From Branchiostoma floridae (taxonomy: Eukaryota; Chordata; Leptocardii; Amphioxiformes; Branchiostomatidae), in the NCBI RefSeq assembly GCF_000003815.2, contig NC_049995.1:14102262-14166261 (forward strand): DNA of 64,000 bases, given 5' to 3'. This document shows, in pieces, positions 1 through 64,000 of the stretch. A model generated the notes under the pieces. It did not search any database. It worked only from the letters and a program-made list of their open reading frames with translations, and had not been told where the DNA came from. Position 1 is the stretch's first letter. Each line of letters begins with the position of its first letter. The position numbers were made by a program, and so were the translations under genes.

Positions 1-285
1 ACAGTAGGGAGGTGGGTTACCATTTCTGTTGTTTTACAAGTTTGTTGTTTTACAATGGTAAAGTTTAGATGTTAACTTGCATGAAAAGATTGATGATGTT
101 TTTCAGATACCGGTACAGCTTGGTCCTCTTCCTCTCACTCCAAATGTTTGACCTTGGAATGTTTGACCTTGGAACGATTGACATTTGAATTTTTGACCTT
201 GAATGTTTGACCTTGAATGTTTGACCTTCAAATGTTTCACCTTGAAATATTTGACCTTGAATGCTTGACCTTCCCCATACCCCAG
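1..285. repeat. CAMSAP intron end with TTTGACCTTGAATG minisatellite
   Basis: This is the intron upstream of the first CAMSAP exon in the window. From about 141 to 269 it carries a degenerate array of roughly 14-16 bp units built on TTTGACCTTGAATG, with about eight recognisable units. The array runs almost into the polypyrimidine tract and AG acceptor at 284-285. An open frame across it is a by-product of the repeat and is not coding. Confidence 0.7.
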
Positions 286-3200
286 GAGGCCGTCTTACCC
301 GAGAGCCCCGGAGCAGAGGGCAAAGCTGCCGCTGTGGGCTTCTTCTCTTTTAACTCCGCAGATGCAGATAAGGTAAGGCTTCACTCAGACAGTCAGTTCA
401 GTTATACGGTAAACGCATACTAAATCACTTTTTCATTGTGATTCTTATGTATGGCTGAAAGTTACAGAAAAAAAGCCCATAGAATCATAACTTATATTCT
501 TGGATGATTGATTTTTCACACATAATTAACCCCAGAGATAAGGATATAGAAGCCTGTTGTCCATCAACTCTGCCCAGCTCTCCTCCTAGGGTGTGACTGA
601 TTACCAGGAATCACAACAGGAACATACTATAATTACAGTCTCTTATTGACTATAAAGAAACTATTAGATATGTAAACAAACATTAGAAGCTCTCTGACTG
701 GGGAAAAAGGTATGATACACACATGAGATGTCTCCTCTTCTGCATTGTTTGTTTCTCCTGCATTTCCCCTGTGCCTCGACTATTGAACTGAGCTTTAAAA
801 TCTCATTATTTTACACGTTTTTGTCCTCTCATTACAGACAAAAGAAGAGGAGATGAGCAGAAAACGTGAGCAGTTCCTGCGAGCACGGATGAAGCGGGAG
901 GAACAGCTGAAGGCCAGACAGATGGAGAGGGAGGCTGAGCAGGAGAGGGAGAGGGAGGAGAGAAAGTAAGACGTCAAAATGCTTCTTTAAGACATTGGCA
1001 ACATTCTTAAGAAGGCATAGATATTTGCCCTGTCTTCATTTCATAGAAAAGTAAGGCTGAAACTGTCATGCAAAGATTGAAAAAGAAAAAGCTTGAGAGG
1101 AGCAGCTGAAGGAGAGGGGGGAGAGAAAGTAAGACGTCAAACAGTTTCTTTAAGACATTACCTGGTCAAGCATTCTTAAAGACAATGCCAACTTTATTTA
1201 GAAGGTATAGATATTTTGAAAATTAAGAAAAAGCTTGATAGGAACAGCTGAAGGCCAGACAGATGGAGAGGGAGGCTGAGCAGAAGAGGGAGAGGGAGGT
1301 GAGAAAGTAAGACGTCAAAATGCTTTTTAAGAAGTTGCCAACAAGTCTATAGATAGTTATTTGCCCTGTCTTCATTTTATAGAAAAGTAAGGCCGAAACT
1401 CTCATGCAAAGATTGAAAATTAAGAAAAAGGGAGGCTGAACAGGAGAGGAAGAGGTAGGAGAGAAAGTAAGATGTCAAACAGCTTCTTTAAGACATTGAC
1501 AACATCCTTAAGAAGACATAGATATTTGCCCCGTCTCCATTGCATAGAAAAGTAAGGCCAAAACTCTCATGCAAAGATTAAAAATTAAGAAAAAGGGAGG
1601 CTGAACAGGAGAGGAAGAGCTTCTTTAAGACATTGACAACATTCTTGAGAATAGATATTGGCACTGGCTCTTATTTATTGATTAGATTATTTCTAAGATA
1701 ACACCGAAAATGTCATGTAAGGATTGAAAATTAAGAAAAAGCTTATGTTGCAAACAGCAGCACATTTTGCCATTGTACATCTTCTGTGCAGCATGTCTCT
1801 CCATTTAACTGAGATTTGGTCATACAAGCTTGTTTTGGAAGGTCCAACCTTCCCACCTTTTCTCTAACAGGGCTCGAAATACTGGGTGCATGTGCACCCA
1901 GGTGCACCCAAAATTGGAACTGTGCACCCAATTTTTTTCAGTGGGTGCACAAGGTGCACCCAAATATTTTCTTAGGTTTATGTATGGAAAGGTATCAAGT
2001 ATGCTAGTATACATCATATTCTTGACATCTAAGTGTTAGAAAGATAATAAAAATGTCTGTCATGTTACTTGTACAAGAATTTGATAGCTTGTAACTAAGT
2101 TTTGTTATTAGGTTTTCTTGACATTGTACTTAAATCTAAGTGGTGCACCCAAAATTTTTTTGATGCACCAAATTTATTAAGCTGGGTGCACCAGTGCACC
2201 TAATCCCAAAAATGAATTTCGAGCCCTGTCTAACATGTGAGGGATTGAAGTGTGTACAGTGAATAACAGTTCTAAATAGGAACTGTGCATCTTGTCTGAG
2301 GGATGACTATGGTGTGAAAGTTGAAGTATTTGTCCGTTCTCTACATCTACGTAAGAGAATTTGAACTCTCTTTTAATCATTGATGATTCCGAATTACTGA
2401 CTGTTACTGGCAGTTGACTGATGAGGGTTTCCCTTTCCGTGTTCCAGACGTCGTCAGGAAGAGGCCGAACAAAGAAAGGCGGAGGAAAAGGCGCGAAAGG
2501 AGCTGATTTATCAGGAGTACCAACGGAGAAAACACGAACAAGAGATGGCACAGCAGCAGCAAAGGAAGGGAGCACGGCCCAAAAAATCCCGCCCCAAGTC
2601 TGGGCCTCCTGTGGATACACACAAGGGGTCGTCTTCAGGTTTGTTTGTTTGTTTGTTTGTTTGTTAACACGAGTATCAGTGTTGAAAACACGAACAGGAG
2701 ATGACACAGCAGCAGCAGAGGAAGGGAGCGCGGCCCAAAAAATCCCGCCCCAAGTCTGGGCCTCCTGTAGATACACACAAGGGGTCATCTTCAGGTGCTT
2801 TTTTTTGTTCTTGTTGTTTTTAAGCCTACACGCATTTGTATTATGCATTCATGATAGTAATGCTACAGTTTTGGATCACTCTTTTTAAGTTGTCACAAAG
2901 AAGCACTCTGGTATTTGAGCAAGACAGCTGAAACCCTTACACAATTTCATCCTGGTGAAATAAATTCCCAAAAAATTGTCCCAAACAGCCCAAATCCTTC
3001 AAACTATGGAGTCCTTTCGCATTGTTCTGGGATGGGGGGTGAACCTACATGTATATTATAATTGCCATCTTGGCAGAAAGTTCTGAGTGATGTCTAGGTT
3101 GGGATGACATACCTGTCCATCGAAAGGTCATCCAACCATCAATCTCATTTAAAGTGAAGGTCATGTATAGAGAGTGAAGGTCACGCTGTGTGTTTTCTCT

Positions 3201-6200
3201 CCCAGGAGGCTCCCGGCCGGCGAGTGTTGTTGAAAGTCATGATGGGACGAGCGGCAGCTCTGGGAGTGGGAGGAAGACTCCAGACTGGGAACAGTCGTCA
3301 CAATCATCAACTAGTGAATATACAGGTATGTACCACTACACACACCGGGGAACAGTCGTCACAATCATCAACTAGTGAATATACAGGTATGTACCACTAC
3401 ACACACCGGGGAACAGTCGTCACAATCATCAACTAGTGAATATACAGGTATGTACCACTACACACACCGGGGAACAGTCGTCACAATCATCAACTAGTGA
3501 ATATACAGGTATGTACCACTATATACACCGGGGGGAACACTCATGACACTCATCAACCATTGAATATATAGGTATGTCAAGTTTTATATGTCTGCTTTGT
3601 ATGTTTGTGCAACTCAAAGGGAGCAAAAGTTTAAGTTTGTTTTTGGTTTTCCTGTGTTTCGACAATTTCCAGTATACGCAGTGCAACGTTGCTATACGTG
3701 GTCAGTACCGCTATCACAAGTATCACAAGCAATATTGGGTGAAGTCTAACAGTAACATCTCTGTTTCTCCATGTGTCAGATCTACTAGCCTTTTGATAAA
3801 ACCTATGCCACATTCAACTACATACCACACCTCATAGTGGATCCATTATTTCATTCTATGACCGCACCTTGGCCTAGGACTGTTGTATTGAGAAATGACC
3901 TGAGTAGTTGAGTGCCAAATGGCAGCCACTCTAGCTAGCTCCTTGCAATTCAGCCCCTGGCTGTAAAGAGAGAGCCAATGAAAATAACAACACTTCAACA
4001 CTTTGTCACGGCCGAAGCTGTTTGAGATAGTACCAAAACATGTAAGCAGAGTCACGGGAAAAGCTCCACGAGAAAGTGCGGGTTCCCGCCTCGGGAATCT
4101 CTCCACGGAAAAGCGCGGGTTCCCGGACGTCCTCGAGACGGGATTCTCTCCACCGGGAGCGAATGTTCCCGGACGGGAATTTCACCCGACGGCACCGACG
4201 GTGCCCGCAGCCCACTCGCCGATATAGTGGAATACGCAACGAAGTTTCAAAGAAAACTGAAATATTTCACGCAACGTTTACATATTTCAAATAGACAAAT
4301 ATTTGAAATAGACAACCTTGCACTGTCATAAACATTAGCAGTACGGGGATTTTCGCTAGTGGGCTGCCGGGCGTCTTTGCGCGCAAGCGTTCTCTCCGGA
4401 ACATTTGGAATTAAACATGGAGGGTTCAACCTCCTTGGAATCAAACCTTTCAAAGAAAATTGAAATCTATCCAAGAACGTTGATATACTACGGTGTACTG
4501 TCAAAGCAATCACCCCCACAAATCATCGATTTTTTTTTACAGCTGCACAGATAAAGGTATAGTAAAACGAAATACGATAAGATCGCGTTCCGAACATCAC
4601 AGCAACTTTGTTACCGAGAATGCAAAAAGAAACAAAAAACGACTTACCTTTGGATGGGGGAGACTCGATATGGATCTTCAGAGCTTGGTGTTGACAACTG
4701 CAACTGTTGTGTACGCTAAAGCTACATCGGCGTACGCTAAAACTACCCTGAAACTTAGTAAACACCGGCCAAGCACCCACGTAAATCGCACTGCATCAAA
4801 ATTCCAAACCCACGCTACCTAATTACATATTCATAGGTCAAGGGTCACATTCATGGGGTCACGGGGTCATGGTGTCCTCATTACATATTCATATATCAAA
4901 GCCACCAAGCGCTACCACCAACAACGATACATTGTCACTTAGCATAGGCTTACACAAGTGCAAATACCGGCAAATCGGCACAATGTCAAATTTACATATT
5001 ACGGTAATTCTAATCAACAACAAAAAAAGACATACACATCACATAAGACGCACACGGTGACCGTCGGTACGACATTACTATATACACATGACGTCTGCCG
5101 TAGAAAAAGTAAGTGTAGCACATTCAAAATACACACATGTGGATATCTACACCTCGGTAAGCACCTAATCGGTAAATTTACATACTACGGTACATTTTCG
5201 ATGGAAGAAAAAAAAAACACAAAACAATAAGATACATAAACTTGTCGAAAAGAATTAAAGGAAAAAGATAACCATAAAAAAAACAAGACTCTTTCAACCT
5301 CCTTGACAAGACACACATACATAAGCTAAAAATACATGACATTGTACATGTACTTCATATACAGTATCATCATATACACATGACGTCTGTCTACAACATA
5401 TGGATTTTCACATCACATCACATCAAGAAAAACTGGTTGAACATGATCCTAATGTCAAACATATGTAAAACATGTTGGAATAGTTCGGTAAGACAGTTGT
5501 CAACACAAGGTCCTCTTTCAACCTCCTTGGTCTACATGACATGTTTCACCTTCATGCGCCACAATCTGCACCAAAAATGAAAAAAAGAGATTAAAAAAAA
5601 CACAGCCTAATAAAAGGATAGACAAAGGCGTCAACAGGCCAAGGTAAAAACATTTTTTTTCTGATGTTCATTACCTACGACAACGAAACAGTGTCACTTA
5701 GCATAGACTTACACAAAAAACATAAGAAAGACATACAAAACTGAAAATCTACAGTACCGTCGGCAAATCGGTAACATGTCTACTAGGGTACATTTTTCAT
5801 AAACACAAAAGAAAACAACAATATACACATGCATAAGACCTTACATTTGACATACATGCCGGTGACCATAAGTACACATTACGATATACACATGATGTCT
5901 GTCTAGAGAATTTCTAGGCAAAGGCACAGCCCCAACACCGCACAAATCAGCAACTTTACACAAATCAGCAAATTGAACATGTCATAGGAATGTATCGTAC
6001 GCAACACGGGCACCACTTTGTACTTTGAAAATGATAACAAAAAAAAAAACATTTGAATTCAGAAAAACTTGTTGATCGTATGCTAATGTCATTTGTAAAC
6101 ATGAGATAGTTCCATAAGACAATAGCCTACATGCTTAACCTCCTTGTGTCATACTAACAATCTATAGAAAAAAATGAAACAAACCAAAAAAACTTTTAAA

Positions 6201-9200
6201 AAATCAAGCTTAAAAGGGAAACAAAAACGTCAAGAACGTAAAATCATTTTCTCTGAACTTTCTGTGTAGGGGTTTTCTCCCCTAGATTTTCTGTGTAGGG
6301 GTTTTCTCCCCTAGATTTTCTGTGTAGGGGCTTTTCTGCCCTATTTGTACGGATTTACACGTTGCATTGCATGTTTTTGAGTGCCAAGAACAAAGAAACA
6401 TGAAACATGAAGTTCGACGGTGTCATGTAGGCCAGCTGTGGCTGAATCCTGATGAGGCTGGAGTTCGCCTGTTCATTGACCTGAGAGTTGATGGACCGGA
6501 TGTCGACTGCAGCGGTATAACTGTCCATGCAGTACCCTAGCGAACAGCCGACATGCCCCTTGAAGTGGAACCGGTCCACCAGAAACACGGTCTTCTGGAA
6601 GAAGTGTGGCTCCCTGTTCATCGCGTACTTGTGCAGCTGACAACTGTTGTCGTACACGACTACTCTGGGGGCCACCGGGAACCGTGTCCTCAGGATCTCG
6701 AACGGGTGGCGGGGCGATTCACAGCTTTGCATGGCAGTGAAGCCATAGCACACGCCATGTGGACAGAACAGGGTAAACAGCCCGGGCGTGAGCGAATGGT
6801 GACCATACGACTCCTTCCGGCAGCTGTCCTTCTCCCTCGACTTACTCGCTTCCTCAACAGCGTACCTTGGCAGACCACAGAGCTGAGGAAGGGAAGGGAA
6901 AAAGGAAAGAGTAGATGTAGGGGGAGGAGCGGGGTAGCAGTCAGGGGAAGGTTTCTCAACCTCCTTGAAAGTCTGAATGAGTACAGTCATGAGGGAGAGA
7001 ACAAGAGCAGAAATGTCTGGAGGAAGATGGCCTGCCTTGGTCACACTACAGAGAAAATCCGTCAGTACCGGCGCCTTCTCAAAAAGATAAGCAGAGTACC
7101 GATGGAAACGAGAGCTCGTAAGATCGATCGTACCCTCTGCCACCATCTGCATGATGCGAATGGCTTTCTTGTCACCAGCCATCTGTATCATCCCACACAC
7201 CGGCGTACTCCTTGCCACCTCAGACAGGAACGTGCTGTACTCTGGCGGTGCGCGTGTTGCATGTCCCTCTGCCTGCAGACGCCTCAGGAGATCTGTCACA
7301 TCGCTACGACCCGACTGGATCAGCTTGCCCTGGAGATCAGCCATCTCTTCTTCGCTGATCCCCAGCTTACCTGTAAACTTACCCCTGCCCCTCCGTTTGT
7401 TGCCCGAATACCGGAGGAGCAGATCCCGTGACTTCGCACAGGTGATGAAGACACGTCGGCTGTGGTTCGATCCGGTCACTAGCTTCTCAGGCTGGGCTCC
7501 TGCAGCTTCAGGTGTGGACAGGTACGGGAGGAAATCCTTACGGAACCCAAGCATAGTACCTAAGGATTACACAAAAGAACAATAAGGTCTCAAGATCTAA
7601 CCTCTATGCACAATACTAGTATTTCGACAGATAAAATGAAAGCAGATAAGAGATAAACTTACCGTCACACACTATGATCTTGGGTTCCGGGCCGCATTTG
7701 CTACAGGTGTACACCTACAGTTTGGGAAATAAAAATTGCTATTATAAAGCGTCTGAATAGGTTCAAGAAATATAGCACATTAGAATTCTGACAGTACTAA
7801 TGTGCATATGATATACTTGTGAATTTTTCACCTTTTCCCAATCGATGACCAGTCTGCGGGCCCACGAGTTCCATGCCTGTCGCAACTTCTCGTATGGGAT
7901 GTTCTCGGGATGGCTGCCGCATGCACTTCGGATGTCATTGCAGACGCGTTGTGTTGTCCGCAATGGCTGCTTGCCTTGTACCATCGAGCTTAGGTAGTCC
8001 GCCAAGAGCCCGAAGTAGAACATCACCCTGTTTGAATGCAATACAAAGATACGGTAAGTATAGCCTTCTTTTATCTCGGTGCACTTACGTAACATAATAA
8101 TTGTAATGAATGAATGAATGAAGACCTTTATTGTACCTTTTTGCCCCACTGGGCTAAGTATAGGTCACACGGTAGCAATCAAATATATGTTACAATGGGA
8201 ACAATCCTACACATCTATATATGCAGATGTGCATCTAATCTATTCTAGGACACTCGACTTCCTCTCGCTCCTTGGTAATTGCATAAATGTAGCTAGGTGT
8301 ATAGTTGGTTAGAGTTAGTTGTAATAATAATACAATATTGTATTATATAAGATATTGCTTCTCTATAAACTGATCCGCACGATTCAAAAAGTCAAAGAAT
8401 AGAATTAAAAAAGGAACAGGACATGCCTGTTGTCGAGGTTGTGCAGCAGGTCTGCCGTTCCGTCATACATGTGGCGGCATGCGCAGCTGCCGACGGTGGG
8501 TCTGTAATAGACCACCCGGGAGTGGCGCTTCCCGTCCTCCCCTAGGTAGTCGGCCAGGTTCTTGTACCGTGTATAGATGATAACACGGTCGTGTTGAACC
8601 CACTGTTGCACAATAGGGTCCCGGGTGTCCCAGCCATTCCCGTGAGTGCATGTACCAGATGGCACATCTGGCACAAGGTGGTACGGGAATGTCTCATCCT
8701 TGTCTTCATACCTACAAATATTGAATAGAATTAGTTGATGCTGCATGATGCATTGCAATCAGCTGTAAAGTATTGAAAAATTGGTCAGGTAATTCATACA
8801 ACTACATGCACTTATTCTTACACTGACATACCTGTCAAACTTTTCCCGCATATCCGATGTCCATGGGCAAGGGACTGGGGATGTGGAGACAGACTTAAAC
8901 GTCGGCTCGTCTAAGGTGGTGAATGCTACGTTCACATCCACGTTCCTTTCATCACACCAGTCCTTGTACGTCTCCACGTGAGAGCAGGCCATCTGGCGCC
9001 GACTGCACGTCACACAGGAAAGTCTTCCTCCCCCAACGCGCTTCAAGATTCCTGAAAAACATACAAAATAATGTTTAACTTTAACTGTTATATTGTAGTA
9101 TATGACTTCCCTAACAAATCTCGCACCGAACAAAATACTGTCACGAGACTGCTAAGCCATGAATGAAGCTATTCTTACCATATGTTTCCCCGTCGTGAGC

Positions 9201-12200
9201 AGCAGCGAGGAAAGGAGACGTCTGAAGCTGCTCAACAACCTCATCATCGCTTCCCTCATCTTCTTGGTCTCCCTCAACCCTGGGTGGCGTTGTGATGATC
9301 CGCTTTGCTGCACGGGCGTGTAGACAGTAAAGCCCTTCCTCGCGTGCAGCAAAACCATGTAGAGTCTCACCCATCTGTATAACGATGAATTTTCAATTTT
9401 GCAAACATTAATCACAAGGGTATGCAGGGCTTCTAGTCACGTCATGCAAACCAAAGCACACGTCTCTTCCTGGTACACAGAATTATATTTTCCATATCCT
9501 GCTATCCTGTTCATTATTGGTTGTCATACATTTAACCTTGTGCGATTGTTGAGTAATTAATTAATCCATTCATTTACTCATCCATTCATTCTCGCATAGC
9601 AATAAGCAAACGGCCGCTGTCGAGTCGACGTAACTCACGTCTAAACTGTTTCACGTCTCTTTAGTAAACGGATTAGGCGAAATCACGATCGCGAAATCAG
9701 TTCTCAAGTTTCCACAGACAATCAGGTCCAGGTTCACGTCCACCTGGAAATGATCCTCTGGACCTGAACGGGACCTATCCTGAATTTCAACTAGTACATG
9801 TACAAACCCCTACCAAAAATCCTTTTTTCTTTCTTTCTGTCCTTTCACATCTTATTCTTTAACTTTTGAGATTTATTTTGGTATCAGTAAGACATTTGTT
9901 TATGTCACTTGATCATCCCTAAAGGAAACGGTGATCAGTGACATTGAAGATGTTTTTTCTTTATGGTTATCGTGCGCATTGTTACATTGTTTCTATAAAA
10001 AAAAAACACGGTGACATGTGTATTACAGTAACTGTTTTCGACAAGATTTGTGGAGAAGTGTGGAATATGATTGTGAAAAATGACATATTAGCACAAAATG
10101 GCATACACTGTATTTGACGGAAGTCGGCCATGCTGGCAAAATCATATACAGTTGAATCTAAAGTACAAATGCACAACTTACATTGCCGTCGGGGTTGAGT
10201 CTCTGTTCACATCTAATGTCTGGACATTAGAAGTGATATTGTCAACTTCATCAGCTGTAGATTTTGCACTAGCCTCCATCAACCTCTTTAGCTGACTCGG
10301 TTTCAGCGGGACCTTCACGCTGTCTGGTTGCATGTAGAGTCTTCGCGAAGAGCGGCGTGACATTGTGCGATACGGAGTAAAATTCGACTGAAGTACACAC
10401 GCCGTATAGGGTATTTATATACAGTCCGTTTCTTTGTCAACTTCCAATAATCTAAAGCGCTAGCCGCAAGCTCCGCCAATCAAATACAACAATTGGTTGG
10501 CTCATTAGAGACCGCGTTTCTTTGTTGATGCAAATATTGACTCCATACGAACTGCATTTTTTGTCAAACAACTTCGACAAGTGTGAATCGCTAGCACATA
10601 GCCAATCAAATGCAACAATACGAATGACTCCATAGAGTCCGCGTTTCTTTGTTGATGCAAATGTTGACTTCATACGAACTGCGTTTTTTGTCAAACAACT
10701 TCGACAAGTGTGAATCGCTAGCACATAGCCAATCAAATGTAACAGCATAGTTCTTTGTCAGACAACTTTGACTACTGTAAACTGGCGGCACATCGCCAAT
10801 CAAAATGCAAAATAGTTGACCCAATACAGGCCGCCTTTCTTTGTCACACGGCTTACGTATTATTCTTTAATTTAGACATACAAAATCTGCATCACAAGGA
10901 AAACTGGCAATAAAAAGAGAAGATCAGGATCGGGTCTCATTCACTTTCTTCACATTTTTGCATTGCCTATCGTGTCATTCTCTTCCAATCTCGACGACCC
11001 TATCCCCATGGCTCCGCGTAACTCTCACCTCAGGAGATGGTTCGGTACCCACTGGTGTCGTGCTAATGCTGCAGTGAACAGCAGTTTGAGCAAAGGACTG
11101 CCCGCATTTTCGGTGAATTTGGACGCTGATAACTGCTGGCAGTTTACCGGACCAGAGGAGCTCCTAGAGGTCCTACTACCTATACAGGAGCAGCTGGAGG
11201 CAGCTATGGTCGCGTGGCAGGAGGCCAACTCCACAGGGATAAGCACAGGAGAAGACGGTGACAACACAGGTAATAATACTGATATATTATATCATATGTA
11301 GAACTTTCGTTGTTTGTGGGTTCACTACAAATCATTACTATCTTGTTTGGTGTCAAGCTCCTACTTTTCTTATAAGATTACCAGTGTGTAAAAGCATATC
11401 TCATATGTTTATACCATGTACATGTACTTGCAATTAGCCCTCGGGCATGAACTTGCAAATAAACTTATTATAAGTAGCCATACACTGATATTCATGCAAA
11501 TGTCTGCAGTGGGGCTTGCCGTGAAGAAGACGGTGCTGTGCAAGCCACCGAAGCCCGTCGCCCAGCTCAAGTGCGATGATGTGAGGTCATTCGTGTCCGC
11601 ATGGATCAGAGCTCTCAACCCCGGTAGTTCCATGCCGTCATACAGCGACTCTACAGCAAAGCCGCCCTACTGGCCCGCCGACATCCCGTGGGCGTGTCCT
11701 TCCAAGGCTCCCCCAGGATACTCAGGAGGTACCTTATGTCTATGTTTTTTTTCCTATATATGACATGCATTTGTATTATCTTGGTATGATCAAACGGATA
11801 AGGGAAATGTATTTTCAATACTAGAAAAAGATTTAAAGTTATGAAACATTCCTATGATATGAATATCTCTCCCATTACTTTATAAGCATGATTACGTTAT
11901 GTAGCAATACCAAACAAGATCAAAAGACATATACAGTGACGGTATATAATGACAAGTGGAATGATACAGTCGAATGATACGTATATATGTATTTCCTTGT
12001 TTATTCTCGTGTGCCTATCCCTTTCGTACAGACTGGACTATGGCAATGAGAAGGGTTCTGAGAAGCATCCTGCTTCACGTCGGGAAGGACCCCGACACGT
12101 ACTGCGCGGGGAGATCCAGTGATCAACCAACCATGCCGGCCCCCAGGAGAGTCAACATGCCCGTCCAGGCGCCGCCCATCCAGACGAGCACGCCTCAACC

Positions 12201-15200
12201 ATCAACATCCAACTTCCTGTCCGACAGCCAAGACAGCGGCCCCGACTTTTCCCTCCTGGCGGGCCGGTCCTTGGAGATGGCCACCAGTCCCCTGGCACCA
12301 GTCACGTCGACCCCCGACCGTGTAGCTGCTTCGCCGGCCGCCTCTTCGCCGAACCCCGAAGGACCCCTGTCACCAGTCCGCTTCCAACCACCACCCCCAC
12401 CCCAACCCCGCAGACCCCCTCCCCCGATGAGCCCCAGGCAACCCAGCAAGAGGAGCAGGAGAGCCAGGAAGGCGTACTCGCCTTGATGTTTTTGTTTATT
12501 TTTTTTAGCCTGATTTTAAAATATTTTTATTTCAGTTATCTTTTCATTTCTGATGTAGATTGTCAGCGTGGCACAGAGTTTTTATTCTTATGTAGACATT
12601 AAATTGGATTTACATTGCATGACGGGATAGCGTACCTAGACGCCATGTTTCCTTTGTTTGAAAAGCGCAACTTACTAGCACCAAGGCACTACGTAGAATT
12701 TAGATTGTGTTAATTTGTCGAAACTGGTAGTTTATGTGTATGATTATGAACCGTTCCTGTGTATATTTAAAATAGTAACTGAAGTGTTTTCGTCTGTTCT
12801 TTTTTTTTTGCTGAAGTTACGCAACGAATACGGTTCTCTTTTTGTATATATTTTTTTTGTTTGTACATGTTTATCGACCACTGTTACACCCTAGAAGTAC
12901 TAATGTCTGAATAAAGTTTTGTGAATGAAGTTCCGTGTCGTGAGGATGCTGTCTTGCTCAATTCTATATTCGCCCCTTCCGATATATTCTCTTCTTTATA
13001 TGCCGGACTGTCATATGTGCGTAGTAAACTCCTTGGTAAGTTATCCTACACCATGTACATACAAATGTTCTTTTTTTTTAATTTGTATTGTTTATGTGTT
13101 TGTCAGCAGGGCTAGCCCTTTGTAATAGCCATAGGCTAGTTGGGCAGCCCTGGCTGTGTGTTCGGTGCAGCCAAACCAATAAATAAATAAATAAATAAAC
13201 TCCTTGGTAACACAGAGTTCATATGACGTCAAAATTTACAGTATGGAATTATGGGATACTGCTAACAAACTCAACCAAACCACGCAACCCGCGGCCGCCA
13301 TTTTGTTTGTTTGTGTACCTTTTTTTGCCCGCGGCTTTGCAAAATTTCCTTATAATCTGCGGGCATCGTCAGGTAAAATATCGCAAATATGGACATCAAC
13401 AATTTATACAAGCATTAGCTACGAGTATTTTCATGTTCAACCAAATCAAAGGCTGTTTTCGTGGTGTTTTCGGTTTCGCCATTTGTCGGCAAATATACAA
13501 GTTGGAAATCGTACGCATCGAGGCATTTATACCGCAAATAGCTTGAACGTGGCTACATAAGTTTACTCCTTTACTTTGTGTTTTATCATCTGCGTAGCCG
13601 ACGGTTTTCTCAGCGTCTGCGGAGTGGAAAAAAACACCTTATGATGTGATTTGTAAACATAACGTTAACAAAACTTTGTAAGTAAAACGTGTGGTTCTTT
13701 TGCAAAATATTTTTGCAAAATCATGTAACAACAGTGCAGTTGTAAGAAAATGTTACAAGGATATTCACTGATGAATAAATGCACTGACAAATGAAGTACA
13801 TGTACCATCATACGATTAAGAACCAATTAAAATGCCTTTAAATCGTTAGAAAATTGAAAATTATGTCTGCCCCGTGCGGACATCGCCCAGCCTACACAAC
13901 TGCCGGCTTCCCTGCCGGCTTGAAGGTGAAATTCCCGTGCCTGCAATGTAAGTCCCCCGTCCGGGACACGTTGCTTCCCGGTGGAGAGATTCCCGCCACG
14001 GGAACCTGCGCTTCCGCGTGGAGAGATTCCCGCCACGGGAATTTCTCCCCCTGTATGGTGCTTTTCCCTCACGGGAATCGTTCCAATTCCCGTGAATCTG
14101 CCTACCTCACCAAAAGGCAGCAACCTCAGACCCTGGCGATTTAGCCCCACCTATTGCTAACTTCTTGCAATTCAGCACCTGGTTGTAAAGAAAGAACCTC
14201 ATGATCAAATAACAATAACAACAACGTTTCAGGTCCGAAGCTGTTTGTGAAGCCGAGCACCAAGTCCAACCGGCACATCATCATCAACGCGCTGAAGGAC
14301 TGCTGTCTGGCTGGAGAGGTCAATAACCAGGTCAAGGGGAAAGTGTTAGAGGTGAGAGGGCAAAGGGCAATAAAAGAGTCTAGTGAATCTGAATAGAAAA
14401 TTTATTCATACATAATTGGTTTGACTATAAAAGACATACAACTAATGCTGCATAGTTAGAACAAGGGCTTGCTTTAGTCATGAAGACAATTCAAAGACAT
14501 TACCGGGTTTCATTTGATATTTATTTCACTTATTGGAGAGGCTTGAAGTGATGTAATACTAGAAGAAGATTTCTGTTACAAGAAATATTAATATTCACTG
14601 ATGCATAGTATTTTTTTTTTTGCATCTCCTGAATCAATCTGAATTGTGCACATCTTTTTCCTTCAGTAGAAATCAAATGGAGTAGAAATCAAATGGAGAA
14701 TAGAGGTTTCATTTACTTTCCTCCCACTCTCCAGGCTCTTGCCATGTCCGAGTCTTTCCACTACGTGATTCTGTTCCGCGACGCGCGGTGCCAGTTCCGA
14801 GCAGTTTACTCTTACAACCCTGAGAACGAGAAAATCCACAAACTGGTGGGAAACGGGCCATCCAGCATCCAGGGGAAGATGATCAACAGCCTTTACAAGT
14901 AAGTTTGTTTGCTTGTTTGTTATTAAAGGCAACTCATCAGAGAAAAGTCACATTTTTTTTTTTTGTTCTTGTTTTTAGTCTGTAACAAGTTTTCTTTTAG
15001 AAGATAATCTACTATACTTTTGTATGGCATTCTATTCACAGTAACACACTGCACAAAATGCTATTTGCAAGATGAAAGGGTGTCGGTAACACTAAGAACG
15101 TTCTGAACTAAGCTTTCCTGATGTAGGCACAACAGGGGAATTCCCTCCAAAACAATCTCACTTCTATTTGTTCTGAATATTTCCCACTTAGCCCAAGACT

Positions 15201-15943
15201 GCCTTTCATAACAAAGATGAATTACGACTTGCCTTTTAGAGCCCACATTTTCCTACCCTGTTGCCTTTTCCAGTGAAGGTACAACAGTGGAGGGAAATAG
15301 TTTGTAGAGATTCCCTCCAAAGCAGTCTCTTTGCAATTTTTCCAAACAAAAAATTTTCCCACTATCATGAGACTGATAATTCCTTAGGACCTCCCCCATG
15401 TCAAAATGTTCCTAAGGCCTAGGAAAAAAAATGTTGTGTTTCCTGTTTCAGTCCTGAAAAAATTAGGGTCGGTAGGTAGGGATTATCTTTTTTTTTTTTT
15501 TTTTTTTTAGGCTAGCCAAAATTCTAGTGATACATATTTACAATACAGTTGAACAAAGTAAACTGAAATGTATGATTACACTTGTCTTTCAATGTCAAAC
15601 TTTAATTTTGTGCATGATAGATACATTTATCCTTCATTAGATGGGACAAGCAGTGTTTTACTTCAATAGGAAGCAGGCTAAATAAAAATTCTAACTGGAA
15701 GCTATGTGACTCCACTGCCCACCCAAAAAAAAAAAGTCTAGGGTCGGCAGGTTTTTTTAGGGTAGGTAGGGAAACAGGAAACACAACATTTTTTTTCCTA
15801 GGCCTAACCTGTTTCCTTTTTGCTGCAGGTACAATAGTGGAGGGAAACAGTTTGTAGGAATTCCTTCCAAAACGATGTCAGTCAGCGTCGACGCTTTAAC
15901 CATCCACAACCACCTGTGGCAGAGTAAGAAGTCGGGGAAGTGA
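286..15943 (+). CDS. CAMSAP: CAMSAP family microtubule minus-end binding protein, C-terminal part (coiled coil + CKK domain)
   Basis: CAMSAP/Patronin proteins bind and stabilise microtubule minus ends; the C-terminal CKK domain recognises the lattice. Exons: 286-372, 838-965, 2448-2638, 3206-3325, 14233-14351, 14735-14898 and 15829-15943 (stop TGA 15941-15943). They join in phase to 307 codons. In order: a GFF motif (VGFFSFNSADADK) that precedes the last coiled coil in the family; a highly charged E/R/K/Q coiled coil (exons 2-3, with KARKELIYQEYQRR); a basic KKSRPKS segment; a Ser-rich linker ending in SEYTG; then a complete CKK domain with GPKLFVKPSTKSNRHIIINA, CCLAGEVNN, CQFRAVYSYNPENE and the terminal VDALTIHNHLWQ. 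The 5' part of the gene, including the calponin-homology domain, lies left of the window. The intron before the CKK exons holds a 10-kb transposon. Family recognition is by eye but very strong. Confidence 0.95.
966..1740 (+). repeat. Tandem partial copies of the CAMSAP coiled-coil exon edge
   Basis: The intron after exon 838-965 contains at least four degraded copies of the exon's 3' end plus its donor and following intron: about 1096-1140, 1229-1325, 1428-1490 and 1592-1640. Each carries pieces of the text encoding KARQMEREAEQ, followed by GAGAAAGTAAGA and then 'gtcaaa...cttctttaagacatt'. Spacing is roughly 130-200 bp. Several keep a usable GTAAGA donor. They lack acceptors, so they look like tandem duplication debris and not like extra coding exons. 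Confidence 0.8.
1870..2226. mobile_element. MITE with GGGCTCGAAAT terminal inverted repeats
   Basis: The element starts GGGCTCGAAAT and ends ATTTCGAGCCC, and is flanked by tctctaaca (1861-1869) and tgtctaaca (2227-2235), a 9-base direct repeat with one mismatch. If the start is set two bases earlier (CAGGG...CCCTG), a hAT-type 8-bp site duplication is also possible. The inside is built from GGTGCACCCA motifs in both orientations, so each end folds back on itself. No coding capacity. Confidence 0.75.
2671..2795 (+). repeat. Partial duplicate of CAMSAP exon 2448-2638
   Basis: This stretch repeats about 110 bp of exon 2448-2638 (the part encoding REHEQEM...KGSSS) with only a few substitutions, including the downstream edge AAGGGGTCATCTTCAG followed by GTGCTT. 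The copy starts after a (GTTT)n run and has no acceptor. It could give an alternative 3' boundary if splicing skipped the first donor, but the frame between the two copies is not obviously kept. Confidence 0.8.
3289..3532 (+). repeat. 61-bp tandem repeat spanning a CAMSAP exon-intron junction
   Basis: Four near-identical 61-bp units start at 3289, 3350, 3411 and 3472, with a decayed fifth at about 3535. Each unit is the last 37 bases of the exon (GAACAG...TATACAG), then the donor GTATGTACC, then about 15 bases of intron. This creates four identical splice donors (GT at 3326, 3387, 3448, 3509) plus a weaker one near 3571. Because 61 is not a multiple of three, only the first donor joins to the CKK exon in frame. 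Confidence 0.9.
3574..3854. other. CAMSAP intron, nothing recognised
   Basis: Intronic DNA downstream of the 61-bp array. It has short open frames on both strands with no family resemblance, and no repeat that I recognise. Confidence 0.5.
3855..4041 (+). repeat. Dispersed repeat plus copy of the start of the CKK exon, left flank of the transposon
   Basis: The block runs GTGCCAAATGGCAGCC, CTCCTTGCAATTCAG, then CCTGGCTGTAAAGAGAGA. It matches the block at 14106-14215 right of the transposon and a third copy at about 39800-39940, so it is a dispersed repeat. Here it is followed at 4011-4041 by CCGAAGCTGTTTG and further partial matches to the first bases of the CKK exon (14236 onward). Exon start and adjoining repeat therefore appear on both sides of the transposon in direct orientation. 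Confidence 0.7.
4042..4225 (+). repeat. Left terminal inverted repeat of the transposon
   Basis: A GC-rich block of GGGTTCCCG and CGGGAA motifs, inverted relative to 13860-14105. Key matched segments: GCAGAGTCACGGGAA, CGGGAATCTCTCCACG, GCGGGTTCCCG, TCTCTCCACCGGGA and CGGACGGGAATTTCACC. It also has internal GGTTCCCG/CGGGAACC symmetry, so it could bind a dimeric protein. Confidence 0.8.
4500..6354. repeat. Transposon left subterminal spacer with internal repeats
   Basis: No gene is seen in this AT-rich, A-tract-rich stretch between the left TIR and the transposase stop. Two related segments lie in direct orientation at about 4910-5110 and 5680-5910. They share GTGTCACTTAGCATAG, CGGCAAATCGG and ATACACATGACGTCTG-type words, and a third ACACATGACGTCTG occurs near 5375. 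At 6261-6341 there are three 29-bp units (starts near 6262, 6291, 6320) centred on the small hairpin TAGGGGTTTTCTCCCCTA, just downstream of the transposase stop. Confidence 0.65.
6355..10363 (-). CDS. HMGXB3-like CxC4 / KDZ-family transposase
   Basis: Likely catalyses transposition of the surrounding element in the nucleus. Exons (high to low): 10363-10182, 9374-9179, 9051-8832, 8711-8427, 8027-7832, 7714-7663 and 7559-6355 (stop TAA). From the Met at 9374 the last six exons give 717 residues without a break. Cys/His clusters resemble the CxC4 cluster of HMGXB3: CVTCSRRQMACSH (about 78-90), CACRH and CSKCG (about 303-306). The RNase H-type core shows CDGT (Asp about 316), CPHGVCYGF, VYDNSCQLH (Asp about 620), RFHFKGHVGC and SQVNEQANS (Glu about 679); I infer these as the catalytic acids. 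Oddities: exon 10363-10182 ends in phase 2 and does not match the phase at 9374; the intron after 8427 uses a GC donor; and 6960-6883 looks like a 78-nt intron without stops. Family call is firm; the true N-terminus is not. Confidence 0.85.
8104..8335 (+). mobile_element. Retroelement-like fragment in a transposase intron
   Basis: The (AATG)n start, then 'aagacctttattgtacc...gccccactgggctaagta', looks like the reverse-oriented 3' tail of a dispersed non-LTR element or SINE. It lies wholly in the intron between exons 8711-8427 and 8027-7832. I recognise the style but cannot name the family. Confidence 0.4.
9375..10181 (-). other. First intron of the transposase gene
   Basis: Intron of about 0.8 kb between the putative first coding exon and the exon starting at 9374. 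Donor GTAAGT (10181-10176) and acceptor TATACAG are good. The segment at 9700-9800 has GTCCAGGTTCACGTCC and CTCTGGACCTGAAC words like those inside the hAT-type MITE at 59605-60199. No gene is seen. Confidence 0.45.
10380..10960. promoter_or_regulatory. Central divergent promoter with repeated CCAAT units
   Basis: This lies between the two transposon genes, which point away from each other. GCCAATCAAA occurs at 10475, 10601, 10728 and 10795. The first three are spaced 126-127 bp within a tandem unit that also carries CGTTTCTTTGTTGATGCAAA and GTCAAACAACTTCGACAAG. On the minus strand a TATA-like TATAAATA sits near 10411-10418, about 50 bp upstream of the ATG at 10363. Tandem CCAAT motifs between head-to-head genes fit a shared bidirectional promoter, and the repeat may also bind transposase. 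Confidence 0.65.
11008..12486 (+). CDS. Second transposon gene, unrecognised 311-residue protein
   Basis: Three exons, 11008-11269, 11510-11728 and 12032-12486, join in compatible phase to 312 codons including TGA at 12484-12486. The first ATG in good context (CCCCATGGCT) is at 11008, giving MAPRNSHLRRW. The N-terminal half is compact and W/C-containing (WFGTHWCRAN, NCWQFTGPEELLE, a helix LLPIQEQLEAAMVAWQEAN). The middle has CKPPKP and a PPYWPADIPWACPSKAPPGY motif followed by a basic helix MAMRRVLRSILLHVGKD. The last 130 residues are Pro/Ser/Gln-rich and disordered, ending in a basic KRSRRARKAYSP that could be a nuclear signal. I do not know the family. Position inside the TIRs and divergence from the transposase suggest an accessory or DNA-binding protein. 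A polyadenylation signal follows at 12910. Confidence 0.8.
11425..11463 (+). repeat. 39-bp dispersed repeat, copy 1
   Basis: GTACTTGCAATTAGCC..GGGCATGAACTTGCAAATAAAC here matches 41769-41809 almost base for base. This copy lies in an intron of the second transposon gene; the other sits at the edge of a mariner-type MITE. Probably the 3' end of an unidentified dispersed element. Confidence 0.6.
12910..12915 (+). terminator. AATAAA polyadenylation signal of the second transposon gene
   Basis: AATAAA lies 424 bp after the stop codon and is followed by a GT-rich stretch (GTTTTGTGAATG), as expected for a cleavage and polyadenylation site. Confidence 0.6.
13040..13195 (+). mobile_element. SINE-like insertion with 15-bp target-site duplication
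   Basis: TAAACTCCTTGGTAA occurs at 13025-13039 and again at 13196-13210. Between them is a short element with GGGCTAGCCC and GGCTAGTTGGGCAGCCCTGG, ending in an (AATA)n tail. A long duplication plus an A-rich simple tail are hallmarks of LINE-driven retroposition. It inserted into the transposon's right arm, so it is younger than that copy of the transposon. Confidence 0.8.
13211..13859. other. Transposon right arm, gene-free
   Basis: Between the SINE and the right TIR. Two short overlapping frames (13204-13560) have no recognisable domain and no clear splice or start context. No other structure is seen apart from T-rich tracts. Confidence 0.5.
13860..14105 (-). repeat. Right terminal inverted repeat of the transposon
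   Basis: Inverted counterpart of 4042-4225. It is longer because GGTGGAGAGATTCCCG / CGTGGAGAGATTCCCG blocks are duplicated (13979-14040). The outer end is CCGTGAATCTGCCTAC. Confidence 0.8.
14106..14232 (+). repeat. Dispersed repeat copy at the right flank of the transposon
   Basis: It carries CACCAAAAGGCAGCAACC, CTTGCAATTCAGCACCTGG and TTGTAAAGAAAGAACC, followed by (AATAAC)n-like sequence, as in the copies at 3855-4007 and about 39800-39940. It ends in the acceptor TTTCAG of the first CKK exon at 14233, so the repeat supplies the branch-point region of this intron. Confidence 0.7.
15103..15335 (+). repeat. Two decayed copies of the last CAMSAP exon start
   Basis: At 15266-15330, TTGCCTTTTCCAGTGAAG then GTACAACAGTGGAGGGAAATAG and ATTCCCTCCAAAGCAGTC match the final acceptor and the first ~55 bases of exon 15829-15943. 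A poorer copy is at about 15118-15165 (GGGGAATTCCCTCCAAAACA). Neither keeps the reading frame, so they are duplication remnants. Confidence 0.75.
15416..15804. mobile_element. PIF/Harbinger-type MITE, TAA target duplication
   Basis: The ends are GGCCTAGGAAAAAAAATGTT... and its reverse complement (match over about 34 bp, through TGTGTTTCCTGTTTC). The flanks are TAA at 15413-15415 and 15805-15807. A 3-bp T(A/T)A duplication and a GGCC-type end are characteristic of PIF/Harbinger. It lies directly before the last CAMSAP exon and supplies part of its upstream intron. A poly-T run of about 22 occurs at 15489-15510. Confidence 0.75.
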
Positions 15944-16139
15944 ACGCTCTACGCCGCTTTTCATACCGTCTCAGATGCGACGGCCACTTGTATGCGTCGC
16001 TTCCTGTCGTTTGCAGCTATACCAACTTTCAACAATCATGTATTTAGGAAAAAGCCATTCGATAATCTGGATACATTTAAATGTTTCCTGCACTGCTAGT
16101 ACGTCCTTTCAAAGGTTGCAGTCAGTCTCTATCTGTTAA

Positions 16140-16922
16140 CCATTACTCCACCAAGGGTGTACCCATGTACCAAATTTTTGTTGGTGACAGCAGAAGGTAG
16201 CAGGGTTGGGGTTAACCATTTCCTTGCTAAGGGTGTGCCTGTGTACCACATTTTTGTTGGTCACAGTAGGGTTTGTTTTAACTTGCTGTAAGCTAAGGGT
16301 GCACACATGTACAGTCAAACCTGTATTAGGGGCCACCTCTACAGAGGGGCCACCTGTCCATAGTGGCCACTTTTTGTCGGTCCCTTGGGTATTTTATCTA
16401 CAAGTTGCCACCTCTATACAGAGGCCACCTGTCTATAGTGGCCACATTGTCCAGTCCCTTGAGTGGCCGCTATAGACAGGTTTGACTGTACCAAATTTGT
16501 GTTGGTGACAACAGAAGACAGCAGAGTTAAGATTAACCATTCCCATGCTAAGGGTGATGCCTAGATACCAAATGTTTGTTGGTTACATCAAAGTTAGGGT
16601 TAACTGTCCCTAAGCTAAAGGTGCACCCATATACCAAATTCGTGTTGGTCACAGCAGAAGGCATTAAATTAAGCTTAACCATCCCATTGCTAAGGGTGTT
16701 GCCTGCGTACCACATTTTTGTTGGTTACAGTAGGGTTTGGGTTAACCTACCCAATGCTAAGGGTGCACCCCATTACCAAATTTTGGTTGGTTAGAGCAAG
16801 GTTAGGGTTAACCTGTCATGTGCTAAGGGTGCACACATGTACTTGCACCAAATTTGTGTTGGTTGTAGCCATAGTCAGCAGGGTTAACCATAACACTGCC
16901 AAGGGTACACTCGTGCAGGACA
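16140..16922 (+). repeat. Tandem repeat in the CAMSAP 3' region, about nine 66-76 bp units
   Basis: Units begin TTAACC and contain TGCTAAGGGTGCAC, TGTACCAAATTT and GTTGGT(C/T)ACAG...GGGTTAGGG. Starts are near 16135, 16213, 16280, 16533, 16599, 16676, 16741, 16807 and 16883. The third unit is split by the MITE at 16312-16488. Many short frames here result from the periodicity. Confidence 0.8.
16312..16488. mobile_element. Tc1/mariner-type MITE with TA target duplication
   Basis: It starts CAGTCAAACCTGT and ends ACAGGTTTGACTG, flanked by TA on both sides (16310-16311, 16489-16490). Interior GGCCACCTGTCTATAGTGGCCAC motifs are repeated. The same ends occur at 37662 and 41285-41769, and a related right end is near 58907. 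Confidence 0.85.
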
Positions 16923-19900
16923 GTAAATACAATGTTCGTGTATAATGTTTCATAGTTACATATAGGCTAGGGAAACATTCATCTTTCTTGTTCTTGTATT
17001 TTATATCTCCCAGTTGAGATTGTCCCATATTTATTGATAGGAATTACAGCTATTATTGTGTCTTTGTTATCAAGTTTGTGGAGTTTATCCTAGACCTAGT
17101 GTTGCACTTATTTTATATTGTAGGCAGTCTCCAAGCAGGCGTATCGGTTCGGCTTGTTCAGTTTGTCTTGTGGCCTTTTCCGCATTTCTACGGCCCTGTT
17201 CATGATGCAAATATGAAAACGGTTTCTTCGATTCACGGCCTACAATCAGCCTGTAAACGGTTGCCCTTTGTGTTCACGATACAAACTTTCATCCACTCGT
17301 AAACGGTATTAGATGTTTTACTTTGTATTTCAATTGTGTATACAACTAGTGGCGCTCATGTCTTTCTCTGGCGGTGTAATATAGGAGTAGAGTTAATTGG
17401 TGTACTAGCAGATAGATGTACTGAATGTTGCAAAAATACACATAAAACACAGAGATTGAATCCTTACGTCTGCTTGGAGATTGCTTACTATGGTCCCTGC
17501 CTCTGACATGCAGGATATAGCAAATCTGTAAGTAAGGGCCTGTATATATACTGAAGCAATGGATTGAATTGATTACTCAGATTGATTGAAAGGTGTCACG
17601 TAATTGATTGACATGGAACCTGATGGACAGTTATGGTTCATTTGTGTCTTGTGCTGATTGACGTGATGATTGGCGGGTGTCACTTCATTAACAGGTCATT
17701 AATTGGTCGTCAGGTAGCAATTGGTAGGCGTCAGTATGGCAACTGTATTGTACTGCCACCAAGCTCTACATTCAGAATTATGCATAAATTTTCTTAAATT
17801 TCTACCAAAGCAGACATCAATGTAACCATAGCAACCACATCGACATTGTACTAGTGGTGTATGCGTACCTTTTCATCATTTTGAATGCCGTGATGATATT
17901 TATAGCAGGAAAAAAAGATACACAGGAGATTTGAGAGTGCATACAGGACTGTAAGAATGCAGTGTGAACGTGCAATGTGCTATACCCCCTTCACACTTCC
18001 ATAGTGGGCTTCATAATGTACAATGTAAGCACAATGTACTGTATTTACTAGTTGACTACTGTATTATACACTCTTACATTATATGTCAGAAGGTTGGCGG
18101 TCAACTCAAAGAATTATTTCAAGCTTCTCTTAGCGTTTAGTTTAATAGCTGCAGGAATCACTAGTGCAATTTTTTGTTATTTTTTTTTTTTGCATATACT
18201 TTAGTTCAATAGTTAGACTGGCATACAAAAATTTGAGATGTTATAATGTTACTATTGTTAGAATATGCTTGTCAGAAATTATTCTAGGACTTGCTGCAAG
18301 AAGAAACTACTGAGAACAATCTTGAGAAGATGTAGAAAAAATACACTATACGATGAGCAAAATACATCTTAGTTTTGTTGTATAATGTTCTGTATCCATT
18401 TGAACATTGCACAATGTATATTAATCACTGCTTTGATGTATGCATTAAGAAGCTTTTGTCTGATATATAAGACATTTCACATCCAATAGTTGTATGGGAA
18501 TGAAGGTTCTTTGTTCAATTGTGTTCTAGTTACTTTGAAAAGTTTGATATCGCTGCATTTGCCTTGTCCCGAATATGCAGATTATCTTGTTACGCTGGCG
18601 TCGCTGCAACTGCCTTGTCCCGAACATGCAGATTATTGAGAGAATTTTTTTATGTAGCCAAAAGTATTGATAAAGCTAAGTATTCAGTTATGAACATTGT
18701 GGTGTAGTCACAACTTGTCAATATTCATACTCCTTGTTAGATAACTGCATGAATAGATAATGTTTAACTAAGAATGAAAAAGTGTCCATGATTGTTTGGA
18801 CTTATATTACGTAAAAATGTAAAATGCAACATTTGTCAGATTTTGCAATTTTGTGGGTGAAACTCAGAATGTGGCTTCGCACATCTCATATACATGCAAA
18901 AGGACTTCATTTATTGTCCCAAACTAAACAGATTGTACTAAGCGTAATAATCATAGTGTAATTTCCTTGTAAAATGGATATTGATATTAACATATTTATG
19001 GGAAAGGATATTCAGCATATTGGCTAGCTCCTTTTCATGGCAAATCTAGCCACCTAGTGGCTGATAGCGTGTTCTGTATATATTAGAGATATGATAATCA
19101 TAATTATCATAGACATTTACAAATATTGCTGTCTTCAAGGTCATGCCCTTGACCTCTCGTTATGACCTTGACCCCTGTCGTGACCAGGGTTGTGGCCTTC
19201 ATCTCCATGGTGATGACCTTGCATTTTGTCTCCCTGGTCTTGACTACCCAGGTTCATGACCTTGACCTTTGTTTCCAAGGTCATAACCTTTGACCCATGA
19301 CCTACACTTGTCAGTAACTATTAGTGTTGTCTGATGACCTTGTATTTTCCAGTGGGGCTGAAAGGTGTGAAAAGAGATTGTTGCATTAGTCGTTATTAGC
19401 TTAACTCTGTATCATTGGAATACCCATCAATACATCTTGTTGGAAGCAAGGACTTGTTTTTTTGCCTCATTTTTTATGGTTACTAGGTTTATGCTAAGTC
19501 TTACATATTTTTAGTAGTACAGTGGACTGTTATATCAATGTAACCCTACTTTACATGTGCAGTCTCGAGTATTTCATGCATGACATTGACAGAGTCAAGG
19601 ATCGTCCTGGTGTGAGTGCATAAAACCGTACAGTCTGGTTTTACACAGCTTACACAGTTCTGTGCAAAACTGGTATACATGTACTTGTTACTCGGTTACA
19701 CCAGGTCCTTCTGCTATTTTATCCGGAAACTGTTGAATGCAAAATAGTTTTCTTAGGTTAATCTAATTCTTTTAAACCATTGCAATGGCTTTTTTTTATT
19801 CAGTTGTGAAAAAAAATGCCACAATTGTTCCTCAATTTCAGACAAAATTTAATGTGGCTTTATTTGTCATGTAAAAATACAAAGTTTCACTCACTTGTCA

Positions 19901-20093
19901 TTCACCAAGAAAACCTTATTGATATGTAACTCCATAAGTATGGAATATATGATATGATGAAAATCACATGCAAAATCTCACGTTATTAGACCTAAAAGAG
20001 CAAAATATGAAAATGACCAGCATATATAAATGTGATATACATTTAAGTCCATGCAAAAGGACTTAGATAGATAATGGTAAAGACATGTAGAAC
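16923..20093. other. Gene-poor region downstream of CAMSAP
   Basis: I see no gene. It probably starts as CAMSAP 3' UTR. At about 19130-19320 there is a degenerate CATGACCTTGACC-rich minisatellite. Short frames (for example 17078-17302 and 18519-18707) have no domain or splice support. Confidence 0.5.
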
Positions 20094-20230
20094 TACTCTC
20101 CAAGCAGAGGTCGAATAGCGCAGATATAGTAGTAGTCGAAAAAATTACACTCAGGCTCTTCGGAAGAGCGCGAGTGTATTTTTTTCGACTACTACTATAT
20201 CTGCGCGATTCGACCTCTGCTTGGAGAGTA
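20094..20230. mobile_element. 137-bp fold-back element with 9-bp target duplication
   Basis: Arms of about 57-60 bp are near-perfect inverted copies (TACTCTCCAAGCAGAGGTCG ... and its reverse complement ...GCTTGGAGAGTA), with a loop around GGCTCTTCGGAAGAGC. ATGTAGAAC flanks both sides (20085-20093, 20231-20239). A 9-bp duplication suggests the MULE class. The transcript would form a very stable hairpin. Confidence 0.85.
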
Positions 20231-20239
20231 ATGTAGAAC

Positions 20240-21293
20240 TACCTGGTACAAAACTTGAGGTTGCCAGAAAGTCAGAAATTTCCATTTGTACTGCAATTTA
20301 AGTTCTTACCTTCTGGATTTTATGAAATTAGATGCTAAACTAGAAGAGAGGTATTTAAGAAAGTCAGTGCTTTGGTGCACACAGTGCTCTTATCAACGTA
20401 GCAGCATAAGAATCACAACATCAAAACAGTTATGATTACACAATTGCGTAACATATTACTGGATCATCATAGTGCAGCAATTATCATAGCGCAGCATACG
20501 TACGATTTCTCATCAATATAGCAAAATAATGCACAACTGAATTTAGACCAGCTGTTACTTTTTTTTTAAATTTACATCAAGTTAGAATGGCACAGGCATG
20601 AGTTTATGTGTCATAGGGCAAAGCTATATGCAGAGAAATGCATTTAGAGCTTACACAAAAAGTCATGTTTAACATTGATATGTTACGTTAATTTTTTCTC
20701 TCATTATCGATTTGCACTCTTATTAGTAAACCAAGCAACAAAGTTTGTCAGCATAGATGACATGGTTCAAAGCTCCTGATATAAACTTTACAGCGTTGAT
20801 ATGGGGAGAAAATGTTTCATAGTCTTACGAGACTGATGAAAGTCTACTACAATGTACATTGATATGGGATCTGACACTTCTCAATATCATAGCAGAACCA
20901 GCCTGTCAACAACTATCTTAAGAAAAAGAACTGGGGGGGAAATTCTTTCAGCTTCCACACAGTCCACCCCATGGTCCATGGTGGCTTACCCTCCATTATA
21001 ACATTATCCCGCATTCATAAATAGTGTCCCCCACTCCCCCCTCCCCAATCGGTGGCCCTAACCCTTGTCTCTGTGAATCAATCTTAATCTTCTTTTAGAT
21101 GGACAAAACAGTCATGATATCCCTTGGATAACCATCTAGCACAGTGTCCAGTATATATAAAAATTTGCTTGGGGGGGTAGCTTAAGCTACCATTTAGGTT
21201 AAGTCCTGTGGCCCAAACTAAATCTCACAATCACATGCCCACTCCCGCTGTAGTAGAATCCTACAGTGCCGCGGCTGTTCTCAACCGCGCCGA
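20240..21293. other. Intergenic spacer
   Basis: No gene or clear repeat is seen. This is the 3' flank of the minus-strand gene ending at 21294. Confidence 0.5.
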
Positions 21294-24200
21294 TTAGTCC
21301 AGTACTTTTGCCAGCATGCTGATGGCCCTCTGTGATCCGGGTGTTGTACCCAGGTAGGTGGTACAGGCAGCCTTCATGTGACCCCGGTTTATCGGGTGGA
21401 TGTACTTCAACTTGTCCAGCTCCATTCTAGATAGGCAGAAAAACAATTGTGTTAGCCTACGAGGTCCATGAGGCATTGTAATCAAGTAAAGAAAATTTAA
21501 CATAATAGGCCTTGTCATCAGGCTCACAAATCTGCAACCTATAAGGCCTTCTAATCTGGCACAAAAGCATGCAAGCTATGAGGCCTTGTAATCAGGCACA
21601 CAAGCATGCAACCTATGAGGCCTTGTCTCAAAACCAAAGGTAGTTGAACATACGTAAATTCAATGTGATCTTTTTCTGTCACAAGAACTTTCAAAGTGCT
21701 TTGATGGCACTTTTTGGCGACGCTCTGGGGTCGGAGCCCTCTCTTTTTTAGTTCTGGGCTACGCATAACATTGTAACATGCCATTTGACCTTAGTAATGC
21801 TACTTTTGACCTTGACCTTGACCCTACCTGTAGAAGTCTTGCTTGGTTCTCCTGTAGTCTTCCCTCCGACGCTCCTCCGCACCTGATCCGTACTTCTCTT
21901 TCACTCTTGCCTAATATGGGACAGAGAAAATTACGTCATGAAGTCTTCAAAAATGCAGACAGAAAGATCAAATTGAACACGCCACATGCAAGTCCAACTG
22001 ACCATAGTACAGCAACACTAATTACCGTTTTGCAACATTTGTGTTTATTTTTCAACAGTTTTACTACAAACTTTTTCTATTCTACCGAAAATACAAAGAC
22101 AAGTTTTTGAATGACTTTTCAAATTCCTTTGACACCAACTGACGTTGCTGTAAATCTGTTTGAATGGCTTTTTTTCACTTGCCAAAGATAATAACTTTGA
22201 ATTCTATCCGTTCGGTATTGCTAAGGTATAATCATTTAGACTATCATCAGTATCAGTTTAAGTTATAGCCAAACGTGGAATCTCACCTAAGTTTTGGGAC
22301 CTCGCCATAGTTGATAATCTCTTTTCTGGCGGTTTCCGTCTTGCTGTAGTTGATCTTGGGGAACATTGGCAGGTGGGTGCTGCCTGCTTTAGGTGGTCTG
22401 GTGTCAGGCTCGTAACTTCTCCTGGCACTGAAATCACAAATTACAGAATAAGACTTATACCTGTGTTGTTTTTATTTTGCTTTGGACAGACGAGGACAAT
22501 GTCACACTGCACTCAAGTTATTATTAGTAAGCAAATACAAAGTACTTGGCGGACGAACACCACAGACGCCGTATTTACCTCCTCGACCGAAGTCTGGTGC
22601 ACATTTCTACAGCTGGGTGAAGTGAGGAAGGTCGTGTAAAGTGCTTTTCCAGAAGGCACAACGTCGGAGGCACTGCGAGTATCGAACTCGGAATACTCTA
22701 CCAGGTTACGCTACACACGACTCCATAACAAGGATACTTTTTCGTTAGATATCCCAACACTGGAATAACCATTTGTTACTTTCAAGTTCTTAGGTATAAT
22801 TAGCGAATTCAAACTTTCCTAACGAGAAAAGTTTAAAATGATGTTTTACTTACGTTGGAGCGGGCTCTGTCATTGGTCGTGACGTCATCATGGGCAACAT
22901 CACGCTGGAAGAGCATAAAAACACGAGAAAGATTAGCTACTGAAAATCATACCAAAGTAGTTTGATCTTTTAAATTTCAAAATAAGGACAATTCCCCCAA
23001 GATTGTTTCTTTATACATGTATAGTTTTGTCCAAATAGAAATCTGATGTCGTCTGTTGTTGTCATGGAAACACACCAGTGCCACACAGCGAAAAAGTGAA
23101 AGTTTGCTTTTCGAGTTTCGACTCACTGGTCCATTCTCCAGGAAACTTCCGGGTCCGTCAGGCCGATAGCCGTCTGTCTGGTGTTGTAGCCTTGACTGGC
23201 CTCTTCTGGCTGCGGATAAATAAACAAATAAATAAACAAACAACAAACAGATATATAAATCACCAGTGGGACAGGCTATGGATTCAGCGTTATTTTAAAA
23301 GATACAATTATTATTTGAGTGAATCAAAAGACAGAAAGGTGCAAACAAAAACCATCCCTTGTATAATGTACATACATGTTAAAGGTAGTTTCAAGAAGAC
23401 GGATTTAAAAGTACGGGGGTAATATACTCTGTACATCAACAAGATACAACATCTGGTACAAAAATCACGAATGCATTTCGCAACACAGTTATGACCTACC
23501 AGATCTAGTAGGAACTGCACGCTGTAAGTAGAGTAGTAGGGAGCCAGACTGTTCCATACAAACGGGCGGTAAGGTTGTCTAGTGAGAAAAAATAACAAAA
23601 TCATGATTAACATCGAAAGCAATAAAGATTTATTTAAGGGACCTATTGTAGGATTTTGCCTTCCAAGACTTGAAATATTCTTTAGAACAATACTTTACAT
23701 AAAGTTTCCATTTATTCCAGCTTCTTTTACATACCTTTTGCCATAATATCACATTTTAACGTTTCATCTACGACCCACTGAATGCAGTACAATATGTATT
23801 TAAATAATAAGTCCGACTAAAACAACGTCAATATGTGAACAAATAAAGGGTCTATATTTTCAGCCCTTCCCGTTTGCTACGAAGACGTCGCATTTGCGTC
23901 CTATGTCTCAATCACTGGGCAAATCGTGATCATCAGTAGGTAGATTCAACTTATTTTGTAAAGAATTACAGGTAAGAAAAGAGGAAGAACTTACAGCTGA
24001 GGCCGCTCTATGTGAGCAGTGATCTTCCTAAAGCTCGTCTTGACCCTCCTCAGCTCTTCCTTCATGAACTCCTTTGTCTTCTTCTCCCGTGACCTTGAAT
24101 CTGCCGCTGTGCGTGTGCGGGGTGACCTTGGCGTGTAGGAAGTGCCCGGATGTACGGAGCGGAAGCCTTGAGGAGAGGAGTAGCCTGTTGTCGGCTTACG

Positions 24201-27200
24201 GTCCTCCGTCTTACCTGCCGGGGCGTCTGGGGGAGAACAGCAAGGGTGTCAGAGATGGCAGACTTCAAACCCTTATCCTATAGCTATTCCTCTTACTACC
24301 CTGATTGCGTTTCAGTGCTTTGTCTGTAAAATAGACATCATAGTTCTCTTCGGAGTTTCCGAAGAGAGAGGGCGGACTTCACCCCCTTACCAGACATGCT
24401 TATCAACCCGTCCGGTCCCACTGACGAAAATACTAGTAGCATCCGGTATAGCAATACTTCTTTGACATTGTATACTATAGACTTGCGGAAGCAAGGAAAG
24501 CCATAACTGATCGGTCTGATCATGATACTTATCTATTGACTCACTTCTTTCTCTCTCCTTTTCTCTTTACCTAGTATCTCCACTAGATGTTTCCTCCGAA
24601 AAGAAATTAAAGAGTGAAATACTTCATGCTGTCCACATACCTTGCTTTTCGGTGTCATCTTTTTCCTTCTTCTGTGTCTTCACTGGTTCTTCTTCTTCCT
24701 TCTTGTCTTGACCTTCTTCATTGTCCGTCAAGGTCGCGCGACTTCCTCCGGTCTCCTCCTGTTTCTCCGGTTCCTCCCTGGGAGACTCCTGCGGTGACTT
24801 CTCCGGAGGAACAGCTTCTTCTTCGTCCGGAGTCTTTTCTTCCTCCGGAGTTTTCTCCTCGGAGACTTCCTCCGCCTCCTCCTGAAAATAAAATCATGAA
24901 ATTTTTTAGAAACATATTGAGAAAACACATTGTGCTGTGGCGTTGTGCGTAGCGTACTCGTAAGTTGTAGAGTGTTGGGCACGAAACGGCCTCAGAAGTC
25001 CCGAGTTCGATATCCGTCTGCCAAGCCCCCGACGTTGTGCCCTTGGGAAATGCACTTTACACGAACCTTCCTAACTTCACCCAGGTGTAAAAATGGGTAC
25101 CTGATGACTTCGGCCGGGGAGGTAAAATACTATCATTACCTTCTGTCTGTACTGTGTACTAAGTTTCACACAATTTCATGGAGAGAATATAAGGAAAGTC
25201 AAGTTGTCCTCCCCAACACCTTTTGTCGATTTTATTTCTATCTAAGATATCCAATGACCAAAAAGAACGACATGATCTTTCACATACTAGTAACTAATTC
25301 CACAGACTCTGGCTCTAACGATTCCCTGCATGCGCTTTTCATGGCAGTAGAGACGCCAGGCTTGCGTGTCAGACAGTGCTTAATCTTAATCATTACTTAC
25401 TCTCAACACAAATGCAGGAGCTATTCGCTTGTAATTACAATGCAATTTATTTTGTCCGCACGTCAAATAAAAGCGCCATTTGGTAGTTCTACAATTTAGG
25501 TCAGAGATAATGTTAGTAAACTGTGTGCATGTTTGAATGCTGTTGTTATTTCCCAGTGCTCTTTTTGTTCCCCTTTCCACTAGGATGGCGGTCTCGCCGA
25601 GCTCTCTCTCTGCGACCTCAAATTTGACAGATCGCTCAACGAATTGTAGAGAAAAGAAACGAATCTTTTTACACTTTCTGTGTTTTGTTGTCTTGTAAAG
25701 GTTACACATATCCTATAGGTCGCGCGATCGCCGTCTAGCGGGGGGCCTTATCAATATGTCATGGGAGCAACATGAAATGCGGGCGTCAATCCTTTGTGTT
25801 TTTGCGCTCAACGCTGACGAAAAGTTGCTCAGCGTATCGCATGTGTCACGTTAAGGGATCGAATGTTAAGAAAAATGTGGTTCCCATAGAAATATATATC
25901 CCATTGGTCTGAGACACTGGCTTCGTTACCAAGCAATTACTGATTCACAGGCAAACGGAAGTCGAAATGTTGTGACAACCATATTCATAGAATTGTTTCG
26001 GTTGTTAATACTCGTCTTAGATCAGGAATTACCCGTACTCTTTTGTAAACAATGTAGATGTATTAAATCAATGATCACCGTACCCTAAAAAGGCCATGAC
26101 AGCATGAACGCACTGCGTGTCACTTGGTATACATTTTACACGTTATGAGATTGCCGTAGGTATACGTAAGCATGACGTAGTTTCGATTGCAATGTTTTGA
26201 ATGTTAGCAATTACCTACTCTAAAAGTCCATTGTAAATATCCCATGTATCTGTCAACTATCATTCTGTTGTGACCTGTACTTAACCTGGCAGTGGGTATA
26301 TATGGTCATATATGTACAATAAAAGTCGTCATTCATATAAAATGAATCGCTGTTGCTACTAGTATAAGATTGGGTCAGATTTATCATGTACCTGGCACAC
26401 TATCAGTCTTGCATGGAAAAGTAAGCCATGGCAACGGGAAATGTTTCGGTCACTCGCTTATATTTCTTAGCCCTCAATGAACAACTTAGTTCAGTACTTT
26501 TGTATTTACAAGTATACACAGGGTACATACTTCATTGTAAGCATCATGTACCTATAATTACCTTGTCCAAATGGTAGCTGTGCAAGATAACGACTTGCTC
26601 TTTTTAGAAACAAAACAAATCATAAATAGGTCACAGTCTGTATTGTGAATTGTGCACCACCTGTCACATTTATAGGTCTACAAAAAATGTACATGTGGGT
26701 TATTCTCAGGCTTGGGACAGCATCGGAACTTCCGATGTGGGAACTTCCGATGTGTCACACAGAAATGTTTAAATCCAGTAGTTTCGTGACAGGAAAGGTG
26801 CCATAGCGCCTTGTCGACAGGCAGTTTACTTGGCTGGACACAGTGTCTATTGTGAATTGTGCAGCGCCAGCCTCATTTATCTTTCTGTAGATCTACGAAA
26901 GCAAAATGTAGTCTATTATGAAGGTCGCGGTATGTAGCACAGAAATATCTAAATCTAGTATTTTTGTGACAGGAAAAGTTGCCATAGTGCCTTGTCGACA
27001 AGCAATCCGCTTGGCTTGACACACAATCCTTGTAGAAGAAACCATGCAACGAGCGGAACTGGTCGAATTCCTTATTCGGTGTCAGCCAACCGACCGAAAC
27101 ATGGCAACATGAAATGGTTGGGTTGCTCCCTTTTGACTTTCCGCTCAACAATGGAGCAAAACTGTTCGATAACACGCCTGATTTCGTATGAAGGGATGAG

Positions 27201-27830
27201 ATATTAAATTAGACATGCGATCCCTATAATCCACACACAGGTGTGTAATGTTTACGTTTACCTGTGTAACTTTACCTGGTCTGTTTACACTCTCCCGACA
27301 GGTGAGCACGGACTGAAGCACCTTTAGTTATTCTTGTCAGTTCTTAAGGGAATTGAGACATTTAAACGCGACTATACCTTGTATAAACGAATAAAAACAA
27401 TTACCATACAATATTGGCTAATTTGCCCTTTCAATTTTTGCCTTATTGCCGACTTAATTGCATGAAAAGTTTTTTGTTGTTCGAAGTTTATTCCAAACAG
27501 ACAGAGAAAGGCCTTGTGGTGGGAGCAAACAAAGCCCTTGGTATTGTCAAGGGGACAGCCAGATTGTGAAGTGAAGCATGTGCGTGATTTTAGCGACGTT
27601 CACTCATGATTATACACAATGTACAAAGGTAATAACGCTAAAATGATTGTTTTACACTTCATACGTGCTCAGCTCGAGTGATATAATTTTGACAACGTCT
27701 CGGTCGCCTGGATTTTGAGGAAAGGCTGCCATACGGTCTGACATAAAAGAATAAATCTGTCATACTCTAACGCCCTATATTACGTCACCTGTGGTTCGGC
27801 TGCGGCTTCTTGTTTCTCCTCGTCGGCCAT
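21294..27830 (-). CDS. Unnamed 359-residue protein, probable ciliary/axonemal
   Basis: Nine exons (high to low): 27830-27789, 24881-24641, 24226-23995, 23578-23500, 23209-23127, 22904-22854, 22427-22287, 21905-21828 and 21426-21294 (stop TAA). All phases agree, for 360 codons. The start is MADEEKQEAAAEPQ. Residues about 15-95 are acidic, disordered and E/K/P-rich. Then come a basic helix (KEFMKEELRRVKTSFRKI) and a Tyr/Pro-rich body with PYRPFVWNSLAPYYSTYS, LTDPEVSWRM, PMFPKINYSKTETARKE and a C-terminal KYIHPINRGHMKAACTTYLG. There is no signal peptide or membrane segment. Short Pro/Tyr motifs with little domain structure are typical of microtubule inner proteins, and an RFX X-box lies upstream, so a ciliary role is likely but inferred. 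I cannot name the family. Exon 21905 uses an AAG acceptor; the nearby TAG acceptor (exon start 21910) would give a stop. Confidence 0.8.
21508..21630. repeat. About 40-bp tandem repeat, three units, in the last intron
   Basis: Units share GGCCTTGTAATCAGGCACAC and AAGCATGCAACCTATGA. They lie between exons 21905-21828 and 21426-21294 of the minus-strand gene. Confidence 0.7.
22600..22735 (-). mobile_element. SINE fragment, minus orientation
   Basis: CAGCTGGGTGAAGTGAGGAA, then TGTAAAGTGCTTTTCC, and GAGTATCGAACTCGGAA (a reverse B-box-like word). This is the reverse complement pattern of the SINE at 24936-25130 and lies in an intron. Confidence 0.6.
24936..25130 (+). mobile_element. tRNA-derived SINE
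   Basis: A tRNA-like head (GCGTAGCGTACTCG... A-box-like, GAGTTCGATATCC B-box-like) is followed by CCTTGGGAAATGCACTTTAC and TTCACCCAGGTGTAAAAATGGGTACC, a body shared with 22600-22735 (inverted) and about 39590-39660. It lies in intron 1 of the minus-strand gene, just upstream of exon 24881-24641. Confidence 0.65.
25131..27788 (-). repeat. Large first intron with a 180-bp direct duplication
   Basis: This is the 2.9-kb first intron of the minus-strand gene. Segments at about 26757-26840 and 26937-27020 are direct copies about 180 bp apart (CACAGAAAT..., GTGACAGGAAA, GTGCCTTGTCGACA). GTATTGTGAATTGTGCA at about 26640 echoes 26850. Otherwise unremarkable; frames here (for example 25386-25709) have no support. 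Confidence 0.55.
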
Positions 27831-28013
27831 TTCTTCTCCTCAAAGACGCAAGGAACCGCCAAGAAGGGAGCCCGGATCCAAGAAAGTTCCAAGGAGCTCG
27901 GAGAAGTGTTTCGCCCAGGTGACCCGAGTGTGTTAAATGCTTTGTTACCCCCTTTCTTCCCCCCGTGTTGTGGGTAATACTAACTGAGCCGCCTTCAGAC
28001 GATACAATGAACC

Positions 28014-28027
28014 GTCGCCATAGCGAC
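28014..28027 (-). promoter_or_regulatory. RFX X-box upstream of the minus-strand gene
   Basis: GTCGCCATAGCGAC fits the X-box form RYYNYY-WW-RRNRAC in full and is nearly palindromic. It lies 184 bp upstream of the ATG at 27830. RFX factors drive ciliary genes through such sites. A reversed CCAAT (GATTGG, about 28059) and CACGTG (28071) are close by. Confidence 0.7.
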
Positions 28028-28030
28028 GTT

Positions 28031-29579
28031 GGCGGGGGCGTCGGCCGAGCTGCCGCGATTGGCGGAAGGTCACGTGATATTTGTGGTGGCCCAACAGGTG
28101 CCATTGATATGGTAATCCAGGTGTGTGCAGGTAGAACTGCGGGTAGGTAACAGGTGTAACACCTGTGTCAAGTCCTCGTTAGGTTCGCCATGAAGAAAGG
28201 TTTATGACAATGTACGACATTCTTGAAACAATCGTTGATATGTTGTACGAAATTCAGTTGTCTTGTAATGGAAAGGGTTTGGTAGATACTATTATAATAG
28301 TAAACGATCGGTTGTGTCAGTCTCGCTGAAACTGATCATACGACGAAATGCATCGACGACGAACGGTAACAAAACGTGGACTCAAAATACCAAATCACGA
28401 CACAGCTACAACTGGCCTGTATCTCTTGACGTTAGTTTTTATACTGACACTCTTGGCCTCCAACCAAACCGCGGAGACTGCATTGAAAATCGTTGAATTT
28501 GCTGGCTGAATGATTCAGTAGGGAAGTCATGCGTCCAGTAGGCCACTAGTGCCGTGGCCTCAAGGCGACTGACCCCTTGCCTTGGGTGCGTCGAAAATTT
28601 GGCTCAATGATTTGTATGGGAAGGCAATTTGATCATGAGGACACCTTGAAAGTCCAGTAGGCCACTACGCCGGTCAAGCTGGCTCACCCCGCAAGACTTT
28701 GGTTAATCATTAATTAGCTCCTCTACTCTCCGGGCCAAATTTTCCTATATTTGTTTTTCAGCCACAAAAGTGGCGATTGAACAGAGGCGGTATTGTTTAG
28801 AATTAGCTAACCCTCCTTTCTCTAAATTGTCATTTTTAGCTAAATGTATGTCTCTGTGTGGGTTCACCGTACTGACAAAAAGCTAACACTGCTTTCTTAG
28901 CATAAATTCGTTTTTTAAACTTAAAGCTGTTTAGGACTTAACTCAGATATAACTTTTTGTAGGGAATCATGTGGGACAAGCTGGTCAGTATATATGTGAT
29001 TGTCGATGATAAACGCTTTGATCATATTTGATGCGCCCATAAGATGCTAACTGTAGTAGAGCATACTCAGTTTATCACTCAGTGACAAGCGCTAAATAGG
29101 TACTTCCAACAATTCTGAATGAAAATTTATTGATGACCTTCCGAAAATTTATTGATGACCGCGTACCATCCGGGTCCTATTATTGTCATTGAAGGGTGCG
29201 AATATACTAGTGCAAACTGTTCTTGTATGTCACCAGTTGAATTACTAAGCGAAATGTTGAAAAAAATAAAACAGGGACACTTTTTAGTCAAGAAAAAAGT
29301 ACAACTTTCAAACAATGACCCTCAAACAACATGCCCGATATTCTAGATATGAAAATTCGCATTAATTAATAAAATAATGCTTCATACATTATCATTTAAT
29401 ATTGCACCATTCTCATCATTTACATATTGCTGTAGGAATATGAAATATCTATACAGAAATCTGACGTCATTTTCGGAATCCCGAGGGTTTTCTCAGGTTT
29501 CCTGGCCACGAGCTTCATTACCCTGGGCACGAGGGTGACCTCTCCTGACCCCTCCGTCTCGACCAATCAGCGCGCGCGG
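28031..29579. other. Intergenic region between two divergent genes
   Basis: About 1.5 kb between the minus-strand gene's promoter and the plus-strand SLFNL1-like gene. A short direct duplication, GTCCAGTAGGCCACTA, occurs near 28532 and 28651. No gene is seen; frame 29152-29346 lacks support. Confidence 0.5.
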
Positions 29580-29687
29580 CGTTATTTTCAACCGCGGGCT
29601 GTGAAAGCACTTCCTCAGGGGTTTTCAGAGTCATCAGACGTCTTCGGCTGCGAGATTTGGCAAGAAAAGCGTCTTAGAACTGTGCAG
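29560..29687 (+). promoter_or_regulatory. Likely promoter and 5' UTR exon of the SLFNL1-like gene
   Basis: A GC-rich patch with ACCAATCAGCGCGCGCGG (CCAAT box) is followed by a 100-bp stretch ending AACTGTGCAG|GTAAGA at 29687, a strong donor with no ATG-initiated frame joining downstream. The first coding exon begins just after an acceptor at 30764, so a leader exon here is plausible. Confidence 0.55.
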
Positions 29688-30765
29688 GTAAGAATTTGAG
29701 TCCCTAATTATCGAAATAAGTATTTTATGGCCCTGAAAAAGCAATCCAGTCCTTATTTTGAGGCACGATTTGGGCGTTTAGCTAAAACGCAAGTTGCACA
29801 TTTTTAAAACACGTTTCACAGTTGAAGTTAAAAATCATGCCACGTTTTCGCGTTTAGACCTGTTTTGAATTCAGAATTTTTGTTCACAGTTATTGTGCCC
29901 CACTTGAAATCTCATATATGATAGCTAACGTTATATGCAGTGAAGTGTTACATCCACACAATGAAATGCATTTTTTTGCACATAAATTAAAAGATAACTT
30001 TGATTTGTGATTGTGGGAGGGGGGCGTTGACAAATTTGGTCACAGATTTTCTCTGGATTATAATCAGTTCAAATAAATCGTTCAAGTTTTATTTTGCAGT
30101 CTTTATTTGTAACATCCAAGCATATAATTTGGCCTAACAATTCGTTAGGGATTTTGATTGAACAAGGGTGTCTTGAAGTTGAACAAAATCTTGGGTCGAT
30201 TTGTTGCATTTAGAGAGAGAGATGTAAATGACCATGTTCTACATATCTAAACAAACTGGAGCTTTTCCTAGTGTGAATAGGTTAAACAATGGCCTATAGG
30301 CCCTGTACTTGTACAAAATTATTTTCATTGTGATTTGCTTGTCATTTATATGGTAACTTGTCTTTGCATAATCTAACACAATGCAAAACACAGCATGTTT
30401 TCACACAATCACAGTGTTTTAAATAACAATTACTGTGTGAAATGCAGCTTATATTAGTTTATAATCTGTGTCTTATAATAAGATGTTGGCAAAGTGTTAA
30501 CAATTCCTTAGAGTTTGACTTCACTTAATTCAAGTAACTGTTGCTGATATTTTATGATTTGTTATATCTTTTATTTCTGTATTACATATAATTACTAGTA
30601 ACCCAATATATTACTAGTACTCAGTTAGTAAAAAGTTAGGCTTTGTGACTGTGTGTTTGGTCCCATTCCATTGCTAATGCTATCACCCGTGTTACTAAAA
30701 TAGACTATGTTTCAGTAAGGAATATTGCAAGAGTTTCAACAAATACACTGGTTTTGTTTTGCAGG

Positions 30766-33700
30766 ATGTCCAGAAAGGATGAATTTGGGAGAGAACTTCA
30801 AGTTGATGCCAAGAAGGTGAGAATGAGACAGTAATAATAGTGATTAACTGATAGAGGCACAAGCTTACTAGTTACTAGTAGAAACCTCCACCAATTCAAA
30901 GTAGTATACTATTGCTGTACAGTAGAATCCAGTTAATTGCACACCGGATAATCGCACACTTCTGTTAATTGCACGAAATCTCCAAATCCCATGGTGGTGC
31001 AGTCCAGCTGTATAACTTCGCTTTGTTGCACCATTCGGATAATTGCACGAAATATACTGGCAAATGGGGTGTGCAATTAAGCGGCTTCCACTGTATAAGT
31101 TTTGCCAATTTTTCCTATTCACATTTAACTTATGATTTGTGTATTGTAGCCCATGTGTTCCATGTCCCCATGCCAGGTCAATTAAAATTTGATTATAAAG
31201 TTGGCCCTTGTGTGTCTCCTTCCCAGGTAAGTAAGAAGCTGTATCCTCCTGATACGCTAAGAAGCTGTACCAGCTTGAGATTTTATCTCAGTACTAAGAA
31301 GCTGTACCGCCTGATATATGCCGCCTTTTCAAGGTACTATATGATAAGCCATAGCATCAACGGACATGTTAATTGTTATATATCTTGTTCCCAGAGCACC
31401 AGAAAGCTGTACCAGCTGGAGGAAGTGTTACAGCTAACACCAGGCCGGTTCGAGAGCGCCATTTCTGAAGCTCCAGTGCTTTCCAAGTTCAGTGAAGTAA
31501 GTCAATAGAAGAATACTTCAACCAGTGACTTGTAACTAACATATAAAACATGTACCTCCAAATCTATGATCGTCTTCAACGATCAGTAAAGGAAGAATTG
31601 TAATTTCCCAATCACTTTAGCATGATAGTATTGAAGTTTGTAACTTCCATTCAACACAAGCAAATTTTTTACCTATAATCTTTAAGTACATGTTGTACAT
31701 AGTTTTGGACTCGAAGTCTTGAGCAACTGTAATTATTGATAAGTTGTGCTATATTAGTATATATTGCTTACTAGTAACTTAATGCATGTTTAGTGTTTTG
31801 CATTGCTACATGTAGTTTTGTTTCTAACAGAGACAGTAGCACCGTTTCTCAATCTTACTAAAAATTCAGAACTCAGCATTAGGAAAAATTTTTAATCGGT
31901 GACAAATTTCCCCCCACAGCAAGTTGGGAAGTACATGGGTGCCCTGCTGAACAGCTATGGAGGCATCGTGAGATGGGGAGTCACTCGTACAGGTGAGTGG
32001 GCAGGTTTACTGTACATGTTCTTAGCCTGGGTACCTTCCAAATAGTAGTTTGCTTTGACGTTTATTACTACTAGTAAGTAGTATACACTATATACAGTCG
32101 CTTTTCTGCTATTCCATTCAGGAACTTAGACATCTCTAATGCCTGGAGTAGTAAGGTTTTTTGTGCTCCTAATCCTATGTTAACCTATTTATACCCAAGA
32201 AACTTGAAATGGTTAATTAACTGATCGCTGTAATCAAACAGGCATTGGAACCCTTGTTCAAACGAACGCTCCAGAACCCATTCCTTAATTAATTGACGTC
32301 AACACCAAAATATTTAAATATACATTTCCCGAGACGGGTAGCAGAAGCAAACATAAGAGCAAACTACTGCCCAGATGATACTCAGGCTAACATGTTCTCT
32401 GACAGTACAGAAATACTGTACATGGCTGAAAATACATTTAAGTTTGGAACTGCATGTTCACTTTTGTACATACAAACTTGTTGCTACATACATCTATTAC
32501 TTTTGACTGTCGAAATTCTCTTATCAAATGTACCTGCGGTACTACATGAAATATAAAATATATATATGATATATAATAGAATAGACTTGTCAAGTTTACA
32601 ACTTGCATCTTTATCCACCATTTACTAGGTTTGGCCAAAGTCAAGGTCATCGGAACACACTGTGACCGGAAGATGGAGGACGAGTACAAGGTCGTGGTAG
32701 ACTGTGTCGCTAAGAGCTTCAGTCCTCGCATCGACCCTTCTCTGTACAGGTATTACCATGGAAACGGCATCATTTATTCTTGTGATGGCTATGATAGTGG
32801 CAAAAAAAATAGTGGCATTGTTTGTTGTGTAGGTATTTCTGATGTCAACCTGCCCCAGACTTTTGAGACTTGTACTTGCAATTCCTAATCCTATACATGA
32901 AAAATGACCCAGCTGATCACAAAGAGGACAGTGATGATGATCACTGATAGTTTGTCATTATTTTGAATACATCAACTTGTAACTTGTTATTTAGTTTCGG
33001 GGCAAGGCAGCTTTCCCTCGATAGTAAACAGGTGTACAAAGTATTTTGTACAAGGGGTAGTTTTATCCTCTTTTGAAGTACATTTGAAAAGTGCATGTAA
33101 CATTTGGCTGATGCAGGTAATTTCAAAAATTAAGTTAAAAGGTAGAAAAAAAGTATTTTGAGACCTGTACTGTAGTGACCACTGGGCTCATAGGTTTAAA
33201 TCTTAGTCTCACAAGGAAGAGTTTTGTTTCTGTTTCAGGCTGGACTTTGTGCAAATCCTCCGCAAGTCGACAAACCAGCCGTTCCGAGAGATCCGCGTGA
33301 TCGAGTTACGGGTTCAGGCAGGGCAGGAGCTGCTTTACATGGATCAGGAACAGCGGGTATGTGCACATATAAATGATAGTGATGGTTAGAAAAACAACTT
33401 GGAATCATGTGCACTGAGCATTGAACCAGTTCTTTTTAAAAATTTGAATTACATTTTTCTATGTCTTTTCACTTTCAGCAATGGAATTCTTTTATCATTG
33501 GCTCTATTTTTTCTATGTTGACCAATGATTGATGCCATGTCTGTGAAAAGTAACAAGTTTATGAAAATCTCATTCATTGAAACATCTTACTTGCCTGATC
33601 GGGCAAGTGGGGTAGGACATGCACCTACCCGATCTGCACTTTCACTTGCCCGGGGCAATCGGGCAATTAAATACATGTACGTTACAGAATACATTGGATT

Positions 33701-35472
33701 TCAAAAGTGAACACTATTTGTTAACATTTGTTTCATGTTGTTGTTATTTAGTATGAATGACTTGTTTGTACTTGCAGGTGAGAGTTGTAAACGGCAGCAC
33801 CTTGTACGGACCCCTCATTCCTCAGGAGATCAAACGCCTGGTGCTGAAGAAGTATAGAAAGGTATAATCTGTGTCTTGTCATGTCTTAATCTTAAAGACG
33901 CCCAAGAAGGTAAAGTTTTCCTTTCTTCCAACACACGGATCAAATTTTCAATGACCACTGCCGCCTTCTTAAGGATCAATACTGATGACCAATCACTTCT
34001 GAACGTAAACTTCAGAGAGATCATGTGTCTTTAACTCGAGTTTACATTCTGAAGTGATTGGTCACCAGTATTGATCCTGAATAAGTTGACAGTGGTTGTT
34101 AAAAATTTGATCTGTGTGTACTTTATTTTTTTTTGTGTGTGGGAAGAAAGTTCAGCATTGTACTCAGGGCTGTTTCCAGCTTGAATTTTTTCCCGTCCCT
34201 ACAGCATTGTTTTGAAGCCCATGTTGTTGATTTTCCCGGTTAGCTATGTCAGTTTTAACTTTAATTACTTTTAAACATTTTCAACAGTTTCATGACATTG
34301 TGATTTTTGGGACGGATGGGGTAAAAATATTTTATGTACCAACAAGCAAATTTCTGTCACAGGGCAGATTCTGGAGACAGCTCTGATTGTATAAGTACTA
34401 GTACACAGTAAATGTGTTGTTGGCTAGGAAAAACTGTCCATTAATTGACCACTTATTTCCTTCCCTTTCCAGGAACTTCTGGATTCCCAGAGTCTGCTGG
34501 ATGTGATCACCCCCCTGGTCGGCCGCCCCCTCCCCGCTGCTGTCACCCCCCTGCAGGACAGACCCCCCTCTGGAGTCAGCGTGGACACACAGACATCACC
34601 TGCATTTTGCCATGGCAACGGGGGAAACAAGAGCAATGTGCAGGTATTGGATATGTACAAAGAACATTTGCAAATAGATGTGCAAAAACTAGGTGTGATA
34701 GGTCGTTCAGAGTACTATAACCAGCTACTACCGCACTGCGTGCCTGCAAAGCTGGTGTGTTACATCAAAGAGAGGTTATATACCAACTTTATCTATACAG
34801 GTACACTAAGGGGATGAAGTATTGTGTTTGTGTGTGAATCTGTATGTGTGTGTATATGTGGTGTCTGTGTGTACTCTCCAACTTGTCCAAGCAGAAGTTG
34901 ATGGTCTTCTTGAGTTTCTGTAATTCCCTGTATACATACAAATGTACTGCAGTGTTACCATACTGTACATTCTCATTGTAGGGATAAAGTCTGCCATCTT
35001 GCCCAATGTTAATAAATCGGGATGCTGTATATCTACTAGTAGACAATGTTAATAGTAATATGATTACTTCTACACAGCATACATATCTATTGTATACATG
35101 TAACTTTATTCACCAATTCTGTACTTCGAGTGATTCATATAGTGATATACACACTCTGTTGTTCCTCTATATCTGTCCCAGGCAACCCCCATACAGAGCC
35201 ACATCAATAAAAGCAAGGTGGCATGTCTTGGAACCCCCATGCCTAGCCACATCACTACCAGCATGGTGCATTCTGCAACCCCCATGCAGAACCACACCAG
35301 TAAGAACAACGCCTGCTCCATAACCCCCATGCACACCCACGTCAGCAACAGTAAGATGTCTTCCCCCATCGAGACTCCAAAGCAGAATCTTCAGACAGCC
35401 TTGGAGACGTCGGTCTGTACACCTTTCGTAGGGAAGGAGTCTTCTAGCGAATCAGACATTACAGGTACATAG
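30766..35472 (+). CDS. Schlafen AlbA_2-domain protein, SLFNL1-like
   Basis: Exons: 30766-30816 (MSRKDEFGRELQVDAKK), 31395-31496, 31920-31992, 32629-32749, 33239-33356, 33778-33861, 34473-34643 and 35182-35472 (stop TAG). Phases agree, for 336 residues. Residues about 52-185 read as a Schlafen AlbA_2 domain: ALLNSYGGIVRWGVTRTG (the glycine-rich strand-turn), CDRKMEDEYKVVVDCV, FSPRIDPSLYRLDFVQI, REIRVIELRVQ, and RVVNGSTLYGPLIPQEIKRL at its end. Vertebrate SLFNL1 has this fold and spacing. The last two exons are low complexity, with TPMPSHI / TPMQNHT / TPMHTHV repeats and a run of TP sites. The molecular function of SLFNL1 is not established; the family has nucleic-acid-binding and RNase members. 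ACAG|GTACAT at 35464 could be a donor instead of the last codons, so the C-terminus is uncertain. Confidence 0.8.
30920..31093. mobile_element. TA-flanked MITE in an SLFNL1-like intron
   Basis: CAGTAGAATCCAGTTAATTG at the left and TTAAGCGGCTTCCACTG at the right are inverted, with TA on both sides (30918-30919, 31094-31095). The inside repeats GATAATTGCAC motifs in both directions. Tc1/mariner-type, a different subfamily from the CAGTCAAACC elements. Confidence 0.75.
31227..31320 (+). repeat. Three partial copies of an SLFNL1-like exon start
   Basis: AAGAAGCTGTATCCTCCTGA, AAGAAGCTGTACCAGCTTGA and AAGAAGCTGTACCGCCTGAT follow a CTTCCCAG acceptor-like site. They copy the first bases of exon 31395-31496 (AGAAAGCTGTACCAGCTGGA). 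Confidence 0.7.
33895..34150. mobile_element. Fold-back MITE in an SLFNL1-like intron
   Basis: CTTTCTTCCAACACACGGAT, GATCAATACTGATGACCAAT and CACTTCTGAACGTAAAC are answered by GTTTACATTCTGAAGTG, ATTGGTCACCAGTATTGATC and TGTGTGGGAAGAAAG. The arms are about 100 bp, imperfect, around a short loop near 34025. Confidence 0.7.
34165..34385. mobile_element. hAT-type MITE
   Basis: It starts CAGGGCTGTTTCCAGC and ends CTGGAGACAGCTCTG, imperfectly inverted. Flanking 8-mers are ATTGTACT (34157-34164) and ATTGTATA (34386-34393), a decayed 8-bp target duplication as expected for hAT. Confidence 0.65.
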
Positions 35473-35762
35473 TAGCAGACATGTCCTTCTTTGTAAAACA
35501 ATAATAAGTTGGAGGAATAAGTACGTTTTTTAATTTCTGGTTCATTACAGAATTCCTACTCAGTCACATATTCACTATCCGCGTCATCATTTGTTGTTCC
35601 CCATCAGGTGAATGTTAGATGTGCTTGCATGTAGAAGTTGCTTGATTCAATTGTTTATTACACAAGGTTCTACCATTGGATGTCTTACATTCATTGAGAT
35701 ACAATGATTAGTCTTTGCAAGTGACACAGCCAATCAAGCCTGAAACGGAACACATAGACTAC

Positions 35763-35766
<4 letters not shown>

Positions 35767-35818
<52 letters not shown>
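35767..35818. repeat. (GT)n microsatellite
   Basis: About 26 uninterrupted GT dinucleotides, then TAAGTATAATG. Downstream of the SLFNL1-like stop. Confidence 0.95.
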
Positions 35819-35820
<2 letters not shown>

Positions 35821-35993
35821 GTATAATGTATAGAACAGGCGACAGTATAAATCCGGAAAAACACTCTAAATCCGGAAAACTTTGATTATTAGGACATACT
35901 TTGAGAAGGAAGTTTAATATTCTATAGTATGACATAGTACATGATGACGGTTACGTAGATAACATCGGCAGGTCCCACGGGACTAGGTCAGTT

Positions 35994-36212
35994 CTGCAGA
36001 ATTCTGCATCTGTTCGAAGAATTCTGTGCAGAATTCTGCATTGGACTGCAGAATTCTGCAAACCACATGCAGAATTCTGCAAACCATATGCAGAATTCTG
36101 CAACCAATGTGCAGAATTCTGCACTCCATATGCAGAATTCTGCAACCCAAATGCAGAATTCTGTACTCCATATGCAGAATTCTGCAAGTCACATGCAGAA
36201 ATTCTGCATATA
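35994..36212. repeat. 21-bp satellite built on the palindrome TGCAGAATTCTGCA
   Basis: About nine units of TGCAGAATTCTGCA plus a 7-base variable spacer (for example aaccaca, aaccata, actccat). The core is a perfect 14-bp palindrome containing an EcoRI site. Because 21 is a multiple of three, both strands stay open across the array; those frames are artefacts. Confidence 0.9.
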
Positions 36213-36239
36213 AAGATGAAATATGAGTAATATGCAATG

Positions 36240-39200
36240 CTACAGTTATTTAATGATGTAAGGGAGTAGATTTATGCCTACTCCATGTAGAAGATAAAAC
36301 TAGAAGTCATGATTCAATATGGATTCATTTCAAAGGCATTACCATTACTGTCAGTGTTTCTGAGAAAAAAGCTACAGTATCCATTGATTCTACAAAACTT
36401 CTATACAACACTACTCAAATTGTACACAACAATTCTAACTGTTTAATTCTTAACAACTCCCCACGTACTCTTTAATTGAATTAAGTAATATCAGCATATG
36501 GCTGAATACAATGTGTCTGACAAGGCCTGTCAAAAGTTAGATTACAAAACCACTTTGAGGGGTGATTTTAAAAACTTGTCTTTGATATTTTGTGAATAAT
36601 CGACCGTCTTGTTGTAAACATCGCCCTCATTTATGCCGAAAATAATATGTAGGATAAAGGAAGTGTCTGTAGGTATAGGAAATACATGGGGTAGGGTCTG
36701 CATGGGTTTAGTGAGTGTCACATTGTTGTACTAACACATGTTGCATATTTCACCACAAGTGAAGTTCTGCAAAAAGTAGGCTGATTGTGTATTCATTGAT
36801 TCATAATCTATTGGAAAATAACACTTTCTTTTTAGGTTTTAGAGTTTAGGACTCCTTTAAACTTTACAAATTAATGTATGTTGCCACTGAGTAGCTAGAC
36901 TAAGTACTTCTTATTTTCAATTTTGCGCATATAATTGGCCTATTATATAAAAAGCCATCATAATGAATTGTATTGTGCTATTGACACATAAGTTGAAAGC
37001 AAAAAATGCAGTTTGGCTTCTAGTGCAGACAAAATATTTAGATCCCTGCAAAATAATAACCAGCACCAGTCATCATAAACTTTCAAGGCGGCCTTCAGTG
37101 CTATCTTGCAATGGAGATTGTAATCTCTCCTTGTTATTGATTGATAATATACAGATGCCTCTTTTGAATTAAAAGCAATATTATTTTGTCTTTCCATGAT
37201 TAGATCACTTCTGTAGAAAAGTTAAATAGAGTCAAACCTGTCTATAAGACAACCACATAAGGGAATGAGCAAAGCCTGTCACCAAAACAGCAGGTTGCAA
37301 TATTCTGCCAGACCGCAATGATGATGGTCTGACTTGCATTTGCTTTGGGCAGGTGGTCATGATTGGGAAGTGGTACTTGTCTGTCTTGTCAGCTTGAACA
37401 GTTATTGGTACAATATATGGATGGAGGGAGGAAAAAGTCACTATTTCATTCCATACACAGTTGCATGATATCAAAAGGCCTATAAATCTGTACAAGTATT
37501 GAGATTTATCTGAGCATTGACTTTCTATCAAAACTTATTTTGATATTAGTCTCAGGTTCTATCAGTATCTTAGACAACTTACAATGTCAATGTAACGTCT
37601 ACTAATAAAATTCCTCTAGGTGACATCACACTAGTTCACCTTTATCTGCAGATAACCTATACAGTCAAACCTGTCTATAGCAGCCACTCAAGGGACTGGA
37701 GAAATGTGGCCACTATAGACAGGTGGCCACTATAGAGAAAATATTGATCAATTAACCACGAGCAATAAGTTACACATGATTTCAGTACCCACTAAACTTT
37801 CTCACCAAGTAACATTGTCTCGATCGTCTCAAAATTCAACTGACCCTGCTAAAGACAAATCTAACGAAAATAATTGATATTGCTATGCGTAATGTTGGTA
37901 GATTCGCCGACAAAAACTTGCAATCTAATATACTTTCTGATTCTGCCAAAATGACCCTGTCGGGAACTCCAAATCCTCGCAATGATTTTAAACTGGGCGC
38001 AGGCTGACATATGGCCGCTGGATGGTCACCATAGGCAGTGTTTCTGTATTACGGAATTATTATTATTAGTGTTACGGTCCCACCTTGTTTCTGTATCTAC
38101 GGGACTGGAAAGCATGTGGCTGTGGCTTCGTTAGACAGGTGGCTGCTATAGACTATTTCTTAATGCTTAGGTCAATGGGAAAAATCCAAGGGACCGACCA
38201 AATGTGACTGTAATGGCCAGGTGCCATTTTTTTTTTTTAGATAAGGATATTTATGTATACGAAGTCAATGGACATTATTGGTTTCAAATTGCAATATTTT
38301 GAAAAAAAGTTTTAATTTGAAACCACTGTCTGACAGCTACATGTACCTCTGAATCAACAAACCATACAATCTGCAATCATTTTTGTTTAATTCCTAGCAT
38401 CAAGGACATTCTGCACGGAGCAGCAGATTTACAGTTGTATGTTTCCTGGCAGATGCCAAGAAAAAAAGCTTTCGCTGTCCATGATGCTTTTGTAGCTTTA
38501 CACCTGGTGGCATATGGGGGTTTATAATGTAGCAACAAAGCAAATCCATTATTTTGTATCAGACTACAAATTGTACAACATTGAATCACAGTACCCTGGA
38601 TTGATGCTTATTCATTCAGAAGTGCAGATTCAGCCCTAGCTCACACCTTGGTTTGACATCAATGACAAGTGAATCTTTTTTTGTTGCATCAGGTCTCTCT
38701 TTAATTGTTTTCTTCCGTCATCTATTGTAAAGCAACATGTAAGAGAGCATGTGGTATGTGATTTCAACATTGTCAGCTCTGCATGTCCTGCAGTAAAGGT
38801 TACTCAATATGATCTACATGTAGTTGTTTGGGCTAGCTACAAGAGAACTTTTCCTGTGGTAGGTTCCCTTGGTACACCGTGACTAATCCTTGGTAAACAT
38901 ACACTTAAGACTGCTACTGAATTCAGCACTGTGGGTGTTACGGTCCCACCCACATTATTGCTAAAACAAACATGGGGCCCTAATAGCTTTGGGTTCGCCT
39001 ACTCCTAGAAAATCTCCATTAGTCACACCAGTGTTCCCAGCAGATCTGGTACACATTTCACATTTGCCAGAATGATGAGCTGCAAAGTAGGCTAATTGTG
39101 ACGTCTAGTTGACAAGCTCCAGATGCCTGCCCCTGTTACACAAGTCAGGCCACCCGACCCCCAGCTGTGATCCTGTGTGATACACACATGTAGGCACTTG

Positions 39201-39550
39201 CTCAACCTCCAGTTGAAAAGAGACCATTGTCAATGCAACATACAATGTACACAAATGAATGGTTTCTTCTAGCAATGAGATTTTGTCATGATTGTTGATA
39301 AAACCTCATTATTTTCAGCAAAAGAAATGGAAGGCCAATATAATAAAATTTCATGTAGTGTGCATATGATAACATTTGGGTACTGGAAAAGTTTCTCTGA
39401 TCATCTGAGCACTTTTCTGTGGGAAGGACTCAAGGCAGTGATTTAAGGGTCACTGACCAAAATGTACAGCCTCGTTTAGCTGTACCATATTGAAACCTTT
39501 ATTTACATTGAATGTTTCGAATCGTGTGGTAGGAACCAGAACCCAGATGT
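36240..39550. other. Gene-free repeat-rich region
   Basis: No gene is seen. A CAGTCAAACCTGTCTATAG left end at 37662 (preceded by TA) begins a decayed mariner-type MITE extending to roughly 38230, with internal GGCCACTATAGACAGGTGG. A fragment of the same end is at 37229. GTTACGGTCCCACC occurs at 38072 and 38939. Confidence 0.55.
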
Positions 39551-39945
39551 AAGGGGTTCAAAATCGCTGATTTGTCCCTGATTTTGTGTCCATGGGCACT
39601 TTACACATCAAGTTTTCTCACTTCACACAGGTGAAATTGAGTACCTACATGTGACTTTGGTTAGGGCCGTCCCTTGGATAGGACCTTAAATGGAGGTCCC
39701 ATGTTTGAGGACAACCACACAAAACAGCAGGGCAGTCCTCCATGGTGTGAGTGGTACAAAACCTATAGTCCTTTGGTCGCACACCATGGGGCAACTGCTA
39801 TCACATTGCCAAATGGCAGCCAGGTCAGACCCTTGCATTTGTTTTAGCCTATTGTAAGCTCCTCGTAACTTCAGTCAGCTGCTGGCTGGGGAAGGGAGAG
39901 GAGTTACAAGTTGGCCCACCCAATAACAATAACAAACCCATCCCA
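39550..39945 (+). mobile_element. SINE-like body plus dispersed repeat copy 3
   Basis: CCATGGGCACTTTACAC, CTCACTTCACACAGGTGAAA and TTGAGTACC match the SINE body at about 25040-25110. Downstream, TGCCAAATGGCAGCCAGGTC and CTCCTCGTAACTTCAGTC...CTGGCTGGG at 39808-39900 match the repeat that flanks the CAMSAP transposon. Confidence 0.6.
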
Positions 39946-41284
39946 TCAGAGGTTGATGGGGAGAAATTGTGATCCTACTTTTACATACTTCATTATGTTA
40001 TCTTCCTTTTGGTGGGGCCAATGAACATAACTTGGGATATAAAGAAAAATTCACAATTTCTCCCACCAACAATGTTTGGAGAGTACCACTTAATCACTTA
40101 GTTTTCTTTCATAGCAGACTTCACTTCCCCCAGACCATTTCTCTTCTAAGGAAAACAAAAGGTTGACATATAGGGGATAGGTCGGGTCAGCTGAATGACC
40201 CCAGGTCCAGAAGAAGCCTTGCCAGCCATCAGCTTGAAATTACAGCTTAAGACATGCATTCCTGAGGACAGCTCAAATTACTTCATGAAATGCACTTCCA
40301 AAAAGGGAAAGACTGTGAGGCCATCATAAGAAAAATGCACAAAAAAGCAAGCACAGACTCTGCTTACTACAAGTGTACATGTGTATTATTTTTATAATAC
40401 AGAATATTCCCGATTCTGAATAGACTCATAGTTCAAAGAACTGATCATTCTGGTATTCAACATAGTCATATGCTCAGATGTTACATTTTTTCTGAAAATA
40501 ATTAAATATGCCCACCCACTTCATGTTGACACAGTGACAATGTACTGTATTGCATCATATCAGATCTTACATTGTACTAGACTGTATGGATGTTCTTGGG
40601 TAACTGTATTCCTAAATGTAGCACAGATCCTCATCACATCCTGACTTTCAGTGACATGACAATTTTGGCTACTAGTACATGTATCTGTACTTTGTTCTTT
40701 TAATGTATGTGGTAAAACAACCATCGCTGTCGCCACAAAAGCACTAGTGCCCTTGGGCAAGGACGATAGGCAGTACTTGAACACCACTGTTACGGTGGCT
40801 GATCAGCATCTATATTCAATAAATATGTGTATAGATGCTCTCATCCCCTCAAAATAGAAAGAGGGCGATATAAGAGATTACCAGTGTGTGACAAAATTGT
40901 AAAATACCAAAATATACTGTGCATGTAGAGTGGAAATGAAAGAGGAAACACATCTTAATTCCAATTGTTCATTTAACCACACCAAAAAAACTCCATTGTT
41001 TAAAGAAATCACAGTTATATTCCCCAGCTTTCCCACATTTATGGATGAACCGAAAAAAAATACTTTCCTCTGATCTTAAAATCACAAAGCCCAATTGGAA
41101 AAAAAGTGGAAGTCTTTGTATTCCTCTGCTGCCCAAAAATAGTCAAACCTAGCTTATCTAGATATAGTCAACACTAGTATTCCAGTAGTCTCTTTGTATT
41201 ATAATATTTACAAAAACATGTATCACAGTTCATAATCATAAATATATTGTTCCATGCATATTCCCTATCTTGTTATGCAGTGTA
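39946..41284. other. Gene-free region
   Basis: I see nothing recognisable beyond short frames without domain support. Confidence 0.5.
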
Positions 41285-41769
41285 CAGTCAAACCTGCCCA
41301 AGACGACCACCCGGGGGACCGGAAAAAATCGGTCGATTTGGACAGGTGGTCGCTGAGAAGAGTATCGACTCAAAACATGCCCGATGCAAAGTATAAATGG
41401 TTTCCGTTGTGTTTAATGGCAAATAGCAAGCACACTGAATGCACGCAAAGTAGCGAGGTCTTTAATGTCAAATACAACACGCACACTGTAAACTGTAAAT
41501 TTAACCCCAAAATCCGACGTAAACTTTCCGATTTCGGCACAAAATCGCGCTAGTTATCATCAAAAATCGATGAAAACCTCAATTTTGAAAATGATGCGGT
41601 CCTTATGGGTCCCAATTTGGGTCGGTCGCGGTCGCGTTGGCCAGATGGTCGTTGAGAAAAGGTCGCTTAATGCTTACGTCAATGGGAAAATAATTCTGGA
41701 CCGAGAAAAAGCGGTCGAAATGGCCAGGTGGTCGCTGAGAAGAGGTGGTCGCTCGGGCAGGTTTGACTG
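41285..41769. mobile_element. Tc1/mariner-type MITE, 485 bp, TA-flanked
   Basis: It starts CAGTCAAACCTGCCCAAG and ends CGGGCAGGTTTGACTG, with TA at 41283-41284 and 41770-41771. The inside has repeated GGTGGTCGCTGAGAAGAG and AAATCGGTCGATTTGG-type words. Same terminal family as 16312-16488 but longer. The 39-bp repeat of 11425-11463 follows directly. Confidence 0.85.
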
Positions 41770-41809
41770 TACTTGCAATTAGCCTATGGGCATGAACTTC
41801 CAAATAAAC

Positions 41810-42717
41810 TACATATTATACACCTGGATGTTGCCACAATTGCGAATGGCTGCTTTTGTTAATACTGTACATGATCCGGAATTTTCCATTTGCAAGCTTG
41901 AAACGATTTCAGACCATGTTTTCATATTGCAGCAATGTACTATATGCTTGAAGTATCTGAAAGTTTCTTGATTTAACACACACATGACACAAAGTTTGTC
42001 CATTGGATATAAGATCACCTACATGTATACCTACAAAAACTTAAGGGCAAGATGCAAGAGTTACATACTTATGATGGAATGGCCTTCCAACAGCCTGTAG
42101 CTAGCCCCCTATCAAACCACTCTTTGGTCACTTTTTTGCTTGAATATAGAAAACAGTGGCCCTGACTCAAAATGAATGTGTCCAAGTCAACTCCAACAGA
42201 AGACATACATTGTAAATAAACTGATTTACTACTACATTTATAATATGACCAACCAAATTTATGACCAACCAAAATTACAAACTTTTGTACATTTACAATA
42301 ATGGGCAAGACGAGTAACTCCTTGAGCAGTTATTGTGTAACTCAGAAAAAAGCTTGCTTAGCTAATGCCTGCACCTTTTCACAAAGTTGGCTTTTAATTC
42401 TTTGAGAAACATTGAATCAGAAAATGACAACAAAATGTTTTAGTTTGTGGTCACACAAGTAGAATGTACGTGTACGTATGTTAATATGTATGTACAAAAT
42501 GTAGTTTAATGCATAGCAAGACCAAGGTAAAATGTTCACAGTGAGTATTCTGTTGAAAAATCATCAGGGAATTGGGATTGGGACATTCCAATCCCTGCCC
42601 TGTCACACACTGACACAGCACACTGGAGGTCAAAGTATCATATTCTCTGTTCTCAAGCCTCTGGTCTGTTATATCAGACTCAGGTCAGTTCAGACTCAGG
42701 TCATATTCTGTCTTGTC
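41810..42717. other. Upstream region of the gene at 42718
   Basis: No repeat or gene is recognised. TCAGACTCAGGTCAGTTCAG duplications occur just before the ATG. Confidence 0.45.
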
Positions 42718-45700
42718 ATGGCATCCTGGTCGCTATATACCTTTGCTGGCCTGTCAGGCCTGAAGAAAGTTGGGTACCAGGACAACTTCGATGATGCTGC
42801 TAGGTATGAGGTTCGGAATGTCTCGAGATCGCTTGATGACCCGACCGCTTTGGTTCTCTGGGTGAGTACACACATGCTTTTCACCATGGGAAGGGAATTT
42901 ATTTACCTAAATACAAACCAGCCAACTCAACTGTATGTTACTGCAAGAGTTATATCCAGCTTATTGCTACAGTACCTGAAGATTTTTGTTGTTGCTTTTT
43001 TGGGGTTGATGGTCAGCTGTCCTAACATCCTATTTGTCTGAAACAAAACTCAACTTTTATACAAGAGGGATGTCATATCAACACCATAAGAAGTGTAGTG
43101 CAGTATATGACATCTTTATACTTTATAAAGTAGTACTAGCCATCTGTACAAATTTTCCTATATTGCACTGTGATGGTAAAAAATGTTTTTTGATACAATT
43201 TCAGTTCCAAAGTACCTATCACAAGGGACAGGCTCCACCCTCCAAGTTGTTGGTCAAACTGGAAGACTACCTAGCCCCACCAAATACAGAGTGGGTTCAG
43301 CTTGAGAAAGCTAGGGATGCCTTGAGCTTCATTGAAACATACCAGCGCATCAGGAAGGAGCTCAGCAAGTCCAATGATGATGATGAAGAAGAAGAGTCAG
43401 AAGAGGACATGTATGCCTATAAATCTGACTCCCCAGGTACCTCTCCCTCCAAGAAGGGAGCAGACATGGAGGAAGAAGAGGAAGCTGGAGAAGACATGAA
43501 GGAAGATGGAGATGGCGTTGGGGACGATGGAGATGGCATTGGGGAAGATGGAGATGACGAGGGGGATGAGGTGGAAGCTGGAGGGGCAGTGGGACGAGGT
43601 GTTCTAGAAGATGAAGATGAAGGTGCGCCCAGTCCCAAAAAGCCAAGGTACGTGTCTAAAAAAGGGAAGAAGTCAGCTCTGGAGAGTGGAGATGATGGTG
43701 ATGACAATGATGATGAAACAGAAGAAAGGCCCATGGAAAGAGGGAACAAGAAGACCAAAGGAAAGAAAGGAGGGAGAGAAGAGCCGAAACAAGAATTTGA
43801 GAAAACTGTTGAAAAAATGAGACGCCTTCATCCAGAAGTCAACACCGCCAATGACAGTCAGATGCTAAATAAGAATGCTGGGGGTTGGAGGAAGGCAGTT
43901 GCTGCACAACTGAAGCTGAAAAAAGTGAGTGTACATTGCCTTTAACTATATCCCTAAGCACTATATACTATTTATCCTATTGCCTTGGACAATTGTATCT
44001 CACTTGTGGAAATTTCTGTTTAGGCCTTAAGGGTACTTTTACACACCTTAGATACTACAAGATTATGTATTTCACAAGCATTAATGTGATGCAAAAATAA
44101 CACTTTCACTCTCAGTGTAAGATATTTCTCTTCATCCTCCTAAATAAAGTTCAACAGTACAGACTGACTATGATTCTTAGTTCTAAAATGCCCTGAAAAT
44201 GAGAATAAAACATTCTGATTTGATCTGTGTTAGTCATCATACATCTTGGGATAAAAAAATCAAAAGCATTTATGCCTTTTATTTCATAATATATGTTAGG
44301 TAAAATAGCCATTCATTTTATGGAATCGATGTACAATGTATGTGGTACATTTACTACTTTGTCAGAAAGTCAGGAAGCAGTGTTTGGCTCTATGGTTTTA
44401 AGATTTTCACTCTGTCCTTCCACTTCATGACCTACATAATTTTGTAGATTACACAGTGATGTTCATGGTGGTTTTGGAAATGACATGTTACTCTTTCATT
44501 TTTCAGGGAGTACGTGAAGTATCGTCCAACATGGCGACACACGTCACGGTAGCTACCATGAGCCCACGGTGCTACCAGGAGGCCCTTGACATTATGTCGA
44601 AGTGGACTTCTGGTCAGTGCCAAGGGCAGGGCAGGAGTCTCAAACCTAGTCAGACCATCTTCAAACCACTCAATGGCTTGTCGGAAGAAGAGGAGGTATT
44701 CAGCCTGCTGAGTGCCTTACGGAGCGGAGCTATGGACAAGGATACGTTTGAAGCGCAGGCAAAGGCTAAGAAGGTGGGTACTTTTTCAACTGTTGCCATA
44801 CAATCAACATGTTTTTGTTGGATATAGAACCACTATTATTGCTGTTTTGCCTAATGACATATTTCCTTATTTTTAAAAAAAATCTTTGTTCAGACCTTGT
44901 AGACTTATGCTTTTTCATCAAGGAAATTATTGTTTGATTAACGGTAAAGAGTTAGAGTTCAGTTCACCAGCATGGCAGCTATGATGTAACATGCTTGACT
45001 ATAATACTGAAAGGCTGTGACACATCTGGTCAGATATGGATGGCCAGAACTTCACTTTGTAGGCCCTGTGCAGATGTATACATTACACTCAAAAACAGTC
45101 TTGTTTTCAGAAAACTACAACTAAAAGCCAGGCTGGCAGAAAGGAGACAGCAAGGGATGTGAGAGAGCTGAACAAGGAGAAGGAGAAGACTAAGCAAGAA
45201 GTGAACGAACTGAACAAGGAGAAGGAGAAGACTAAACAAGAAGTGAACGAACTGAACAAGGAGAAGGAGAAGACTAAACAAGAAGTGAACGAACTGAAAA
45301 AGAAAAAGGAGACAACAGAAAGTGACGTGAATGGACTGAAAAATGAACTCAAGAAAATGAAAAAAGAAATGCAGGGAGAGGTGACAGGTACATGTAAGTT
45401 GCAGAAAGATCAGACGGCCCTGGCAGGGAGCAGTGAGCCCCCAGTACTCCTGGATACCTGGGTTGGCGTGTGGTATAATGGTGAGGGGCCCACTGCTCCC
45501 GGGGTGTGGTATCCTGGCAAAGTGGAGAATGTATTGTCTGGGGGGAGATTGAAGGTGAAATTCATCCACCCAGCCCCCTCATCCATGGCAGATTGTGAAT
45601 ATAACTATGTAACTCCTGATACAAAGGACGAGAAGATAGTCCGGCCAGTATTTGTCATTGCATACAACTTGCAGGTAGAAGAAGTGAGTAAGGGCAAGTG

Positions 45701-45773
45701 GAAAGTTAACGTTAAAGACAAAAAGGAGACTGACAAAACATGCAAAAAGTTCAAGCCCCCTTCTCGCAAGTGA
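42718..45773 (+). CDS. Acidic coiled-coil protein with C-terminal SH3/Tudor-like domain, probably transposon-associated
   Basis: Four exons: 42718-42861, 43205-43924, 44507-44773 and 45111-45773 (stop TGA). All junctions are phase 0, for 597 residues. The N-terminus is MASWSLYTFAGL. Residues about 100-220 are a long E/D/G-rich acidic stretch with KKPRYVSKKGKK. Next is a helical region that can be aligned to nothing I know (GVREVSSNMATHVTV..., SEEEEVFSLLSALRSG). Then three tandem copies of the 14-mer ELNKEKEKTKQEVN form a coiled coil. The C-terminal ~110 residues read as a small beta-barrel: WVGVWYNG, GVWYPGKVENVLSGGRLKVK, CEYNYVTPDTKDEKIV and a final VFVIAYNL. This SH3/Tudor-like module recurs at the C-ends of invertebrate transposon proteins; that link is from memory. 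It lies 2.7 kb before, and on the same strand as, the protease-transposase gene. Confidence 0.75.
45160..45300 (+). repeat. 42-bp coding tandem repeat
   Basis: Three almost identical 42-bp units (GAACTGAACAAGGAGAAGGA...) encode ELNKEKEKTKQEVN, followed by a divergent fourth. The near identity at DNA level points to recent unequal exchange. The unit is 14 residues, two heptads. Confidence 0.9.
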
Positions 45774-46004
45774 GCTACTGTAAGGTTTGGGAATATTTCT
45801 GAACAGAATCTTTCTTTTGTCTTGAGTGTAGTTGAATTACTTGCCCTCACTCACTTCTCCTACATACATGTTCTTTGCAAAGACAAATACTGCCAGGACT
45901 GTCTGAATGTCCTTCCATTCATAGAACCAAGTATAATTGAACAATGTAGTTAACTTGATAATCATATATCAATGTTTGATCAAAACATTTTGGTATTTCT
46001 GTAA

Positions 46005-46490
46005 CAGTGGGGGGTTTAAGTAGCGACTAAAACCTCTGCCAATTAGCTGGTCAGCCTTTTGTAGCATAGTGGTTAGCGCTGCTGGGCTTGTGACCTGGTA
46101 GACCGGATTCGGTGCAGGTTCAAATCCCAGGTGTCGCGCTGTTGTTTCTTTCTGTTTCTACTCCTTTCTTACATTCAATTTGGTTCCCACACCGACCCTG
46201 TGAGCAACAGGCTAAAACATGTGCCACACTGTGAGTAAAAGGCTTAGCGAGAGATGTGCCACACAGGATATCTAACTCGAAGATTCAAGGCCAAATCTTA
46301 AAAAGAAAAGGGGGAGTAGTGGGGGTTAAAGTACCATCAAACAACCATGATGATCCCAATTGACTGGTCAGTCTTTTCCAGCGTTGTGGTTAGTGCATAG
46401 GGTTTGTGATCTGCCGGCCTGGGTTTGATCCTGGGTGTTGGCATGTTTGTTTCTTTCTGTTTGTAGTACTTTCTTAGATTTCCTCCTGAT
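46005..46490 (+). mobile_element. Two tandem tRNA-derived SINE copies
   Basis: Copy 1 (46005-46317): GTAGCATAGTGGTTAGCGC (A box) and GCAGGTTCAAATCCCAGG (B box), then TTTCTTTCTGTTTCTACTCC. Copy 2 (46318-46490): GCGTTGTGGTTAGTGCATAG, CTGGGTTTGATCCTGGGT, then TTTCTTTCTGTTTGTAGTAC. Both are preceded by GTGGGGGTT(T)AA and an AATT(A/G)(G/A)CTGGTCAG block, so the two are full-length relatives in the same orientation. They lie 3' of the gene ending at 45773. The sequences do not fold as intact tRNA genes. Confidence 0.75.
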
Positions 46491-48453
46491 GCGCTATTAG
46501 AATTATGTTGCCAGATTTGCTCACAAGATTAGCCATGTTTTGTACCACACCATTGTAAATTTGTTAAAACAATACAATTGAATCTGTTGTGTGTTTATTA
46601 TGTATCATGCTTAATGATCTCTTCCCATCGCTGAACTGAATAAACTGTTTGGAGACTTGATCATGAGCTGTTTATATCATTAATAGCAAGTACCTCACAT
46701 ACACTAAATGTCAGCACACTTAAGAATAAGAATAAGAAACAGTTAACTGTTGACTATAAAGTTCAAGGTGTCCAAGAATTTAGTCACCACTTGAACTATG
46801 CATATCAGCGTAAATAGACATCGCGAGCACTTTCACTTCTCAAATTTCAGGACAGAAATGCATAGTCAAGCTCAGCTTTAGCAATTCCTTTACTATCATA
46901 TAAGTAGCAGACTCAGCTGTAAGTGCGTGTGTCTAAAATTAAAGAAAAAACTACCACAGTGATGAATCCTCAAATTTGGTTAGAGATACAATGTACCAAT
47001 GAAATTCAATCAGATTTCTTTCCTACACTTGTAGCATTACAGTAAATATTTCTACATCATTATATACATATAAGTAGCGAATCAAATCTCCTTGTTGCTG
47101 CTTTTATTTAAAGTCATTAGGGTCAGAAGATATCTTGCAACATCTGCCGCTCAACTCTCCCATTGTTTGACTGTTTGAGACACTCATCTAGTTTTAGCCC
47201 AGTTCTCTGCATCTGTATCACAGGTACACTATACTACTGCCCTTCTGTGTAACACACCAGCTTCTGTATCTGTATAGCCTGTATATCTGTGTTACACATT
47301 ATGTATTTGTGTATTTATCTAACTGTTCTCCACTTCCCTAACACATTGAGCTTCTTGAGCATTATTCTCTATTGACATATTGTGAATGAGTCTGGTGTTT
47401 GTTTCTTACATGTGGGTATTTTACTGTCGCTGTGCTATCTATCAACCAGCATTTTACTTTTTTAAGTTATTTCCAGAACAAAATACACTTTTCAGACATG
47501 AACCAAAGATCATCTCCAGTCTCCACACATCGGCTCGAAATCAGTCACAAGTGACTTGTATGACCCTTGTCTAATTGCTGTTGGTGACTTGTATGACCCT
47601 TGTCTAATTGTTGTACGTGCCAGCTCTGTTTTTTGAACCTGAATATGCCTGGAGCAAGACATCTTTTCCAGCTGCTGGCAATTCATCAAACCTGCTACCA
47701 CACTAGAGATCACATGCATGTAGCAACACATGGGAGTTGGGATAGTAAGCTTTCTAGATAGCTTTGCCCATTGGCATGTGCATAACGGACAGAAAATAAT
47801 CCATAGATAAAGTAGAACATTTGATTGTAAATGCAAACTTCACAGAGATAGACATTGATGCAAGTCTTTCAAAGGGAAAATGTCTAAGTACAAGCTGTAC
47901 ATCCTTACATCTGCTTACAACACACTTACATGACTCAGAGGCACATACTTTGACAATTCATACAACATTGCACACTTCATAGTTTGGGCCATCCTTGAAT
48001 ATCAAACAAACTTTTTCTGCAACAAGATCTTGTTTTTCCTAACCCACCCCTAAACAAAGATAGCATCCCAACATCCCTTGACAACAAGCAGGGGGATTTT
48101 TGTTCCAGCAGTTTGACAGCAGGTCATTTGGGTTTCAAATCCCTTGAAGCCTCCAATCAGGAGGCAGATGCAAGCTGATTGGTTATCAGGCACTCCAGTT
48201 TTGGCTCCCACTTTTGGCGGGAAACTCGGTATACATGTGCAGGCTACCCCACAAGATTACTTCATCTTCTGCACAGACAACCAGCCGGTATGGGTCTATA
48301 CTGTTTTCATTATTTTGTACCTTGGTTGTAATACCGTAATGTACAATGTTTCTAGCTTGTTTAATATGAATACTTGAATCAATCATTGTAGAGTTGTGAA
48401 CTGTTTCAGTTTCAGTTTACTGTACTGTTAATTTTTTCAGCACATGACAGACA
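46491..48453. other. Spacer between the two right-hand genes
   Basis: No gene is supported. AATAAA-like TGAATAAACTG at about 46635 could serve the upstream gene. A 33-bp direct duplication (GTGACTTGTATGACCCTTGT...) occurs at about 47548 and 47584. An upstream non-coding exon for the next gene may lie here (GT donor after CAACCAGCCG at 48290), but this is speculative. Confidence 0.45.
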
Positions 48454-51400
48454 ATGTGGACTGATGAGTTGCCACAGTACTGTGACCTGTCACAGACTGC
48501 ACAGTACAGACCTCTATCCCAGGAGGATCGAGAACTTGTAAGTTGATTCTTCTCTGAAGGATTTATTCAAATCATTCAGCATTTGTGTAGTAGACCTTAC
48601 TCGAATTGTTACTGTGCCCCCATGACCTAGACTGCCCATGACCCACACTGAGGTTCAGGGATACACCCCACACAAATCTGGGGGTATACATATATGCAGC
48701 AGCCGCTTGAATTGGGGGTGCAGAAATGTGTGCATACACACCGAGTATTTCCATGGCCCAGTGCTGTTCATACACAGTACATACGGTACAATATACCCTC
48801 TCAGATTGTGGTGGCCTTTATGCCCCAAAATGGCTGCAATGACTAGATACTGTTGGGTCAGCATCCAAAATCTGCATTTAATTACCAAAAATTTGTCTTA
48901 TCCTATCTCCAGGTCACCAAACTTTTCAAAGATGCTAGTCCCAGTGGAAAACGCGGGGTAGACTTGTTGACATTACAGGATGGAGAATGGGTCCCAGACG
49001 ATGTAAGTATCTGTTAAAGATATCATTTTGATGGGAGCATGATTGAACTAATTTCTGCTGTAACTTAAGTCGTTATAGTTTGCATCTTCAGATGTATTAA
49101 TAGCTGTAGATGCCCTATTTAAGATGCACCTATCTTCAGACGGATTTCTTTCCTGATACACAAGTGGTGTTTGTTGACAACAAATGTATACTTGAGAAAG
49201 ATTAAAGCAACAATGATGGTAGCACTGAATAGCAGTAACACTAAGTGGCAGCTCATGCCACAAAATACAGCAGTCACCATCAACTGCACATAAAATGTTT
49301 GGGAGTCGGCCTCATAGAGAAACTAGATTTCTGTTGCCAACTCCTCTCCATCTGTGAAGCTGAATAAATAAAGGAATAGATAAATATGCTACGGCCGCGT
49401 GGCGCGTTGGTACACCCGATCCCTCGATCTCGGAAGTTAAGCAACGCGACGGTCCGGACAGTGCTTGGATGGGGGACCAACCAAGGACGTCCGGATTGCT
49501 GTAGCCTCACGAAGTTTCCACGAAATCGTCTTCCGGGAGGGACGTAAAACGGGGGTCCCGTGCTCGAGGAGGTGCCTCGACCACGTTAAACAGCCTCATT
49601 ACTCATACTGGGTACCTACTGGCTGGCAAAATACACCAGATGATTAAATATTAAACGGTTTTTAGGTTGGACCCGTTATGGATTTGTTTGTGTTTTGAAG
49701 CAGAATTTGATTTCTGATTCAGAAGGTTTCATGTATGGAAAAGGTCCGAAATTGTCTAGAATATGTTCCTCATTATGTTTTTGATAGAATATTTGCGCTT
49801 ATTGTTACTTCTGTCATCATGCGTGTTATTGAGCATGTTCAGCGATTCTGATTCATAGTAACATGTTAACAAGTGTGATGTGATTTTTTTTGTCAGTCAC
49901 ATTGATTAAAACTTATGTTATTCCCACCAAACCATACCATGTCTATTGATACTGTATGGCTACCCTAGACACAGTGTCCTTCAGAGGGAAACATAAAATA
50001 CCTTTTTGCGAAGTGAAAAAGCTTTATATTTAGGAATGACACTGTTGGATCTGCTATAGTGTTTGTATAGTAGAAAACCTACAGTAGAAATACAACCGTT
50101 TTCATGAACACTGCCCTCTGCAATTGACCACATTGTTTTTGTAAGGTTGCATCGCCATAGAATTACAATTGTTCTGTCAAAAAGATCATGCTATAACATT
50201 CTGTCTAGTGTTCAACCCTTCAGTTCGTTGTATTTATTTACATTCAACACAAATGAAAACAAGCGAAATACAAAAGCAATGATTCTTAAATCAGGACAAG
50301 ATGTCTTAGTGTAACACCAAATCACACCTACATTCACAAATCTTGCAGCAGTTACCAGTTGTAACCCAGAATGAGGAATTTTCATGAACAGCATGATTGT
50401 ATTTCATACTCAAATTATTACTCAGATTAACGCGACCAAACTTCATTAATTGGATCCTCACCATTCTGTTGGCAACTATAGACGAAGTGCTGTGGGTTTC
50501 AGCTTTGAGCATGCGAAAAAAAAGGCAGCACACCATTTTATATATATATATATACAACATTACAAAAATATCTCAATGGGAAAGTAGCCTTAAGTAGCTT
50601 TTGATTTGACCGAGTACCATTTCTTTATCAACCTAGATCATTGAAGAGTACCTGGAAGTCATTCAAACGTCAGCGCCTAAGGTAACTTTGACTTCATTAT
50701 TAATAAGTACATTGGCAATGGATTTTGTGCACTTAAATTCAAAGGAAATGTAACTGTACACATTATGGCATAATTTATGGCATTGTACATATTAGTCTTC
50801 TAAAGAGTTTGTTGACTCAGTGATGTTTCTCTTTTGAGAAATCACTATTCTTGTGGATATCATAATCATACGAAAAAAATGTTTCAGACTTGCAAAATTG
50901 AGTATTTCAACTACAACGTCTACTTGAACAAGTTAAGGACAAGGCCAGTCTTCGACAATTACAAGAGTAACCAGAAGACACAGAAGGTATGAATGATTGT
51001 TTTGTTCATACTAAGGATGTAATAGTGAACATTTCTTGTTCATACATGTTCGCAGTACATGTTTTCCTTAGTTTTTGTCTCAACAAGTCAAACTTTAATC
51101 AAACCTGTTCTGTTCTATTCTAGGACATACAAGGAAGTGACATAGTTTTCATGCCAGTTCACCAAGCTAACCACTGGGGGCTTCTTGTAAGTTGCTCTTA
51201 TTATTTGGTCCCTTACAGCAACAACTTTTGGTCCATATTATTTTCTTTTAGCTTTTTGTTGTGGTGTCTTTGTTTGCGCTTTCATCAAGTTGTTGTAAGC
51301 CTGGTACGCTTTGAACTGAGGGCATAGAATGAAACAAATAACAAAGATAAGATCAATGGACTCTGTCACTGTTGCTGTGCTCGAAAGTAGACTGGATCCC

Positions 51401-54400
51401 ACACTGATGAAATATGGATAATTTCTGCCTGCTTTTGGTGATAAAAATAGGACGTGAGGTTGACAGCTCTTTGCATAGTCAAACAGGGCAAACAACTTCA
51501 CTTTCCTCTGACATTTTGAGACCTTAACACATCGAGGAAGTCGCTGTAGTGATAGAACACCGAGATGGCTGCGCACAGAGGGAAGGGGTGATGACGTCAC
51601 CTGAATAAGCCCTAGGCTAAGGAAAATAGCTTGGCTTGACAGAAGCATCTACAAGTTCTAGCCTTATCTGTGGGGCTAATCATGTGTAGCATATCAATTA
51701 TCCATGCCCTGCATGCAAGGGGCTAAACAGTGTGTCTTCACCCAGCCCTGTTTTTATCTCCGTCATTTTATTCTTAATTAAGTAGAAGACCAACTATTTC
51801 TTCATAATATATACAAACCCAGCCCATATAAAACAGAACACAAAACATAACCATGACCCTCTTAGTAGAGATGTCTCAGCCATTTAAGTCTACACCTTCA
51901 AAAACCTTGGCTTAGTGTGGAACTTCTGGGGAACATGATTCTTGGGCAAGACCCCCAGGTACAGTAGTATCTTGGCCCAGTTTGGTACTTATTTGTGACT
52001 ACTAGTAGTTACCCTTCCCATAGCAGTCAGCTCTGTACAGGCCTTCTCCAGTGGGTTTAACATCAGTATCTTACATGTAAGTAGGTCCTGACAAATTGAC
52101 CATGTAATTGGTAAGACAGTCAGCATCACATGGGGTTAATGTGACACAGTAACTGTTATGTTTTTTTCTTCAGACATGTACATGTACATGTACAATGTAC
52201 ATTTTATCATACACAAAGTCTGAGTAAGAATTTGTGATACAAAGAAGTAAAGATTACATCATAAGTTTGTATTTTTGGAAACCACTTCAGTAATTGGTGA
52301 CAAGTGACTCTTTCAATCAGGCTGACTAGAGGGATCTGTGTCCCACAGGGGGTGACCCAGATACAACAGGCAGTGTGTACAGTGTACAAACAGTAGTTCA
52401 TGGGAGTGGGTCAATGACTTGGCTTACATGCATTTCTGTTAAAAGCAGACTGTCTTGTTGGCTGTTTTCACTTAAATTCTTGTTAACGCCAAATCACCTT
52501 TTTTCTTAGGGTAACCTAGATTCCACCCTCACACTCAGGGTTGACATCGCGGCAAAGCCTAACGATATCACCCCTGACAATTCAGCCAGGGTATTTGGGT
52601 ATTTGGGGCGCCCTGCTTATGAATATTAATGAGCTTGCCTGATTTGTCGCGGGCCAATCAGCGACCGGATTGCAAGTTTCGAACAAACAGCGTACGGCGC
52701 GGCGTGTACAAAGATCTGTTTATCTTTGCGTGATGGTAATGTTTTTTTTTTTCGTATGCTAGGTCGGTACATGTATACGGTGATGCCGTGGTTACCCTAT
52801 ACCCACAGAACCGACAAATGTTAAATTTGGTGCCTGATAAAGACGTCTGGACGCTGAAAGAACGTTACGCCGGTACTGTTATCTTGCTCTTGAATATTAA
52901 TGAGTCGCCTTATATGGCGCCTTTCCGAGCTTTCGACAACAAAAAGCCGATAGGCTGACAGTTGGTTAGAAGCCACGCCCCAAATACCCAAATACCCTGG
53001 CTGAATTGTCAGGGGTGATATCGTTAGGCTTTGCCGCGATGTCAACCCTGAGTGTGAGGGTGCCTAGATTCGTTCTTTTAAAAAAAAATGGGTATTTAGA
53101 GATTTTCGGTCATCGACGTGGGTTTCAAATGTTAAATCTTTCAAGATATTACGATGTGAAACTACGTTCCATCGACTTAACGATACCCAAATACCCTATT
53201 TTTATACACAACGGATATAGGTTACCCTACGGATAAAGGTAAACTAACGTTAAATATACATGTTGTTTATTTTGAAAATTTACAATCTTGTTTTGTTTAC
53301 CCATGCTTCTTTTTTCCCCCACCTTATCTCTTTTTAAAACTTTTACATTCTGCAGAGGATGTCATCCATAAACTTTAATTGTGCCCTTCAGTGGAAAATC
53401 ATCTAGAAAAGTTGGCTGGAATTTTTTCAGTAGCCGGGTGAAAGCCCCGGGGCCTCTAGTACACACAGTTATTACTATTTTAGGGACTAACAACTTAGGA
53501 CAGCCTGTATCAAGTGACCTGTGTGACCATGTCACGCGGTTTGACATGGTAGTCTCCACTTCTTCTTAGCTTTTAAAAATTCTTAATTTTGTGTGTCCCA
53601 TTTGAATATGCAGGTGTATTATCCAAAGAAGAAGTGGGTCATTCTGTTTGACTCATTGCAAGTATCTTGCTGCATCAATCAGAAGACAGCTTTTGAGAGA
53701 GCAAAGTAAGTATTTCTCCGTCTCAGCATCTCAGAGTCAGTCGGACATTTAAGACCACCCAAGACGCCACTTGCCATAATTTGATATAGTTAATGATTTC
53801 TTTTAAGATACCATTTTTATGTGCTTGATAATCATGGAAAGACTAATTTTGTCAATATTATCATAATTGTGTGGAAAAGTTCCATCAAGAATGATAAATG
53901 ATGAGCAGAACACTGACATATAGAGCTTCTTTTGTATAGTATTTTTATAAAAATAGATACATTTCATTCCAAGTTCCTTTTATATGAGGAATGAAACATT
54001 TGAAGCAACATCATTTTCTTATGAATAAGACAGTTCAAAATTAAATTGCTTCCTTTTTCACCCAGACGTTTCTTGACTTTCTACTTGCCTGAAAGTGAGC
54101 TAAACTGGAAGGACTGGACGTTCTACATGCCCTCACCTGATGTAGGTCTTTTCTTTCCTCAACTTAGAAATTATTATAATGATGAAATAGAATTCATTTT
54201 ATTAAGTGACGAGTATATTTACACTGACGAGTCATTGTTGTGGTTTATCATATCAATTTTTGACTTCTTATCTAAAAATGATGGGAGTACTGTACAATGT
54301 AGAGCTATTTATACATGACTGATTGTATGATGTGTATTACAGATTAAAGTTTATGAGTCATCAATTTTGGCTGTTGTTTTGAAGGCTCATAATCATGATC

Positions 54401-57400
54401 ATGATCTATATGCACTTATAATATAAGTGCATATAGATTTACAGTTACAGTTACTAACTGTAAATCTAATTTTAAAAAAATCACCAAAACATATCCATAC
54501 AAAAAAAAATGTATCAAATTGAATGTTATTCAAGGCAGCTGGATTTTCTTCCTTTTGCAGGAAATTCCCCAACAAAAGAATGGGGATGATTGTGGTGTCT
54601 TTGTTTGCCAGGTATGACTGTTCTATTCATAACTCATTAAAGATGGTGAAATTTATTTGTTTATTCAAATATTTCCCTTAATGGCATCAACATTAGAGAG
54701 TTGCATGAGGTTTTACACCACCAGTACCTTGCTTGTTATACCTAACTGCACAGAGTGACCTAAAAACCAAGCCCTGAAAGATTGCTGTATGTAACTGCAG
54801 TTGTGCATGATGTAAGGAATGACTGTTAAACTGCTTGGCACACAACTAATCAGTACCTAGTACCTGAGCTCAGACAAGAAATACTGGCACATGTAGTCAT
54901 GCCTCGAAGTTTGAAGTTGACTTATCAACCTAGGATTGATGTGTACACTTTCCCAGAACTACAATTGTATCTAGATGCTCGATGTCATAAAGTACTGTCT
55001 ACCATTCTTATTACACATCCCGTACAAGACAGGTCATCAGTGTAAATTGTAACCAGCTGCTTCTGGACTGTAATATTGCTTTGAAGGTGTTGTGTTATGC
55101 CAAAGGGCAGTTTGGGTGTAATTTTGCTTATTGGGCTATACAATCATCTTTGTTTTATTAGTGGTTATACCAGCTATACAGAATGCATAATCAGGTCCAC
55201 TACTATTGCATCTTAGATTATAACTCTCTTTCTGTTTTTCCTTCAAGTATGCATTCCATCTTGCCAACAAGATACCCCTGAACTTTTCACAGGTAAGCCA
55301 ATTCAATACCATTTTGTCAGTTTTTGCAGCCAAGCATTTGATAACATTTTTGTCAGTATATGATGTGCAGCCAAGCAAGAGCACAATGTAGCATACAGTA
55401 CTTATCATGCAGTTCAGGTAATTGAATCCTTGGAATAGACAGAAGACATTTAGCTTTGCTGAGGGAAGGATATTATAGAAAATATATTGTAGATTCTAGT
55501 AATTAATCAATTTTCAAACATATGCGTTTTAGGATTTTGGATGTTCATGTACATGTACGTAATGTAAGGGTGTCCCTTTCATCCCATAGTCTACAAGTAC
55601 GTGATTGTACAAATGTAGCACTGCGTCACAGGGTTGTCATTCAAAAATTCTGATTTCCGATTTCCAACATAATTGTAGATTCCAGACCCAAGGTCAGCCG
55701 GGCCCCTAGTAGTGAGGAGTGGCCTGTTACATAAGCTTCAGACAGTGGCATTTGTGTTATACAGACTATGTGAATAGCAGAGGAGTTAAAGCCATGATAC
55801 TCAGTATTCCATTTCTACATTCATGAGTCAACAATGCACCTTAGTTTTTTAAGTTTCTTTTCAAATTTGCTTTATTCAAATTTATTTTGGTCTATCCAGG
55901 CAAACAGGGCAATGTTACTACATCTTGGTTGAAATGGAATTGGGGACATTTTCCCCCACATTAAATTGTTCTCATATGACATGTAAAATGGAGCGGAGAT
56001 GTGTTGACTTCATCAAATGTCTTATTTTTACTGTGTTGGAATGCAGATTTTCTATATAAAGCTAAAGCTGTAACGGATTATTTCTGCACCTGTGTATGTT
56101 TGGATAAGATGGAAATATCAAGCACATATTATCATTACCATCACATCAAGCTATTCTGTACTTCCTTATGTGTTGACCAATGAGACTCATTATCTATATT
56201 TTCTGCAGGCTGCAATTCCTAACATTCGTAAGTGGATGGCACTGGAGATACACAGTGGATCCCTGAGGTATCAAAATTTCCACTTCACTCTAGATTGCAA
56301 ATTGACATAAAAAAATATCTGTATCTGTATTTATATTGCCGGTATAGCCGCTGTTCGGCGTAACACACCAGCTTTGCAGGCACAACATCAAATTCAAGTG
56401 TACTCATGAATGTGCACAATCCCTTCTTCGCTAGGTTCTTAAACTTTGAAACTATATGTTTTCACCTTCTTGCTCGTGACATGACTTCTTGGATTTTGCA
56501 GGAAAGAGCGCATTAAGCTGTTACCACTTGAAGCAATGCCAACAAGAAGGTATGTGCTGTTCCATCTACTAGTCATATTTGACACTAAGAAAAATTACTT
56601 AATGCCAATGTGCAATGTAGTTTCTGCTAACTGATGTTGATTTACACTGAAAATGTTTTTTGTCTTCTTACTATTCTATACTGTAACAAATTGAATGTGT
56701 AATCTTCCATGATTTCTGTGGCCACATACATATGTTTCTTGCAATATCAATGAATGATCCTACCTTTAAATAGTGCAAGATGTAGTAACAATTCATTTTG
56801 TCAGAGACAGAAGTAAAGGATTTGGCTTATATGATTTGGGTTATCATGCTTGTCTCTATGCCATATTTTCTCCTGTTAAATTGTCTTACACCAGTTTTGT
56901 TTGTAATAAGCAAATCTTTGCTAAAGATGTATTTGTATTTTTTTATTAGCTACATTTTACATATTAACAAACTTTTGTTTCTTTATCTAGGAAAAAAGTG
57001 AGGGATGATTCAAAGAAGCCCCGTCACAGGTCTCCCCCACCAATGCCAGGACAGAGGTCATTACAATAACTTATAATTCGTTTGTGCACATGCAAACATA
57101 CTTGTATTATATCATAGATGAATATGCAATGTGGTTTTGTTCACTGTGCTTCAGTCTGTAAATCCAGGTAATGAAAGAGCCGATATTTCTAAGCAGGCCT
57201 CACAATTGTTTGTTCAGGCCAACAAAGTCATTGCTGTTCATGGTACCAAATGAATGCCTAATTGTGGACAATGTGCACTTACATGTACATTGTTACTTAT
57301 TACATGTCATAACTGTTGCAGGTGTGCCGTTATCGCGAGAGCGCTTCGTTCAGCCTTGGAGCACAGCCTGAACAGTAGTAGTTCTGGTAATGATGCAGAC

Positions 57401-60400
57401 ATAAGCAGTTGTGATACATCTTGTAAGTACACTTTCTGTTTAAGTGAGTTGATTTGTTGCATTAGCTTGTTGGTTATCAAGAATGAAATATACAATCTGG
57501 TAACAACATTCAATTTCAATTTTGTTAGACTTGCCAATAGAAATATACATTTCATCTGTTTCTGAGTGATGCAGATTTTTGTAACACACCACTATCCACC
57601 AATTGTTGGAGAGCAAAGTAGGGCACGCTCTTGTTGCTTTGTGAGGAAATGCCTCAAGGCAGACTTGAGTCTGAGGATAGCTTAAACATAATTGCATTAT
57701 TTTGTGTTCCCATTACATTTTACCTACTATCTATACTGCAATGGAAGTGCATGCACTTTGGGTCATCCCAAAAATGCTCATATATATACTAGTATAAGCT
57801 TGCAAAATTTATAAACATTTAATGGTAGAATTTTAGGTGAAATCAAATCTGCTATGAATTACTAGAAATTTCCAAAGGCATGCTATATAGTCCACTTGTA
57901 TTAAAGTCAAACAGGTACTAATATTTTGTCGGCTCAATCAAGCCTGTTTTGTTTTGACATACATGACATTGTACATTAATCATCATATTACAGTTGACGA
58001 TGATTCAACTTCGTCGCTGACAAGGCTGCTCACATCTACTCCAAAGGGAAAAACAAAGCCACACCTCTTCAAGAAGAAAAAAGGTACAATTTTCATGTTG
58101 ATGAAATATCACATAGAGAGCATTAACACTGCTCACTTACAGAAATTGTGATACTAGCAGTTGTTCAACAGAACAATAAAGAACAGCACTGGTGACAAGT
58201 GCACCTTGAAAAGCCATGATCATTCCATAATTATGTACAAGAATGAAATTAACTTGAAATAAAAAAAGTACCAATCTGTGTTACAGCTGAAAAGGCAAAA
58301 AGAGGGAAATATGCTCAGATGGGTACTTCAAGAGAAGCCATCACAACAGCCTGGACTACGTACTGTGGATGTGGCCAGGACTGTTGTGGGAAATTGGGGA
58401 CTGACATCATACGAGTTTGCAGGGATAAGTTTTGGAGCTATAATCAAGACAAACAACGAGAGTTTATCCAAGGGGCTCTGGAAGCAGGAGACAGGAGGAA
58501 AGATGGTGGATCATATGAGTTCAGCATCCAAGGCTACAAGATATGTGCCAGGGCTTGGTGTCTTGCACATGATGCAAAGAAGTCCAGGTAATGTCACCAC
58601 ACACATTACAGTACACTCAGACTACATGTAGCTGTTCCAAACCCAGAAGCTATCCAGTTTTGCCATCATCTATGGCAAATTTTCCATTTTTATGAAAATT
58701 TCTCTATATTTATCATTTAAAAAAGCAACCATATGTGGGAAGGGACTGGTACCCTGTACATTCGGCCCTCATTCAACGTGGCCATGGCCGCATTGGACAG
58801 GTGGCCATCTTGGGAAGTTTGCTTCATGCTCCTATAATTTTTTTGGGGGAAAAAAGTGGCCGTTATGGCCAGATGATCTGCTACTTCAAGAGGCTTAGGT
58901 TTGACTGTAGTTCATAGCCTAGTTTCAAACCACTCCAGACCAGGACCCAATGTCCCTTTTTAAAATATCTATGTAAGGTCAGGGCCTGAAGCACTTATCA
59001 GTTTTAGCATGTATTCCATAATACTGATAGAAGTAGGCTGAGGTATCAAATAAAACATAACGTTAGATATATTCTTGATGCTTTGCAATCCCTCTATATG
59101 CATTTTTTTTTAAATTTAGATATACGCATACATGTACTATCCTCTTCAAACCGTTACAGGTTCTATGAGATTGTAAAGGAATACGAGGCTGGAAAGAAGG
59201 TTGTGCCAGATCTACGGAATGGAATGAAGTATGAATCTCGTAGGTACTTAGAGGCCAAGCAGTGGCTAGGTGAATATGCCAAAAAATATGGTGACATCAT
59301 GCCAAACAGCAACAACATCCACCTGCCTCAGTGCCTTCAAAAGGTAGATGTATTCAACAGCTACCTGGAAGAGATGTCTTACGAGAACCATCTGCAACTA
59401 ACATGGTTCAAGGCCATGTGGAGAAAAGAGTTCCCTAACCTGAAAATTCCACCGGTAAGTACTGGATAATACTTCTATTACTTATTAAGTGTTATTCATT
59501 GTTTTAATTTTTTGAGGACAAGTGAATGTGACGTGGTCCTGACCCAAAGCATACTTACTTATACAAAAATCATTATTGTCCATAGGGAGGTACATTGTCA
59601 TGAGTAGGGGTGGGTACCGGTACAAAAAATTCAAGTACAGTCCAGGTCCAGAGGATCAGGTCCAGATCCAGATCTTGACCTAAATCTGGACCTAACTGTG
59701 AATGGAGGATACTCAAAACAATGGTCCATTTTGCTGCAAAGAAATCTGTTTGGTGGAGTATCCTACATGTACCTTCACGTAAACACTGCTAACTGCCTCT
59801 TTATAGAAAATTCGTAATAAGGCTGACTGTCAACTCTGGGGTTCAGAGTCATCTTTATCTCAAGTTTGGAGTTTGGACATACATACAAGGACATTTTGAC
59901 ATATCATCAATGCATGATAGATAAAATACCTAGGTCAACCCTTTTTCTGGAATTATGGCATCCAGAGGGCACAAGGTACAATGTACATTGTACATGTACT
60001 ACATATTAAAGTCTACTTGGCTCTTGTTACTTTTTTGGACCAATAAGCCTCAAAACATGTTAACACCTGCCGCCATATTGCCGGTATAATCTGTTCATAT
60101 GCATATCTTTCAAAATGTGGTATACTGAATTTTTTTCAGGTCCGGTCAAGTAAGAAAAAACAGTTTTGCACCAGTAAACTGCACCGGTACCCACTCCTAG
60201 CCATGACCCAAAGCATTATCATGGCCATAATCATAAACAGTGCATGGGGCTACAGAAATTACAAGTACAGTTGTACTTATAATATCCATCTTGAGTGCAA
60301 CAAGAGGTATGGAAAGTAGTAAGAAAACATTTTGCAATCAACTGATTTACTCACAGTTCTCATTCCACTTCTCAAAACATATGAATATGTTCTACAGATT

Positions 60401-62446
60401 TGTCAAACCATGCCTTTGAATTATCTTCTCCTTAGAGAAATCGTTTCACAAAATGTGATGAATGTGAGGAACTCAAGAAACAGTTAAAGGAGGCCAAGAT
60501 CGAGGATGACTTCAATGCATTGAGAGAACGAAGACAAAGCCACCTTCAACTTGCAAAGTAAGTGAGAACCTTCCAGTTAAAGACAGGTATTAAATTTCTA
60601 CATTTTGAAATCAATATTGCACCACTTTGAATGCATTTACCTGAGCATATTATCATCTTTCCAGATGGCATGAAGTAGAAAAAATATTTTTTTTCATGGA
60701 AGTATGTGGTTTGACTATGATGTTAAACTAATCTGAAAGTATAGCTAAAGTATCTAGATTAAGTTTGTAGATGACATGAGTATCTATATAAGTTTTGTTG
60801 TTACAAAGCAGTGACATACAATTTGATACACCTTGTCATCCTTGCAGCTCTGCACGCCAGAAATATTACAAACACATCAAGAAAGCAAAGCAGTACCCTG
60901 ACAATTACCTCAGCCTGATCATCGACAGCATGGATCAGAACAAAACAGCGTTGCCCCACTTTTCCACCCCGACCAAGGTAATCAATAATAAGCTGCTAAA
61001 GTACATGTCGGTCTGAACATATGCATTTATTCATTTTGTAGGGTTTATAACTACATGTATCAGTAATTGTTTTCATGGTTGTTTTTGTTTTGTAACAATG
61101 AGTAGCCCTTAGTATTGGCAAAACCTTTGTTTACAAGAACTAGGTGAACCACTTAGTAATAGTAAAATGCAGAACAATGTGTGTGCCTGCCTCCGCTGCA
61201 TGCACATGATAAAAGTGAAATCAAGAAGAAAGCAGCTCTGGCACTCGTGGAGAGGGATCTTGACGAATGTACTCTGCACCAACTAATGGGACACTTCTAC
61301 AAAGTCTGCCAGTGCAGAGTCCCATGTCTTATACATACCCTGCTCTACACGTGCAACCTGCCCACCATCAATTTAACACTATGCAGTGGCTCTCGCTCCG
61401 ACAATACCTATACTCTGTGGGTGTCGTCTTCAACAAAGAATAGTATAGCATGTTTCTTTGGCCATTTCTGTTCAACTCAGGCTATTTTTGACGGAGGTTT
61501 CGAAATAGAATAAGGGGTTCCATCTTGTTCTATTTGTTCGATATGACGTTCGATCAGGATCAGTCCATTGGATCATATGTCAATTTTGACTTAAACTGCA
61601 CAATGATTCTTTAGTTAATGATTTGATTTATAAACATTTGTGGTATGATATAAACATTTGTGGTATGATGAACTAAGGATGGAAATGATAGCCCACTGTT
61701 AACAAGTGACAGCAATTTTGCCTTTTTATAAAGAATGGACATTTATTAAACAAATCCTGTTTCAACTGATTAAAGAGGTCAATTCAAAGCACTACATGGG
61801 GTAAAACACTTTCTATTGCTAACAACAAGGATGTGATATGATTTAATACATGTATATTAGGTAAACCATCTTTCACATTTTTATCAGGTGCAAAATTGGA
61901 TAGATCTTGACTTTATCTGAATTCATCTAACCCAATACAGAATCAGTCATCACTGGAACAGATGAAAGTTCACCTAACAGGAGTGTTGGCACATGGACAA
62001 AGGAAGTCCTATGTGTATGCATGGACTTCCAAATACCGCATGGATGTGAACATCACGACAAACGTCCTGATTGATGTCCTAACAGACATTTCTAAGGTGA
62101 GGCCTAGTGATTAAGACCACCCTCCTTGACATTTTCCTATGTGATAATATGTCACTGATAAATTCCGTACAAATTTTTTAGGTCATACTGAATATTTCTA
62201 ATTTGTGATGAAGAAAATTAAGTCATGTATATTGGGAAATCAGTACTGCTCAATGGGAAAATGGTTTCTTGCGAAACTGTAACCTGCAACTAAGACCTTT
62301 AAATTTGTGCCATTGCCTTGCAGGCGAGAGGAGGTCGGCTACCCAGCACACTATATCTGCAACTGGACAACAGTGCAAAGGAGAATAAGAACAAATTCAT
62401 GATTGCTTTCTGCACTTGGCTGGTAAAACTGCAAGTCTTCCAGAAG
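48454..62446 (+). CDS. SENP/Ulp1-like C48 protease fused to a DUF7869-like transposase domain (partial, continues right)
   Basis: Exons: 48454-48537, 48913-49002, 50637-50681, 50888-50986, 51124-51186, 53614-53705, 54066-54141, 54561-54611, 55248-55292, 56209-56267, 56502-56549, 56991-57056, 57322-57422, 57994-58083, 58287-58587, 59160-59454, 60436-60557, 60848-60977, 61941-62096 and 62324-62446. All phases agree, for 712 codons, still open. An in-frame stop just upstream supports the Met (MWTDELPQY). Residues about 28-225 are an Ulp1-type protease: NHWGLL (His about 123), LFDSL (Asp about 140) and PQQKNGDDCGVF (Gln 188, Cys 194), so the active site looks complete. A disordered Ser/Lys/Pro linker follows. 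From about 345: CGCGQDCC cluster, KFWSYNQDKQREF, IHLPQCLQKVDVFNSYLEE, KCDECEELK, IIDSMDQNKTALPHF (Asp 602) and LYLQLDNSAKENKN (Asp 686), as I recall for DUF7869 proteins. The last catalytic segment lies beyond the window. Confidence 0.85.
49388..49650 (+). mobile_element. 5S rRNA-derived SINE
   Basis: 49388-49507 follows 5S rRNA from end to end: GCTACGGCC, CGATCTCGGAAGTTAAGCAA (A-box region), GTGCTTGGATGGGGGACC (C box) and GCTGTAGC. It differs at several places, so it is not a functional 5S gene. A body follows: TTCCGGGAGGGACGTAAAAC, GGGGGTCCCGTGCTCGAGGA and GGGTACCTACTGGCTGGC. This 5S head plus unrelated tail is the SINE3 plan. It lies in an intron of the protease-transposase gene. Confidence 0.8.
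52524..53062. mobile_element. MULE-type MITE with 87-bp perfect TIRs and 9-bp target duplication
   Basis: The first 87 bases (CACCCTCACACTCAGGGTTG ... TTTGGGGCG) are exactly inverted at the other end. CCTAGATTC flanks both sides (52515-52523, 53063-53071). Length 539 bp, no coding frame of note. A 9-bp duplication with long TIRs is the Mutator/MULE signature. The identical arms imply a very recent insertion. It lies in the intron between exons 51124-51186 and 53614-53705. Confidence 0.92.
54404..54466. repeat. Two adjacent small hairpins
   Basis: ATCTATATGCACTTATA and TATAAGTGCATATAGAT form a 17-bp perfect palindrome with a 1-base centre (54404-54438). Overlapping its end, ATTTACAGTTA ... 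TAACTGTAAAT forms a second hairpin (54436-54466). Intronic. Confidence 0.8.
58738..58907. mobile_element. Truncated mariner-type MITE
   Basis: The right end AGGTTTGACTG followed by TA (58897-58909), with interior GGCCATGGCCGCATTGGACA and GGTGGCCATCTTGGG, resembles the CAGTCAAACC family. A clear left TIR is missing. Confidence 0.55.
59605..60199. mobile_element. hAT-type MITE, 595 bp
   Basis: It starts TAGGGGTGGGTACCGGTAC and ends GCACCGGTACCCACTCCTA. Flanking 8-mers GTCATGAG (59597-59604) and GCCATGAC (60200-60207) match at six of eight positions. The interior has repeated GGTCCAG words. Intron between exons 59160-59454 and 60436-60557. Confidence 0.75.
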
Positions 62447-62994
62447 GTAAAAATGATCAGCTTTGATGACATTGTCTGACTGACATTTTGCAATATATAG
62501 CATGTATGCCAAATAGCATGGTAACTGTATTTGATGTCTAAAGTACATTATTTCAATCACCTTAGAACTAGCTCCCTGGCAAAAATTCTACAAATTCTGG
62601 AGCCTTAACTTCTTATCGGCACAGTCTTTTGTTTCTTGACAGATTCATACATAATCATACTCATTGAGCACAATTTTCAAATGTGAAGTCCCCTTGATAG
62701 CCAAAAGTCTACAATCAGCCTGTAAATGGATTGAGAAAGAAAGTGAGCTCAGGTACTTATTAGGGATTGTGTTAAAGATTCCTCACACCCTTGGCACATG
62801 ATATGAATAATTAATATGGTGTCAAAGCAGTCTAGTTACGAACATCCTTTTACCTACTGCCATTAAGTGAAAATTGAATGTCAAATACCCAATATGCAAA
62901 AAATAGCGATCACCTGTATATTGAGCTTTAACTCAGCGAACAAAACTGAGAAGACAAACAAACCTTTAGAAATACCACAAAGTATTTAGACTTA

Positions 62995-63730
62995 GACCCC
63001 ATTCACACTAAAAAAACGATTCGAATAAAACATGTAAATTTAGCAGTGTGAACGCTCCCAAATCACTTGGATTTCATTGAAACGAATCCTTCGCGATCCA
63101 CCTCGGGAAGGTGGATAGAACTGGGGCAAGTGGATAGAAATGCGCTGCGGGGAGTCTCGATTCGTGCGATTCGGCAGTGTGAACGCGCAAATGGATAGGA
63201 TTCCGCTTGCTCCGATGTTCATTCAGGAACTTGGGGTCTTAGTTCGCATCGCACGGGAAACACAACACACGCCAGATCGCTTAATTTTTCAGCTAGCATT
63301 TTCCGCCGTGTTTCACTTGCAACAACAATGAGCATAAAGAAAGAGGAGTCACCATTTGCCAAATTGACAACCGAATAAACGAAGCTGCTCGTTTTCATCT
63401 GGGAGTGGGAGGAGTCGCAGAAAAAGCTCGGAAGGTCCATAAAAACAGGGACATTTATGAAGATACATCTAAAGGAATGGCGGAGTTAAGAAATCCCTTG
63501 ACCAGTGCAGAAATAGAGTGAAGAAACTAACCACCAACTACTGCAAGACGTAGCGATACGTCTGTGAAACGCAACTAACGTTTTATTCGGATAAGACTGA
63601 GGGCGCACTAATCGGATTATCGAAGAGCAGTGTTAACACAATTTTGGATCGGATAGAAATTTTTTTATTCGGATAGATGTTTTATTCGAATCGTTTTTCT
63701 AAGTGTGAACGGGTTCTTGTGAACGGGGTC
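62995..63730. mobile_element. PIF/Harbinger-type MITE, 736 bp, TTA-flanked
   Basis: The left end GACCCCATTCACACTAAAAA then AACGATTCGAATAAAAC is mirrored at the right by GTTTTATTCGAATCGTT ... GAACGGGGTC. TTA lies on each side (62992-62994, 63731-63733). The inside repeats AGTGTGAACG and GTGGATAGAA words and keeps no transposase. Confidence 0.8.
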
Positions 63731-63733
63731 TTA

Positions 63734-64000
63734 TAGTCTGGTGGCAGAGACCGATAAGCATGCAATGCGGTTCATACAAAGTTTTTCTGCTGTTTCCATA
63801 CCTCTGAGGTGTGCTCTATCAGAATCTGGATGATGCCACTCTGTCATCATTTGGCAATCCGCACAATATGCAAATTAAGGCGGCCTTTAAGGAAATTCTT
63901 GTTTTCGTCAATATCTCAGTAACCACACATGGTATCAAATTGATTTTGGTATCTATCACCATGTTTTGAGGGGTAAAGAATCAGATAAAGCCATTTTAGT
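63734..64000. other. Right edge, intron of the protease-transposase gene
   Basis: Nothing recognisable. The next coding exon of the gene, expected to carry the third catalytic motif, was not found before the window ends. Confidence 0.45.

Follow-up and report, generated by a model that had tools for sequence, protein, structure and literature searches.

A SENP-like protease and a DUF7869 body probably encoded by a single 22-exon gene in Branchiostoma floridae

Does this locus of Branchiostoma floridae encode one protein, in which a SUMO-protease-like C48 domain is followed by a transposase-like DUF7869 body, or two proteins from neighbouring genes; and, if one, is it the product of a transposon or of the host? 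The window (by which we mean the whole 64,000-nucleotide stretch of DNA that was analysed) contains twenty exons which, as the first-pass annotation had claimed, join in phase and stay free of stops over 712 codons. Exon 1 begins at an ATG, 19/19 of the others follow an AG, and a GT follows 20/20; were the exons independent, intron-like sequence would leave all twenty open by chance with a probability of about 10^-17.6. Twenty was an undercount: two more exons lie to the right of the window, and with this flank the gene comprises 22 exons and 21 introns, encoding a full protein of 953 aa. The gene body is CpG-poor, exons 13-14 differing in this respect (CpG o/e 0.79).

Features of the proposed fused gene and its putative promoter; positions are those of the window unless marked.
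Feature	Position	Strand	Remarks
Putative promoter block	48195..48242	+	45/48 identical to C8 paralog
Candidate E2F-type site TTTTGGCGGGAAA	48212-48224	+	Inside the 48-bp block
Exon 1, ATG start	48454..48537	+	C8 exon 1 matches 19/28 aa
Exon 2	48913..49002	+	Intron 2 common to host SENP gene
Exon 3	50637..50681	+	Intron 3 common to SENP; place approximate, equal phase
Exon 4	50888..50986	+	SENP without intron 4
Exon 5, catalytic H123 and W124	51124..51186	+	Intron 5 common to SENP
Exon 6, catalytic D140	53614..53705	+	Intron 6 common to SENP; place approximate, both phase 2
Exon 7	54066..54141	+	Intron 7 common to SENP
Exon 8, catalytic Q188 and C194	54561..54611	+	SENP without intron 8
Exon 9	55248..55292	+	Intron 9 common to SENP
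Exon 10	56209..56267	+	SENP counterpart is terminal exon with stop
Exon 11	56502..56549	+	Open frame; paralog exon fits
Exon 12, basic linker, weak donor	56991..57056	+	Conserved in C8 and C16
Exon 13, linker	57322..57422	+	Paralog exon fits
Exon 14, linker	57994..58083	+	Paralog exon fits
Exon 15, Cys cluster C363, C365, C369, C370	58287..58587	+	Cys present in 3/3 paralogs
Exon 16	59160..59454	+	Open frame; paralog exon fits
Exon 17	60436..60557	+	Open frame; paralog exon fits
Exon 18, D602	60848..60977	+	C8 identity 37/43 aa; D in 3/3 paralogs
Exon 19, DUF7869 begins	61941..62096	+	Frame and Pfam
Exon 20, D686	62324..62446	+	Frame and Pfam
Exon 21, HTHEDVD	L030 5772-5926, right of window		Right-flank sequence
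Exon 22, stop	L030 6384-6954, right of window		Right-flank sequence

In the 712-codon frame, Pfam places Peptidase_C48 at aa 98-230 (E=3e-16; 60.4 bits against a cut-off of 20.7) and positions 1-92 of the 192-position DUF7869 profile at aa 619-712 (E=8.3e-33). DUF7869 (PF25273) is complete in the 953-aa protein (E=6.7e-71; 238 bits against a cut-off of 26; profile 1-187 of 192), and no Pfam domain other than these two was found at E<=1. The protease residues H123, D140, Q188 and C194, and the aspartates D602 and D686, were all present in the frame as previously described. The score of the exon chain, the earliest support for a protease-DUF7869 join, was reached by 0/150 and 2/1000 shuffles and by 0/33 nearby non-coding gaps; it was also reached by 21/68 tiles of window 1-41000, so it is specific only relative to sequence of the local composition.

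The proposal that both domains belong to one gene is supported by loci on other contigs. At least four further loci of the same genome (C8, C16, C2 and C7) have protease exons ahead of DUF7869 exons on one strand. When the phases of the window gene were imposed, 22/22 exons fitted in C8 and 21/21 of those sought fitted in C16, linker exons included and with an open frame in both. Thus, as read from the DNA, the fused exons are shared by two or more sister genes of this genome, C8 and C16 among them. Exons 12, 13 and 14 recur there in order, with 0/75 intron windows fitting equally well in each paralog, and the C8 linker matches the C16 linker (0/1000 shuffles as good); linker exons were also sought in C2, where none was detected. 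The residues H123, D140, Q188, C194, W54, W124, D602 and D686, and the motif HTHED[VI]D, are present in 3/3 paralogs.

We regard a single fused gene as very probable, having weighed it against two neighbours: one would code for a SENP-like protease and close just beyond exon 12 (TAA at 57067), and the other would code for DUF7869 and start in exon 13 or later. The exon 12 donor (GAG/gtcatt) is low-scoring, as two genes would lead one to expect, but a GT donor ends this exon in 3/3 genes; exons 10 and 14 have donors with even lower scores, and skipping of exon 12 leaves the frame intact. A stop does lie 10 bases beyond exon 12, yet its distance differs in the paralogs, and neither AATAAA nor ATTAAA occurs between 57069 and 57254. 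At 57254 there is an in-frame ATG from which the second gene might start, but the extension from it scores -12.1 as coding, and in C8 and C16 no ATG in frame precedes exon 13. Exon 13 is rich in CpG, and synonymous divergence between the window gene (C17) and C8 shifts between exons 12 and 13, both of which suit two genes, whereas the conservation of exons 13-14 with unchanged phases does not. On the coding score of the alternative start, the polyadenylation signals and the paralogs, we consider two separate genes highly improbable.

Both halves of the fused gene are under constraint. Over aa 1-250, the C17-C8 comparison gives dN 0.21 and dS 1.25, and over the DUF7869 part dN is 0.25 with synonymous sites saturated. 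The paralogs are 52-70% identical over aa 1-250 and their synonymous sites are mostly saturated, so that none of the copies of the fused gene seen here looks recent.

Where the protease came from is suggested by its introns. The conventional SENP gene of this genome (C10) has six introns in its catalytic domain, and 6/6 recur in phase in the fused gene, which has two additional introns (4 and 8). Because these introns are shared, the protease half would be host-derived, not transposon-borne, and it probably descends from a host SENP gene. Among solved structures, its best matches are SENP1 and SENP2 (76 and 75 bits); it is 31% identical to human SENP1, the 76 bits of that match comparing with 97 bits for human SENP1 against yeast Ulp1. 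Like SENP1/SENP2, the fused protein has the catalytic H-D-Q-C and both of what we take to be the tunnel Trp of SENP-type proteases (W54, W124); unlike them, it is strongly diverged, and its gene has no stop after the catalytic domain and continues into DUF7869.

The 48-bp putative promoter block is the most conserved of 12 pieces aligned with C8, the remaining 11 being exons. Its 34-bp core has 2 occurrences in the 513 Mb genome (control 0), and it includes TTTTGGCGGGAAA, presumably an E2F-type site by its consensus. The promoter motif was absent within 1000 bases of C16, where TTCGCGG alone occurs, at -736.

Could a mobile element with its own C48 domain fused to a transposase, similar to Ginger1, encode this protein? 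C48-transposase fusions do exist in Ginger1 and Mutator elements, both halves of our gene lie at at least five dispersed loci, and the genome has 70 DUF7869 matches, several with stops. Against such an element stand the 22 exons, the introns in common with SENP, the diverged and mostly saturated paralogs and a promoter core that is not a repeat. Nor did the search for terminal inverted repeats suggested in the first-pass annotation, right side included, find any flanking the gene, and no long inverted repeats were found between the flanks 42000-48453 and 68955-84000. A transposon-borne protease is thus improbable, judged by where the introns lie, how often the promoter core occurs and what repeats the flanks contain; of the options offered earlier, a domesticated gene fits best, and self-cleavage of a polyprotein is unsupported. 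It is unlikely, though less so, that DUF7869 is an ordinary host domain of no transposase ancestry, and the gene a plain host-host fusion. Pfam assigns DUF7869 no function, a PDB search with it gave no match and a literature search on its name found no paper; in addition, the aligned pieces of a C4/C16 pair are 88-99.8% identical across >21 kb, the left edge not being reached, which reads as segmental duplication, and transposon ends for DUF7869 sought in this pair could not be defined. However, the conserved acidic motifs D602, D686 and HTHED[VI]D stand in 3/3 paralogs in an order that, we presume, resembles DDE enzymes, and the dispersed copies are many, some with stops. Relatives were confirmed neither in viral nor in prokaryote contigs, and among 21 viral loci picked by a sequence motif the best match had an E of 6.3, which is not significant.

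As far as the portions available to us of the published account of Ginger1 go (PMC2836005), Ginger1 transposases have an Ulp1 domain at the C-terminus, Ulp1 is present in Mutator elements (lancelet included) and the lancelet has Ginger1 elements. The covalent link of a C48 protease to a transposase, which had seemed new for this family, is therefore itself known; the SENP-DUF7869 pairing was not found in the literature, no such fusion being among the matches listed. Ginger1 and the fused gene each place an Ulp1 domain and a transposase(-like) body in one chain, but, by the same portions (PMC2836005), Ginger1 has an INT-like (Gypsy integrase-like) DDE transposase, a C-terminal Ulp1 or OTU, 0-4 introns and terminal inverted repeats, whereas the fused gene has DUF7869, an N-terminal protease, 21 introns and no such repeats in the compared flanks. 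It thus has neither the INT-like domain, nor the C-terminal Ulp1/OTU, nor the terminal repeats of Ginger1. Comparable are CSB-PGBD3 and SETMAR, where host exons are spliced to transposase-derived exons; in the fused gene, SENP-type exons would be spliced to transposase-like ones. Those two involve piggyBac and mariner, in contrast to the SUMO protease and DUF7869 body described here, which recur at several dispersed loci. Of the traits of a host-transposase fusion gene, host-derived exons are indicated by the 6/6 shared SENP introns, and on the side of transposase-derived exons the analysis found conserved acidic motifs but no mobile element with defined ends. PGBD5, a domesticated transposase present in cephalochordates, also has introns, but is of the piggyBac family, and the part of its description available (PMC3902484) mentions no protease, unlike the protease and DUF7869 of the fused gene.

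On balance we favour a long-resident host gene in a small dispersed family, in which a SENP1/2-type SUMO-protease gene would have duplicated and then been joined, with its introns, to a DUF7869 (transposase-like) gene. A single transcript would encode the 953-aa protein, with an N-terminal deSUMOylase, a variable linker and a DUF7869 body; in this last part lie the Cys cluster and the three conserved acidic motifs, and its tail is basic. This body might bind DNA or chromatin and the protease remove SUMO from proteins at the places so bound, perhaps in S phase via the candidate E2F-type promoter site; we offer such DUF7869-guided deSUMOylation at DNA only tentatively. A further-reaching suggestion, which we think doubtful, is of a bifunctional invertebrate-chordate enzyme kept by selection, both SUMO protease and DDE-type nuclease, which under E2F control would combine S-phase DNA handling with SUMO clearance at the site; in this view promoter and protease module would have been swapped as a unit, at intron 12, between DUF7869 bodies of different age.

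Several transposon groups have acquired Ulp1 proteases; in the present case it seems to have gone the other way, with a transposase-like body added to a host SENP gene. The fused gene has preserved the catalytic residues of both parts (putative for DUF7869) and is retained in several copies. Such a system would allow testing of whether SUMO removal at DNA aids a DDE-type enzyme or the transposase part just aims a deSUMOylase, and DUF7869, which so far has no assigned function, would thereby be linked to a defined pathway.

All twenty exons claimed by the first-pass annotation are borne out: their ends are GT-AG, their phases fit, and they run for 712 codons without a stop, an openness expected by chance at about 10^-17.6 (with intron-like sequence as reference and exon independence assumed). 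G+C is higher in every one of the 20 exons than in the next intron (exon 20 was compared with the 500 bases that follow it). Pfam searches of this frame placed Peptidase_C48 at residues 98-230 (E=3e-16); residues 619-712 match the first half of DUF7869 (E=8e-33). The right flank of the window contributes exon 21, with GHTHEDVDQMFSR and a donor that is one pick out of several frame-keeping candidates, and exon 22, with the stop; the complete gene has 22 exons, 20.5 kb and 953 amino acids, and completes DUF7869 (238 bits in Pfam).

Features of the gene and of related loci (G000, the genome; C4 to C19, its contigs; L030, the right flank of the window)
Feature	Location	Position in gene	Details
Complete gene	G000:C17:14150715-14171215		
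5S rRNA-like sequence	window 49387-49507 (+)	intron 2	51.3 bits, CpG-rich; probably a 5S-derived SINE or pseudogene
MITE-like inverted-repeat insertion	window 52524-53062	intron 5	arms 87 bp, 100% complementary
MITE-like inverted-repeat insertion	window 59597-60207	intron 16	
MITE-like inverted-repeat insertion	window 63009-63701	intron 20	
18-bp tandem repeats	L030 3076-5146	intron 20	~2 kb
Open frame, borderline KDZ transposase match	window 6358-7566 (-)		26.9 bits, cut-off 26.6; in CpG-rich stretch, o/e 0.75
Near-identical block, >21 kb	G000:C4:28700000-28721754 and G000:C16:3552172-3576595		left edge beyond compared stretch
Protease exons	G000:C18:13527338-13528134 and G000:C6:25557793-25557885		51-61% identical to the window gene
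Stop-free 616-aa frame	G000:C19:16408672-16409415		24% identity to region preceding DUF7869

From the window alone the join is uncertain, and the protease and DUF7869 halves could be two separate genes: the exon 12 donor is weak, a stop lies 10 bases beyond it, and an in-frame ATG precedes exon 13. However, the extension from that ATG scores -12.1 as coding over 22 codons, and the best exon chain found in the gap reproduced exon 14 precisely but took a shorter donor for exon 13; this chain was equalled by 2 of 1000 shuffles, and also by 21 of 68 tiles from the rest of the window, some with other genes. These internal tests are outweighed by the paralogs found by searching the genome (513 Mb, 431 contigs), in which the window occupies G000:C17:14102262-14166261. 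Protease exons are followed by DUF7869 exons on the same strand on contigs C8, C16, C2 and C7, the last known from search matches alone. With phases imposed from the window gene, 22/22 exons fit with GT-AG ends in C8 (joined frame open for 947 codons) and 21/21 of those sought in C16 (783 codons). In both, exons 12, 13 and 14 score above all 75 intron windows tried, the closest coming near for exon 14 (34.1 vs 35.3); their linkers match each other at a score reached by 0/1000 shuffles, no in-frame ATG precedes exon 13, and the read-through stop beyond exon 12 lies 64 bases on in C8 and 40 in C16. In C2, no linker exons were detected. The claim of a single gene with both domains is thus backed by two paralogs in which the linker exons are kept.

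Between the window gene and C8, synonymous differences rise from 0.58 in exons 1-12 to 0.87 in exons 13-22 (Fisher p about 1e-13), with the step exactly at the module join (exon 12, 0.28; exon 13, 0.85); against C16 the contrast is mild (0.77 over residues 1-250, 0.82-0.85 beyond). Four-paralog trees of the two halves are discordant at low support (53 and 88). The step would be accounted for by gene conversion affecting the 5′ module, or by that module having been coupled to a different DUF7869 body; two separate genes would also produce it, but this conflicts with the conserved linker.

The closest solved structures to the protease half are SENP1 (76 bits) and SENP2 (75 bits), followed by SENP5, SENP3 and Ulp1. 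The window protease is strongly diverged, given that human SENP1 reaches 97 bits with yeast Ulp1 and 154-256 bits with SENP3, 5 and 2. The genome also holds a conventional SENP gene (C10; 47-87% identity to human SENP1 in pieces within single exons), whose six catalytic-domain introns correspond, in equal phase at the splice sites read, to introns 2, 3, 5, 6, 7 and 9 of the window gene, approximately in position for introns 3 and 6, where surrounding stretches are unequal in length. Introns 4 and 8 are extra in the window gene and, whereas the SENP gene ends in RMVWEILHKKLV-stop, the window gene reads RKWMALEIHSGSLR in the same exon and splices onward. The protease module would therefore be an intron-retaining SENP duplicate rather than a retrocopy, and we judge it not to be a transposon's own protease.

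Conservation in 3/3 paralogs covers residues H123, D140, Q188, C194, W54 and W124, the four cysteines of exon 15, D602, D686 and HTHED[VI]D. Against C8, dN is 0.21 (dS 1.25) over residues 1-250, 0.41 over 338-618 and 0.25 in DUF7869 (synonymous sites saturated in both), and 0.74 in the loose C-terminal tail. Methylation-driven CpG loss is in use as a proxy, according to PMC8857923. CpG o/e is 0.31 in exons 1-12, 0.35 in exons 15-20 and 0.13-0.29 in introns, unlike exons 13-14 (0.79); three of four nearby repeats have 1.15-1.27 and one 0.28. Simple decay predicts 1.9-10.6 nonsense changes for the protease part and 2.6-14.5 for the DUF7869 part; neither carries any, which at a 20-fold CpG rate is weak evidence against decay.

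Eleven of the 12 DNA pieces in the alignment with C8 are exons; the most conserved piece (45/48 identical) is the block around TTTTGGCGGGAAA, 241 and 250 bases upstream of the ATG in the window and C8 genes respectively. We take TTTTGGCGGGAAA to be an E2F consensus, a motif type chosen after the sequence had been inspected. The 34-place promoter core occurs twice genome-wide (backward control, 0). In C16 the motif is absent within 1000 bases, and TTCGCGG is present instead at -736.

Contig C6 holds 29 of the genome's 70 DUF7869 matches, many at 26-28 Mb. The near-identical C4/C16 block carries a DUF7869 gene, with no protease exons detected. The C18 and C6 protease exons, with no DUF7869 match nearby, are read as solitary or decayed copies, and the C19 frame as a putative intronless relative.

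CSB-PGBD3 and SETMAR are reportedly existing host-transposase fusions. The first-pass annotation regarded a covalent link of C48 to this transposase family as unfamiliar; C48-transposase fusions as such already exist in Ginger1, and Ulp1 is also found in Mutator elements (both in PMC2836005), but a fusion of an N-terminal host SENP with DUF7869 was not found among the literature search matches. The C-terminal KLKRKAKTQTQATTSKRLKKS looks like a candidate nuclear signal. In the simplest model, the gene would encode a SUMO protease that acts in the nucleus and is targeted by its putative transposase-derived DNA- or chromatin-binding body.
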